NCBI GenBank assembly: GCA_964030475.1
Contig: CAXIPT010000002.1
Span: forward strand, 2,716,422-2,780,421
Length of the DNA: 64,000 nucleotides
Origin: Tethya wilhelma
Lineage: Eukaryota; Porifera; Demospongiae; Tethyida; Tethyidae
Direction of reading: 5' to 3'
In this document: positions 1 through 64,000 of the stretch, piece after piece
Layout: each line of letters starts with the position of its first letter
Position numbering within the stretch: position 1 is the first letter of the stretch
Translations under genes and position numbers: made by a program
Notes under the pieces: model-generated
The model's database searches: none
Told to the model about the DNA's origin: nothing
The model's input: the letters and a program-made list of their open reading frames with translations, nothing else

Positions 1-1692
1 ATACAAAATGTTGGTCACTATAAAAATCTAGTCAAACAAATTAAACCTTCGAAGTTGCTCAGGGGCTCTTACTGACAGATTACTAACTGCATACAAGGCC
101 TAGGACTCACAAAAACTTTCCACAGCTCTCGTGGAGGGCGCTAGTGGGAAGACACCATAGTGCCATTTTTGTTCATCTAACTTACCTACTTACGTACGTC
201 TTACTTGAAAAGGATTTCCACAGAACCAGAATGTGTTGAGCCAACTTTGACAGTACAAAGTAAGTTCTTTTCATCATACGTACGGTAGTACGTATAGTAG
301 GAATGGGCCGACTGTCCCATAGACACAATACAAAATGTTGGTCACTATAAAAATCTAGTCAAACAAAATTAAACCTTCAAAGTTGCTCAGAGGCTCTCAT
401 TGACAGATTACCAACTGCATGCAAGGCCTAAAGCTCACAAAAACTTTCCTCAGCACTCGTAGAGAGCGCTAGTGGGAAGCCACAATAATGCCATTTTTGT
501 TCTGCTAACGTACGTACGTACGTACGTACTTACTTCCTAACTGACTTACTTGAAAAGGATTTCCAGAGAACCAGAAAGTGCTGAGCCAACTTTGACAGCA
601 CAAAATAAGTTCTTTTCATGGGTACTACATTCCTTGATACTCGTTTTCATCTTAAATAGGCCTAAACAAAAACCAGAAAGCTTTGAAACTTAGTGTATAA
701 ATTCATGTACTACAATGCAGCCATTTTGTAGGTAGAGTTCAAAGGTCATTAATTGTCTATCCACGTGGCATTATTATGCGCATGCGCATTAGCCTCTTCC
801 AGCATTTGACTGTTGTAGCTGCTACTCAAGCTTTTTATAGGGACTAACCAGTCTCTAATGGTCTCCACACTGTAGTGTTGAAAAAAGTGAATGAACAAGT
901 AGTAAAAATTTCAAAAAAATAAGTAGTGTAGGAATGGGCAGTGCAGTAAAAAGTATTGGAACAAGGCATGTCTCAATTTCGGCACATGACTACTTCATTT
1001 TTATACCCAACTTTTGCCCAGCAGTCCAGTTTAACGTTAACTATCTGTTATAGTTTACTCCACTGCTTAGCCAACTGATTAGTAGGAATTTGAACCAATG
1101 AAATAAGCTATAGTCGATTATGATTGTACAGATCATTGCATTTACAACACTCACTGAGGATCCATATGAAAGATCAAGAAAAAAAATGAAGTAGTCATGT
1201 GCCGAAATTGAGACATGCCTTGTTCCAATACTTTTTACTGCACTGCCCATTCCTACACTACTTATTTTTTTGAAATTTTTAATACTTGTAGGTACTACAT
1301 TCCTTGATACTCGTTTTGATCATAAATAGGCCTAAACAAAAACTAGAAAGCTTTGAAACTTAGTATATAAATTCGTGTACTACAGTGCAGCCATCTTTGT
1401 AGGTAGAGTTCAAAGGTCATTATTCACGTGGCATTATTATGCGCATGCGCATAATAAGCCTCTTCCAGCATTAAGTAGTCGCATAATAAGCCTCTTCCAG
1501 CATAAAGTAGTGCATGTAGCCTCTACTCAAGCTTTTTGTAGGGACTAACCAGTCTCTAATAGTCTCCATACTGTAGTGTTGAAAAAAGTGACTGAACAAG
1601 TAGTAAAAATTTCAAAAAAATAATAGTGTAGGAATGGGCAGTGCGTTAAAAAGTATTGGAACAAAGCATGTCTCAATTTCGGCACATGACTA
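1..1692 (+). repeat. Foldback repeat family, one copy nested in another
   Basis: Two copies of a ~1 kb dispersed repeat. An older copy occupies 1-272 and resumes at about 1290-1692; a complete younger copy (273-1289) sits between the halves. The split point is visible because intact copies elsewhere read ...GTTCTTTTCAT followed by GGTACTACATTCC, and here those parts are separated by the inserted copy. The full unit starts with ATCATACGTACGGTAGTACG, has a GCGCATGCGC palindrome, then a ~115-base arm (from GTAGTAAAAATTTCAAAAAA to GACTACTTCATTTTT), a ~200-base core, and the same arm inverted. No transposase is encoded. The older copy ends at a single N (1693), probably an assembly join. Confidence 0.85.
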
Positions 1693-1987
1693 NCTATTAA
1701 TATGTAAGAATGGATTGTTTTGTGTGTAAAAAGTGCATGTATGACATTATATGTCTTATCCTTAAAATTCGTACATAGAAGAGTGCAGTGTTGTTATTGT
1801 GTAATAATAGTATGAGATAATAAATGTGTGTTACTCTATCCTTAATATTGATGTAAATGATTCAGTGGCATAGTTGACGATACAATACCCGTGTTCTGAT
1901 GAATTAGAAGAGGCACATGTACTATAAAAATATGTACGTGAGTACTCAATGTGCTTTTCTATGCTTATTGAGTAGCTGTATATTCTA

Positions 1988-3013
1988 ACAAGTAGTAAAA
2001 ATTTCAAAAAAATAAGTAGTGTAGGAATGGGCAGTGCAGTAAAAAGCATTGGAACAAGGCATGTCTCGATTTCGGCACATGACTACTTCATTTTTAATTT
2101 ATTCTTAATCCCTATTAATTTATGGATCCTCAGTGTCATAAATGCAAAGATCTGTACTACTATAGTACCATAGCTTATTGTTGCATTGGTTCAATCTATC
2201 AGTTGCATGGCTAATTAAATTATAAGCAGTGGAGTAAACAATAAGACAGGCAACTTAAACTGGACTGTCGGCCAAGAGTTTGGATATAAAAAATGAAGTA
2301 GTCATGTGCCGAAATTGAGACATGCCTTGTTCCAATGCTTTTTACCGCATTGCCCATTCCTACACTACTTATTTTTTTGAAATTTTTACTACTTGTTTAT
2401 TCGCTTTTTTCAACACTACAGTGTGGAGACTATCAGAGACTGGTTAGTCCCTACAAAAAAGTTGAGCAGCTTCTTGTACTTCATATCTGCTGGAGGAGAC
2501 TAATGCACATGCACGTAATAGTGCCACGTGATAATGACCTTTGAACTCTACATACAAAGCTGGCTAGCTGCATTCAAAGTACATGAATTTATACACTAAG
2601 TTTCAAAGCTTTCTAGTTTTTGTTTAGGCCTATTTGAAATTGAAACGAGTATCAAGGAATGTAGTGCCTCTGAAAAGAACTTACTTTGTGCTGTCAAAGT
2701 TGGCTCAACTCATTCTGGTTCTCTGGAAATCCTTTTCAAGTAAGTCAGTTATGAAGTATGTACGTACGTAAGTAAGTACGTTAGAGAACAAAAATGGCAT
2801 TATGGTGGCTTCCCAATAGCTCTCACTACGAGTGCTGAGGAAAGTTTTTGTGTATTTTAGGCCTTGGATGCAGTTGGTAATCTGTCAGTAAGAGCCTCTG
2901 AGCACCTTTGAAGGTTTAATTTTGTTTGACTAGATTTTTATAGTGGCCAACATTTTGTATTGTGTCTATGGGACAGTCGGCCCATTCCTACTATACGTAC
3001 TACCGTACGTATG
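1988..3013 (-). repeat. Foldback repeat, complete copy, reverse orientation
   Basis: Complete reverse-oriented copy of the same ~1 kb family. The inverted arms lie at about 1990-2100 and 2290-2405 around a ~190-base core; the long asymmetric arm follows and ends in the diagnostic terminus CCGTACGTATGAT at about 3013. Short ORFs here (such as those starting MGSAVKSIGT) read through the inverted arm and recur in every copy, so they are not genes. Confidence 0.85.
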
Positions 3014-3553
3014 ATTATTCATGTGGCATTATTATGCGCATGCGCATTAGCCTCTTCCAGCATAAAGTAGTGCATGTAGCCTCTACTCAAGTTTTTTGTA
3101 GGGACTAACCAGTCTCTAATAGTCTCCATACTGTATTATAGTGTTGAAAAAAGTGAATGAACAAGTAGTAAAAATTTCAAAAAAATAAATAGTGTAGGAA
3201 TGGGCAGTGCGTTAAAAAGTATTGGAACAAGCTTAAGGTATGTCTCAATTTCGGCACATGACTACTTCATTTTTATACCCAACTCTTGGCTGGCAGTCCA
3301 GTTTAAGTTGCCTGTTTTATTATGGTTTACTCCACTGCTTAGCCAACTGATTAGATTGAACCAATGCAACAATAAGCTAGTACTATACAGATCTTTGTTG
3401 CATTTATGACACTGAGGATCCGTATTACTAGGGATCAAGAATAAACCAAAAATGAAGTAGTCATGTGCCGAAATTGAGACATGCCTTGTTCCAATGCTTT
3501 TTACTGCACTGCCCATTCCTACACTACTTATTTTTTTGAAATTTTTACTACTT
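3014..3553 (+). repeat. Foldback repeat, 5'-truncated copy
   Basis: Forward copy that starts mid-element at TTCATGTGGCATTATTATGC, directly abutting the terminus of the reverse copy to its left, and continues through both inverted arms and the core. It lacks the ATCATACGTACGG end. Its 3' arm ends about 50 bases before beta-helix-like coding remnants. Confidence 0.8.
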
Positions 3554-3587
3554 GTTATTTATTAGCCTTAGTTTTCTCTCCATGTAG

Positions 3588-4060
3588 GTGGTGTCCGTGG
3601 TACTATTGGCGCTGCACGATATTATTAGTGTTTGCAATATTATGAACTGCACATTTACCAGAAACAAAGCTCTACGTGATAATGGAGGTGCTATTGTATG
3701 TGTGGACTGTGAGCTACATTTGGAGACAACAGTGCATTTGAATAAGGTAATCATGGTTCTGGAGGTGGTATAGACATAACATGCAAGTTGTTTATTCTCA
3801 GACTAGAATTGGAATTTAATTGTGGTGGGAACATCAGCAATTGTAACTTTATTGGAAACAGTGTAGTCATAGTTTCGGCTATAACTATCGAGTCAGCAGT
3901 CTTGCTATTAGATGGTACAAACAGATTTTTACAACACTAAATTAAAACTACTAGTGTTTTCCATGTAGTTGACAGTGAGGTTGTATTTGATGGTAATGCA
4001 GAATTTTCTTACAATTTTGGATCCATTTTTGCTTACAACAGCAACATGTTGTTTTTTTTT
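3588..4060 (+). pseudogene. Decayed beta-helix repeat protein fragment
   Basis: Short broken frames encode the repeat style of right-handed parallel beta-helix proteins: one stretch reads IMNCTFTRNKALRDNGGAIV, and further frames read NCNFIGNSVV and VVFDGNAEFSYNFGS. These match in style the NVTECLFEGNNAAIGRYG segment of the gene at 21346-24086. Frames change at least twice and stops interrupt, and there is no signal peptide or membrane region. I read this as a relic of the same multigene family. It could instead be short exons of a poorly resolved gene, but no convincing splice pairs were found. Confidence 0.55.
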
Positions 4061-4194
4061 TCTTGGATTCCTCATGCAGTATGTTCCTATTTAGTGCCCA
4101 GTGTGATGCATGCATGTAATCAACATCCCATTCTATTATGTTAATACAATGCTACACTGTTTATGGCTGGCATAACAGTACAAAATGACTTTGT

Positions 4195-5397
4195 TTGGAC
4201 AGACACTTTGTNTTCGAGATCTATGATAAAGTCAAGCCATCTGGTTATGACACATTTGAAGAGTATCGCAAGTATGTGAATGGGCAAGGTGGATTACAAC
4301 AGACTAAAGAACTGGATTTAGCCATTCGATCAATTCCACCCCTACAGCTTGGTGAGATCGTACTAGGTGCTTGGAAAGGCCTAAATGACATCTTCAATCT
4401 AGCCATAAAGCGTGGAGTCACTCTGATGTACGACGCTGCGATGACCTTTTATGAGAAGAAATTTCTTGATCTCTACTTTCTTAAATTTGATTTCGGTTCA
4501 GTCAAGAAGGTAAGAGTGGGCTATGCAAAAATCGTTAGCTCAGTTAAAAAAGCCAAGGAAATCGAGCAGTGGAAGCCAGTCACTGATGTAGACAAGATCT
4601 ACCAAGGTGCTGTAAAGATTATCTCCGATGGATCAAACCAAGGATTGACCGGCTATCAATTTGAGCCATACCATTGTGTTACCGAGCCTCCAAACAGTAA
4701 AGGCATCTTCAACTTCCGTCCTGTGGAGGATTTCAATGAGATGGTGAAAGTGATTGTGAGTAAAGGGTGGCCTCTGATGATTCACGGCAATGGAAATAGG
4801 GCCATCGATAACATCCTTACAGCTTACGCTGGAGCTCTTGGTGACAAAAGTGGAACTGAGAAGAGACATCGCCTGGAGCATGCTTCTCTTTTGAGTGACG
4901 ATGCCTTGAAGAAAATGAAAGAATTGGGCATCTCACCCAGTTTCCTGATCGGTCACGTTGGATATTGGGGATATACCTTCAACAAAGCAATCTTTGAAGA
5001 GAAATCTCAAATACTCGATCGTACTCAATCTGCTCTAGTGAGTGGCATGAGAATCACACTTCATAGCGACTACTTTGTGTCTCCTTTGGGCCCCCTGCGT
5101 ATGATGGAACAAGCCGTTACCCGAATCATGGAGCAAGACCCTCACAAAGGAGTTCTCAACGAAGATGAAAAGCTCACCCGTGCCCAAGCTTTGAGAGCTA
5201 TCACATACGATGCTGCATGGCAGTGTCATGCCGATCAGTGGGTTGGATCTTTGGAGGTTGGCAAGAAGGCTGACTACGTGATACTCGGAGAGGATCCGAT
5301 CACTCGTAAAGATGCTGTTGGAATAAGGAATATCCCCGTTCTGGAAACTTGGGTTGGAGGAGTCAGGACAGGAACCCTTACAGTCACTCCTGTCTGA
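4195..5397 (+). CDS. YtcJ-like amidohydrolase (Amidohydro_3), C-terminal 400 residues
   Basis: C-terminal two-thirds of a metal-dependent amidohydrolase of the YtcJ/Amidohydro_3 type, a family that hydrolyses amide or ester bonds with a TIM-barrel metal site. Visible hallmarks: the KIISDGSNQG strand, MIHGNGNRAID (metal-ligand His), KRHRLEHASLL (second His), ITLHSDYFVSPLGP (catalytic Asp region), and a C-terminal GSLEVGKKADYVILGEDP segment typical of the composite beta-domain. Family members are usually about 540-620 residues, so the N-terminal part with the HxH metal motif is missing. An in-frame TGA lies at 4186; either the reading opens at a splice acceptor (TTTGGACAG, about 4202) with upstream exons unseen, or the gene is 5'-truncated. 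One N (4212) falls within it. The 1.2 kb intronless stretch looks bacterial-like. Substrate unknown. Confidence 0.8.
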   Translation: MDRHFXFEIYDKVKPSGYDTFEEYRKYVNGQGGLQQTKELDLAIRSIPPLQLGEIVLGAWKGLNDIFNLAIKRGVTLMYDAAMTFYEKKFLDLYFLKFDFGSVKKVRVGYAKIVSSVKKAKEIEQWKPVTDVDKIYQGAVKIISDGSNQGLTGYQFEPYHCVTEPPNSKGIFNFRPVEDFNEMVKVIVSKGWPLMIHGNGNRAIDNILTAYAGALGDKSGTEKRHRLEHASLLSDDALKKMKELGISPSFLIGHVGYWGYTFNKAIFEEKSQILDRTQSALVSGMRITLHSDYFVSPLGPLRMMEQAVTRIMEQDPHKGVLNEDEKLTRAQALRAITYDAAWQCHADQWVGSLEVGKKADYVILGEDPITRKDAVGIRNIPVLETWVGGVRTGTLTVTPV

Positions 5398-6262
5398 TAT
5401 GTGTAGTTTTTTTAGTAATGTGAATTGCCGCAACTGAGTATCTTATAATATTAGATCTCCCACAAACTTGTACATTTTTTTTGTTTTTGTTCCTTATTCT
5501 GAAACTACAAATTAATGACATTAATATTGTGGCATTTTGACACACACTGTAATAGTAATACATTGAATGCTGCTTTTTGTTGCTAGCTATAATGTTCTCC
5601 AAACTTTAAGTTATAACACTCTTATTAAATTTTGTCTCTGGAGCATCTGCATGATTCAGTTGTATGATTGTCACATGATCTATAGAAATTTACACCTTCC
5701 ATAGGTCAAGATTGGTTGCATGTATTGTTAACCTACGTGATCGGATGTACTCTAGTCTAGTATAATTACCATTACATTTTTTAGCTGCATATACAGAGCT
5801 GGTTTTAGGAAGGAATATTATATATAGGACTTTCACGAATCATGGAAAGATATCGATGAGGTGCCAACCAATAAAGACAGTCCAATTTAAACACAGGTAT
5901 ACTCTAGCACATACTAAACAGACATCAATACACTATACAATACCTTACGATGTATATTAACTCATACTGTGCAAGTGCACAAATCAGACAGTAATAATTA
6001 TGACTTATAGTCAGTGGTGATGGTTAAGCACTAGATGATAGAGAGCTATAGTGTTTTTCACATGCAGCTGGATAATTCCGACCAACAACTGTTTTGGGGA
6101 AACAAAGTTATTGATAAGCTCTTACAACCGCAGCAATAACATTATACAACTTGTCAACAACTCTGCCTTAAATGAAAGCTACATTATATGTGCATGATTC
6201 CCATAAGAGGAATCCATCTCTTCTGAATTCATCTTTGAATAAGCATTTAGTTAATTTCAAGA
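5398..6262. other. Intergenic spacer
   Basis: About 860 bases between the amidohydrolase stop and the receptor signal-peptide exon. I see AT-rich sequence with no coding exon, TIR element or tandem array that I can support. It should contain the receptor promoter. Confidence 0.5.
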
Positions 6263-9200
6263 ATGTGTTCCGGAACCAGTTTATCTTCAACGTTTCTTCT
6301 TTTAGTGGCTGTAAATACATTCAGCTATAGAAACTGCTATTGTCAAGGTAATGTAAAACAGTTTTTCTCACATAACACTACAATAATAATACATTTGATA
6401 ATGTATGCATGGTTTATTGTGATACAGATGATGGTATTAGAATCAGTCTAGGAGACAGGGTGATCCCTAACCATGGACTGGTAACTCTGGAGGATATTGG
6501 CCTTGATGATACTGGAGCAAATCTAACAGCGGGACTAAACTGTAGCACTACCTACCCACAGTGCTGTAGTGGCGTTGGTGGGAATCATACTGCAAGTTGG
6601 CATTTTGCTCATTTTGCACGAACTGTTCCTGAGTCTAGAATTGGTGGTGAGAATTCATTTGAAGTACGAAAATTTGGGCAAGCAATTTACGCCTTTCGCA
6701 ACAGTGAATTTTCAAGAAATACTGGACTCATGAGATGTAGAATACCAGACAAGGATGGAGTTAATCAAACCAAATACATTGGAGTTTACAAGAGTGGAAC
6801 AATTGGTTAGTCATGGCATGTAGTATCTGATTCATCAAGAGAAGAACTAATACTGCATGATAAATATTGGACGTTCGGCCCATTTCTATAGATACTATAT
6901 GTACTATGATATTATCATAGGGTGGTTATTATTTTATCCTTAGAAATGAATCAGATTGGTCCTGGAATGCTAACGTTACTTATTGATCTGCATACATGTG
7001 GCAAAATAATATGTAATTAATGCCTTATGGTCTGAATACAGGTGCTGTATCAGCTAGTTTTGGAAGTATTAATGTTTCTTTAATGAGCGAAGATCCAGTA
7101 GAGTTTAACCTCACCTTCAGAACCACTGGAGGACCAGCTACATTTGTCAATTGGACAAAAGATAACGTTGACATATCATTTCTTGAAGACTGTAATAACT
7201 ACACACAATCACAGACTGTTGTGTCTGATAGTCCTGGCAGTGAGATATACAGAGAAGGAAACTACAACAACATTCTGACAGTGAGAGGAAGACTCTCAGG
7301 AGTATACAGAGTCAGTGTGACTAATGATAAAACAACAATGCCAGACTCTCCGACAGGGAATATAACTATCAATGGTATAGGTTAATTTATCTGATCAAGT
7401 TTTAAGATTTTGACTCTATTTTTAATTTTTTTTACAGACTTTACTCAACATCATATTATTCTTATTGTTAACTTGGCTCTATCTCAAGATCAATCAGATA
7501 TTATACTAGGTTTGTCATGGATTCTTTCTGCTGTTAATCAGTTACTCCTAGAAAGCTTCACTTCATATAAAGTACATTACACAATGTGCAATATTTGGTC
7601 TGGACATTGTGAAAATGAGCAAACTCACAACATAAACGACTTTTTTGCGACTCGTTTGCTTTCCTTGATGTAATGACCCTGTGGACAAATTTTACTATCC
7701 GTACAGTAGCACAACTGGGGCAACTTGCATTTAATGACACTACATATGTATTGCCAGGACAAATAACATCAGGATATCATACAATAAGTATTCTGGGTAT
7801 GTTTAACTATGTTATAACAGAATTATTGTTATCATCAATATTTCAACAGATACTGTTAACTGTAAAAGTTATAGCATTTATAACAGAGATAATTTTCTAA
7901 TAGGTGTTCTATCTCCTGAGATTACTTCAGTGGTTGAACTAGCTAACATCACATCAGTCCAAGTCACCTGGAACCAACCAGAAGGAGGATGGGCAGTTGA
8001 TGAATATGTTGTGTCTTATCGTCACTTGAATGGAAGAGATGAACAGTGTAGCTCGACATTTCAAGATGAAAAAAGTGTGACCATTATAGTGAGAGCTGAT
8101 GAAGAAGGACCCTATACTGCCATTATCAATATACAGGCATACAGTGTGTACCAATGCAATGTCACTGCAAAGAATTCTACCTATTCCTTACACAATTACA
8201 CCAGTTTCATTATCACAACTAATGTAACAGGTATAGTAATAAAAATCATAAACAATTACACACAATTATGTTCTTTGGACCGTGCAGTTCCATCTGGAGT
8301 CCCTCAAAACTTCACCATCACCAACTCCACCTCCACCAGTGTGACCATATCTTGGGACAGTGTGGAGTGCATACATAGAAACGGACCCATTACTCAATAC
8401 CTCATTCAATATGGCCGTCGCCCAGTGGGTATTTATGAGATTGAAAACAATGCAAGTTTGTTTGTAAACGAATCAGATCATGATGAAAGTTTTACAGTTG
8501 TTGGACTTGAACCAATGAAAAACTATGTCTTCACTGTTTCTGCAGTCAACAAATTTGGTGTAGGACCATTTGCATCAATTCAAACATTCAAAGGTACAAC
8601 AAATTTTGATCTTGAATAGTCTAAGAGTTAAAATAATTAAGTGTCCTGTATATATGATTATGCAGATGATGGTATTAGGATTAGTCTGGGAGACAGGGTG
8701 ATCCCAAACCATGGACTGGTGACCTTTGAGGATATCGGAGTTGATCGTACTGGAATGAATCTTGCTATTGGATTGTCATGTAGCACACTCTATTATGGAT
8801 GCTGTGAAAGTCATATTCAAATTCGTGAGTTCAGCAACACTAAAAGTAGTTTATTGGAAGGGATTGTGTCTACAAGTGGATTTTGGCGATATGGTCACAA
8901 TAACCTCTACATTCCTCACCAAAATGATCGACCTACTTATATTGTTGGAACCGCTAGACATGGCCAAGCCATTTACGTCTTTCGTAACAATGAGTCTGAT
9001 AAGAATCGGCTCAACTTGAACAATGGGATCTGGAGGTGTGTGATTCCTGACTCACTGGGAGTGGAAAGGACCAAATATATTGGAGTCTATTCAAATTTAA
9101 CAACAAGTATATCCAATGGTACAAACGCAACTTACAATCTACAAATCTAAACAAAATTGCATGATTTATTGCCTCTTAATTATTGTATTATTATATAGGA

Positions 9201-11368
9201 ACACTTTCATTCAGATCACATATTCGGTACATATTGGTGAGTAAAAACCCAGTAGAGTTTAACCTAACCTTTAGAACCACTGGGGGACCAGCTTCAGTTG
9301 TCACCTGGACAAGAAATGGAGTTGACATCTCATTTCTTGGAGACCCTGATAACTACATACAATCACAGAGGGTTATGCCTGATATTCCTAATGGTGAGAC
9401 ATACAAAGATGGAAATTATGAAAACATCCTCACAGTGAGAGGAAACCTACCAGGAGTCTATAGAGTCAGTGTAACCAATGATAGAACAACAATACCTGTT
9501 ATATCAACCGGTGTAGTTCAAGGTATCACAATATAGTCTTGTACAGTCTTAATGCTCATCAAAATAATTTATAATTTATGATTATTGTACAATCATATAT
9601 ATAGTTATTAATCATCCTATTGTGGTGTTGATGCGTTCTGAAGATCGTTCAACAATCATTGTATCTTGGAATTCAACACATCGTAAGGACTTTTTATCAT
9701 CAAGTACTTTTATTGCATATGAACTCCATTACACAAAGTGTCGACTATATTATGGTTGTGAAGCTACTCAAACTGTCAACATCACCAATGAAGGCACCAA
9801 AGAATATATCCTACATAATGTGACTTTGTGGGCCACATACAACATCACACTTTTATCGCATTTTAATATTTTGAATCTACCATCAGTTCTTTTACTTCAA
9901 AACACAGCCATCGCTCATGCTATTGTAACAACAGGTAAAACAATATTATTATCTATAGGATTATCGTAATAATTCAGTATATCACTTAGTCAATAAAATG
10001 TCTGCAGGTATTATTGCCCCTGAGATTACTTCAGTGATTGAACTAGCTAACATCACATCCGTCCAAGTCACCTGGAACCAACCAGAAGGAGGATTGGCAG
10101 TTGATGAATATGTTGTGTCTTATCGTCGCTTGAATGGAAGAGATAAACAGTGTAGCTCAGTTCAAGATGAAAGCAGCATCGTGATAGTGTATGTGAGAGC
10201 AGAGAGAGGAGGAGCATATAGTACGAGTCTCCACTTAGAAGCACACAGTGTGTACACAGTTGATGTAACTGGCCACAAAGGTGCTTTGCACAACATGTCT
10301 TCATTTCAAGAATTTTTAACAAACTCAACAGGTATATTGGACGCACTTATGTATATGTCAAGTTTAATCATGAAATCTTTTTCCCATGTTCCAGTTCCAT
10401 CTGGAGCCCCTCAAAACCTCAGCATCATCAACTCCACCTCCACGAGTGTGACCATATCTTGGGACAGTGTTGAGTGTATCCATAGAAATGGACATATCAC
10501 ACAGTACATTGTAAATGTTGACTCTACAAGTGGCTTAACCTTGGCAACCATCAGGACAGTGGATGCTAGTAGATCAGATAATGGTGGAAGCTACATAGCC
10601 ACCGATCTTGATCTTAGCACTAGCTATCTCTTTAGAGTGGCGGCCATAAACAATGTTGGAGTGGGACCATTTGCAACAGTACAAGCACAACAAAGTATAA
10701 AATTATGGATTAGTTTACAAAAGCATGCAATATTTATGATACACTCTGCCCGATACAGATATGAATCAGAAAAACAAACCAACTGCTCTTATTGCTGGAG
10801 TGGTAACTACCGCTGTTATTGTTGTTCTAGCAGCAATTTTGATTGCAATCATTGTCAACAGGTTAGTGATGTTTTTGCATACAAAATCTGATGCATAATA
10901 ATATAGGTATCATACAGTCTACATGCATGATTGAGACACATTAATATATAAATTATGCCCATTTTAATTCATTGCTAATAGTACTAAACGATGTGAGTAT
11001 CTATAGTGCACTGTCACAATTCATGAATCCATGGCATGCATGTATATGGTTTCCAGGTTTAAGTCTAAAACGATGCTTTCCCAAGGTGCTGGCAAAACTA
11101 CACACTCAAGTAAGTAAATCTTCATGGTATTAAACTTTAGTATTAATTTTTTTAAACAATCAATAACAGAATGTCTTATATAATAACTATCATAGAACAA
11201 GACCACTCTGAAAGTGAAAATAACCCAAACAGGAACAAGACAGTTAGTACTGATGAAGTAATCTATGAAGAAATTCATCACATGACATTGTGCAATGTCA
11301 GCCCATCACATTCAGTACTTAGTACTAAAAGCTGTTTGGCTTACGACGTCGACAATTCAGAATTTTAA
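6263..11368 (+). CDS. Ig/FN3 single-pass receptor with duplicated five-exon ectodomain and VIYEEI tail
   Basis: Fourteen exons with consistent GT-AG sites and phases: 6263-6347 (signal peptide MCSGTSLSSTFLLLVAVN), 6428-6805, 7042-7380, 7438-7796, 7904-8230, 8288-8593, 8666-9106 (or 9118), 9199-9522, 9605-9934, 10008-10331, 10395-10694, 10759-10861 (TM), 11057-11113, 11170-11368. The ten ectodomain exons are all phase 1-1 and form two cassettes in the same order: Ig-like (DDGIRISLGDRVIPNHG), Ig (FNLTFRTTGGPA), then three FN3. The TM helix is ALIAGVVTTAVIVVLAAILI. The cytoplasmic tail (about 85 residues) holds VIYEEI at 11258-11275, which fits the ITIM pattern and contains the Src-SH2 motif YEEI. 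The exon at 7438-7796 is 359 bases, one short of frame; its second half reads in the next frame. Predicted length about 1290 residues. Plausible cell-surface recognition or adhesion receptor; ligand unknown. Confidence 0.82.
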
Positions 11369-11807
11369 TCCTACATGCATGCACATGCATAACATTTAAA
11401 ACCTCTGGAACATCAGTACATATATTATAATTTCATGTGAGCTAGACAAAGACTTAAGCTAGAAAAACATGCAAGTATTGTACAGTAAGTTAATCAACTG
11501 ATTGTTTAGTCTGAGAACTATTCTACTAATGTAAACCTCGATTCCTTGAACTTTAGTAATTTTTGTTGTGCATGTGACTTATCATACCATATTAATAATA
11601 GCTACATGTATGTTGAACATCAGATTGAATCCAGCGTAAAGTGTCAGATTTACTCAAATTTACTTTGTTAAGGAGACCAGTCCATAAACTGCCCAAAAAT
11701 TTATTGTTGTTATTTGATAAGTTTCGAAGGAAAACTACATGACTTTGAGGTGCATCCATCAATCCATGGACTCATATTACATAGTAAAAGCTAGATGATC
11801 AACCCTT
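11369..11807. other. 3' region of the receptor gene
   Basis: About 440 bases following the receptor stop. AT-rich, with no exon or repeat boundary I can support before the AAGGGTGGTCGGACAT element start at 11808. Confidence 0.4.
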
Positions 11808-12142
11808 AAGGGTGGTCGGACATGCCCACGCACCGCGTTGCTAGGGAAATTTCCAACTTGCAAAAGACACAAAATATCAACTTTTCTGTCCAGATTTTCA
11901 CACAAACAGGTAGCGCTAATGGATATCTAGCTATACTGAGCACGATAGAAAAATTTTTTTCTGAATAGCAGCTTTTTCACCGACTTCCAGTTTTCTGCCT
12001 ATCGCATCTATTTCAACACAAACTAGAACGATCGAAGAACCAAAAAGGAGGTATACCTACTTATTTTTAGCTGCTAAACACTTCTACGTATCGTTTTTCG
12101 CCATTTCTTGGCTGCTTCCACTGTCTTTGTTCGATTTTTTTT
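11808..12142 (+). repeat. Element end beginning AAGGGTGGTCGGACAT
   Basis: The string TTAAGGGTGGTCGGACAT occurs here (11806) and again at about 13666, both followed by GC-richer sequence containing C(A/G)CGC motifs. A related inverted pair (AAGGGTGCTCGGCCAT) bounds a small MITE at 53265-53452. I infer a transposon terminus. The matching opposite end was not found, and the sequence runs into the left arm of the 534-base inverted repeat. Confidence 0.45.
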
Positions 12143-12676
12143 GACACACCCACTGATCTAACCAACCAGGGACGAATAAATGGAAAAAGAATACGTACTT
12201 CTAAAGAGCTGACGTCAGGCAGTTTGTGTTCTAAATTTGGCACTCTTGCAGTGATCACAAAGAGAGATTTTGCAAAAAGCGGTACATCAAAGAAGCTGCT
12301 CCTTTGAAGTGGATTGTCTGCCTACGCGGTTTATTTAGTATTGAACGCGAGTTGTACACGTGGCAGATCAGAGTGAAATCTTTTGTGATCGTGGTAGCTG
12401 CTAAAGAACGGCCAGCTGAGGTGAAATATGGTTGGTGACAAGGAGAGCAATGGTTGAGGTATTACTGGAGGTCAGACTGGTCGACTCAGTGCTGCTAACT
12501 TCGCCTCAAAGTGACCATGAAGTGACTGACTGTTTCCTCTCTAATTGAAGAGCACCGAGATGAAATGAGTCACACTGTTTTGTCGTTGGTTTCTCAAGAT
12601 CCAAGCCTCTGTCTTAGCTTCAATCATGCTGGTGATGCTTCCGTACTGCTGTGAAACTCTGGGACTAGCTCAAGTT
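12143..12676 (+). repeat. Left arm of a 534-base inverted repeat
   Basis: Reads as the reverse complement of 14805-15338, without a gap and apparently identical by eye, from GACACACCCACTGATC to GGGACTAGCTCAAGTT. The inner end stops exactly at an N (12677) followed by a poly-C run. There is no long ORF. The coincidence of an arm end with an N raises the possibility of an assembly artefact rather than a transposon TIR. Confidence 0.85.
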
Positions 12677-12692
12677 NCCCCCCCCCCCCCCC
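12677..12692. other. Assembly join: N plus poly-C
   Basis: A single N followed by a run of C. It lies at the inner end of the left 534-base arm and probably marks an unresolved homopolymer or contig join. Confidence 0.7.
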
Positions 12693-13005
12693 GATCTGCC
12701 ATGCATTGTTTGATCATCAGAGGTTTGCAAAATTTGATCATATTGTGTTGTATAGGTGGTGAATAGGACAATGTGTCATGCAGTGGCACATCAGCATAAT
12801 ATTATATAATTATTGTGGTGTGATTTCACAATTTTCTTTAGCAAAATTCAGAATCTTCGAGAACAATAGTATAGATAAATATTATAATATACACAGCACT
12901 GTGACAGCACATACGTCTGTTCCATATAAAATTATTGTAATTCCACAGTAAATGTTGTTTGCTGGGAAGTTAAAAACAATAGCGTATACATGACCCACAG
13001 GGGCA

Positions 13006-13221
13006 TACCGTATAGCCGGAAAATTTGGCGGATTGGCGGATGAGACTTAGTAGCACCAAATTAAAATCCGCCAATATTTAGTGCGTATGCGTATACGTAT
13101 ATGCATACGTACGCATATTGTGCACGTGATCGGCTCGCTCTGCCAAATTAAAATCCACCAAATTCAAGGTTTGCTCAATCCGCCAAATTTAATTCTCACC
13201 AAATTTTCCGGCTATACGGTA
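13006..13221. mobile_element. MITE, TACCGTATAGCCGG termini
   Basis: A 216-base element bounded by TACCGTATAGCCGGAAAATT and its exact inverse ending CCGGCTATACGGTA. Inside, CCGCCAAATT-type blocks recur in both orientations, giving a near-palindromic foldback. There is no coding capacity. It belongs to the same TACCGTA group as the elements at 20743, 20994, 46167 and 53694. Confidence 0.85.
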
Positions 13222-13665
13222 GCTAGCATTGGGCTCGAGCCCCCCCTCCCCCTTTCTTACTGACTGAAGTACAATTATTACCAATTATTAGTGAATTTCT
13301 ATTGTAAATGTCACCTTTGTCAGTAGCAAGCCCATACAAAAAAGCTGACACACTTCTTACATTGCTAGCTGTCATTTCTACGGGGTTTTTTTCCAAGCTA
13401 ACTAGCTCTTTGAATTGCTCAGAATCGCTGGAATGCACTCGTGCATGATACCAAATAAGGATCAAAGGTCTGAGAATTGATCACGTGCACTAGTTAGTGG
13501 GTGTGGCCCCCCAAATTTTTGTCTGCTTTGTGCCCAGAAGATATTTAGCCCTCCCTTCTTTATAATCCTGGCTACGCCCCTGACCCATTGTTGTGAAGCA
13601 CTTAACATTTTACACAGTCCAAGTGTGCTCATGCATGATAAGTGTGCTATGAATTCAGTTCAAGA

Positions 13666-14804
13666 TTAAGGGTGGTCGGACATAGCAACACGCGAATATC
13701 GCGCGAAGAGCGTGGGCAGGAAGAATTGCGTCATAATTGTGTCGTTTAACATCACCACAAACCTCAACCGGAAGTATAGAATGATTGCGCATGAAGATTC
13801 TGCGCGGGATCTTTACAACTAGACAGCTGGCTACTTTTTTGTTGCTTTTTTTACAACACAACAAGCCCTCATCAAAGGGAAAGAGGTCTTCAAAAGAGGC
13901 TGACACCAGGTGGCAAGTATTCAAGATGCCTGGAAGCAACAGAAAAAGTTTAACAGTACTACTATACACATCAATAACCAGTAATTGGGTAAGTATCAAA
14001 ATTGAATTCCAGAAGTATAGATATTATATCAATGCCAGAAAATAAAGTGTCTATGAACTGGCTGGCTTTCAGGTGGACCATCAAGACGACTCTGATACAG
14101 CAACAGAGCTGGATGGTATAGTATATGAGCTGGTTTCCTAAGACCGAACAGATGGATGCTAAATCAAACTTGAAACTCAAAGACGAGGAACTGTGCTGTT
14201 GAGGAGACAAAGTATGGTCCAAAAGACTCCAAACAAGGATGAATTTCTGCGAATACAGATTATGGTGTACCACAAGGTAACAAGTACGATGTTGTCACTC
14301 CTACTATAAAATCTGTAAATAAAGAAAAGGAAAAAAAAAACAAGACTTGTGATCAACAAAAAAACAAACAGTATTTTATTTTGCTTACAAGATTGAGCGT
14401 ATCTGTAGAATCTCTGCTCCATATGAAAAGTGCTCTAGCTGCTACTTCAAGGTGTACAGATGCCATACTGAAAGAAGAAGAGTGATACAAGAAGTGAGAC
14501 AAACATGCACAAGTCAAGAATACGTACTATCCTAAACAGCTATAGCCTGGTAATTTTTGTCGTTTTTGCTGTACACAAGTGTATATACATGTACCTCTCC
14601 ATACTGTTGTTTTCTAAAAAAAATCTCACTTCAAACATTCATACTTAGCACACACACAGAGTAGATGCATGCAGAAACACATTTCATGGTAATAGTTAAG
14701 ACACATGGAGCTATAGACCATACACTACACTAGCAAATCAGTTCACTCATCATGGTACATAATAATTTGCAGTACTATATTGGATTACCTTCCTTTCAGA
14801 ACAG
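13666..14804. repeat. Second AAGGGTGGTCGGACAT copy and uncharacterised sequence
   Basis: Begins with the same terminus seen at 11808, then GCGCG-rich sequence, then apparently transcribed-like but stop-riddled sequence up to the right 534-base arm. Short ORFs (about 80-115 residues) on both strands overlap one another and resemble no family I know. No splice-consistent gene could be built. Confidence 0.35.
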
Positions 14805-15338
14805 AACTTGAGCTAGTCCCAGAGTTTCACAGCAGTACGGAAGCATCACCAGCATGATTGAAGCTAAGACAGAGGCTTGGATCTTGAGAAACCAACGACA
14901 AAACAGTGTGACTCATTTCATCTCGGTGCTCTTCAATTAGAGAGGAAACAGTCAGTCACTTCATGGTCACTTTGAGGCGAAGTTAGCAGCACTGAGTCGA
15001 CCAGTCTGACCTCCAGTAATACCTCAACCATTGCTCTCCTTGTCACCAACCATATTTCACCTCAGCTGGCCGTTCTTTAGCAGCTACCACGATCACAAAA
15101 GATTTCACTCTGATCTGCCACGTGTACAACTCGCGTTCAATACTAAATAAACCGCGTAGGCAGACAATCCACTTCAAAGGAGCAGCTTCTTTGATGTACC
15201 GCTTTTTGCAAAATCTCTCTTTGTGATCACTGCAAGAGTGCCAAATTTAGAACACAAACTGCCTGACGTCAGCTCTTTAGAAGTACGTATTCTTTTTCCA
15301 TTTATTCGTCCCTGGTTGGTTAGATCAGTGGGTGTGTC
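14805..15338 (-). repeat. Right arm of the 534-base inverted repeat
   Basis: Exact-looking reverse complement of 12143-12676. Its outer end is a single N (15339), mirroring the N at the inner end of the other arm. With the ~2.1 kb between the arms the unit spans ~3.2 kb. Confidence 0.85.
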
Positions 15339-15339
15339 N

Positions 15340-17112
15340 TTGAACGCGCCGTGCAACGTGACGAAGGAGGAGGGTGTAGCTCGATAGACTAAGGTAGGCA
15401 TTGCCAATACTATCTTATGCAGCTATTTTTAGGTCTAGGTAACTCGATCTATATCTGCTAAATCTCTGCCTATTGTGGATGTCTAGAATAATTTTTAAAC
15501 AAAAACTATATGCAGATAATTCTTCAATGACAATGACTATGATCTGCCGCCATATTAAATGGCACCAAATTGAATACCTACTGTGGCACAATGTACTCTT
15601 GGTGGCACTGAGTGCAATTTACATCAACAAAATTCTGAGCTGCTTGATATAAGTCAGTGTAGCCATTGAGTAGCTACAGTTCTTCCTCAGCCCCTGAGTC
15701 TGCAAATTTGTCACCATTTTAGGTGAAGCAACGTTGCCTTTTGATTGCCTAATAGCCTTCAAAGGCATCTACCAGGATAACAACAAAACTCAAATGTTAT
15801 GAACCTAGGCTGGCAAACTCCATGGCTTGGGTGTATGTTATTATGTACTAAATAAAGAAGCTCAGTTACTTTATTCTGGTAAAGTTAGCAGCAGCATCTT
15901 TATGCTTGTAAAATGCTAGCTAATAGCTTGCCACCTAGCTGAGCAATTAAGATCCATATGTCTGGTTGGATAGTGGCAGGCTAAAAAAGTGCAGCGCAGC
16001 TCAGCTTACCGTCAGCTAAAGCCGCTCAGCAAAGTTGAATTCCACGGCTATGCAAATACACATGACGACCTTTACTGAAATGTTGACTGCTTGACTAAGC
16101 AGATAAAAAATCGCGTACCGGAAGTCCAATACAAATTTATTTGAAATGAACGTGACACGGATGTGCACATTGTCCGTATACTATAAAACTATTTTGCTTC
16201 CTTATTTTTTCAACAGAGTAGAATATTAGTTTGCTATCCACTAGATATAGCCCTATCTTGCTCCTGTATCCATTGCTACAAGCGCCATCTCCCCAGCTTC
16301 TATAAAAAGTGGAGTTTGGATTAGTCCCTGTACCTGCAGGGCCCGCGGCCTCACTTTATCTGTGGGCCATTTGCAGATGGAGGTTAGCTTGGGTCTGAAA
16401 CAGGTATCAACTTAAAGTACCATATTTTAGTAATAATTTTGTGCAAAATTCAATCATGAACATCAGTAAATATTGCATTGCAATTTGGTGGCTTGTGCTG
16501 TTCTTGAGCTTTCATTCTTCTCACTGGGTATTCATAGATCTATAGAAACAAAATATGAGAGGTTATTTCCAACTGAAAGTAAGTGTTGGGCTTGCTAGAG
16601 TGACTTTAGTGACAAATTCTATCTAAGGCACTGTAGACACACCCACTTAATGACACACCCGCTAATTACCAAGCAACAACGTGGTTGTAAACACAGATCA
16701 CAGCGTGACTAAAAGTAGGGCCATTTTCTGAGGACACTTGCATGCAAGTTAAAAAGTTGTTCAACAGTTAGAGGACGCCTTAGGCTATATTTTAATAACA
16801 AAAATAGCTCTGTACTATGTCCTATGCAGTCGCTACTACCAACAAAAGATGGGGTTGTAAACAGATCCTAGTTTGACTGAATAGTTAAACTGAAAGTAGG
16901 GCCATTTTCTGAGGGTACTTGCATGCAAGCCAAAAAGTTGTTTAGCAGTTAGAGGATACCCCAGGCTACATTTTGATATCAAAAATGTGGTAGCTACGAG
17001 CCAACAAAAGATTGGGATGGAAAATTGCTTTAAGTAAATGCTTGACACAAACAAATGCAGACAAAGAGCAAACAGAAAAAATTTTGGGCTAAAAGACCAA
17101 CTATACTTACAG
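15340..17112. other. Non-coding stretch
   Basis: About 1.8 kb with no exon that I can support. Two diverged copies of a ~110-base segment are visible (about 16680-16830 and 16850-16990; both read GGGCCATTTTCTGAGG then ACTTGCATGCAAG and CAAAAAGTTGTT), a local tandem duplication. Confidence 0.45.
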
Positions 17113-17620
17113 GCCTACCTAATGTCCATCCTAGAGCGCCATGCCAGGCGTCTGAAACGACCGTCTGTAAGTAGCAAGACTAGTCAGACACTCACGCCTT
17201 CTTTGTCTTCTTGCTTCAGCCATGACACTTCTGAATGACGTCACGTTTAAAATAAAATTCCAGAAGTTGGTACGCTGGCGATCTGACTGTCTAAATCTAC
17301 TGCAAGTCCCTGTCTCTTAGATTGTCTGAACATCAGTTTTGAATGCCAGCCATGAAAACATCGCTGGGGTAAATTACCAAACAACTTGAGGAGAAGTGGG
17401 GTGGACACCAGTTGTAACAAAGAGAAAGCAAAAACACTCCAATGTTGTGTCTCAAAGCGATACAAGCAGGGAAAGTGGACAAGAAATTGACATCTCTTGT
17501 GCACGACTGATTGAATTTGAACAGAGAGATGGGATACCCAGTCTCTCCATCAGTCGCACAGGTCCCCCCTCATGGACTCCAATCAAGGCCAGACCTAACT
17601 CAGCTGTAGCATGCAAGTAG
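17113..17620 (+). CDS. Possible exon fragments of an unknown gene
   Basis: A small exon-like block at 17113-17166 (after CTTACAG, before GTAAGTAG) encodes AYLMSILERHARRLKRPS. A terminal-looking frame near 17381-17620 encodes VGWTPVVTKRKQKHSNV and ends PIKARPNSAVACK then stop. A strong pyrimidine tract plus AG at about 17219 suggests another acceptor. The codon pattern is more protein-like than the neighbouring ORFs, but I recognise no domain and cannot link the pieces in a proven frame. It could be a transposon-derived or decayed gene. Confidence 0.25.
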
Positions 17621-17954
17621 GACTCGTTCTAAAACTTCCTCCAAGAATTCGAAGGTCTCATAATAAAATTTTTTAAGCAATTAAATAGTATAGGCTGTTG
17701 GCTAAATGCCCAGCAGACCTTCAACACCAGCAAACTACATGTCACCAATTAAGATAGCTGCATTTATGCATATACTCAGATCTGTTTATATGTTTCACTG
17801 ATGCATGCATTTAGTGTTGTAAAGCAATGATAATAATAATGATGATAATAATAATAATAATTAATCAATCAATTCCCACAATTTCTCTGTCAATTAAATC
17901 CAGTGTTTAGTCTCTATGGCAAAAAGCTTTGAGTAGTAGAAACTATTACACATA

Positions 17955-18300
17955 AAGCTCCAGTAGGCTAATGCGCATGCGCATTAAGTGCCACAATGAT
18001 AAGACAATGATCTTTGAACTCTACTACAAAATGGCTACACTGAAGTACACTAATTTATACTAAAGTTTCAAAGCTTTCTAGCTCTTGTTTTAACAAATTT
18101 AGCCAGTAAACGAGTGCAAAAATCCTAGTTCAGATGAAAAGAAGTTACTTTGTGTAGTCAAAACTAGCTCAATGCCTATTGTTTCTCTGGAAATGGTGTT
18201 CAAGTAAGTCAGTAAGGAAGGAAGGAAGTGAGAACAAACCTGCGTGGGTGTAGCTTCTGACTAGCGCTCTCAATGAGTGCTATAGGAAAGTTTTCTAATT
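17955..18300 (-). repeat. Diverged foldback-repeat fragment
   Basis: Old reverse-oriented fragment of the ~1 kb family: it contains AATGCGCATGCGCATTAA, TTTGAACTCTAC, GTTTCAAAGCTTTCTAG and TCAAGTAAGTCAGT in the order expected for the long arm, with many substitutions. Both termini are absent. Confidence 0.7.
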
Positions 18301-18793
18301 TCATGGGAAAATGGTAATCCCCTCGTGAAATCGGTAACCCTCAACCTAGGAAGTGACCTCGACCTGAGTTTCAGCTACATATAGCTCTTTGAAGTGACAG
18401 CAAGGGTTAAGATTACTCAAAAACTGTCAAAGTGACCATGACCCATATATGAAAGAGCCAGCTAGTAAGCGTAGCTTTCACTGCTACAAACCGATCGCTG
18501 GCGGAGGCGGAGTCAGAAGAAGGAGCAGCTATGATACTTTCGTAGCATATTACCATGGTACTGATTTGTGTTTTCAGCAATAGAAAGTCGACACTATAGT
18601 ACTAGCTATTATGAACTTTTTATTAATTTTAGCCTTTTTATGATTAATAATTATTATACTGTCAAGTTCAAGTTCTAGGTTTTTTGTTATCATTCAAAAT
18701 TATTTATAAATCAGTTTCTGTATAATTATATGTATGGATTAATCTTAACAATCACATGCAACTTCAAAATCATTGTATGCATGTATCATACGT
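18301..18793. other. Non-coding spacer
   Basis: Between two foldback-repeat copies. Nothing coding is visible; AT-rich in the right half. Confidence 0.4.
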
Positions 18794-19797
18794 ATCATAC
18801 GTACGGTAGTACGTATAGTAGGAATGGGCCGACTGTCCCATAGACACCATACAAAATGTTGGCCATTATAAAAATCTAGTCAAACAAAATTAAACCTTCA
18901 AAGGTGCTCAGAGGCTCTTAGTGACAGATTACCAATTGCATGCATGGCCTAAAACTCACAAAAACTTTCCTCAGAACTCGTAGTGAACGCTATTGGGAAG
19001 CCACCATAGTGCCATTTTTGTTCTCTAACGTACTTACGTACTTACGTACGTACTTCCTAACTGACTTACTTGAAAAGGATTTCCAGAGAACCAGAAAGTG
19101 TTGAGCCAACTTTGACAGCACAAAGTAAGTTCTTTTCTTGGGTACTACATTCCTTGATACTCGTTTCAATCTCAAATAGGCCTAAATAAAAACTAGAAAG
19201 CTTTGAAACTTAGTGTATAAATTCATGTACTACAATGCAGCCATCTTGTAGGTAGAGTTCAAAGGTCATCCATACACGTGGCATTATTATGCGCATGCGC
19301 ATTAGCCTACTCCAGCATAATGAAATGCATAGTAGCTGCTACTCAAGCTTTTTGTAGGGACTAACCAGTCTCTGATAGTCTCCACACTGTAGTGTTGAAA
19401 AAAGTAAATGAACAAGTAGTAAAAATTTCAAAAAAATAAGTAGTGTAGGAATGGGCAGTGCGGTAAAAAGCATTGGAACAAGGCATGTCTCAATTTCGGC
19501 ACATGACTACTTCATTTTTTATGCCCAACTCTTGGCCGGCATGCCAGTTTAAGTTGCCTGTCTTATTATGATTTACTCTACTGCTTAGCCAACTGATTAG
19601 ATCAAACAAATGCAACACTGAATAAGCTATGGTACTATAGTAGTACAGATCTTTGCATTTATGACTCTGTGATGATCCATGTTAGGGATAAAGAATAAAT
19701 CAAAATGAAGTAGTCATGTGCCGAAATTGAGACATGCCTTGTTCCAATGCTTTTTACCGCACTGCCCATTCCTACACTACTTATTTTTTTGAAATTT
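18794..19797 (+). repeat. Foldback repeat, complete reference-quality copy
   Basis: Cleanest single copy in the window. It starts ATCATACGTACGGTAGTACG; the first inverted arm is at about 19415-19520, the core at about 19521-19700, and the second arm at 19701-19797, ending TTTTTTTGAAATTT. Length about 1.0 kb. The two ends share an inverted short motif (TAGGAATGGGC / GCCCATTCCTA), so it looks like a non-autonomous foldback DNA element with a very asymmetric long arm. Confidence 0.88.
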
Positions 19798-20230
19798 AAT
19801 ATAATGGGGTTAGCACGATCTGTGATTAGATTGTTAATCAGCAAATATAAGCGCTCAGGCGATAGGCACATCATACATATTGTGTGCATGCAGTGCAGAA
19901 CTTGAACTTGACAGTACTATGTACAAGTACAAAAGCAGCTAAATTGACATAGGCCTATATAGTGAGTACCAAGAATCACTAACAGCCTACCTACTCTTTC
20001 TAAGAGCGTATTTGCGTTGTGAAAGGGGTGACCATTTTTACGAAGGGGTGCATGATTTCCCGTGTATATCAGTCACTCGGGTTCCCAAATTAACGGTAAA
20101 ATGGGCACCCGGGTGACTAGAACTTTACATTTTACCGTGAGATTAGTCACCCCGGGTGACTAAAATGGGGGGTGACCAATTTCACATGACACCGTACGTA
20201 TGATGGTCCTGTGAATGAAAATCCTTTGCT
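19798..20230. other. Non-coding spacer with palindromic motifs
   Basis: Contains a cluster of related inverted motifs at about 20060-20190 (CACTCGGG, GTGACT, TTTTACCGT in both orientations), possibly an eroded MITE. No exon is visible. Confidence 0.35.
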
Positions 20231-20706
20231 AGGGTGTGCAATATCGAAAATCAACTTTCGACTTTTGAACAATTAATCCCTGCAACATGTAGAGTAGGTT
20301 GGTACTTAAACCAGCGCACCTTCATTTTCTGATCTCTGTCGCAGAAGTGAAAGAAAACTGTAATTTTCATATTGCATTGTCAGCAAAAATTACGCATTTT
20401 TTACCACTAGAATCACAATTATTTACCATTTTTGCTTACATGCAAGAGAGAAGTAAATCCCTATACATTGCGTTAGTTAGGGGAGGGCCTTACCAATTCT
20501 CTGATAGAGTTGAAACAAGCCTCTGTTATTGGTAACCATCTGGCTGATTCTGTTGAAAGTAGCTAGTACCAAGAATTCAGAAGTCATTTGTTGATAGGAG
20601 ACAACGGAGTTTGAAGGTGCGCTGGTTTAAGTTTCAACCTACTGTACATATTGCATGAATTAGTTGTTCAAAAGTTGAATGTTGATTTTTCATGTTGCAC
20701 ACCCTA
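20231..20706. mobile_element. hAT-like MITE with ~100-base TIRs
   Basis: About 476 bases. The left end AGGGTGTGCAATATCGAAAA and the ~95 bases after it (through AACCAGCGCACCTTCA) recur inverted at the right end, finishing TTGCACACCCTA. CCTTTGCT flanks both sides (20223-20230 and 20707-20714), an 8-base target duplication. TAGGG-type termini and an 8-base duplication are hAT-superfamily features. The internal ORF starting at 20299 spans the TIR and is not a transposase. Confidence 0.8.
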
Positions 20707-20742
20707 CCTTTGCTCAGGTTCGGGCCCAACAATGTTTCCATC

Positions 20743-20937
20743 TACCGTAAATCGTGAAAATTTCGTAGTTGATAAATTTTCGTAGTCGCTGTAGAGTATG
20801 AAAATTAAACGCTCGAAAATTAAAAATTGCAAAATAGTGGGTGGGGCTGCGTAACGCGGCGATGCTATAAAAATTATTCAACACGAAAATTTAACGTATG
20901 AAAAAATTTTAACACGAAAATTTCGCAATTTACGGTA
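20743..20937. mobile_element. MITE, TACCGTAAATCG termini
   Basis: Ends TACCGTAAATCGTGAAAATTT and AAATTTCGCAATTTACGGTA are imperfect inverted repeats. CGAAAATT blocks recur inside in both orientations. About 195 bases, non-coding. Confidence 0.8.
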
Positions 20938-20993
20938 ACGAGTAATTATTACAACAAACTATGGCATGCAATATAAGGTTGAATACCGTATAG

Positions 20994-21195
20994 CGGGAAA
21001 GTTTCGCGGGGTTTAACTTTCGCGGTTTTCGCGGATCACGATCCATCCGTGAAAGTTTTTATCTGCGAAAATTTTCGAAATGTATTATACGTATGGGCTT
21101 GCGCACAGCTCATCCGCGAAAGTTAAACTGCAAAAATGTTTGACTAGAGACTTCCGCGAAAGTTTGACACTGTGAAACTTTCCCACTATACGGTA
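20994..21195. mobile_element. MITE, TACCGTATAGCGGGAAA termini
   Basis: About 202 bases, from TACCGTATAGCGGGAAAGTT to its inverse TTTCCCACTATACGGTA. The interior is built of CGCGAAAGTTT-like blocks in both orientations. It lies about 150 bases upstream of the beta-helix gene start and so could sit in that promoter. Confidence 0.82.
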
Positions 21196-21345
21196 TTTGA
21201 TTTGTTAACAAGTTCCGTATCACATACTACATTATTTACAAAAGATAATCAACTACTGTACCATATACATACATAATTATGCCACAACACATGCAGTGAC
21301 ACATTGTAACAAGACATCAAAGTGGTCTAAACCACCAAACTGAAA

Positions 21346-24086
21346 ATGGCGGCCCTGCAGTTCCTACTAGCCATCTTGGTTGTTTCCTTTAAGTTAGTGT
21401 CAGCAAAAACATATCATATCGTACCAAACAACACCCACTGTCTCACTCAGACCACACCCACTGATAGCAAATCACTTCCAACCACACCCACAAACACATT
21501 CTCTGGTAGTGGATCACTTCCTGCCACACCCACTGGCCACACCCACTTGGATGAGGATTGCTTGACTCTAACTCAATATGCCCAGTCCCCAGCTACTACT
21601 ATTGACTCCAACATTACTCTGATCTTTGAGCCTGGTCATCACACTCTTGATTCTGGTCTTCGCATACAAAATGTCAGCAATCTGGTCTTGCGAGTTGCAC
21701 CTACCAACTCTTCCCATAGTTCAGTTGCCATGGTTACATGTATGCATTCCTCAGGCTTCGATTTTGCTACCATATCTGAGATCAGTGTTAGTGGTCTAGA
21801 GTTCAGTGGCTGCCGGGAGAACTCTGTGAGATCAGTAGACCAACTGAAGATGGAGGAGTGTAGATTTCAAGATGGACACGGAATGGAATTGAGGAATGTC
21901 AGGAGTGCAACTTATGAGAGGAGCTCTTTCATCTCTCTCACTGCATTTAGGGAGGCTTTAGATCAAAAGTTGAGAGAAAATGTACCATCAGGAGGGGCCA
22001 TTGTTGCCTTTAGTAGTGATATTAATGTTACTGAATGTCTCTTTGAGGGAAATAATGCTGCCATTGGTCGCTATGGTATTGGTGGTGCAATACGGACAGA
22101 TAGTGGTTAAAGATTTCGATTTTGGTATTGGTAAATCTCAAATCGTCATTAGCATGCTGTTTGTTTCCTGCACTTGTCCAATTGGTTTCATCGTAGATCA
22201 GTCTACTTGTGATTGTGAATGTGACCCTTGCCTCTCTAACTACATAACTGATGAGTGTTCTGTTAGAAACTCATCTGTAAAAAGAAGCAACAATGTCTGG
22301 ATTAATTACATCAATGAATCGAATCATGACCTTGATGGTTATCAAAATAAAACTCAATGTCCCTATCTAACTTATCCTCATTGCCCATTTGACTACTGCC
22401 ATCCATCTAGCTCCCCAGTCTGGATAAACCTCAACACACCCAATGGTTCTGATGCACAGTGTGCTTTCAATCATAGTGGCAAGCTTTGTGGATCTTGTAA
22501 GGATGGTCTCAGTCTCTCTCTCGGTAGTTCACATTGCTTGGCTTGCTCAAACAACTGGCTAGCTCTACTCATTGTTTTTGCTATAGCTGGAGTAGCACTA
22601 GTTGCTTTTCTCCTGCTTTTTAATTTGACAGTAGCTGTTGGAACAATCAACGGACTCATTTTCTATGCTAATGTCCTCACAACAAGTCGTGCCACTTTCT
22701 TTCCATTCCAATCTCCCAATTTCTTTACTGTCTTCATTGCATGGCTCAATCTAGACTTTGGTTTTGTGACTTGCTTCTTTGATGGAATGGACGGCTATGT
22801 CAAAGAATGGCTACAGCTTGCTTTCCCAACTTATATCATATTCTTGGTCACCATGGTAATCATTGGTTGTGAATACTCTACAAGAATTGCTAGACTCTTA
22901 ACTGGAACAAATCCAGTGGCAACACTAGCTACTCTCATTCTACTCTCTTATGCCAAAAGCCTTCGTGTCATCATAGCTGCATTCTCTTCAGCAACACTGG
23001 AGTATCCTGGTGGTTCACAAGAGATAGTGTGGCTGATTGATGCAAATGTACAATTCTTAAAAGGAAAACACATTCCTTTGTTTCTAGTTGCTCTTCTTAC
23101 TCTCCTTGTGGGCATTGTATACACCTCTTTCCTCTTCTCTTATCAGTGGCTTTTGCGTTGCCCAAATCGAACCATAAAACTAATCAAGAATGCAAGGTTT
23201 TATCCCTTCATGGATGCTTATCTTGCTCCTTACAATATCAAGCATCGCTACTGGACTGGACTACTTCTCTTGATTCGTGCATTCTTGTACATTGTGGCTG
23301 GCCTCAATGTCAGTGGGGATCCTGGGAATAACCTCCTATCAATTAACTGCACAATAGCTTCTCTTTTGATATTAAAGATCTTACTACCAGGAAGAACAGT
23401 CTACAAATCATGGCCACTAGATGCACTTGAATTGTCTTTTTTTTTGCAATACCCTTTTTTTCTCCGTTGGTTCTCTCTACATCAGAGGATTCAATGCTGG
23501 AAATCAAGAGCTTCTTGCCTACACTTCAACCAGCATTGCTTTCATCACCTTCCTAGCCATCTTGGTCTATCACACGTATGCCTTTATACTAAGAAAGAAA
23601 ACACGAGCCAAACTTGACTTCTTCATCTTTAAAATGAAGCTAAGACTAACCAAACAAGAACCCACTGTTCCTGAAATCATCCTAGTTCCTCGTCCTGTGG
23701 TCACATACAGTGTGGTGGACCCTGTGCTAACTCAACAACAACTACAAAATATGGAATATAAAGCAACTGCTGAAAGAGAGAGAGAAGAAGTCACAACAGT
23801 AGAGAACGAGTCAGCCACAAACACAGAACCATCTTCAGCTTCACTGATCGTGCCAGAACAAACCTCAGATGAAAACAATTCCACAAGCAAACAGATTAGT
23901 GAATCTGCGAAGGAGTTATCTGATGAGAAAAAAGAGGAACAGCAAAAAACATCTCTATCCATTGAACTAAAGAGAAGGCTCTCGTCATTTTCTTATACTC
24001 GTCTCAATTCTTACACCAGAGACAGTGACAAGTTTGGAATGGAGAGGGAAACTGAAATCAATGACTGTATTGAAGTAGCTGACTAG
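21346..24086 (+). pseudogene. Beta-helix ectodomain + multi-pass membrane protein, two frame breaks
   Basis: Three consecutive frames form one protein. Frame 1 (21346-22107): signal peptide MAALQFLLAILVVSFKLVSA, a Thr/Pro-rich stretch, then beta-helix repeats ending TECLFEGNNAAIGRYGIGGA. Frame 2 (from about 22110 to about 23435): a Cys-rich EGF-like stretch (SCTCPIGF, STCDCECDPC), then about eight hydrophobic helices. Frame 3 (about 23440-24086): a last helix (TSIAFITFLAILVYHTYAF) and a charged, Glu/Ser-rich cytoplasmic tail. The second break lies in a T9 run and fits one surplus base; the first coincides with loss of the expected further beta-helix repeats, so it may be an internal deletion or a missed intron. 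The family (beta-helix plus membrane helices) is, as I recall, expanded in sponges; function unknown, possibly surface recognition. The homopolymer break could be a sequencing error. Confidence 0.65.
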
Positions 24087-24266
24087 TAAGTGATACTTTC
24101 AACACACATACAACATTTTATGTTTATAAGGCTCGAAATTGTCATCATTACTCAATTATATTGAATTATTTATGTCTTAGACTAGTATATAGTTGTCTGT
24201 AAAATTTCGTATTTTTGTTCAAAATTGTCTGTACTTTTAATTGTTACGTACGTGTCAATGTCTTGT

Positions 24267-25242
24267 ATCATACGTACGGTAGTACGTATAGTAGGAATGG
24301 GCCGCCTGTCCCATAGACACAATACAAAATGTTTATGATCATAAAAATCTAGCAAAACAAAGTAGAGTCTTCAAACTTGCTCAAAGGCTCCCTCTGACAG
24401 GTTACCAATTGTATGAAAGGCCTAAAACTCACAGAAACCTTCAGCAGCACTCGTAGAAAGCGCTACTGGGAAGCCACAATAGTGCCATTTTTGTTCTTAC
24501 TTACGTACTTCCTTCCTAACTGACTTACTTGAAAAGCATTTCCAGAGAACCAGAATGTGTTGAGCCAACTTTGACAGCACAAACTAACTTCTTTTCATAG
24601 GTACTACATTCCTTGATACTCGTTTTCATCATAAATAGGCTTAAACAAAAACTAGAGAGCTTTGAAACTTAGTGTATAAATTCTTGTACTTCAATGCAGC
24701 CATCTTTGTAAGTAGAGTTCAAAGGTCATTAATTTTATCCACGTGGCATTATTATACGCATGCGCATTAGCTTCCTCCAGCTGCCCAAGCTTTTTGTAGG
24801 GACTAACCAATCTCTGATAGTCTCCACACTGTAGTGTTAAAAAAAGTGAATGAACAAGTAGTAAAAATTTCAAAAAAATAAGTAGTGTAGGAATGGGCAG
24901 TGCAGTAAAAAGTATTGGAACAAGGAATGTCTCAATTTCGGCACATGACTACTTCATTTTTATACCCAACTCTTGCTCGACAGTCGAGTTTAAGTTATCT
25001 GTCTGTTACAAAGCTTATATTACTCCACTGCTTAGTCAACTGAATAGTAGAAATTTGAACCAATGCAACAATAAGCTACGGTACTATTGTACACCGAGAT
25101 CATTGCATCCGCACTGAGGATCCATATAAGGGATAAAAATGAAGTAATCATGTGCCGAAATTGAGACATTCCTTGTTCCAATACTTTTTACTGCACTGCC
25201 CATTCCTACACTACTTATTTTTTTGAAATTTTTACTACTTGT
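24267..25242 (+). repeat. Foldback repeat, complete copy
   Basis: Forward copy starting ATCATACGTACGGTAGTACG, about 180 bases downstream of the beta-helix gene stop, with both inverted arms (about 24855-24960 and 25135-25242). The core is shorter and diverged compared with the copy at 18794. Confidence 0.85.
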
Positions 25243-25508
25243 TTAGTTATTAAAGTGCTGTAAATTTGTCAGTTATTGTTGTTGTTTTATTCAAACATGT
25301 TTGTCTGTTAATATGTGTGAGTCTATTAATTTTGTCTGCATGTGTCTTGTTTGTATTCAGTTTCTGTATAAATGTTTGCCGCCATTATTCTTTCTCCCAA
25401 TGACTCATTGCTACTATCTGTTAAGACATTCCATATTCTCTTGTATAATATATAAGTCTAAGTTTTGCTTCTTCATTTGCTGAACTATTATTATCTGTAT
25501 AAATATAT

Positions 25509-25574
25509 AAGTAGCAAAAATTTCAAAAAATTTATTAGTGAAGGAATGGGCAGTGCTACTACCGTATGTATGAT
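25509..25574 (+). repeat. Minimal foldback-repeat relic with only the two ends
   Basis: About 65 bases: the arm GTAGCAAAAATTTC...GGAATGGGCAGTGC joins directly to ACTACCGTATGTATGAT, the inverse of the opposite terminus. All internal sequence is missing. Confidence 0.65.
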
Positions 25575-25947
25575 ACTCCTTTGCAGGCACACGCAGCCAG
25601 GCAGCCAGCATGCAGCATGTTGATGATGAACATTATCAGATTGTATAGCTAGTATAATTAGTATAAAGAGTTTAAACTGTATAGCTGATTCAGAGAGATA
25701 TTATAAGGCCTTTATAAACTTGATACAGTTTACTAAACAATAATGCTGAAAAAATAACTTTATATAAAGGTTAATTGCTCATCGTTTTTGATCCATGCAT
25801 GCATGAAAACTGGGTATGGGTGCATGCAAGCTAGCGATCATGCACAAATTTTGATACACACAAATTTCATGCATGTATAATTGCATTGTACTAACCAAGT
25901 CTTGTACAATTACAATAATTACAAAGAGCATACACTATCCCTATATG

Positions 25948-26035
25948 CTCTATCATACGTATTAAGGTACATATAGTAGGAATGGGCCGACTCTATAGCT
26001 CCCACTGTATAGACACAGTACAAAATGCAAATTCA
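25948..26035 (+). repeat. Solo 5' end of the foldback repeat
   Basis: TATCATACGTATTAAGGTAC then TATAGTAGGAATGGGCCGAC and ATAGACACAGTACAAAATGC: the first ~80 bases of the family, diverged, followed by unrelated sequence. Confidence 0.65.
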
Positions 26036-27442
26036 ACTTAAACTGTGAGTTAGCCCTTTTACAGTTAAAATAATGCTCACCGAAATGTTATAAAATTTTG
26101 ATTCTAAGCTTTTCGTCCATAGTGTTGGACTTGTCAGGAAGAAAACAGTGAAAACATGGCTATATAAATACAAAAAATAGAATACCTTGAAGCGTACCAT
26201 AACAATTAAAAGAACAATAGTACAACCACCTAACACAAATAATTAGGCACAATAGGAACAAAAAAGCAAACACATTGGGCTGTCTAATCAACGTTCGTAT
26301 ACTATTGACCCGTCACAATTAACTTAACAATAATGACAATTAATGTGCTGCGGCGAATATTACAGATCCACATAATCATGAGCATCCAGTTTAAAACGCA
26401 AAATAATTCTTTACTCAACTTCAGTTTTTACTCAATGCATCTAGGCAGAACACTGTACAGCATGCATGTAGAATTCAAAGTGACTTCCAATATATTGGGT
26501 AGGCAATAACTGGAGAAGGAATAACCTCTCAAAAATGAGTAGAGCGGATTCCTTCATTATAATGAACCACTTACAAATACAAAAAAGATACACCATAGCA
26601 ATGAAAACAAACACTTGCCCAAAAGTTCGCTAATGACAAAATTATACCGTATACATGCAGTTAGTGATACTCAATTCAGAGAGGCTGGACAGTCACTAGT
26701 TCACATGAATGTTTACAATGTAACACGGTCTAAAGAAACACATGTTTGATTGTATAAAATGCCACTGAAAGTTTGAAACATATGTCACACTAAGTTGTGA
26801 TGTATTGTCACTATAGTTCACCAACAGTGTTCAACTATTCTTGGGCAGAAATGAATAGATGTCTATATGTATACTTATTATGTGCCACTTAAGTAGCCTC
26901 ATACAGTCACAACAATACACACTAATTGCTATAGTACTATAGATAAAACAACTCACTTTGGCCTTGGACAGTAACGGTCACGGTCAGTCAAGTTAATCCA
27001 GAGTGACTCAGCTAGTCAATAGATAGCAGCCTGCATGCTCTTCAGCTTTTTCTTGAGCTTATACCACCATTGTCTTCGAATACGCCACTCAGTAACTCCA
27101 GCTTCTTTGGTACATAGTTTGGAAGGTAGAAAGCAGTCAAACCAAACTCTCGAACTCAGTCTAAACTGTACTGACTGTGCCCTTACAAATTGACAGACCC
27201 ACGTGTGCCTAAGTATATTGCGCATGCGTAGTATAATTGAACCTTGAACCCTGATCTGAGCTTTTTCTCTACATTGTCACAGTCCATGATTCAATATAGC
27301 ACACTATAAATTATTTATCAATACAGACTATATAGTCACACAACAGTAACAATACAAACTTAATTTGATCTTAATATTCATGAAAATAATTATAATTATA
27401 GCTACTATATAATATTATGGAATAAACAATAAAGTTTTCTAG
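26036..27442. other. Non-coding stretch 3' of the minus-strand CARD/domain-X gene
   Basis: About 1.4 kb of AT-rich sequence. A 69-codon minus-strand frame (27016-27225) is the only notable ORF and matches nothing I recognise. No tandem array or TIR pair was found. Confidence 0.4.
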
Positions 27443-29517
27443 CTAATTTAGAGAGTCTAACTCGCGAACTTTATCGAAAAAAGTATTAACTGATCCAGAT
27501 CCTCCCATGTAGTATGCCTTCCAGTATTCTGCTTGCTTCTCAGGTTGATTTTCGGGAGGTATTAACTTATAACAATTTGATAGGTAGAGTCTTGCAGCCA
27601 GTGCTGAATAGAAAGGCTTATCCAGATCTTTGTACTGTACAGAATTCCAGTCAATTCCAAATACTGACCGTATTTTGGCATATTTGCTTGCTAAGCGCTG
27701 GTGAGCTCCTATGTTTAACGTATCTAGGTATGCAACGTATGAAACTTGCCATATACCTCCACTTCCCTGCATGTTTCTGCCAAAATCTGACATGACGTAT
27801 GCTAGTCTCTTCATAAACCTGTTGTCCTTTAGCATAGCGCTCCCAAAGGAGGTCAACTTTTCAATACACAGATCCACTACTCTTTCTCCTGACTCGTGAG
27901 GAATATATATCAAACTTTGATCTTCTGTTTCTGCTGAAATAGAATAATAATATCATCATGAAATTCTCTTGAAAAAATTAATCATGACTAATATTAAAAA
28001 TTTGGTCTATTAAAACTTAAAAAACTATTATATGATATATATACAAGCAGAAAAATACACGCTCTATTATACAGATAGGTATACAGCCTACTAGTTTTGT
28101 AATGTTATGTGCAAGTATATCTTTAAAAAAATGAAGTGCAATGATACAATTGTTTAGAAAACACATAATATTTTTGTTTAGTTTTCGTGAAGTGAAAATT
28201 GAACACTATAATAATGAGTTTCAATTCTACATAATATCAATAGTAGTTTATATACGTAAAATCAGTCATTATCATTGGCTTGAGTCATACATGAGCTTTT
28301 TACTCAGTGTAGTTAATCAATGCCTTAAAAAGTTACTATAGGAAGTTAGCTTTAAAAAATATATAAATCATATCCTATATTTGATTATACTCTGAGATCA
28401 GAAGAAAATGGTAATTATCACATTTTTAAGATACTGGAAGCGAACTGTGAAAATGAATGTCATATCTAATACTGGATGACTGGCATGGGTGATTTACGCC
28501 AAAAATACATTTTCAAGATGCAGAAACTGGGCCAAACAATTAATCATTGTAAGATGCCAACTTTTGGTTTGCAGATAGTACTTAACCATGCCATAAGATC
28601 TCTGCAGATCTGACCGGAAATTTTGGTACCGATATTTTGTTCTGGAGATATTATCAATACAGATATATAATTAGGTGTGTAATATTCAGAAATGGACATA
28701 TTTTCCCCCTATATATTCCTAACAATCTATCACTGATTCAGGGACAAAATTTCTGGTTGGTTTCAGAATTCTACAGATACATACAATTCTCCGACAATGT
28801 ATACGGCCTTTCTAAAACCACTCTTTCCTTACTGCGTGCATTTTTGTGTAACTAGCTCAAAGTCTTACAGATCAGCCATCCTCCTGCCACTAAGTTAAAT
28901 GTCACGTATAACACTGGCACTTGTAAAATTTATCCATCAATTGTCTAACAATAAATATATAGACACAGGTATGTGGGGAATCAATAGATTATACTCCTTC
29001 AGAACTTGAATAATTATGTAATCAACAATTAAGATGTACATTACCTGTAGCTAACCCTGTATATTAAGGCAGCCTTAACTGTACACTGAGTATAGTAGCA
29101 TTTTTGCACACCTTGTTCATGTACTGTAGTAGAAGCAGCCACAACAGTCAAAGTAGTATCTTCAGATACTTCTGTAAGCTCATCAACATGACCTTCTTCT
29201 TGTAACTTCTGCAACTGAAATCTAATCTCCTTTGTAAGATCATCAAACACCGTTAGCTCATTTAAGATTTCCAAGAATGATTTGAAGCACTCATCTCGAT
29301 ATTCCATCTTCTCTCGAACTGCAATGAGTAGCTTTCTTGCTTTGGTTTCGGGAGAGTACCCCAATGTTTCCTGAATTTCAATGTGTGTACTGGACGAGAT
29401 GAGACTGCGTGACAAACACTTGTCAGCAATCACTGAAACACAGCTCTGGGTTGAATTTACCAGTCTGTAAAAATGTTTATTCAAGATATCAATCTGTTTC
29501 TGAGCGTCTCTTTCCAT
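27443..29517 (-). CDS. CARD-like + domain X protein
   Basis: Two-exon model on the minus strand: exon 1 29517-29112 (start MERDAQKQIDIL; donor GAACAAG|GTGTGC, phase 1) and exon 2 27933-27443 (acceptor TATTTCAG, phase 1). Phases agree and give about 298 residues. Exon 1 encodes a six-helix death-fold pattern best matching CARD (LNKHFYRLVNS, ETKARKLLIAVREKME, ECFKSFLEILNEL). Exon 2 encodes domain X, shared with 51700-52316: DLCIEKLTSFGSAMLKDNRF, RLAYVMSDFG, GGIWQVSYVAYLDTL, DLDKPFYSALAARLYLS, EYWKAYYMGG. The GGIWQV...YWK..Y layout recalls lysozyme/lytic-transglycosylase-like folds from memory, but the position where I would expect Glu (YVES) is Met. No TM exon was found between the exons, unlike the paralogue. 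An alternative upstream Met is at 29547; a weaker donor at 29045 would give phase 2, which does not match. Confidence 0.62.
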
Positions 29518-29911
29518 TCTCGGAACACACCTAACTTTACTGCGCATGCGCAAATTTGATCGCTTATTTTTAGGAGGTCGGCCCGCCCGGAGAGGCGTGG
29601 CAATCACGTAGCTTTGTACATAGTAAAATTCAATGTTTCCCTTAATTAGATGTAGCTATCTGGTTGGTGGTTGAGGAAGCAATCATCAAGCTGGATTCAT
29701 TTCATTGGTAAGATTAGTAGCTAAACCTCTGTTCTGAGTAAATTTCTATTTTTACTATACTATATCAACAAGATTTATCTCAATACTCTATGGTTCATGT
29801 AGGCAAGTACTCATATCTGAGACTGAGAGTTGATAGAAGCACATCATCCCAGTTTTTAGTACGTATACTGTAGGGTGTGGATCACTATAGCTACTCAACT
29901 ATAGCCACGAA
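29518..29911. promoter_or_regulatory. Divergent promoter between CARD/domain-X and PARP genes
   Basis: About 395 bases separate the minus-strand start (29517) from the plus-strand PARP start (29912). The arrangement implies a shared or back-to-back promoter. A GCGCATGCGC palindrome lies at about 29540-29550, just upstream of the CARD start. No TATA box is assigned. Confidence 0.4.
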
Positions 29912-32900
29912 ATGAGTGAGCAAAGGAGAAGACGCCGTCCCAGAAAGCGGCGGCCCAGGACTTCTGATTCGACAAGTGACACCGATGCTAGGACCCGTCG
30001 TGAAACTGAGACGTACCAGTCAGCTAAGACTGAAGACTCAAATTGTGAGTTATTCTTCCGAGGTATGAATTGTCAATTGCACAATTCTATCAACAAAAAG
30101 AGCATTAGATGCCACTTTGCTGAGTTTGAACAAGACATTGTGAGAGTAATTATTCCTCAAAATCAAGAAACGAAACAACCGAGAGGATTCAATTTCATCA
30201 AGTTTACCTCTCACCAAGTTGCTGTAGAGGCACAAAAGAAATTTCACGGAAGTATATTTCTTGATAAATATCGGTTGTATGTTGACATGCGTAAACCTCC
30301 TGGTTCAGCTGCCAAAAAAATGTCTACTTCTAAAACATCTGATGTGCCTACAGTTCGCGATACTCGTAAAATGATGTATTGTGGAAATTATCCATTGAAA
30401 CTTGAAGCTAAAATAATTGATCGAAATGAATTTCAAGCAAAGCTAAACTCAATTGCTTCACATAATGGTACTCAAATTGAAATGAAACGAGATAGACGAA
30501 TTGATATTTGTGGGAATAGAATCAAAGATGTTGAAAACAGCTGGAATGAGATCGAAGTGTTCTTGAACACTATTCCAATGTCCGTTCAGCTGAGTTCTGC
30601 TAGTATGAAGCTTCTTCAAGTCAAAAATGCTAGCTACCTTGATCAACTGAGACGTCAATGTGAAGTACAAATCCCACCTACAACTGTTTCTAATAAAACC
30701 GTTTGTGTTACAATTAAAGGCAACAAAGTTAATGCTGAAGGTGTTATCGAGAAGTTAAAAGATTTTTCATCCAAATGTTGCGTTGAATTGTTTGAGGCTC
30801 AGTATCCAAAGAATCGTGCCAAACAGTGGAAAATCCACTTGAATTGCTTGAGCAATCAGCAACCAAACGTTTTGATTGAAACAGATGAAGGTATCACATC
30901 CTCTCGAATAGCAATGGACGAAAGCAGCCCGAAACGCCCCATCACTGTAATGATTGTTGGTACAGATAAAGATGCTGTTAAAGACCTCAAGGCCAAGGTG
31001 CTTAACGATGACAACTATTTGCAAACTACTAAGCGAAGAATGAAGCTGTCAAGCAAAGAATTTGAGATGGTTTTGTCCAACAAAGAAAAGCTGGAACTCA
31101 AACTAGAACAGTTCTATTCAACAGTAATTGAGTTACAAAGTGACAAGAAAGTCGTACAGCTAGAAGTCCCAATATTGCTCGAATCAAACATCGAATCAGC
31201 CGAACAAGAAATTATGAAAATCATTGGCACTCATTCTGAAGATCATTCACAACCTACAGGAGAAACGCTGTTCCGTTTTGATGACATAGTGCTAGGCATG
31301 CTGATCACAGGAGAATCTCGATACCTCCAGGAAATCCAGAGGGAAGCATCACAAAAATCAGTAATAGTGCATATCGAGCTGAAGCCTGTACCACTACTTC
31401 GTTTACGAGGGGGGCAGAGTCAAGATGTTGAAGCTATCCAGGAAAAAATCTGTTCACTAAGCCAAAGTGCCAAAAAAGAAATTGATCAAACCCAAACAGA
31501 AGTGTCTTTGACATCGTATCAACTTCTTTGTACAGACGCTTTCTCAAAGTGTCAGGAAGAGCTTCTTGAAAAGCAGTTTGTCAACGTCACGTATCCGCCT
31601 CAAGAAAACCTTTTGCGTCAACAATTGCTTTGTACGTCTCTTGGATACACCATTACCTTACAGCTTTGTGTTGGAGATGTAACTACCGAAAATGTTGACA
31701 CCATCATAATTGATTTCAAGCTAGCCGAGACTCTTTCAGATCCTCTCTTTCAAGAGAAGTTCAAAGGATACATCCAGAAGAACGGAGTCCCGATGATTGG
31801 AAGTGTGACTTGTTTTGAGTCTGGGAAGCTCCCTTGTCGAAGTGTGATTGTTGTCCCGATTCCAAACTGGAAGAAGTCAAATGACACTTGGACCCATGAG
31901 TCAATCGAGTTGCGCCTTGCCCAATATGAAGAGCCTCTTGTCTTTTCTGATTTCAAAGGATTTGGAACCGTATCGTTCATTCTTTCAGAAAACAGCAATG
32001 TACTTGTCGACATGTCGACGTGGCTTCTGATTCGTATGATCGAACAGTTTTGCAAGTCACATCCAAAGACATCCATTCACACAATTCGTATTGCTGTTAG
32101 CCAACAGAGTTCAGCTGAGTGTACAATGATGTATGACAAGCATGTGCCTGCAATGAAAGTTGCTAAAAAGACTCCAGCCCCACCAAAACAGATTCCTCAC
32201 AAGCAAAGCTCTCCATTACTGCCTGGCATACCATCTCTTCAATGGCAGTGGCACGATGACAATGGATTCAAAGATTACCCTCCAAACATCTCAGCCAAGC
32301 TCACAAAAACAAAGCGGTGTAACCCAACTGGAAAATGCTCATTTGTTGCCAATGGGAAGAGCTATGAGGTCGATATGTCTACCATGGAACAGAGAAACAC
32401 TACAACAGGTTTCATTCGTAAAGTTCATCAAGTCAGCTCTGATTCACAAGTATCAACAACTCAACGTGGCTTGAGGATTCAATGGTCATACCTTAATGAC
32501 CAAAACATCCCGACTCCATACACTCCTAACGATTCAAATACGATTGAAACAATATACAATGGTTCATTGTCAGAGACAACTCAAGTTACCATCCAAGGGA
32601 GACGGTATAAATTTGATTTTACAATGATGAAACAAATCAATGCCACAACAAATACCAAACGAAGTATACAAAGAAAGGAAATTCCAGCTCCTACTTCTCC
32701 CAGGAAAGAAGTTAAAGAGAGCCCACCACTGAAAGCAGAAAAAGAACCTCTAGTAATCACTCTTCGTGGTCCGAAACAGAATCTTGCCAGAGCAAAAGAA
32801 ATGGTAGAAATGAAGCTCAAAGAGTTGTGTCACAAAGAAACCGTATCTCTTCCACAGACAGCATCAAATCAACTTCAACAGAAGCTTCACACGATTGTTC

Positions 32901-34000
32901 GTAAACACAAAGTAGAGTACAGAATCAAAGATGCCACAGTGACTGTGAAAGGTAGTAGTACTTCGAGCAAACCAGGTAAGATTTTTGAAATTGAAGGACC
33001 TGAGAATGCTGTAGGCAAAGCTGTAATGGACATTCAACGTGAGATTATCAAGTTTCAATCAGAAGCCCCATCCACAGCCAGTGCAGTGATTGAGTATCCC
33101 CGAGAATGGAAAACTCAAAATAAAACAACACAGGTTTTTGAGCTGTCTCCTTATTTTGACGAAAGACACAAAATTATTTCTAAATTGAAAGAAACATTGC
33201 CAGATTCCACAGTAATTAGTGTCAAAAGAATTCAAAATAAGTGGCTTTGGGAGAAGTATGAACAATGCCGAAGAAGAATGCACGAAAAGAATTCAGGAAT
33301 CGTGAACGAAAAACAACTTTTTCACGGTTCTCGAAATACCTCTGCTGAGAAGATCTACGATTCAGAGGAAGGCTTTGATATGAGATTCTCGTCCAAAGGA
33401 ATGTGGGGTCAAGCCAATTACTTTGCTGTTGATGCTAGCTATTCTGATTCTTATGCCTATCTAAAGACCGACGGTACAAAGGAACTCCTCCTAGCAAAGG
33501 TACTCACTGGATGCAGCTATACTTGTGGATCAAACAGTGAACTTCGTATGCCACCTGAAAAACCCACTAGCAGTAATACCAAGATTCAACTCGGGCAACA
33601 GCGCTACGATACAGTGAATGGAAACACCAATGGTACTGAGGTGTACATGACGTACTCAAACGACAAGGCATACCCTGCATACCTCATTGTGTACTCAACC
33701 AGGACCTCTATGTATCGAGCAGCAACTGCCACAGCTACACCTCGACCGATTGCAACAAGCCACGCTAGCACTGGATTGAATCCCACTAGATCTTCATATG
33801 TTCCTGCCACACAAAATACATCACGGCCTCCACAGCCAAGTACTGGTGCCTCAAACACAATTCATTACAGTACGCCAACTTCACAAACTCCTCAGTGGTC
33901 ATCACAACCTACAAGTAGTCCATCGAGTGGAGGATACACCAGTGGTAGTTCTCAACAACAGTCTACAAGAAAATCAAGTACTCAGTGCTGTATTAGTTAA
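29912..34000 (+). CDS. RRM-WWE-WWE-PARP protein (PARP10/14-like), copy 1
   Basis: Intronless 1362-codon frame. Order: Arg-rich basic N-terminus (RRRRRPRKRRPR); RRM at about 45-128 (RNP2 CELFFRG, RNP1 RGFNFIKF); a long middle with KH-like segments (VCVTIKGNKVNAEGVIEKL, LVITLRGPKQNLARAKEMVE); WWE domains at about 776-845 (LQWQWHDD) and 854-925 (IQWSYLND); PARP catalytic domain at about 1074-1240; Ser/Thr/Gln-rich tail. Catalytic motifs: LFHGSR (His about 1138) and GQANYFAVDASYSDSY (Tyr about 1170). Aligned through AYPAYLIVY, the residue at the PARP1 Glu988 position is Val (EVYMTY), which predicts mono- rather than poly-ADP-ribosylation, as in PARP10/14/15. No macrodomain was seen. Architecture suggests an RNA-linked, antiviral- or stress-type ADP-ribosyltransferase. 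Tandem paralogue at 35455. Confidence 0.92.
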   Translation: MSEQRRRRRPRKRRPRTSDSTSDTDARTRRETETYQSAKTEDSNCELFFRGMNCQLHNSINKKSIRCHFAEFEQDIVRVIIPQNQETKQPRGFNFIKFTSHQVAVEAQKKFHGSIFLDKYRLYVDMRKPPGSAAKKMSTSKTSDVPTVRDTRKMMYCGNYPLKLEAKIIDRNEFQAKLNSIASHNGTQIEMKRDRRIDICGNRIKDVENSWNEIEVFLNTIPMSVQLSSASMKLLQVKNASYLDQLRRQCEVQIPPTTVSNKTVCVTIKGNKVNAEGVIEKLKDFSSKCCVELFEAQYPKNRAKQWKIHLNCLSNQQPNVLIETDEGITSSRIAMDESSPKRPITVMIVGTDKDAVKDLKAKVLNDDNYLQTTKRRMKLSSKEFEMVLSNKEKLELKLEQFYSTVIELQSDKKVVQLEVPILLESNIESAEQEIMKIIGTHSEDHSQPTGETLFRFDDIVLGMLITGESRYLQEIQREASQKSVIVHIELKPVPLLRLRGGQSQDVEAIQEKICSLSQSAKKEIDQTQTEVSLTSYQLLCTDAFSKCQEELLEKQFVNVTYPPQENLLRQQLLCTSLGYTITLQLCVGDVTTENVDTIIIDFKLAETLSDPLFQEKFKGYIQKNGVPMIGSVTCFESGKLPCRSVIVVPIPNWKKSNDTWTHESIELRLAQYEEPLVFSDFKGFGTVSFILSENSNVLVDMSTWLLIRMIEQFCKSHPKTSIHTIRIAVSQQSSAECTMMYDKHVPAMKVAKKTPAPPKQIPHKQSSPLLPGIPSLQWQWHDDNGFKDYPPNISAKLTKTKRCNPTGKCSFVANGKSYEVDMSTMEQRNTTTGFIRKVHQVSSDSQVSTTQRGLRIQWSYLNDQNIPTPYTPNDSNTIETIYNGSLSETTQVTIQGRRYKFDFTMMKQINATTNTKRSIQRKEIPAPTSPRKEVKESPPLKAEKEPLVITLRGPKQNLARAKEMVEMKLKELCHKETVSLPQTASNQLQQKLHTIVRKHKVEYRIKDATVTVKGSSTSSKPGKIFEIEGPENAVGKAVMDIQREIIKFQSEAPSTASAVIEYPREWKTQNKTTQVFELSPYFDERHKIISKLKETLPDSTVISVKRIQNKWLWEKYEQCRRRMHEKNSGIVNEKQLFHGSRNTSAEKIYDSEEGFDMRFSSKGMWGQANYFAVDASYSDSYAYLKTDGTKELLLAKVLTGCSYTCGSNSELRMPPEKPTSSNTKIQLGQQRYDTVNGNTNGTEVYMTYSNDKAYPAYLIVYSTRTSMYRAATATATPRPIATSHASTGLNPTRSSYVPATQNTSRPPQPSTGASNTIHYSTPTSQTPQWSSQPTSSPSSGGYTSGSSQQQSTRKSSTQCCIS

Positions 34001-35454
34001 TTATTGGAGATATGTTAGCCAAAAAACAATGATAGCAGCTAGATTTTTTCTACTTTTGTATAATAATAAATCTTAAAATGTACTACTTGTATACAGTGTT
34101 TGTCAAGTGAGTTTTGATATGGTATTTCAAATTACGTATATAGACGATTCAATATAAACCAATTTGCCGCCCCCCATCTGATTTGGGTCAGAAGACTAGA
34201 AGGGAAATTCCCTAGTATGAGGGGCGTGGTCGTGTGCAGTTACTGTTTGTTCATGGCCGAACGCTTTTGTTGAACTCTGGTAAACAGTGATAACTACTAT
34301 AATATTATATTCTTTGAAAAGACTATAGACTGTCCGACGTCCGTCACCGATATAATACCCACTCACGGTAAGTTAATTTATATCACTCTTCTTTCAATTC
34401 TGTCCGGTTTCAATCCCATCATGTTGACAGTGTATAATAAGGCTATTAGCCGAGCATCAACAAAGCCACGTTTAGTGACTCCTGAGGCAGAGCTCTACTC
34501 CTGATGTGTACTTGTAGTTAAATTATGTGCTGTAATGATTCTAGTAATAAATCATGATTGTGTGTGTCACGGCAGAGTGAGAGTCTCAGTACTAATCAGC
34601 CTGTGCAGATTCTCTGTTGAATTTTGAGGGCCAGGAAAATGTGTATAATTATAGGTATGCTCCATGACTTGTATAATGTATACTGTCAAGTCAAAGGACA
34701 CGTCTTACTTTCGTGTAAGCCTCAGTAAATTGATATCATTCATGTGACAACTCTAACTAGGCACTCTCCCTTCCTTTCCTTAAAGGCATGTATTTAGGGT
34801 TAAAGCTTGAGGGTATGAACTAGAAATGAAGTTATAATAAAATTATTATAATAATATATGGATTGTTACTTGCAGAATACTACACATTTCAATGTTAAAT
34901 GTATACAGGGTAGTGCTGCATGTATGAATTATACTGTCCTAACCCTAAATAAGTTACTCACGTACAGCTATAATAATTTATTGTGGTGACAAATGGCTCA
35001 GATAATAATACTATACATGTAAATAATTATATACCCTTTCCTATATATATCCAACCTGTAAAATCATAATAATTACTCATGATGCATAATACCAAGCATT
35101 GTTGGCTACCACAATTATGAGTTGTGAATATAATTATACACTCAGAAACATAACATTGTGCTATTGTAGTATGTAGAGGGTATATGAAGGTTTTACAACA
35201 TAGCTAGTTATATTTTATGGGTTATAAAATTTTTGTGTAAAGTCAATTGCAAATTACAGAGAATTTAACAGATTAAAACTTTCACGGATGGATCGTGATC
35301 CACAAAAACTGCAAAAGTTAAAACCTGCAAAACTTTCCCGCTATAGTAATGACAATGAAAATTACAATTGATGTATTGATATATTCATGTCACTATAATA
35401 ATAATTATTATAATTATATACAGGTGAGATATTTGAGCATAGTATTCTTACAGT
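34001..35454 (+). other. Spacer with likely 5' UTR exon and intron of PARP copy 2
   Basis: A donor CCCACTCACG|GTAAGTTAAT at 34377/34378 and an acceptor TTCTTACAG ending at 35453, two bases before the second PARP ATG, fit a non-coding first exon (about 34300-34377) and a ~1.1 kb 5' UTR intron. The rest is AT-rich; a partial MITE lies at 35268-35346. Confidence 0.45.
35268..35346 (-). mobile_element. Partial TACCGTA-type MITE
   Basis: Reads AAAACTTTCACGGATGGATC, then GTGATCCAC, and ends GCAAAACTTTCCCGCTATAG: the reverse of part of the MITE at 20994-21195 (CGGATCACGATCCATCCGTG). It lacks one terminus. Confidence 0.6.
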
Positions 35455-38400
35455 ATGAGTCGAAGAAGAAGAAAATCTTATTCAATATCTGAAGGCAATT
35501 GCGAGCTATTTTTTCGAGCTCAAAAACGAAAGTTGCCAAACTACATCTATAGCAAACACATACGAGAGCACTTCAGCAAATTTGAAAGTGATATTGTGAA
35601 CATAATTATTGCCCGAGATGAGACAAAGAGATCGAAAGGATTTGGTTTTATCAAGTTCACCTCTCACCAAGTTGCTGTGGAAGCACAAAGAGAGCTTCAT
35701 GGAAGCATGCTTCAAGGAAAGTTTCAGTTGTATCTTGACATGCGTAGGCCCTCGACGTCTACATCTGAATCAGCAAGTTCTCCTGGATCAAAATATTCGA
35801 AAGAGTATCAGTTGCAGCCTGAAGCTTTGAACATTGAAGGACTATCCCAAGCTATAACTACAATCTGCTCACAAAAGAACACTACTGTAGTCCAGACTGG
35901 TAGTTGTGTTGCCATCTCTGGGAATATTCTTACAGGCATTGAAGAGAGTTGGAAAGAAATTAGTGAGTTTGTGGAACAGAATCTGCCAGTCACAAGATTC
36001 GTTCAGGTAAGTTATGGCTGTGTCCAATTTCTCAAAGTGAAGCATCTTGCCTACCTTCAAGGACTAAGAAAACATTGCAAAATTCAAATACCTCCCACTT
36101 TCTCTTCGACATCAGCAGAACCTGTTACAATCACGCTTCAAGGAAAGAAAGAAATCACTGAGGCTGTGCTTGACAAGCTCAAGACTCTCTCTTCAAAGTT
36201 AAAAGTTGAAACATTTCAGATGCAGTGTCCAAATAAGTTTGCGAAGTTATGGAAAAGAAGGTGGGATCAATTTAGCAACGAAAATGCCAACCATCCAAAC
36301 GTAATGATAACTTTCACCACTACTCAACTGACAGGGATAAGAGGAGGTAAAAATACAGTTACTGTTTTGATTGTTGGTGGCAAACAAACTGTTCAAGATC
36401 TCAAAACTAAAGTACTCAAAGATGAAAATAGTTCAAGCGTGACTACACAAAGATTAAAACTGTCCAAAGAGGAGTTTCAATCAGTTTCATCAAACAAGGC
36501 ACTACTGGAAGTAACGTTAGAACAAGAACACTTTACTTCAATTACTCTTGAAAACCATACAAACATTGTTGAGTTGCAAACACCATCATCACTAGAAATG
36601 CACATGGAAGCAGCGAAACAAGAAGTACTAAAATTCAGTGGAACCACCTCCCAGGATCAGCTACGTACTATCCTTAAACAAGATTGCTTTGATGATGCAG
36701 TGATAGGCATGCTGCTTACAACAAAAGCACAGTACTCTGAGGAAATTCTGAAAGAAGCATCACAAAGGTCAGTAATTCTCCAAATTCAGAAAAAGCCTAA
36801 GCCAGGTTTTCAGCTAAGAGGGAGTAAGAAAGATGTCGAAGCAGTACAGAAAACAATCAGTTATTTAAAAAGAGCTGCTGAAAGAAATATTGATCAAACT
36901 CAAATGGTAGTCACTAGGAGTGCAAATCGTCTCCTCACTTCTGATGCTTTCTTAAAGCACCAGGAAGAACTTCTTGAGAAGATGTGTGTAAGAGTTACCT
37001 ATCCACCTCAGCAAGGAATTATCTGCCAAAGACTGCTACGTACATCTTCTGGGCACATTATTACTTTTCAGCTTTGCAAAGGCCAAATTGTCACTGAATA
37101 TGTTGATGCAGTCGTCATTGATCTTAACCAAACAAGCCTGTCAGATTCTCTCTTCCAAAAACAGTTTTCTGAATATGTTCAAACAAATGGTGTCCCCCCA
37201 AAAACTGGAACTGCGGTTTGTTTTGATAATGAGTCTCTTCCTTGTCAAAGTGTCATTGTTGCTCCATGTCCAAAGTGGAAAGGTGATTCAGGTTTGTCGA
37301 TTGATAAACTTTTCTCTCCTTACAAAGAATCACTGTCCTGTTCTGTTTCCAGAGGATTTCTTACTCTATCGTTTATTTTTTCTGGAGCTAGCTTGCCAAC
37401 AGCAACATTACTTTTAGTGTATGCAATAGACGATTTTTGTAGCACTTGCCCTGAAACACATATTCACACAATACGTATTGTACTTAATTCAGAATCTGTC
37501 AGCTGTACTAAAATATTTGTCAGTAAAGTCGCTGAAATGAAGCATGTCACCATCGTACCAAATTATATTGACCAACCTGAGAAAAGTCAACAGTTTCAAT
37601 GGCTATGGCATGATGACCGGAAACAGTTCACTTTATATCCTGCAAATATCTCTGATAAGCTTACTAATGCCAAGAAATCTAATCCAGCGGGAACATGCTC
37701 CTTTGAAACCAATGGGAAAAGGTACATTGTTGATTTCAATACAATGGAACAGAAAAATGTTGTCACAAATTTTACTCGTAGTGTTCGGTGTATCACCAAG
37801 TCAGTGTTAACAGGTGGGCTTCACCAAGAATCTCAGACTGAGAGTACTAGTATTGCTAGTACTCAGTCCATTCAATGGTACTACATGGACGATCACAAAA
37901 CGTTTACTCCCTACACAAATGAAGATTCTGATTTCATTGAAAAAATGTATGGTGGACTATCAAAGCATATGGCACAACTCCGTGTGATCAATGGACGTAC
38001 ATATGAATTTGACTTTACAAAGATGAAGCAGATCAATGTTTTAACACGTCACGGTAGAAGTATACAAAGAAGAGTATCAGATTCTGCCATGGCCTCAGAT
38101 AGCAAGAAAACAGAAGAACTAGCTACTAAGAATCAGAAGTTGATAATTACTTTATGTGGTCCTAAAGGGAATCTTGTACCAGCAAAGAAGAGTGTGGAAA
38201 TAAAACTCAAGGAGTTACGCTACACCAAAACAATTTCCTTGCCTCAACCATTATCGAATCAACTTCAAAAGAAACTCGACACCATCTTATCCAGGCATAC
38301 CGTTGAATATAGAATCAAACAGGATTCTACCGCTGATTCAGAAGCTACTAGTCCAAGCAAACCATGCGAAATAGTTGAAATTGAAGGACCAGAGCATGAA

Positions 38401-39492
38401 GTACACAAAGCAGTTACTGAAATTCAAGATGAGATAATCCAATTGCATTCAGCAGTGGCTAGTGTTTCAATTGAGTATCCTAAAGAATGGCAGCCTCAAA
38501 CAAAGACAACTGAGGTGTTTGAACTTTCATGGTTTTCTGATGAAAGACTAAAGATAAATTTGAAACTAACCAAAACCTTGCCTAGTGCTTCAGTCATCAG
38601 CATCAAACGTCTTCAGAACAAATGGCTTTGGGAGAAGTATGAACAGTGCCGGAGAAGGATGGATGAAAAGAATTCAGGAATTGTAAATGAAAAAGAGTTG
38701 TTTCATGGCTCCAAGCGAACCTCAGCAGAGCAAATTTATGATTCACAGGAAGGCTTTGATATGCGATTCTCTTCTGAAGGAATGTGGGGTCGAGCAAACT
38801 ACTTTGCCATTGATGCTAGTTATTCAAATTCGTATGCTTACAGAAGGCAGGATGGTAGCAAAGAGCTTCTACTTGCTAAAGTACTCACTGGGGATAGTGT
38901 CCGAAGTCCCCCCGACAATACTCTTCGAATGCCTCCTGAAAAAACTACACTCTCACACACTGATAGCAGTGTTCAACTTAAACAACTCCGATACGACTCA
39001 GTGAATGGAGTTACACGAAGCACACAAGTGTTTATGACCTATTCCAATGAGCAAGCATACCCCGCATACCTCATTGTGTATTCAGATTCAAATCAGCCAG
39101 AGTCAGGCGCTGTAGTGTCACCCACTGTACATTCAGCTGCAGTAGCTGTCAATTCTACAAAAGGTACTTCTAGTATGAGTCAAACAACCAGCCAGCCACA
39201 GAAAATTTCAAGGCCACCTACTGGACAATCAGTAGCTACTAAAATGCGTACACCTAGCTTGAGCCAATTATTACCGAGTAAAACTTCAAAGTTATCTTCA
39301 ACCAGTGCACAAGTAGCAGCTGCCCAGTCTGCTAAAATGCTCAGTATACCTAGTTCAAGCCAAGTAGTAACACAGAACAAAACTTCCGCATTAAGGCCAT
39401 CCTCAAATATGGCACAATCAGCTGTCCAGTTAGTACGTATACCTCTGACCAGCCAACCACATGCACGAAAAAAATTTAAGGATCTACCGTAG
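35455..39492 (+). CDS. RRM-WWE-WWE-PARP protein (PARP10/14-like), copy 2
   Basis: Intronless 1345-codon tandem paralogue of the gene at 29912 with the same domain order. RRM at about 15-100 (RNP2 CELFFRA, RNP1 KGFGFIKF), KH-like middle, WWE at about 713-780 (QFQWLWHDD) and 805-875 (IQWYYMDD), PARP domain with LFHGSK (His about 1084) and GRANYFAIDASYSNSY, then a Ser/Thr/Gln-rich 120-residue tail. The third triad position is Val (QVFMTY), as in copy 1, so mono-ADP-ribosyl transfer is predicted. The PARP and WWE parts are strongly conserved between copies, while the middle and tail diverge, so this is not a recent duplicate. ATG lies one base after a likely splice acceptor. Confidence 0.92.
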   Translation: MSRRRRKSYSISEGNCELFFRAQKRKLPNYIYSKHIREHFSKFESDIVNIIIARDETKRSKGFGFIKFTSHQVAVEAQRELHGSMLQGKFQLYLDMRRPSTSTSESASSPGSKYSKEYQLQPEALNIEGLSQAITTICSQKNTTVVQTGSCVAISGNILTGIEESWKEISEFVEQNLPVTRFVQVSYGCVQFLKVKHLAYLQGLRKHCKIQIPPTFSSTSAEPVTITLQGKKEITEAVLDKLKTLSSKLKVETFQMQCPNKFAKLWKRRWDQFSNENANHPNVMITFTTTQLTGIRGGKNTVTVLIVGGKQTVQDLKTKVLKDENSSSVTTQRLKLSKEEFQSVSSNKALLEVTLEQEHFTSITLENHTNIVELQTPSSLEMHMEAAKQEVLKFSGTTSQDQLRTILKQDCFDDAVIGMLLTTKAQYSEEILKEASQRSVILQIQKKPKPGFQLRGSKKDVEAVQKTISYLKRAAERNIDQTQMVVTRSANRLLTSDAFLKHQEELLEKMCVRVTYPPQQGIICQRLLRTSSGHIITFQLCKGQIVTEYVDAVVIDLNQTSLSDSLFQKQFSEYVQTNGVPPKTGTAVCFDNESLPCQSVIVAPCPKWKGDSGLSIDKLFSPYKESLSCSVSRGFLTLSFIFSGASLPTATLLLVYAIDDFCSTCPETHIHTIRIVLNSESVSCTKIFVSKVAEMKHVTIVPNYIDQPEKSQQFQWLWHDDRKQFTLYPANISDKLTNAKKSNPAGTCSFETNGKRYIVDFNTMEQKNVVTNFTRSVRCITKSVLTGGLHQESQTESTSIASTQSIQWYYMDDHKTFTPYTNEDSDFIEKMYGGLSKHMAQLRVINGRTYEFDFTKMKQINVLTRHGRSIQRRVSDSAMASDSKKTEELATKNQKLIITLCGPKGNLVPAKKSVEIKLKELRYTKTISLPQPLSNQLQKKLDTILSRHTVEYRIKQDSTADSEATSPSKPCEIVEIEGPEHEVHKAVTEIQDEIIQLHSAVASVSIEYPKEWQPQTKTTEVFELSWFSDERLKINLKLTKTLPSASVISIKRLQNKWLWEKYEQCRRRMDEKNSGIVNEKELFHGSKRTSAEQIYDSQEGFDMRFSSEGMWGRANYFAIDASYSNSYAYRRQDGSKELLLAKVLTGDSVRSPPDNTLRMPPEKTTLSHTDSSVQLKQLRYDSVNGVTRSTQVFMTYSNEQAYPAYLIVYSDSNQPESGAVVSPTVHSAAVAVNSTKGTSSMSQTTSQPQKISRPPTGQSVATKMRTPSLSQLLPSKTSKLSSTSAQVAAAQSAKMLSIPSSSQVVTQNKTSALRPSSNMAQSAVQLVRIPLTSQPHARKKFKDLP

Positions 39493-39839
39493 CTTCTCAG
39501 TCTATACTAGCTTTAATAAAAGATGCATTACCTATTCTGAGCCAAGTAACCTACAATGATAATTATTAACAATTTTGATAGCTATAATATTATTTTAATA
39601 TTACTCATGAATAGTAACAGATAACACATGTCATTATAGTTGTTGTTGTTTGGTGTTTTTTTTTTTTCCAATAATTATCTATCTTTATGTCAAATAGTTA
39701 TATACCGTCGATACAAGCAGATGCACAATGTCATAATACTACGCATAAGAAGCAAAATAGTACAGAACATAAAAATATTATAATGGCAAGAGTATTCAGC
39801 ATTATTCTAGCTGGAAACAATTAATTCAGACGGGTTGTG
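39493..39839. other. 3' region of PARP copy 2
   Basis: AT-rich spacer with a T-run at about 39656. No exon is visible. Confidence 0.4.
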
Positions 39840-39870
39840 AAATGAGTAGCAATGATAATAATTATTATGC

Positions 39871-39990
39871 TTGGCTCAGGATAGTTTTATCTTGATATAC
39901 TTGGCTCAGGATAGTTTTATCTTGATATACTTGGCTCAGGATAGTTTTATTTTGATATACTTGGCTCAGGATAGTTTTATCTTGATATAC
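39871..39990. repeat. 30-base minisatellite, four units
   Basis: Four head-to-tail copies of TTGGCTCAGGATAGTTTTAT + CTTGATATAC, with one T/C difference in the third unit. The homologous place at 54484-54514 has a single unit, so this is a recent local expansion. Confidence 0.95.
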
Positions 39991-40052
39991 GTAATTTGTT
40001 TAGACCTAAGTAGTGAATAAGATGACACAGGCTAGCTTATACCACTAGGTCC

Positions 40053-40111
40053 ACTTCTGGATTTTTTCCTTCATCAAAGTTTTCATCAGATCCAGATGGG
40101 ATGGATGCCAT
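40053..40111 (-). pseudogene. Copy of exon 1 of the Death-domain gene
   Basis: Minus-strand ATG at 40111 opens MASIPSGSDENFDEGKNPEV, matching MASIPSESDENFDEGKNSEV of the gene starting at 54642. The end differs: the segment before the donor is deleted and the remaining GTG|GTATAA would be in another phase. No Death-domain exon follows, so this copy is not a working gene. Confidence 0.6.
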
Positions 40112-40356
40112 AATAAGGTAGCTATACAGCTTCTTTCCAAGCTTCTATACCTTTCCTTGGTTCCCCAGCCCACACCCATGCATGGCACTTTCTGATTCGA
40201 GGTCGTGTTTGAGGGTTTTCCCCAAAATATAAGTGTTTGAGGGTTTTCCCCAAAATATAATTTGGCGGGTACTCCGAAAATTATTGCCGTGAATAGGAAA
40301 CATCTACCACGGGGAGTGTAATGCCGAGCGCCTTAGCGCGAGGCAGTGTAATCTTA

Positions 40357-40530
40357 AATCTTGCAGGGCCAAAAATTGTGGAAGTAAAATCCAATTACAC
40401 GTCATCAACACCGGATGAAAACGGGCAAAAATTGTTCCGGTTTGCCAATAATTGCGGAAGTAAAATCCAATTATACGTCATGAACACCGGATGAAAACGG
40501 GGCCAATTTGGCAAAAATTGTTCCGGTTTG
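40357..40530. repeat. Two-unit tandem duplication, ~85 bases
   Basis: AATTG(T/C)GGAAGTAAAATCC, CGTCAT(C/G)AACACCGGATGA and AAAAATTGTTCCGGTTTG each occur twice in order. Nearby, GTGTTTGAGGGTTTTCCCC + AAAATATAA is also doubled (40207-40262). Confidence 0.8.
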
Positions 40531-41220
40531 AAACAAGCTAGCTGCACTGCACTGCATGCTCGTGATCGTGATGATCCTTACCATAATATACGAAACACGT
40601 GCGCGCGCACAGCTCGAGATCGAGATCTCGTGCTACGTAGAATCATGTGTGTTATGAGCTAGCCGGCATAGACTGCAGAGACATCATTGTGGTACCTTAC
40701 TAACTGTACAAGAGGTGAGAGTTTAAAATACATGGAGTTAGCTGATCAGGTATTCATGGTAGTCCATTTCTTTCGGTCTAACTAAACGTCGCGCGCGAGG
40801 CAATTAACTGCACTCAGTGTACAACTAGTTGTAGTTAGTCTATTCTAGATCTGATTTTATTAACTATCTTTGTTCACAATAATAATCAGTGATGTTTCAA
40901 TCTAGTGATTGCACATGTAGAATACAAGTCATACATGCAGTCAGAGTCACGTGACTCACGTAGCACGTAGGCTGACGTTAGTGACGTAGCTCACGCAATA
41001 TACAGTGATTGCTAATAATATTATAATTATTTTTGACTAATAATAAAATCAAGAAGAAAAATAGTAAAGAACATATGGCAAAAGTAACTCAGCATTATCA
41101 GGTCCAACCTCCGTCTTCTCTTCAAGGTATGCCCGACTTACAAAGAAGAATGGATCATCAGGCTTTACCTAAAGAAGTTTATTCAACATTATAATGAAAG
41201 GCACCATATGCATGGTGCAC

Positions 41221-41842
41221 AACCCTCGGCGTATATACACTGTGATACACACCGTCTATACAATACAATATTTATTGCATGCATTATAATGAGGCAATGA
41301 GGAAGGATATCAAGGCATGATTGTACGTATACTGTCAGCATTGCAATCTCATGTAAAACACACTTTCTATACTTTACTGCAGCTGTATAACATCGAGGCT
41401 GGCAATGCATGCAGACTGTACTGTGCATGGGCGTGGCTACTTAGGCAACGTCGCGATCATAATATTATCACAAGCTATCTTGCTGCAGAGTTTGCAAAGC
41501 ACAAGCGCTTGGACTAGAAATACTCTGTTACATCTAAGCATTTATACTAGAGTCGGTGTCGCTATCTCAGACTTCCAGTGTTCTAGCGAGGTGCAGCTAG
41601 CGCACGATCAGGCAACTCTCGTTAGCTCGCTATACATATACGTATACGTAGTGCTATAGTGGGTGGGGCCACGTAGCCAAAATGGCCGCCCGAGCGATGG
41701 CTCGGATTGAAAATCCTGGCATAGCTCAAGAACTATAAGCTTTTAGCTTTTGATATACATATTTTTTTTAGATGAACATCAGTACTCCATGCCTATGTCC
41801 TTAATTTTCAGAGTAGACTTGCTGTTCTTCAGATTAAGAGTG

Positions 41843-41911
<69 letters not shown>

Positions 41912-41958
41912 AAAACGACTACTATAACCCTTTCGGCGTGTTTCACACGCCGAGGGTT
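41221..41958. mobile_element. Insertion with AACCCTCGGCGT termini
   Basis: Starts AACCCTCGGCGTATATACAC and ends CACACGCCGAGGGTT, inverted ends of about 14 bases. It is absent from the homologous intron at 55200-55240, which shows it is an insertion. It contains a (CA)n run at 41843-41907 and a second copy of the terminus at about 41927-41940, forming a small hairpin at the right end. Confidence 0.6.
41843..41907. repeat. (CA)n microsatellite
   Basis: Uninterrupted CA dinucleotide run of about 64 bases inside the inserted element. Confidence 0.98.
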
Positions 41959-42033
41959 AATTATATTATACTGTATATACTATTATTATTATTATTACTA
42001 CTCAGCTATAATTGTTGATGTAGTTAAGTCTTA

Positions 42034-42110
42034 GCCTCGTGAACCAGTCCCTCCCCGCTATGCTTAGCGCTTATTGCTAAGCATAGCGGGGAGGGACTGG
42101 TTCACGAGGC
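42034..42110. mobile_element. 77-base perfect hairpin with 13-base target duplication
   Basis: Two 35-base arms, beginning GCCTCGTGAACCAGTCCC, are exact reverse complements around a 7-base loop GCTTATT. TAGTTAAGTCTTA flanks both sides (42021-42033 and 42111-42123). The homologous site at 55280-55295 has one copy of that 13-mer and no hairpin, giving a clean empty site. The insertion sits just inside the intron donor of the copied exon, and the duplication recreates the donor sequence. Confidence 0.93.
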
Positions 42111-42542
42111 TAGTTAAGTCTTACTTTTTCAAGTGGAACTTCGAGGCAATATTTTTCTCCTCTGCACTGTCTTGCCACTTTATAAGCAACTGTATACATG
42201 AATACCAATATCCTTAGGGACATTCTTACTATAATATTATAATTTATTATCTAAATGTTTTATAGGACAGTCGGACCTCCAAACAAGGAGTTTTAGGTGA
42301 AAAATAAAAAACTTCCCAACAGAGGACAACCTCTGAATAGAGGTCAAAAGCCATGCTCCGAAAGTGTCCCATTCTGGGACATATTTAGCTATAAACAGTA
42401 GCTATGCAGTGTACCGTGGCAGATCGATCTATACAGTGCAAAGATTCTTATATAGGCAGAGAGGAAATGATAATGGAATTGACAATTTGTATTCTGTGTT
42501 GATGAAGACAGAGACAACTANCAATACAACGCGACATCATAC

Positions 42543-42655
42543 CATCATTGAACTGTTTGTCAGGGTCCTTCATTGAGAGCTGCTGTAGAAGTCGCTTGTT
42601 GAGAACATCCGGAATTTTCTTCTTAGTGACATGAAGTATACCCATACTAGGAAAC
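42543..42655 (-). CDS. NF-kB RHD exon (GILHVTKKK)
   Basis: 113-base exon (acceptor GCGCAATTTTAG, donor AATGATG|GTATGA; phase 2 in, phase 1 out) encoding [20 protein letters not shown] followed by [18 protein letters not shown].(N/S)(L/M)GILHVTKKK is a signature of p50/p52-type RHDs. It lies 21 bases from the N at 42522 that ends NF-kB sequence. Confidence 0.9.
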
Positions 42656-44507
42656 CTAAAATTGCGCAATGTGTATAATTATGTACAATAATATTACATA
42701 ATACATTAAATTTATCATTTACGCACAACTAAACTAAGCATGTAGTAAAAATTTCAAAAAATAGCAGTGTAGGAATGGGCAGTGCTATGAAAAGTATTGG
42801 AACAAGGAATAGTCTCAATTTCGGCACATGACTACTTCATTTTCATTTTTGATCCCTCATAGCTATATAAATTTGTTGTAAATGGTTCAAAGAATGATTT
42901 GTATTTAAATAGCTGCATTTATCACACTAATGGTTCAAAATCTTATCACTCAGCTAAAAAGTGGAATAAAGTACAGCAGGCAGGTTTAGATTACCAGCCA
43001 AGACTTGGGCACAAAAAATGAAGTAGTTATGTGCCGACCATTCCTTGTTCGAATACTTTTATCGCACCGCTCGTTCCTACGCTGCTTATTTTTTTACTAC
43101 TTGTTCATTCACTTTTTTAACACTACAGTGAGGAAACTATCAGAGACTGGTAGTCCCTACAAAAAGCTTGAGTTATCTGAGAAGCAGCTATTGTCTGCAA
43201 GAACAGCTAATGCGCATGCGCATTAAATGCCACGTGGATAATCAATAACCTTTGAACTCTACAAGAAGATGGCTACATTGAAATACATGAATTTATACTC
43301 TCAGCTTCATTTCTAGTTCTTGTTTAGGCTTATTTTAATGAAAACGAGTATCAAGGAATGTAGTACCTAGCTATGAAAAGAACTTACTTTGTGCTGTCAA
43401 AGTTGGCTCAACACACTCTGGTTCTCTAGAAAAGCTTTTCATGTAAGTCAGTCAGAAAGTATGTACATACATTAGTAGAGCAAAATAGCACTCTTGTGGC
43501 GTCCCATTAGCTTTCTGTATACGAGTGCTTAGGAAGGTTTCTGTGAGTTTTAGGCCTTGCATGCAATTGGAAATCTATCATTGAGAGCCTCTGAGCAAGT
43601 TTGAAGGCTTAATTTTGTTTTGCTAGATTTTTATGATCATAAACATTCGTTGTATTGTGTCTATGGGACAGCTGGCCCATTCCTACTATACGTACTACCA
43701 TACGTATGATTAGTGTTTCTGTTGCGACAATCGAGGGAATTCCTCAGGGGCTACCCCTTGTGCTAAGGATACATTACATCATGCTATAGTCGTGCAATAA
43801 CCCATAAGATTAGCGTAAGTCATCAATTATCGTCCAGAGTTTTTTCCTCGGGCCATAAGTAAACTTTCGACCCATTACAATCTTTAGCTTATGAACTGAC
43901 ATGGCAAAAGAAGCCTACTGTACATATCTGCTTACTTCCAAAGGCTCCCAAACTTTCTTCTTTTGGACGAGCAGTCGATAAACACGCTCTTGTGTGCCAT
44001 CGTTTATCATCCACGCTATTCTGTTATTGGCTGGTCATTCATACATTTTCCTATTTACAATTATCGGCTTCTTGTTTATTTCTTGTTCTAGCATGTTTCC
44101 GGGGAAAAACCGTGCAAATTAATAAGCACCACGTAATTCAGCATATGTTTAACTACCCATTACCAGATGGATTTGACAATAGTCTTATTTATAAGTTTTC
44201 ATATTCAAGTTATCGAGCAAAAGTATATATGAACTATTTTAAAATTTTTTAGGTCATTGTTATTAATTCTATATAGTCCTAGTACTTGCTATTTGAAGCT
44301 TAGTTTTGTGTACTTTGTTGTCACTATCGTTGTCTTCCTGGGCGCTAAGAAGCTAACGAAGAATATGGAAGTCTGTTCCTATAATCTATGTGGTCGATAA
44401 CAGCAGATACCGGTCAATAAATGATGACTCACGCTACAATTCATCCCACATCTTGAACAAGAGAGAGCCACTCACATCCATTCAAAAGCTGCATGCTTAA
44501 CATCTCT

Positions 44508-44540
<33 letters not shown>

Positions 44541-44845
44541 NNNNNNNNNNNNNNNNNNNNNNNNNNNNNNNNNNNNNNNNNNNNNNNNNNNNNNNNNNNN
44601 NNNNNNNNNNNNNNNNNNNNNNNNNNNNNNNNNNNNNNNNNNNNNNNNNNNNNNNNNNNNNNNNNNNNNNNNNNNNNNNNNNNNNNNNNNNNNNNNNNNN
44701 NNNNNNNNNNNNNNNNNNNNNNNNNNNNNNNNNNNNNNNNNNNNNNNNNNNNNNNNNNNNNNNNNNNNNNNNNNNNNNNNNNNNNNNNNNNNNNNNNNNN
44801 NNNNNNNNNNNNNNNNNNNNNNNNNNNNNNNNNNNNNNNNNNNNN

Positions 44846-44903
<58 letters not shown>

Positions 44904-47024
44904 AAATCTCATTTAAAAACATATATACTCCCATACACAAGTCCATCTGCACACATGTTGACTACAAAGTAGTTTTCACATGAACAAAGCTTCTTACATA
45001 TTACAGAACAAGCTTTATCATGTATGTATGTATGTGTGAGTATTAAAGGCTCTGTGTATATGGTTAATACAGAAATTGAAAGCATTTCAAAATGCATGTG
45101 TGTGTTATCATTTCTGTTAGATATAAGCTAATACACCTTGTGAATGGCACCAGTTTTGAAAACAGTCGGCGTTGTATAATAAAGGCTTTTTTCTTGTTCC
45201 ATTAATTTTCATATACAATTGATAAAGAAGTTAGTTAACAAACACAAGGTAGAATTTTATTGCTCTACTTCATTTAATCTGACAATGATTCACAGTTCCA
45301 GAAAAAAGATATGGGGAATTCTTTAATGTCATCAGGGAGAGATATGTAAAAATAGATTAATTCACCTCCCTGCTTATGTGACATCACCAAGTGAGATCAA
45401 ATATAACTTGTAAACCATCATGCCTAAACCACATAAGACTAAAATGATTGCCTCCAAATATTTACCTTAATTCTAGTCCATGAACAAAGGTCATTTCAAT
45501 CAAAAGCACACATTACAAGCATTCAATTTTCACCAGAGAGAGATATGTAAAATAGATCAATCCCCCCCCCCCCAACAATATTACTTATAATCAGGTATAG
45601 TATATGTGATAGCAAAGCAGTAAGATTAAGTAACTAAAATTTAACAGTCTTTTTATCATGCTCTGATCGACCAAGACTTAAATAAACTTGAAACACTTAG
45701 TTTCTCACTCTGACAGTTGGGCAGGTCTTGGAAAAAATCACTCCCTCCCCTCCCTTTTTCCAAAAAAACAAACAATCAAACAGCTAGCTCCTTCAGCTTA
45801 CCCTGACAGTTGGGTAGGTCTTTTGTTTCCTGTTCTTCTCTGAGTTCTCTCCCGGTAGCCCTCCATGACTCTGACCCTCCCAGTCATAGCGGAACCTAAA
45901 CCCTCGCTGGAAGAGGAGAGAAGAAAAGAGAGAGAAAAAAATTAAAAATAACATCAGTCAGAGTGGAATATTTTCCCCAAATACTAGCTAACCTAAAGGC
46001 ACTATGTCACTATACAGTAGACAGGAAGTTACTAAAAATATTAAACATGACCAGAAACCTTACAATTTAAGTGAGCTTATGGGAGCTACTGCAGTTGTAT
46101 ATTGTCAATGGTTGTAATAACAGCTGACCACATGGTTACTATTACATGCAAGCAGTATATAACAAATACCATCTAGAGGGAAATTTTCGTGGGGGGAAAT
46201 TTTTTTGCGCATTTCGAGGTTTGGCAGCTTTCCGCGAAAAATTTCCCCCACGAAATTTGTAAGGTACTAAGTCAACACGTAATGTTGAGACACAATCCAC
46301 AAAAAATTTTCCTGCGAATTTCTATTCAAGAGGAAAACGCAAAAATTTCCCCCACGAAAATTTCCCGCTATACAGTACGCAGTACATGGAGCAAGTACGC
46401 AAACATGCACAATTTTGGACCAAAAACGTCACAAAATATTAGTCACAATTTCTATTTTTAGTTGACTATAATTATAGTGACACAGTTCCTTTAAAAGTAG
46501 AATTGTGACATATGAGTTTTGCAAATTAGCTATTTTAAAAGCTTCGATAACGAAAGCTGTATAATTATGTCTTTTAAGGTGCATGGTATTTTTACCATCA
46601 TTAATCATTTCCACCGAAAGTTGTTTTTTGTGCGGAAAAAAAAAAAAAAACATGAAAAAAATAACATTGTTCATTTTATACACATTACAAGAACAGCCAA
46701 GAATTATTACTTCTCTTTTCTTTTCTCTTCCTTCCTTTCACTAAAAGTATGCTATTTTTAGAAACCTAGCAAGTTTGGTGGGGTGATATATAGGATGGTT
46801 TTAACCAGTCTTAACCAGCCCCTGTCCTGTGTGAAAACCAATCGGTACTGTTTATGCTGATGGATAGTTTGAAAGGGATGGTGACTTCCCTTCTAAAAGG
46901 AAAATACTTTGTGTCTCAGATGGAATGTTGGGAAGGTTGCTCTGGTTTGAGGGGTTTGCTTACCGATTTGGGTTGCTCAATTATTTCCAATCTTGGCTTT
47001 AACTGATGCAGTCCTCCACCGCCT

Positions 47025-47068
<44 letters not shown>

Positions 47069-48900
47069 ATGTGTGTCTTGTGAGGATAGTGAAATATTCC
47101 GTGATAATCACATACGTCACAGTATATAGTTAAAATGTACCTAATGTACCATATACATCTATAACTAGTAAGTATAGTGTCTACATACAGTGAGTTTCAA
47201 TGCATCTAGTACAGAAGGCCTGGGAACAAGGCTAGGCAGTCTTGCATGTTTAGGTGATGAGAGTTAATTGTTGGAGTCCTCCCACTCCTTTCTGCGTACT
47301 GCTATAGTATTGACGTTGGAAATCAGCAATTAGTAACACGGAGAGGGCCTGGGGACGAGGCTAAGACTGCTCACACACATTTTTAGCTACTATATACATA
47401 CATTCGCTGGATGTATAAAATCTGACAGTATACCAATTAACCTGAATATATCCCTGAACCATAAGACGCAAACACAATGGGAGGGATCTCACTTTCCGTG
47501 GTAGGTGGAATGGGAAGTGTCTCGCTGTCCACGGTCGGTGGAATAGGAGCGGTCTTGCCGTCATCACAAGAGGTTTCGTTAAGGGATTGATCTTCTGTCT
47601 CTTGATCATTGGTTGATAGAGGTCGTTTTGGTTCGTATAAGACAATGATACCATGGTGTATCAACTCACTTAGTTGAGAAGTAGTTAGAGGAACTTCTCG
47701 ATGCAGTAAAATTGAAAATGCTAGTTGAATACAACCAGTACTAACATCTACTAGATCAATATAGTCATGTCCAAGATCAATGATTTCAGCGACTTTATTC
47801 TTGATGGCATCTATGTCCCTCAAGGTAAAGGGACAGTTGGATGCATCACGCTGAGTGCCCCCAAACCAAAGCTCATCGATTACTTTAACCACAAGAAGGT
47901 GATCTGAAGAGGAAGATGGTGACATGATGGCCAATGGTGGAACTTCAAAAATACTTCTTTTGCAGAATTTGTGGAATTTCTTAAGGTAGCTATCCAAATC
48001 TGCATGGCATTCAATACAGTGTACATTGATAATTTTTTCCAAGATTCGATAATTGATGTAAGAGATGTACTTATAACGAAACAGAAAGGACTGGAGTTCA
48101 GGTATCGTTGTGATTGCCTCCAACTTGTCTCCATGTTCGTCATGGATTGGTTTAGGTAGGCGGTGACCCGAACAAAACACAGTACTTATGACTTCTTTTA
48201 AAGGGGTAGCATTTGTCTTCAGGGTGTTGAAAACATTGCTTGAGAAATTTTCAAACTCTTCAGCAATAGCATCAGTATCACGCAAGAGTTGACTTGTCAA
48301 CCTTTTTTTCTCCCTTTCATTTAAATGTTTCACACTGAGGTATGGAAACGATTTGTCTTTCAGACCAGGACATTTTGAGCGGTCTTGAAAATACTTTTCC
48401 ATACTACACTTTCCACAGGGACATTCAAAACCACAAACTTCTACTCCTGAAGCACTTCCAGAATCAGAATCTCCACTAGTTCTACTCTGAGTTTGATTGA
48501 CTGCCCTCTTTAGCTCACTAGCTAGCTTGGTAAGGTTCGTTTGTTGAAGGACATGAACAAAATCATCGAAGTGAGCATTACTGTCCTTAATCTTGGGTAG
48601 GATCTGACTCATAAGGATACTAGCTCTGTCATAGTCATGAATGCTACACATCTCTGCTTGGGTTTTGTTGTAGTCAGTGATGAGAGACTTTGAAAGAGCA
48701 TTTACAGCAAATTTCACAACAACTGGTCTCACAGCTTCAACTACACGAGAGAAGTTTTGAATAAATACTTTATATTGAACGTACTCTGATGTTTCAATTT
48801 CACTGCCACTAGCCATACCAGCCATATCAGCCTCACTGTCAGCAGTACTGAAGCTAGTACTTCCCGTCAGTTCATCGTTAGTACAATTCGACGAGGCCAT
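42543..48900 (-). CDS. CARD protein spliced into NF-kB Rel homology domain (predicted fusion)
   Basis: Exons seen on the minus strand: 48900-47442, 47022-46964, 45906-45802, (missing exons, probably in the N gap), 42655-42543. The first exon encodes 486 residues: CARD-type death fold at about 41-133, a Cys cluster [10 protein letters not shown] at about 154-163, and a helical domain ([60 protein letters not shown]) of a kind I recall accompanying death folds in sponges and cnidarians. Its stop (TAA 47437-47439) comes only 3 bases after a donor CAG|GTTAAT in phase 1. The next exon accepts phase 1 and starts the RHD. The joined sequence reads [20 protein letters not shown]. No AATAAA/ATTAAA occurs between 47440 and 47023. 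The 3' half of NF-kB is cut off at the N at 42522. If the stop is used instead, these are two adjacent genes. Confidence 0.6.
42741..43710 (-). repeat. Foldback repeat inside an NF-kB intron
   Basis: Reverse copy from TGTAGTAAAAATTTC to CTACCATACGTATGAT. Core and arms are more diverged than in the copy at 18794 (GGGCAGTGCTATGAAAAG). It sits between the GILHVTKKK exon and the gap. Confidence 0.85.
43711..44511. other. NF-kB intron sequence
   Basis: About 800 bases with no RHD exon that I could find on the minus strand and one 86-codon plus-strand ORF without recognisable domains. Confidence 0.4.
44512..44901. other. Assembly gap flanked by (CA)n and (GA)n
   Basis: 305 Ns (44541-44845) between a CA run on the left and a GA run on the right. 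The RHD exons expected between the YPTVR and GILHVTKKK exons (about 50 residues including the HSLVGK region) are not in the visible sequence and may lie here. Confidence 0.95.
44902..45801. other. NF-kB intron sequence
   Basis: About 900 bases, AT-rich, with a poly-C tract at about 45562. A 21-base near-copy of the end of the RHD exon (AAGACCTGCCCAACTGTCAG on the minus strand, about 45705-45727) lies about 100 bases downstream of the real exon, with no upstream exon part. No other exon recognised. Confidence 0.5.
45802..45906 (-). CDS. NF-kB RHD exon b (DNA recognition loop)
   Basis: 105-base exon (acceptor CTTCCAG, donor GTCAGG|GTAAGC, phase 0-0) encoding [19 protein letters not shown] followed by [16 protein letters not shown]. 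This is the L1 DNA-recognition loop of class I (p50/p52-like) NF-kB; the base-contacting Arg, Arg, Tyr, Glu and His are all present. The redox-sensitive Cys (RFRYxC in most NF-kB) is Trp here. A 21-base partial duplicate of the exon end lies at 45705-45727. Confidence 0.94.
46167..46377. mobile_element. MITE in NF-kB intron
   Basis: About 210 bases, from TACCATCTAGAGGGAAATTT to AAATTTCCCGCTATACAGTA, with GGGGGAAATTTTT / CGAAAATTTCCC blocks in both orientations. It is the same subfamily, inverted, as the MITE at 53694-53893 (shared AACACGTAATGTTGAGAC). Confidence 0.8.
46964..47022 (-). CDS. NF-kB RHD exon a (EIIEQPKS)
   Basis: 59-base exon between an acceptor ATACACAG and donor AAATCG|GTAAGC; phase 1 in, phase 0 out. 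It encodes [19 protein letters not shown], the canonical start of a Rel homology domain, in which an (L/I)xIxEQPK motif immediately precedes RGFRFRY. Too short to be found by ORF length. Confidence 0.88.
47029..47065. repeat. (TG)n microsatellite beside an RHD acceptor
   Basis: TG run immediately upstream (minus strand: CA run) of the acceptor of RHD exon a, so it forms the pyrimidine/purine tract in front of that splice site. Confidence 0.95.
47442..48900 (-). CDS. CARD + helical domain exon (first exon)
   Basis: Single open exon starting at ATG 48900 ([20 protein letters not shown]). Acidic Ser/Thr-rich leader, CARD ([20 protein letters not shown] to [20 protein letters not shown]), Cys-rich knot, large helical domain, then a Pro/Thr-rich repeat-like linker ([20 protein letters not shown]) and a Gly-rich end (GSGIYSG). 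If not spliced it ends as a 487-residue protein at 47437. CARDs nucleate homotypic complexes upstream of NF-kB or caspases. Confidence 0.88.
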
Positions 48901-49091
48901 GTCTTCATGAGTGTCCCTGCTGCAGCTATTTTAATAGCATAAAGTTATTTAATATAGCTCGCGTGATTGCAGTTTTGGTCTCGTGTCACAATCGACGTAG
49001 TCTCGCGGAGGCCGCGAGGCGAGACTATCCATATGTATGGAAGCCGAGAGGTACGGAAGACGAGAAGAGAAGGGCAATCCGCGACGCGGTA

Positions 49092-49215
49092 CGCGAAGCG
49101 CCGCGATCGCGCCGCGCTATGCCGCCTCGCGGATCGCGAAGTGCCGCGATCGCGCCGCACTGTACCGCCTCGCGGATCGCGAAATGCCGCGTTCGCGCCG
49201 ACTCGCGGACCGCGA
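49092..49215. repeat. CpG-rich 43-base tandem repeat upstream of the CARD gene
   Basis: Two full units (49092-49134, 49135-49177) and a partial third of a 43-base unit starting CGCGAAGCGCCGCGATCGCG and ending CCGCCTCGCGGAT. Extremely CpG-rich and rich in CGCGAT/GCGATCGC palindromes against AT-rich surroundings. About 190 bases upstream of the minus-strand start at 48900, so it may be promoter-associated. Arg-rich ORFs across it on both strands are by-products. Confidence 0.9.
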
Positions 49216-49315
49216 GAAATTAGATTATGACCGCGCTGTACAACGTAACTATTCATTGATAACATTATTTTACTGTCCTATACCTTTATGTAACACATGC
49301 ATACACTTGCACCTG

Positions 49316-50573
49316 AAAAATGAAGTAGTCATGTGCCGAAACTGAGACCGTGCCTTGTTGCAATACTTTTTACCGCATTGCCCATTCCTACACCACTTAT
49401 TTTTTTAAAATTTTTACTACTTGTTCATTCACTTTTTTCAACACTACAGTGTGCAAACACTATCAGAGACTGGTTAGTCCCTACAAAAAGCTTGAGTGGC
49501 AGCTACATGCACTTCATTACGCTGGAGGCTAGTGCGCATGCGCATAATAATGCCTTCTTCTTCTTCTTCTTTTTTGCCTCCAATAAAGGAGAGTTGCCCA
49601 GCACACTATAGGGCCACAAGATTTAATTCCGTGAAAAGATCTAGCCTATATGCTTTGAGATCACACAAGAAGTCGATACAGAACCTTTGTACTTCTATAC
49701 AATCAATCCAGTTCACTCCTAGTATGGTTTCTGTAAACGATTCGGAGCACGTGATGTAATCAGGAATGCTTGCCGTAACAGAAGGCGGAGCTGCGGCCAG
49801 CAGAGCGAGGCGCTTTGACTCCAATGCTGGACAGCAACTGATAAAGTGGTGAGCATCCTCGAGGGGCGCTAGGCAGAGCTTGCAGGACGGATCTCCCTGT
49901 CTTACATTATATGAACGGTGTCTGAACCTGGAGCAATCATCTTCCAGCCCCCCACAACCTAGAAGGAGCCTCAATCTAAAGTTCGACTTCTTTGTGCGTT
50001 TCGGATCACCAACAGTATAGAGCCAGAGGTTAGAAGGAGTACCAGGAGCAACATCACACTCACTTAACAGGTATCCTTCAATGCCACGTGAATAATGACC
50101 TTTGAACTCTACCTACAAAGATGGCTGCATTGTAGTACGTGAATTTATACACTAAGTTTCAAGGCTTTGTAGTTTTTGTTTAGGCCTATTAATGATGAAA
50201 ACGAGTATCAAAGAATGTAGTACCCATGAAAAAAAACTTACTTTGTGCTGTCAAAGTTGGCTCAACACATTCTGGTTCCCTGGAAATCCTTTTCAAGTAA
50301 GTCAGTTAGGAAGTACGTAAGTACGTAAGTACGTAAGTTAGGAGAACAAAAATGGCACTATGGTGGCTTCCCACTAGCACTCTCTACGAGTGCTGAGAAA
50401 AGTTTTTGTGAGTTTTAGGCCTTGCATGCAGTTGGTAATCTGTCAGTAAGAGCCTCTGAGCAATTTTGAAGGTTTAATTTTGTTTGACTAGACTTTTATA
50501 GTGACCAACATTTTGTATTGTGTCTATGGGACAGTCGACCCATTCCTACTATACGTACTACCGTACGTATGAT
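49316..50573 (-). repeat. Foldback repeat interrupted by a LINE fragment
   Basis: Reverse copy (one inverted arm, then the long arm, ending CCGTACGTATGAT) lacking the core and far arm. The long arm is split at 49554/50086 by the retrotransposon fragment listed separately; joining the flanks restores ATAATGCCACGTG as in other copies. Confidence 0.88.
49555..50085 (-). mobile_element. 5'-truncated non-LTR retrotransposon (LINE) 3' end
   Basis: About 531 bases. The minus strand encodes about 155 residues open from the truncation point: LWLYTVGDPKRTKKSNFRLR, then a zinc-knuckle-like CKLCLAPLEDAHHFISCCP, the C-terminal signature of CR1/L2-type LINE reverse transcriptases, ending LNLVAL stop at 49606. 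It finishes in a (GAA)n tail rather than poly-A. AATGCC at 49549-49554 and 50080-50085 is the target-site duplication. Inactive. Confidence 0.85.
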
Positions 50574-51699
50574 AAGAGAGGATATAGGAGCTTCCATTCC
50601 TAGATCTTTCTGCTTGCATGTCGGTGAGATTGACTGAGTGCTCTTTAATCTTGTGGGTGAAGGATGCATCAGTGAGTATAATCTGTATGAGCAACATGAC
50701 TATATTATAGCATTTGCTGAAACTAGCTCTTAGAGAAATGATATTAATTTGTTTTTATTTCTATATACAGTCTTAACCCTTTAGGGCCCGGATTATTTAT
50801 GCATACTTAATTAGACTTTATGAATATTAAATTAGCTTTGTCTTTTGTATATTTTTGTTCTTGCTATAGCCATAGCTGCTCTCTTTCTTCACTAGTTTTA
50901 CTTAGCTATGGTTGGACTAAGCCATAGCTGTATCAATTCTGTTCTAAGTTAGTATTTGTTTACTTCAAACGCTTGCAAAAACGGAAGCAGTCAAAGTTCG
51001 CCAAATTACTAGCAAACTTTTGGCTTTTTTTCTAGCTAGCAAAGCAGGACTACAGAAGCGGTTAGCTGCAGGTATAGCCTAAGCCTCCCTGCACCTCCAT
51101 AACTAGCGTCAAGCTTCTCCTGCAAAGCACTAGGAAAAAAACGTGAGTTTAAAACCGATGGTCTCGATCGTGACGCAAACGCGACCTTTGACTTCTAACG
51201 TGTATATCGCCACACCCACTAATTAGATCTGGGTCAAACTTGGTATTTTACTAGTGCACTACCTTACCTAATAGCATAGCGAGTCTAGAGCCCACAGCTC
51301 AAACGCCATGGCTAGAATAAAAAATATGCGATAAGTTGCAAAAAATCGCGAACGTTTAATACGCGCATGCGGATATATCCGCAATCGGCCCTAAAGGGAT
51401 GTTCACATTTGAAATGCAAATTAATCTTACTCACTGTCCCATAATATTATATCGTTCTGGAAATCTACAGCTGACAGATCAATTAAGTGCATGTGTGTAC
51501 CTATTACAGATCCGTATAATAATTAAGCACTCACAAAATTATTAATTAAATTTCAGGTTACTAATCATGCCCAATTAAATTTAAATGTATGCACACGATT
51601 AATAAAACAATTAAAACTGAATAATGTTTAAATATACAAATTTAATAGTACGAATTGTGACATTATTAAAATTAAATGTGACAATCACAAATTCCCACA
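50574..51699. other. Spacer containing a CCCTTTAGGGCC element
   Basis: No exons visible. Most of it is the element at 50777-51399; the remainder is AT-rich sequence downstream of the Death-domain gene. Confidence 0.4.
50777..51399. mobile_element. Element with CCCTTTAGGGCC termini
   Basis: Left end ACCCTTTAGGGCCCGGATTA and right end AATCGGCCCTAAAGGGAT are short inverted repeats (about 16 bases) about 620 bases apart. No coding capacity; non-autonomous DNA element by inference. Confidence 0.55.
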
Positions 51700-54642
51700 C
51701 TAGTTTTGTTCTAACTCACGTACATTATCTACAAAAGTATAAGCATTGGCAACTCCTCCCATATAGTACTTCTTCCAGTATTCTGCCTGCTTTTCAAGCG
51801 GATGTGCAGGTGGTATCAACTCAGGAAAATTTGACAGGAAGAGTCTTGCAGCCAGTGCTGAATAGAAAGGCTTATCGAGATCTTCGTATTTCACATCTGT
51901 CCAGTCTATTCCAAATATTGACTTAATTTTGTCATATTTCTTTGGCAAACGTTGATGAGCTCCTGTGTTTAACGTGTCTAAATATGCAACATATGATACT
52001 TGCCATATACCTCCACTTCCATGTACGTTAACGTTTCTGCCAAAATCTGACATCACATATGCTATTCTCTTCATAAACCTGTTATCTTTTAGCATAGCAC
52101 TCCCAAAGGAGGTCAACTTTTCGATACACAAATCCACTACTTTTTCACCCGACTGGTGAGGAATGTATATTAAGTTTTCACCTTCTGTAGATTGTGATGC
52201 TTCGAATTCTTCACTAGATTTGTCATTATTTTTCTGTTGATTAAGAGACCATGTTGGTGTCTGGGTAGATGCAATTTCAGTCAATGCTGTTGCAGTAGTT
52301 GTAGTGAATGGCAAGCCTAATAATTATTGTGAGGGTTTTCTATTAGTGACTTTGGCTTTACATATATTATAATTACACTCTGATTATTAATGAAATATTT
52401 TTACTATATTTTGTGTACTACAAAATATAGAAGGGCCAAGAAATGGGCAGTGGCTGTGAAACTGCCCATTGAAATTCACTATTAGTATCAGTCACTGTAC
52501 GTGTAATGTTTACATGTAAAATCATAAAGTAAAACTGATTACTGTTGCTATAGTAGTTTTAAAGCAGTAACTGTTATTAAGATGCACAATGATGAGTACG
52601 GCAGTCTTAATTTGAGATTATTAATAATATAATTATAAGTCTTACCTTTGAATAAATAGGTTGCACTGTAGCCAGCTAGCCCAACAATGATTGCCACTAT
52701 CAGTACAATGCCAGGGGTATAGCGGCCATTACTATCAGACTTAGTGTGTTCCAAAGATGAAGAAAATTTTATTTCTGACCCTAAAATTAAAGAAACTGCA
52801 TGTGTCACTATAAATTATAAGCATATGCGTTTTGTTACTATAAAATAACCATGACCATGCAGAAACCTTACAGTTTTATGTGCGCATTACGCTAGCTGCT
52901 CAGAATTGTAATTATATGGCTGCATAACCACATAGTACTATTAAGTGAGAAACTACAAAAATTAATGTGCAATACATGCATGCATGGAGCATAGTATATT
53001 ATGCACATGTTCCCGAACGTATATAGTACCCATTTATAAACCAAAAATTACATCACAAAACACTTTCTTTATAACAATTAAAACACCGCTTATTTTGTGA
53101 CATATGGTTCCTTTAATGTATATATTTATATAAAGAGAATGATATGTATATGATATACTCTAACATATTCTAGGAAATTCAATGCAATATGATAGCATAT
53201 AAGGTTCACAAAATTTTTCAACTTTGCTGTTTGTGGGATTCCCAAAGGAGATTGATGGCCGACTTTAAGGGTGCTCGGCCATAATTATGCATGTGGTTGC
53301 TATGGACTCAGTGCATGTTTTCTTGTTGGATGCAACCGGCCAATCAGCTAGTTTATAAACAACTAAGTCGGTCTAAGACCATGCACACTATACTTATACT
53401 GCATTTCTTAGTGTACAAGTGATAACCATGGCCGAGCACGTACCCTTATTAATGGTACGATTGTGTAATACAATATGATATGCATGTACTATATGGAGCT
53501 CATTGTGATGTTGTTATTCTGTCAAATTAAAGAATGAGACAGCTAAGAATGGGTAAATGCCAGACTGCATCATGGTGAGGTGGGCCTGGCCACAGCAAAG
53601 GCCACACTAGAATACTTACAATTACTGATACATGAGGTTCGAGGTAAAAAAGCTTATACGGTTACGAGTCACAAGTGCATGATTACCGTATAGCGGGAAT
53701 TTTTTGTGTGGAAAAATTTTTGTGTTTTCGTCTTGAATAGAAATTTGCGGGGAAAATTTTCGTGGATTGCGTCTCAACATTACGTGACGACCTTGTACCT
53801 TACAAATTTTGTGGGGGAAAAATTTTGCGGAAAGCAGCCAAACCACGAAATTCGCAAAAATTTTCCCCAATGAAAATTTCCCGCTATACGGTATACGTAC
53901 ACATAAACATACCGTTGTAATTTTTGCCACACTTTTCCCTACGAATATCATTAGCGATACCCTTCTGTCCAAACTTTTGTAGAGTCCTCGCCAATGCCTC
54001 CCAAGACAGCGGATACCCAGACTTCTCTATCACTGTATCTTCTTTTCGCAACCAGGCTCTCACCATATCATCAGGCCAGGTCTGCATCTTCTCAACATTG
54101 AAGATATCCAAACCCAGTTGCACTCCAAGTCTTTTCAACTGAGCTATATCCATCCTCCTCAAACAGTGAATAACAGCAGTTGCATCATTGTCTAGAATAA
54201 ATGTAATGGACAGTAAGTTATCCACCAAAAAACTATACCGATTATAAAGCTAATAAGCAAAATTTTTAGAGTTTTTTGCCTTGATCCAGTGACCTTGACA
54301 CCTCCAAACAAAGGACACTTTGGGGACAATATAAACTCAGTTGTTTGTCCTTTGTAGAGAGGTTGTCCTCTTCTGGGAGGTTCTATATAGCTTGTTTGTA
54401 TTACTACTACAATAGGGAATTGCAAGCCTAGCTGGATACAATTAATTTAGACGGGTTGAGCCTGAGCAATGATAATACTATGCTTGGCTCCGGATAGTTT
54501 TATCTTGATATACGTAATTTGTTTAGAGCTAAGTCTAGTGAATAAGATCTAGCTTACCAGTAATGACAGTTACAGTAGGTCCAACTTCTGAATTTTTTCC
54601 TTCATCAAAGTTTTCATCAGATTCCGACGGGATGGATGCCAT
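51700..54642 (-). CDS. Death domain + TM + domain X protein
   Basis: Four exons, all phase 1 junctions: 54642-54558 (MASIPSESDENFDEGKNSEV, acidic leader), 54191-53913 (Death domain: LRRMDIAQLKRLGVQLGLDI, VRAWLRKED, LSWEALARTLQKFGQKGIA), 52780-52646 (TM: GIVLIVAIIVGLAGYSATYL), 52316-51700 (Thr-rich linker and domain X). Total 1116 bases, 371 residues. There is no signal peptide, so the Death domain is probably cytosolic and domain X outside (type II topology), an inference. Domain X matches the gene at 27443 (KVVDLCIEKLTSFGSAMLKD, YVMSDFGRN, GGIWQVSYVAYLDTL, PFYSALAARLFLS), with the same Met where a lysozyme-like fold would have Glu. A MITE sits 19 bases from the Death-exon donor. Likely a membrane-anchored adaptor or sensor; function unknown. 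Confidence 0.75.
53265..53452. mobile_element. MITE, TTAAGGGTGCTCGGCCAT termini, in intron
   Basis: Starts TTAAGGGTGCTCGGCCATAA and ends CATGGCCGAGCACGTACCCTTATTAA: inverted ends with a small internal indel, about 188 bases. Related to the AAGGGTGGTCGGACAT ends at 11808 and 13668. Confidence 0.75.
53694..53893. mobile_element. MITE next to the Death-domain exon donor
   Basis: TACCGTATAGCGGGAATTTT to AAATTTCCCGCTATACGGTA, 200 bases. Same subfamily as 46167-46377. It lies in the intron only about 19 bases beyond the Death-domain exon end (53913), so it could influence splicing there. Confidence 0.85.
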
Positions 54643-55072
54643 AATAAGGTAACTATAGCTTCTTTCCAAGCTTCTACCTTTCCTTGGTTCCCCAGCCCAC
54701 ACCCAAGCATGGCACTTTCTGATTCGAGGGTCGTGTTTAAGGGTTTTCCCCAAAAAATAATTTGGCGGGCACTCCGAAAATTTATTTCCATGAATAGGAA
54801 ACATCTACCACGTGCACGGGGAGTGTTAATACTATAATTGTGTATTCTAGATCTGATTTTATTAACTATCTTTGTTCACAATAATAATCAGTGATGTTCA
54901 ACTTCAATCTAGTGATTGCGCATGCAGAATACAAGTCATACATGCAGTCAGAGTCACGTATATAGCACGTAGGCTGACGTTAGTTAGTGACGTAGCTCAC
55001 GCAATATACAGTGACTTGAACATGATTGCTAATAATTATAATATAATTATTTTTGACTAGATAATAATAAAA
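54643..55072. promoter_or_regulatory. Region between the Death-domain gene start and the upstream gene end
   Basis: 430 bases holding the promoter of the minus-strand Death-domain gene and the 3' UTR of the minus-strand secreted-protein gene; tandem same-strand genes. Homologous to 40112-41048 in the partial duplicate. Confidence 0.4.
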
Positions 55073-57418
55073 TCAAGAAGAAAAATAGTAAAGAACATAT
55101 GGCAAAAGTAACTCAGCATTATCAGGCCCAACCTTCGTCTTCTCTTCAAGGTATGCCCGACTTACAAAGAAGAATGGATCATCAGGCTTTACCTAAAGAA
55201 GTTTATTCAAAACTATAATTATATATACTGTACTGTACTTAAATTAATTATTATTATTATTACTCAGCTATAATTGTTGATGTAGTTAAGTCTTACCTTT
55301 TCAAGTGGAACTTCGAGGCAGTATTTTTCGCTTTTACACTGTCTTGCCACCTTATAAGCAACTGAACATGCATGAATACCAAAATCCTCAGGGACATTTT
55401 CAATTATATATGTAGCTTACTGTTATATAGCTAAATGTTTTAGCTATAGTACAGTTGAACCTCCGAACAAGGAGTTTTAGGTGAAAAATAACGAACTTCC
55501 CAACAGAGGACAACCTCCGAATAGAGGACAAAAGCCATGCTCCAAAAGTGTCCCGGCCTTTTTTGTTGACATTCTGGGATATATATTTAGCTATATGCAT
55601 AGTATGCAGTGTACCGTGACAGATTTATAGAGTGCTATATAAGATTCTTAGGCAGAGTGGAAATGATAATGGAATTGACAATTTGCAATTTGTAGTCTGT
55701 GTTGATGAAGAAAGAGACAACTATATTCAGTTAACAACCATGCATCAGTGGCAAGGACCAGGACATCAAGAATTCCTGCACTTTATTAGAAGATCCAGAA
55801 GCTGACCGTACGCACTTTCTCTGACATGACATAATATTTTGTGCATGCACTAGATAATAATGAGGGTGCAGGTGGTTTCCTGTTTGCCTGTTATTGGAAG
55901 CACTTTTCAAACAACATTGATTGTTCGGGAGCAGCAGTTTGTTTGTTTTTGTATTGAGGAATGGAGATTTCATCCGGGAGCACGGCTACTGTCTACTATA
56001 GAGAGGTTGTCCGCTGTTGGGAGGGTCCATTATCGGAGATTCGACTGTATATATAGCTATTAGCCTGTTACAGTATATAATATGTAATACATATTTATCT
56101 AACTTACAGAACATATCAATGTTGGGTATGTCTGGCGCATATTTCTTTGCGCTATCTCCAAATTTTGTGTCATCCACAGACTCAATGGAACCCAGTGCAA
56201 AGTTCATATAGGTTGCTTTCTTAGTCTTGACATGGTTGAGACCACATACGATGAAGAAAGAAGGATCATCTTGACCTTTGAACTGAAATGTGGAAGTAGT
56301 GTTTGAATAGGCAGCATCTCTACATGTATACGTAGAAGAGAATAATCATTGTCATCAACTTGAAATAGTTTAAATTAACTTACGTAGTCACAATTAACGT
56401 TATCGATCCACATGCTAAAATGCAAACACTTTTTGGCTATAGCCTCTCAGTCAAGCCACTCCCTCTTAATGCTTAATTTACACTTGCCTGCATGGGTACA
56501 ACTTCAAGGCTACCTTTTGCCAGTATTTATTTTGGCAATATCAGATGCTTCACTCTATTCCAAACTTTATAAAAATCTTCGTGGTATTGCTTTCATCATT
56601 CAATCATATTATGATATGGTCAAACTGAAACATCAGAAAGAGAAGACTTACTAAGGCCCATGCTACATGTGTTTATAGTGCATGTGACTACCATGCATAT
56701 GTGACAATGTGCATTATTTTATATTACACTGAATATTTTCTTACCTATTGTCTGCAAGACAATTTGTATTGTCTTCAATGCAATCCCTTCCTTCCAAATA
56801 CACCGGATTCATCAGTTCTTTTAACTTGTACTTCTCTTTGATCGTCGAATTGATTTTTGAGACAAGTTCCAATAGTGAAGCATTGTAAGAAAACTCAGTG
56901 TGTCCTGTACCACGTGTTCTCAGTGAAGGAGTATCGAAAGCCTTTGGTGTTTGATCTTGAGGTGGATGAACGAGCAACACTGGCCAAGTATAGTTGATGT
57001 AAGCTTGGACTTCGTCTGGATTTTGAAACACTGCCACTCGAAACAATACACTAAATGTGTCGTCTAGTGCTCCTGTACCCATTTTGACTAGTTTTGATGG
57101 GATTATGTCCGTATTGAGGACACTGCTTGATACTCCTGCTTTTACGAATGCCTTTCGAATCATCACGTCAGTTTCAATATCTGCTGTGGACGTGACAACA
57201 GTAGTCTTACCAAACGGATCGCCTTTAGCGTTTCCAGTCGTATTGTCATAGACAGCTCCTTTTGTTATGTTTGATACAACTGGAAATGAACTATTTAGTG
57301 TGGGGCTTGTGCTGGCACATTCATCGAATTTATCAATTGACAGCCCAATCTTCTGACAATAAGTCCCAGGGTAAACAGTACTTGCAGCCATATCCTGTAG
57401 CAAAATTGCAAACAGCAT
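55073..57418 (-). CDS. Secreted protein of unknown family, downstream unit
   Basis: Exons: 57418-56745 (start uncertain), 56319-56108, 55415-55297, 55192-55073; phases 2, 1 and 0 agree and give 374 residues. Conserved stretches: KTTVVTSTADIETDVMIRKA, YINYTWPVLLVHPPQDQT, DDPSFFIVCGLNHVKTKKAT, QCKSEKYCLEVPLEKVKPDD, AYLEEKTKVGPDNAELLLP. I recall similar proteins in protists and algae but cannot name the family or its function. Up to NTTGN the first exon differs completely from the upstream paralogous exon (60722-59945); beyond that point the two are near-identical. The start MLFAILLQ may be intronic, since an acceptor TTTGCTACAG falls right after it. May share its last two exons with the upstream unit. 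Confidence 0.6.
55796..57246. repeat. Tandem duplication, proximal copy (pairs with 59030-60455)
   Basis: Near-identical block by eye covering part of the long exon, the next intron, the DDPSFF exon and ~300 bases beyond. Its counterpart is 59030-60455. Breakpoints: inside the long exon at GTATTG (57246 / 60455), and near GCTGACC (about 55800 / 59030). A foldback repeat (58077-59006) abuts the distal copy. Confidence 0.75.
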
Positions 57419-58076
57419 GACTAGCTAGTTATACTGGGCAACTATTAGAAAACGTGTAGTAACACACTCGTCATTCTACTTACTTATCAGTTGTCTTATT
57501 CAGTTTGCTTGGCTCTGAGAGTTGAAGCCTAGAGAAAACACAACAAATTGCATAATACGGTGTCCGGGCCATTCCGTACGATATTAAAAGACGTCCAGTC
57601 CTTAACTGTACAATCTAAAGGTCCAGATTCCGATTCTACATGAAACTTGGTTGTATCCATTCCGGATCCACAAAAACTAACATAAACATCAGTAAAATTA
57701 AGTTTTGACTAAAAAATAGTAGCAGATTCGGAATCAGCACCTCAAAATTAGCAGGGATGAAACGTACTTACCGTTGCTACTTCTCTTATTTCTCTACAGC
57801 AGTAACAGTTAGCACGGTGCCACGCTCTACATTGAAATTTTCAAAAAATTCTGCACGCACCAAAATCAACGTAAAGCTATGCGGGAAATACGGGGTTAAA
57901 TTTTTAACATGGATTATCTCCATAACCCCTTGGTGGATTTTCGTCAAACAAGACTTATTAGAATCGCCAAAGACTGTATTATCGTGTGAATTGGAGTGAA
58001 TGACTTTTGCTTTAACTGATGAAAGTATATAATTTTTTATTGCAAGAGGGTATTTTAAATAGCAATTTGATATCGC
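57419..58076. other. Spacer between duplicated units
   Basis: A possible non-coding exon lies at about 57495-57530 on the minus strand (TCTCTAG acceptor, GATAA|GTAAGT donor). A 114-codon minus-strand ORF (57786-58130) runs into the adjacent foldback repeat and matches nothing I know. No homologues of the last two secreted-protein exons are present here. Confidence 0.35.
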
Positions 58077-59006
58077 TACGTATAGTAGGAATGGGTCGAC
58101 TGTCCCATTGACACAATACAAAATGTTCACGCTTATAAACTCTCAGGGAAAGATAGCTAAGCCTTCAAACATGCATAGAGGCCTCCCTTAGGTATTTTTC
58201 TAACTGCATGCACCAACAAATCTGGCAGAAACTTCCTAGAGCACCCTGGAAAGAGCGCTGGCGAGAAGCCACAACAATGCAATTTTGTTTTCTTTCTTCC
58301 TCCCTTCCTAACTGACTTACTTGAACGCGATTTCCAGAGAAACAAAAGGCATTGAGCCAACTTTGACTGTACACAGTATCTTTATTTCTTCTGAAGTATG
58401 TTCTTTGATACTCGTTTGCTGCCTAAAAGCTAACAAATAAAATCTAGGCAGCTTTGAAATTCTCCTATAAAAATTACTGTACTGTATAACGCAGCCATCT
58501 TATGTAGGTAAAGGTCGTCAATATACCACGTGGTTTGCAATTGCACTCATATAATGCGCATGCGCATTTAATGCTCCTGGAAGTGCTGCTTTTTTCAGAG
58601 ACTGACCAGTCTCTGCTACGTAGCTTTCATGCACCTTAGTGTTGAAAAAAGAGAATGAACAAGTAGTAAAAATTTTGCAAAAATGAGCAGTGTAGGAATG
58701 GGCAGTGCAGTAAAAAGCAATGAAACAAGGCAAGACTCGGAACTTCGGCACATGACTACTTCATTTTTTATGCCCAGATCTTCTGATCTAACAAAGATTT
58801 ATCTGCATACCTACCGATACTTCATCCCAATTGACCAAGTGATTGCATGCATGACTACTGACCAGGGTTGAGAATCACGACATGCCTAGGAGACTGAAAA
58901 TGAAGTAGTCATGTGCCGAAGTTCCGAGTCTTGCCTTGTTTCATTGCTTTTTACTGCACTGCCCATTCCTACACTGCTCATTTTTGCAAAATTTTTACTA
59001 CTTGTT
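58077..59006 (+). repeat. Foldback repeat, diverged subfamily
   Basis: Begins TACGTATAGTAGGAATGGGT; arms read CAAGTAGTAAAAATTTTGCA and the inverse TGCAAAATTTTTACTACTTG; core about 58770-58895. It carries private changes (GGAACTTCGGCACATGAC) shared by both arms, showing the arms evolve together or this is a distinct subfamily. Confidence 0.85.
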
Positions 59007-59325
59007 CTATAGAAGATACTAAAGCTGACCCTAAGCACCTTCTCTGACATGACATAATATTTGCAAATGCACTAGATAATAATGAGGGTGTGGTTTTCTG
59101 TTTGTCTGCTATTGGAAGCACTTTTCAAACAACATTGCTTGTTCGGGAGCAGCAGTTTGTTTGTTTTTGTATTGAGGAATGGAGATTTCATCTGGGAACA
59201 CGGCTACTGTCTGCTATAGAGAGGTTGTCCGCTGTTGGGAGGGTCCATTATCAGAGATTCAACTGTATATATAGCTATTAGCCTGTTACAGTATATAATA
59301 TGTAATACATATTTATCTAACTTAC

Positions 59326-61262
59326 AGAACATATCAATGTTGGGTACGTCTGGCGCATATTTCTTTGCACTATCTCCAAATTTTGTGTCATCCACAGACT
59401 CAATGGAACCCAGTGCAAAGTTCATGTAGGTTGCTTTTTTAGTCTTGACATGGTTGAGACCACATACGATGAAGAAAGAAGGATCATCTTGACCTTTGAA
59501 CTGAAATGTGGAAGTTGTGTTTGAATAGGCAGCATCTCTATATGTATACATAGAAAAGAATAATCATTGTCATCAACTTGAAATAATATAAAACTTAATC
59601 ACAATTAACGTTATTGATAGCCTCGTATCCAGGCCACTCCCTCTTTATGTTTCACGCTAGCTATAGCATGCATGGGTACAACTTTGCAGCTCATGTGGAT
59701 ATATATAGCCCATGAAAAAGTGTTGCCAATATTTTTTTTTTACAATGTCATGCATGTGCTTTGCTGTATTCCAAACTTTTAAACAATCTTCGTGGTATTG
59801 CATTCATCATTCAATGCAATCAATCGTAGGATGGTCAGACTGAAACACCAGAAAGAGAAGACTTACTAAGGTCCATGCATGCTGTGTATAGTGCATTTAA
59901 TATTATGTGACAATTGTGCATTATTATTACAAATATTTTCTTACCTATTGTCTGCAAGACAATTTGTATTGTCTTCAATGCACTCCCTTCCTTCCAAATA
60001 CACCGGATTCATCAGTTCTTTTACTCCAGAAAACTTGTACTTCTCTTTGATCGTCGAATTGATTTTTGAGACAAGTTCCAATAGTGAAGCATTGTAAGAA
60101 AACTCAGTGTGTCCTGTACCACGTGTTCTCAGTGAAGGAGTATCGAAAGCCTTTGATGTTTGATCTTGAGGTGGATGAACGAGCAACACTGGCCAAGTAT
60201 AGTTGATGTAAGCTTGGACTTCGTCTGGATTTTGAAACACTGCCACTCGAAACAATACACCAAATGTGTCGTCTAGTGCTCCTGTACCCATTTTGACTAG
60301 TTTTGATGGAATTATGTCCGTATTGAGGACGCTGTTTGATACTCCTGCTTTTACGAATGCCTTTCGAATCATCACGTCAGTTTCAATATCTGCTGTGGAC
60401 GTGACAACAGTAGTCTTACCAAATGGATCACCTTTAGTGTTTCCAGTCGTATTGATGACCAATTGATTGAGAGAGTCACCCAACGATGCAAACACAATAG
60501 TTGGTTTAAGACGGTTGAATAGATTGAAAACATACGAGCGAATGCTGAAGTATCTCATTGGTGGAGGAGTACAGCCAAAGAACACCACAGCATCATTTTC
60601 ATTCAGTTTCCAAAACGGGACATCTCTTTTAAATTTGTACTTTCCGTAAGGTGAAGTGGGATTTCCCACAAAGGCTGTGCTATAGTTGAACTCCATGAGT
60701 CCCTTTTCAATTGTATAGTGTTCTGTATTATTGGCATGCATGTGCATGAAAATTCAAGCGATTATTGGCATGTGCATGAAAATTCAAATGGTCTAACAGC
60801 TAGTCCAACTTTACAAACAATCCGCCAAATCTAAAGGAATCTTCCCAATCCCTTCTCAAGCAAGCATCTACTTTAAATAAATTGACAAAAGGCCAAGTCA
60901 CCCAGATACCCAGCCTTGACAACTAAGACTGGTAGGTTTAAAGGCATTGCATGCCATTGTCATAAATCAGTCATAGACCATAGATCAGGATACTGACTGG
61001 ATTGCAGATAGCCTTGAGTCTACAACTGATCATGAAAGGAGTCTTATTTCTTATACAATGCTTCAAAGATTTGATACTGTATGTATGCATCTAGTAGCCA
61101 CATACCTTGTTCCAAGTTAGTGATGACCTTTTGAAGTATGCTGTCATGTTGTGTAGGGGTAAGATCACAGGAAAAGTTGTATGAGTCTCTTAGCAGCCCT
61201 TCCACACTGACTAGGCTTATTGTTTGAAGGCCAAACAGTACGTACAAAACTTTAAATGCCAT
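59326..61262 (-). CDS. Secreted protein of unknown family, upstream unit with signal peptide
   Basis: Exons: 61262-61106 (signal peptide MAFKVLYVLFGLQTISLVSV, then LLRDSYNFSCDLTPTQHDSI), 60722-59945, 59537-59326; phases 1 and 2 fit, with a phase-1 donor ATGTTCT|GTAAGT at the end. Conserved motifs include VVFFGCTPPPMRYFSIRSYV, VFASLGDSLNQLVINTTGN and TDVMIRKAFVKAG. No terminal exons lie before the next unit, but the donor phase fits the exons at 55415-55297 and 55192-55073; joined to them the protein is 461 residues. Otherwise it would stop soon after the donor. Asn-rich glycosylation-type sites support secretion. Family and function not recognised. Confidence 0.65.
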
Positions 61263-61663
61263 GTTCTAGTGGGGTCGACTCAAAATACAGTTATGTACAC
61301 TGACGCATGACTAAATTTTCTGCGCATGCCCAGTAGATGTCTACCATAGCGAATTGTTATCGCTCCGCTTGCTTCAGCCTTGCATGCATGAATCAGCTGT
61401 ATGCTTATCACTCATGCAATATCTTAAAGCTACTCCACCCTATAGGTTAACAGTACTTTAGGTCTGTACTAACTAAACTTGATGCTTAGTGGAATTTGTA
61501 CCGACTTCACTCGCGTACAGAATCTGAAACTCCTCCCCTTCTGCGTACGTGCGCGAGCTCGTGACCTTCATGTTTTGGTGTGCGTTTATTAGATTACTCA
61601 TAAGTCCTTCAATACAGTAAATTATGTCTTTTTAGCACTCTGTTTATTTTAAAGAAAATTAAG
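61263..61663. promoter_or_regulatory. Divergent promoter region
   Basis: 401 bases between the minus-strand secreted-protein start (61262) and the plus-strand EGF gene start (61664). Somewhat GC-richer, with GCGCATGC and CGTACGTGCGCGAGCTCG. No TATA assigned. Confidence 0.4.
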
Positions 61664-62578
61664 ATGACATTGGAGCAATACCGTGTGGAAGTTGTGCTTG
61701 TTTTGATACTCCTCAAGTTCTCATCCAACCTCGCTTTTTCTAGTAAGTTTGCCATGATGTAAGAAGGCAACTGAAATGAAGTGTAGTTTCTTGACTTGTT
61801 GTGTGTAAATCTATAGCATACACTATTTGTGGTAATTCAGACCATATTGTTTATAGTTTGTATCTATTCAGTGAGCTATATGGTAACTGTGATAAAGTGT
61901 TATATTCTATGCTTGTCAATTCTTTTGTAGAGCTGGTGCTCTTGACTTGGTATTTACAACAATGTTCATTTTGATAGCTATAATATCAAGTAAACAACTG
62001 TAGCAGTACAAGGAGTTGCCTTACTACTTTGTATATGCATTTTGTGGTGGCAGACTAATTTAATTTGTGACCTGACTGAGATAAGGTTTTGTTTGGGTGT
62101 GTGGTTAACCTGTATACAAGTGTTGTAAACTCCATATCTACCCAGGCTCCAGCTGGGACAAACCTGTGGGTATGTTTGTGTAGCAAGTATTGTGAACCCA
62201 TTCAGTGATTCTATGGTGGACCAAGACTATAACATTGACTTATAGACAGAGACAATAAAAGCAAAAACAAGCAAAAAAAAACTAACCCTTTGGAATAATT
62301 TATGTCATAAGTTTATTTCCATTATAGTTGGCTGTACACTCAGTTATGCCTGTGTGGGTGTTTCCTCTGATTCAAGTTCATTCTAACTCCATTGTTCTGC
62401 TGTACTATACATCCTACATGCTACATATTAAAGAACATGTATGAGTACAAAGGCCTGTATGGAGCTATAATAAGGCATTGATTATATGTAGAAGAATGTT
62501 GTGATATAAAATTTGGCTGTGCATCATAATGTATTTGAGGTTTGTAGTGCCAGCACTGAAAAATACCATTACAAGGAT

Positions 62579-62635
<57 letters not shown>

Positions 62636-63947
62636 GTGTGTATATATGTGTGTGTGTATTTGTTGTATACGTGTAGGTATGTATGTGTATGTGTGTAGGT
62701 ACGTACGTGTATGTGCATATGTGCGTTTGTTTAACCTATTGTGTGTGTGTGTGTGTGTGACATAATGAAATGTTTGAAATTCACTTGAAATACAAGTCCC
62801 TGAATGTTGATAAGAATACACTATACCTGTTACCATAGCGACATTTTATTTGTCAATAACATTGTGTTGCTAGGTGTCTTCATGTCTTGTAGACTTTTAT
62901 TGTAACTGCCTGAGGCTCATTGCTAACTAGTAAACCACTGAATTGTTGACAGTAGCAATTGTCTCTAATTAACTCATTATTTGGAAAACTTTTAAAGGAT
63001 TAGCTGAGGTGGGAATAAGTGATTGAATTTTCAATCTACACCTGTTACCAGGTCTCAGCCACTGACATACTTAGCATAATCAATGAATATAATGCTGGAG
63101 CTAGATATATATAGTAACATACTATATATGTGTGCTCATTGTACATAGTGTTTGTGTAGAATTAGTTTGATTGTTCCTCATACACAATACAAATTGTTTA
63201 TCGTTTAACCATGCTGCTTAAGTCGAACTTCCACTAAGTCTTTGGTAATACCCAGGCGTTTATCTATCTTTAGCCTGACTCTAAATCTCTAGAAAATGCC
63301 AGAACCTCAGCTAACTAACATTTCGTGGTGCTAATACACAGCTGACACAAAATTCTGAGTTTAAGATACAGTGAAACCTCCAAACAAAGGACACTTTAAT
63401 TTGGTGACAGTATAAATTTGGCTTGTTTGTTCTTTGTAGAGAGGCTGTCCTCTTCTCGGAGGTTCTGTTTGTATTGCTACAATAAGGAATTGGAATTCTT
63501 GGGAAACAAGAATTGTCCTTTGTTGAGAGGTTTATAATACAGTGTTCCTATCTCGGAGGGTCCACTATCGGAGGCTTTAGTTTTGTTATTCATCAAACTA
63601 TATATAAAATATATTCTTTACCATTGTTATGATTATCTCAGTTGGTGATTCAATGGATTTATTATTTGCATGTCTGTTTTTGCTTGTCTGTTTGTTTGTT
63701 TGTTTGTTTGTTTGTTTGTTTGTTTGTTTGTTTTCCTCCTCTGTCTCTCAGTGACCTCCAATAATAGCAGTGTGTGTAATGACCATGGTAGGCTCTACAA
63801 CTCCACCACAGGCTCGGTGTGTGAGTGTGAGGCTCCGTACACTGGTAAAGAGTGTCAGCTGTGTAGCAATGGTTACTATGGAGATCCCAGGTAATTTGTA
63901 CGTGTAAATTGCCAGCTGGTTGCTGTAACTAATGTCTTTAGCAGTGC

Positions 63948-64000
<53 letters not shown>
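61664..64000 (+). CDS. EGF-domain secreted or membrane protein, 5' part
   Basis: Exon 1 at 61664-61742 encodes a signal peptide (MTLEQYRVEVVLVLILLKFS...LAFS; donor TTTTCTA|GTAAGT, phase 1). Exon 2 at 63752-63890 (acceptor TGTCTCTCAG, phase 1 in; donor CCCAG|GTAATT, phase 2 out) encodes an EGF/laminin-EGF-like module: SVCNDHGRLYNSTTGSVCEC then EAPYTGKECQLCSNGYYGDP. The gene continues past the window edge. GYYGDP with this Cys spacing is seen in laminin-type and attractin/MEGF8-type EGF modules; assignment to a family is not possible from one module. Linking the two exons across a 2 kb intron rests on phase and the need for a signal peptide. Confidence 0.55.
62582..62760. repeat. (GT)n microsatellite cluster
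   Basis: GT runs at 62582-62632 and 62742-62760 with GTAT-type variants between, inside the EGF gene intron. Confidence 0.95.
63370..63575. repeat. Dispersed repeat with AACCTCC...AAAGGAC motifs
   Basis: Contains AAACCTCCAAACAAAGGACA and the inverse-type GTAGAGAGGCTGTCCTCTTC, then CTCGGAGGGTCCACTATCGG. The same motif set recurs at about 42262-42345, 54295-54395, 55447-55540, 55995-56050 and 59215-59270 (GAGAGGTTGTCC, GGGAGGGTCCATTATC). Probably a short foldback or SINE-like family. Confidence 0.6.
63686..63732. repeat. (TTTG)n microsatellite
   Basis: Tetranucleotide run 20 bases upstream of the acceptor of the EGF exon, so part of its pyrimidine tract. Confidence 0.95.
63951..64000. repeat. 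(GT)n microsatellite at window edge
   Basis: GT dinucleotide run continuing to the end of the window. Confidence 0.95.

Follow-up and report, generated by a model that had tools for sequence, protein, structure and literature searches.

A CARD-like exon ahead of a start-less NF-kB copy in the sponge Tethya wilhelma: a predicted phase-1 chimera

NF-kB is normally activated via separate CARD adaptors and TRAFs. NF-kB proteins of the p105/p100 type have a short N-terminus; one of them is P0003 (Em0006g1255a), which from its Em tag we take to be the NF-kB of Ephydatia muelleri, and which contains RHD, ANK and Death domains in precomputed Pfam annotation and no long N-terminal extension. The NF-kB copy described here lies in a 64-kb stretch of Tethya wilhelma DNA, hereafter the window. 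It shares the N-terminal motif of the RHD with these proteins, but has instead a CARD-like exon upstream, a Trp in place of a Cys and an unassembled 3' half. The CARD adaptors and platforms Apaf-1, caspase-9, MAVS and BCL10 are similar to this exon in their six-helix CARD-like fold, as predicted for the exon; unlike them, the exon has no Pfam CARD score, and after the fold come a CxCGxCS region specific to the family and C-terminal parts that vary. A second predicted chimera, on contig C9, possesses the zf-TRAF domain of TRAF proteins, but its start is replaced by a CARD-like exon and an NF-kB-derived linker.

In amphioxus, "direct connection" hybrid immune genes join connector domains straight to effectors, so that hub adaptors are bypassed (PMC2575513). 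The sponge loci resemble these hybrids in the direct joining of connector and effector, and differ in that a single CARD cassette serves repeatedly as a 5' exon; none of TRAF, RHD or Rel appears in that text as a whole word. Another paper names at least four NF-kB configurations, and the word CARD is absent from its text (PMC13042239). No CARD-NF-kB fusion was recognised among the titles and abstracts listed by open-licence literature searches for CARD with RHD or TRAF.

The features of the locus are collected in Table 1. The original prediction had placed a CARD exon, a 419-nt intron and NF-kB exons here, and their coordinates, strand and frames agree with the sequence.

Table 1. Features of the CARD-like/NF-kB locus of Tethya wilhelma (positions within the 64-kb window)
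Feature	Position	Strand	Remarks
CARD-like exon	48900-47442	-	1459 nt = 486 codons + 1 base; 3' end phase 1
ORF of CARD-like exon including stop	48900-47437	-	in-frame TAA at 47439-47437
CARD-like six-helix domain, residues 38-142	48475..48789	-	predicted fold
Second conserved family region, CxCGxCS motif, residues 158-430	47611..48429	-	alignments A1 and A2
Predicted phase-1 intron, 419 nt	47441-47023	-	donor TCAG|GTTAAT (score 1.19), acceptor (CA)nTACACAG
Alternative phase-1 donor GAAA|GTGAGA, score 3.41	47487..47496 (last exon base 47493)	-	stronger than TCAG|GTTAAT
NF-kB exon 1	47022-46964	-	phase 1 in, phase 0 out
NF-kB exon 2, RHD recognition loop, Cys to Trp	45906-45802	-	PF00554 match
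Assembly gap, 305 N	44541-44845	.	may hold missing RHD exon 3
Dispersed repeat, about 970 bp	42739..43710	-	dozens of matches in genome
NF-kB exon 4	42655-42543	-	p50/p52 alignment
Single-N assembly join	42521	.	no NF-kB exon found past join within window

The identification of the first exon as a CARD is supported by its predicted fold, a six-helix Greek-key death fold of the CARD type. Pfam gave no CARD family for its protein at E<=1, and the exon is therefore named CARD-like. A profile of 16 family sequences likewise found no CARD match in the PDB, and it was the predicted folds that gave CARD. The exon belongs to a family with 93 matching places genome-wide, and each protein search returned the same two relatives outside it.

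A phase-1 donor close to the end of the open reading frame is a trait of this family, beyond chance. Tails were read at 32 of the 93 places, namely 16 of the 20 best loci (L009, L010, L019 and L021 were omitted for a stop within the match or an ORF running off the locus) and 16 picked for short open frames; removal of the C9 duplicate left 31. Tail windows of 12, 30, 60 and 120 nt were tried on 15 ORFs and of 12, 21, 30 and 45 nt on 32 ORFs, and thresholds of 1.19, 2.5 and 3.5 were tried at 45 nt on 31 ORFs, with approximate donor score weights. Phase-1 donors scoring at least 2.5 were present in the last 45 nt of 9 of the 31 tails and in 12 of 530 intra-ORF windows (p=2.7e-7, a value that overstates independence since the family members are related), as well as in 1 of 36 post-stop windows. 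Phase 0 donors were somewhat raised too (4/31 tails versus 14/530 windows at 2.5), and no phase 2 donor was found in the 31 tails. The donor of the window exon is the weakest of the eleven family donors passing the lowest threshold, and is to be compared with scores of 2.4-5.0 in six NF-kB donors, three of which are the window copy's own. The alternative donor GAAA|GTGAGA is absent in the C9 copy.

The downstream exons, previously read as Rel homology, are indeed of this type: exon 2 matches RHD_DNA_bind (PF00554) with 39.9 bits at a cut-off of 27, and the exons align to p50/p52 in the PDB. The conserved Cys of the recognition loop (RFRYxCEG) is absent and Trp stands in its place, whereas all 120 NF-kB relatives listed of 152, mostly vertebrate, have Cys at this DNA-contact position. 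Given this replacement, a decoy or adaptor is no less likely than a normal transcription factor. A probe for RHD exon 3 gave no match in the window, where the gap at 44541-44845 is present; no dimerisation domain, NLS, Gly-rich region or ANK was found after exon 4 in the window, which contains this gap and the join at 42521. Over 34 codons, the window exons differ from those of an ordinary NF-kB copy by 7 synonymous changes and 1 nonsynonymous change. Purifying selection on the NF-kB exons was strong in the past, and may predate the capture of the CARD.

The CARD exon and the first NF-kB exon are found again on C9, duplicated in the same order without Ns and 91.8% identical over 1,894 columns. 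There NF-kB exon 1 runs in frame, with the phase kept, into a TRAF-like ORF without the ATG and first codons of its source gene (C2:2682492-2683781). The two TRAF sequences, compared over 420 codons, show 10 nonsynonymous and 16 synonymous changes and no internal indel, and neutrality of one TRAF lineage is rejected (P=4.5e-5). The start-less TRAF on C9 has been under purifying selection since duplication. Its first 60 codons, with 2 nonsynonymous changes and 1 synonymous change, are uninformative alone, and its last five codons were removed by a 9-nt deletion. The interval between CARD and exon 1 is about 700 bp longer on C9 by insertion and contains an inverted piece. DNA restricted to C9, upstream of the CARD exon and outside the duplicated unit, contains another possible start, an ATG mini-exon of one codon whose phase-1 donor is strong (score 3.63). 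The N-terminal RING-like part of the TRAF would be kept only if an upstream phase-1 exon, or a non-ATG start, provides the start.

These features may also be explained by a CARD gene that stands alone, stops at 47437 and by chance adjoins the dead 5' remnant of an NF-kB duplicate, the C9 arrangement being a by-product of duplication. The weak window donor and the Trp of exon 2 would fit such a history. So would the absence of a second copy of NF-kB exons 5 and later, none of which was found in the assembly, and the paralog L006, which reads through its donor site (TCAG|GTTGGT) for ten extra codons to its own stop. Against it stand the past selection on the NF-kB exons, the retention on C9 of phase and open frame into a TRAF lacking its own ATG, and the enrichment of phase-1 donors across the family; we regard this explanation as somewhat unlikely.

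The ordinary NF-kB copy lies 0.94 Mb from the window copy, at C2:3.70 Mb, and has its own start exon (exon 0, MMAFHQPMQMQTQN, donor phase 1), RHD dimerisation exons and a Gly-rich region. An acceptor of the (CA)n-TACACAG type also precedes its homologous exon. The exons at the two sites complement each other, and this could reflect an assembly error or a difference between haplotypes. Exons 1, 2 and 4 of the window would then form one NF-kB gene with the exons at C2:3.70 Mb, and the CARD would adjoin exon 1 on one haplotype only or through a misjoin at the (CA)n tract, where the homology between the copies ends. The single-N joins at window 42521 and L025 7757 are in keeping with this, as is the position of the ordinary copy in an island of 11.6 kb between N runs. 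However, the order of CARD and exon 1 recurs on C9, the divergence between the copies (82% identity over 587 columns, about 0.3 at synonymous sites of the exons) is high for alleles, and the island's neighbour gene occurs once only among assembly matches, which makes an assembly or haplotype problem quite improbable.

An undetected first exon of the NF-kB copy's own, within the 419 bp or far upstream, with the CARD as an independent neighbour, has little probability. In the ordinary copy exon 0 precedes exon 1 by 1.7 kb, which shows that long first introns can occur, and the interval has a single mini-exon that joins an ATG to a phase-1 GT; but this candidate start was rejected for its weak donor (score -0.64), the C9 interval has no ATG mini-exon with a donor score >=0, none with a phase-1 donor >=2.5 occurs in window 48901-50500, no exon 0 homologue was found in the window or the next 9.6 kb (1,551 bases N), and the open frame of exon 1 contains no ATG upstream to 47107.

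In-phase splicing of the CARD exon to NF-kB, as originally proposed, is a little more probable than its contrary, and is favoured by the C9 duplicate with its start-less TRAF, the phase-1 donors of the family and the missing NF-kB start exon in the window. The further claim of a one-component CARD-to-NF-kB protein is weakened by the incomplete NF-kB part in the assembly, the Trp, and an ordinary NF-kB with its own start elsewhere; the fusion stays predicted, and a working CARD-driven transcription factor appears unlikely. It had also been argued that no AATAAA or ATTAAA lies between the CARD exon and NF-kB. This is correct, but uninformative, because 9 of 13 family loci, the window locus and C9 duplicate included, lack such a signal within 700 bp post-stop, and the argument was dropped.

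The best explanation as a whole, to which we give about an even chance, is that of a promiscuous CARD exon and a start-less duplicated NF-kB, spliced in phase 1. A member of the large CARD-exon family would have landed upstream of a duplicated NF-kB without a start exon. In its transcript, the CARD exon would most likely be spliced onto the first internal NF-kB exon to give a CARD::RHD-type chimera, and retention of the intron would give a CARD-only protein. CARD assembly might then cluster or tether the RHD part; alternatively, the control signals of NF-kB may be lent to a CARD platform.

CARD exons before a start-less NF-kB and a start-less TRAF suggest new one-piece immune signalling proteins. 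A broader possibility, tentative and on balance doubtful, is that one CARD exon serves as a plug-in 5' exon whose dozens of dispersed copies are joined by splicing, in most cases in phase 1, to unrelated effectors, giving one-piece CARD::NF-kB and CARD::NF-kB-linker::TRAF proteins in which CARD assembly bears directly on the final steps of NF-kB signalling. If true, this would be a natural experiment in pathway shortening, with an adaptor domain fused to a transcription factor and, in the sister copy, to TRAF, and would show a multi-copy exon spreading a signalling domain across the genome.

The zf-TRAF domain of the C9 chimera is matched by PF02176 at E 3.3e-20, and Pfam gave no match to MATH/TRAF-C in this partner at E<=0.1. 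A RING in the same TRAF was recognised by eye only. When the downstream ORFs of 15 family loci were compared all-against-all, no shared second exon was found except in the window/C9 pair. At family locus L015, a donor TCAG|GTATAT is followed about 460 bp downstream by a phase-1 acceptor, chosen from some 20 AG sites, and the ORF beyond it has no Met in its first 121 residues. Some other ORFs of the family run on into CABIT or ATG16-like parts, and D-glutamate-cyclase-like coding is present downstream of one member.

The CARD exon in the window, named for its CARD-like predicted fold, carries its in-frame stop immediately behind the donor, and the three exons that follow encode the beginning of a Rel homology domain (RHD_DNA_bind, 39.9 bits, Pfam) and also match p50/p52. 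The original prediction, in which these exons are spliced in phase into one CARD::NF-kB protein, had the coordinates and phases right; its argument from the missing poly-A signal carries no weight. The nearest NF-kB found was P0003 (EukProt name Em0006g1255a), which we take to be from the sponge Ephydatia muelleri, making a sponge the likely source of this DNA, and a protein database search gave two relatives of the CARD protein at E<=0.001. Against the fusion, RHD exon 3 was not seen in the window copy and may lie in the window's 305-N gap, and the search for further NF-kB exons past 42521 yielded none.

Features of the window and the related TRAF-like loci
Feature	Position	Strand	Remark
CARD exon	48900-47442	-	486 codons; donor TCAG/GTTAAT directly after
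CARD protein residues 158-430	48429-47611		family-conserved, CxCGxCS motif; full-length model low-confidence here
NF-kB exons	47022-46964, 45906-45802, 42655-42543	-	419 bp after CARD exon
Dispersed repeat	42739-43710		~970 bp; just upstream of NF-kB exon 4
PARP14-like ORFs	29912-34000, 35455-39492	+	tandem pair, single-exon
ORF pair alike	27443-27913, 51700-52314	-	YIPH.SGE.VVDLCIEKLTSFGSAMLKDNRFMKR
Near-duplicate ORFs	56741-57418, 59941-60747	-
TRAF-like gene, locus L023	3523-4947	-
Source TRAF, locus L046	C2:2682492-2683781		~33 kb left of window

With the joined NF-kB exons as query, all eight matches fell within just two regions: the window, and a stretch of contig C2 at 3.70 Mb that is flanked by N runs of 5,000 and 9,116 bases. 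In this second, ordinary NF-kB, the start exon is short (MMAFHQPMQMQTQN) and its donor is in phase 1; a homologous exon 1 and the beginning of exon 2 come next, and past a single N the gene continues with more RHD exons as well as the dimerisation part and a Gly-rich region. The start exon is absent from the window and the window's exon 1 has no in-frame ATG, so that the window copy requires another start or is dead. Alignment of the two is limited to 46525-47075 (82%) and 45863-45951 (86%). Their 34 shared codons differ by 7 synonymous changes and 1 nonsynonymous change, which implies that neither lineage has been neutral for long (P=9e-5). The exon sets of the two places complement each other, leaving room for an assembly or haplotype explanation; against this, the neighbour gene of the second copy was found just once in the assembly, and the adjacency of CARD exon and exon 1 is seen again, without Ns, on contig C9.

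The C9 duplicate carries a 96% identical CARD protein (dN 0.019, dS 0.072, all indels in-frame) and takes in NF-kB exon 1, the interval between them holding a ~700-bp insertion and one inverted piece. On C9 the reading frame of exon 1 stays open across the former donor and continues into a TRAF-like ORF whose protein is 98% identical to that of its source. The source starts MNSERQIKF; its ATG and first codons are missing from the C9 form. Across 420 codons, 26 of 1260 sites differ, 10 of the changes being nonsynonymous; no indel falls within these codons, many lie in the flanks, and the C9 TRAF has lost its final five codons to a 9-nt deletion. Neutral evolution of one TRAF lineage since duplication is unlikely (P=4.5e-5). 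The case is support rather than proof, because the ATG could have been lost some time after duplication, because 2 nonsynonymous changes stand against 1 synonymous in the first 60 codons taken by themselves, and because upstream C9-only DNA contains an ATG mini-exon of a single codon whose phase-1 donor is good.

The CARD family matched at least 93 places, and 88 of 241 candidates were scored. In some family members the open frame goes on into another part: at locus L011 a CABIT domain that passes the cut-off (E 1.5e-9), and at L007 an ATG16-like coiled coil that falls short of it (E 1.8e-6); at L017 a D-glutamate-cyclase-like C-terminal domain is encoded behind the ORF (E 1.8e-31). At L015, with the donor TCAG/GTATAT, a phase-1 acceptor lies ~460 bp downstream and precedes an ORF whose first 121 residues contain no Met. 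Among 32 family tails read, 31 after the C9 duplicate was dropped, a phase-1 donor scoring >=2.5 occurred in the last 45 nt of nine, compared with 12/530 intra-ORF windows (p=2.7e-7) and 1/36 windows past the stop; phase 0 gave 4/31 against 14/530, and phase 2 none of 31. Taken together, these observations indicate that CARD-family exons often resemble 5' exons, which is the strongest general support for the predicted fusion. Its soft spot is the window's weak donor, which scores 1.19 and is not one of the nine; it enters only at the lowest threshold (11/31 versus 35/530). A stronger phase-1 donor lies at 47493 and is lacking on C9. Also against the fusion, the paralog L006 continues across the donor site for ten further codons before it reaches a stop of its own.

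The likeliest course of events is that a start-less NF-kB copy acquired a promiscuous CARD exon as its 5' exon and that this arrangement was then duplicated, the duplicate capturing a TRAF. For the splicing of the CARD exon to NF-kB itself, the balance tips slightly in favor. DNA binding by the predicted product is doubtful: the sole nonsynonymous change between the NF-kB copies places a Trp where Cys stands in the 120 listed of 152 NF-kB relatives, mostly vertebrate. No description of a CARD-RHD protein was found in the open-licence literature searched. At least four NF-kB configurations are named in PMC13042239, a text in which the word CARD does not appear. The closest precedent in kind is the set of amphioxus 'direct connection' genes (PMC2575513).

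Elsewhere in the window, the ORF at 51700-52314 had no Pfam match at E<=1. The dispersed repeat has dozens of genomic matches, the longer ones at 73-87% identity. Both PARP14-like ORFs contain RRM, WWE and PARP domains, with weak macro/KH matches.
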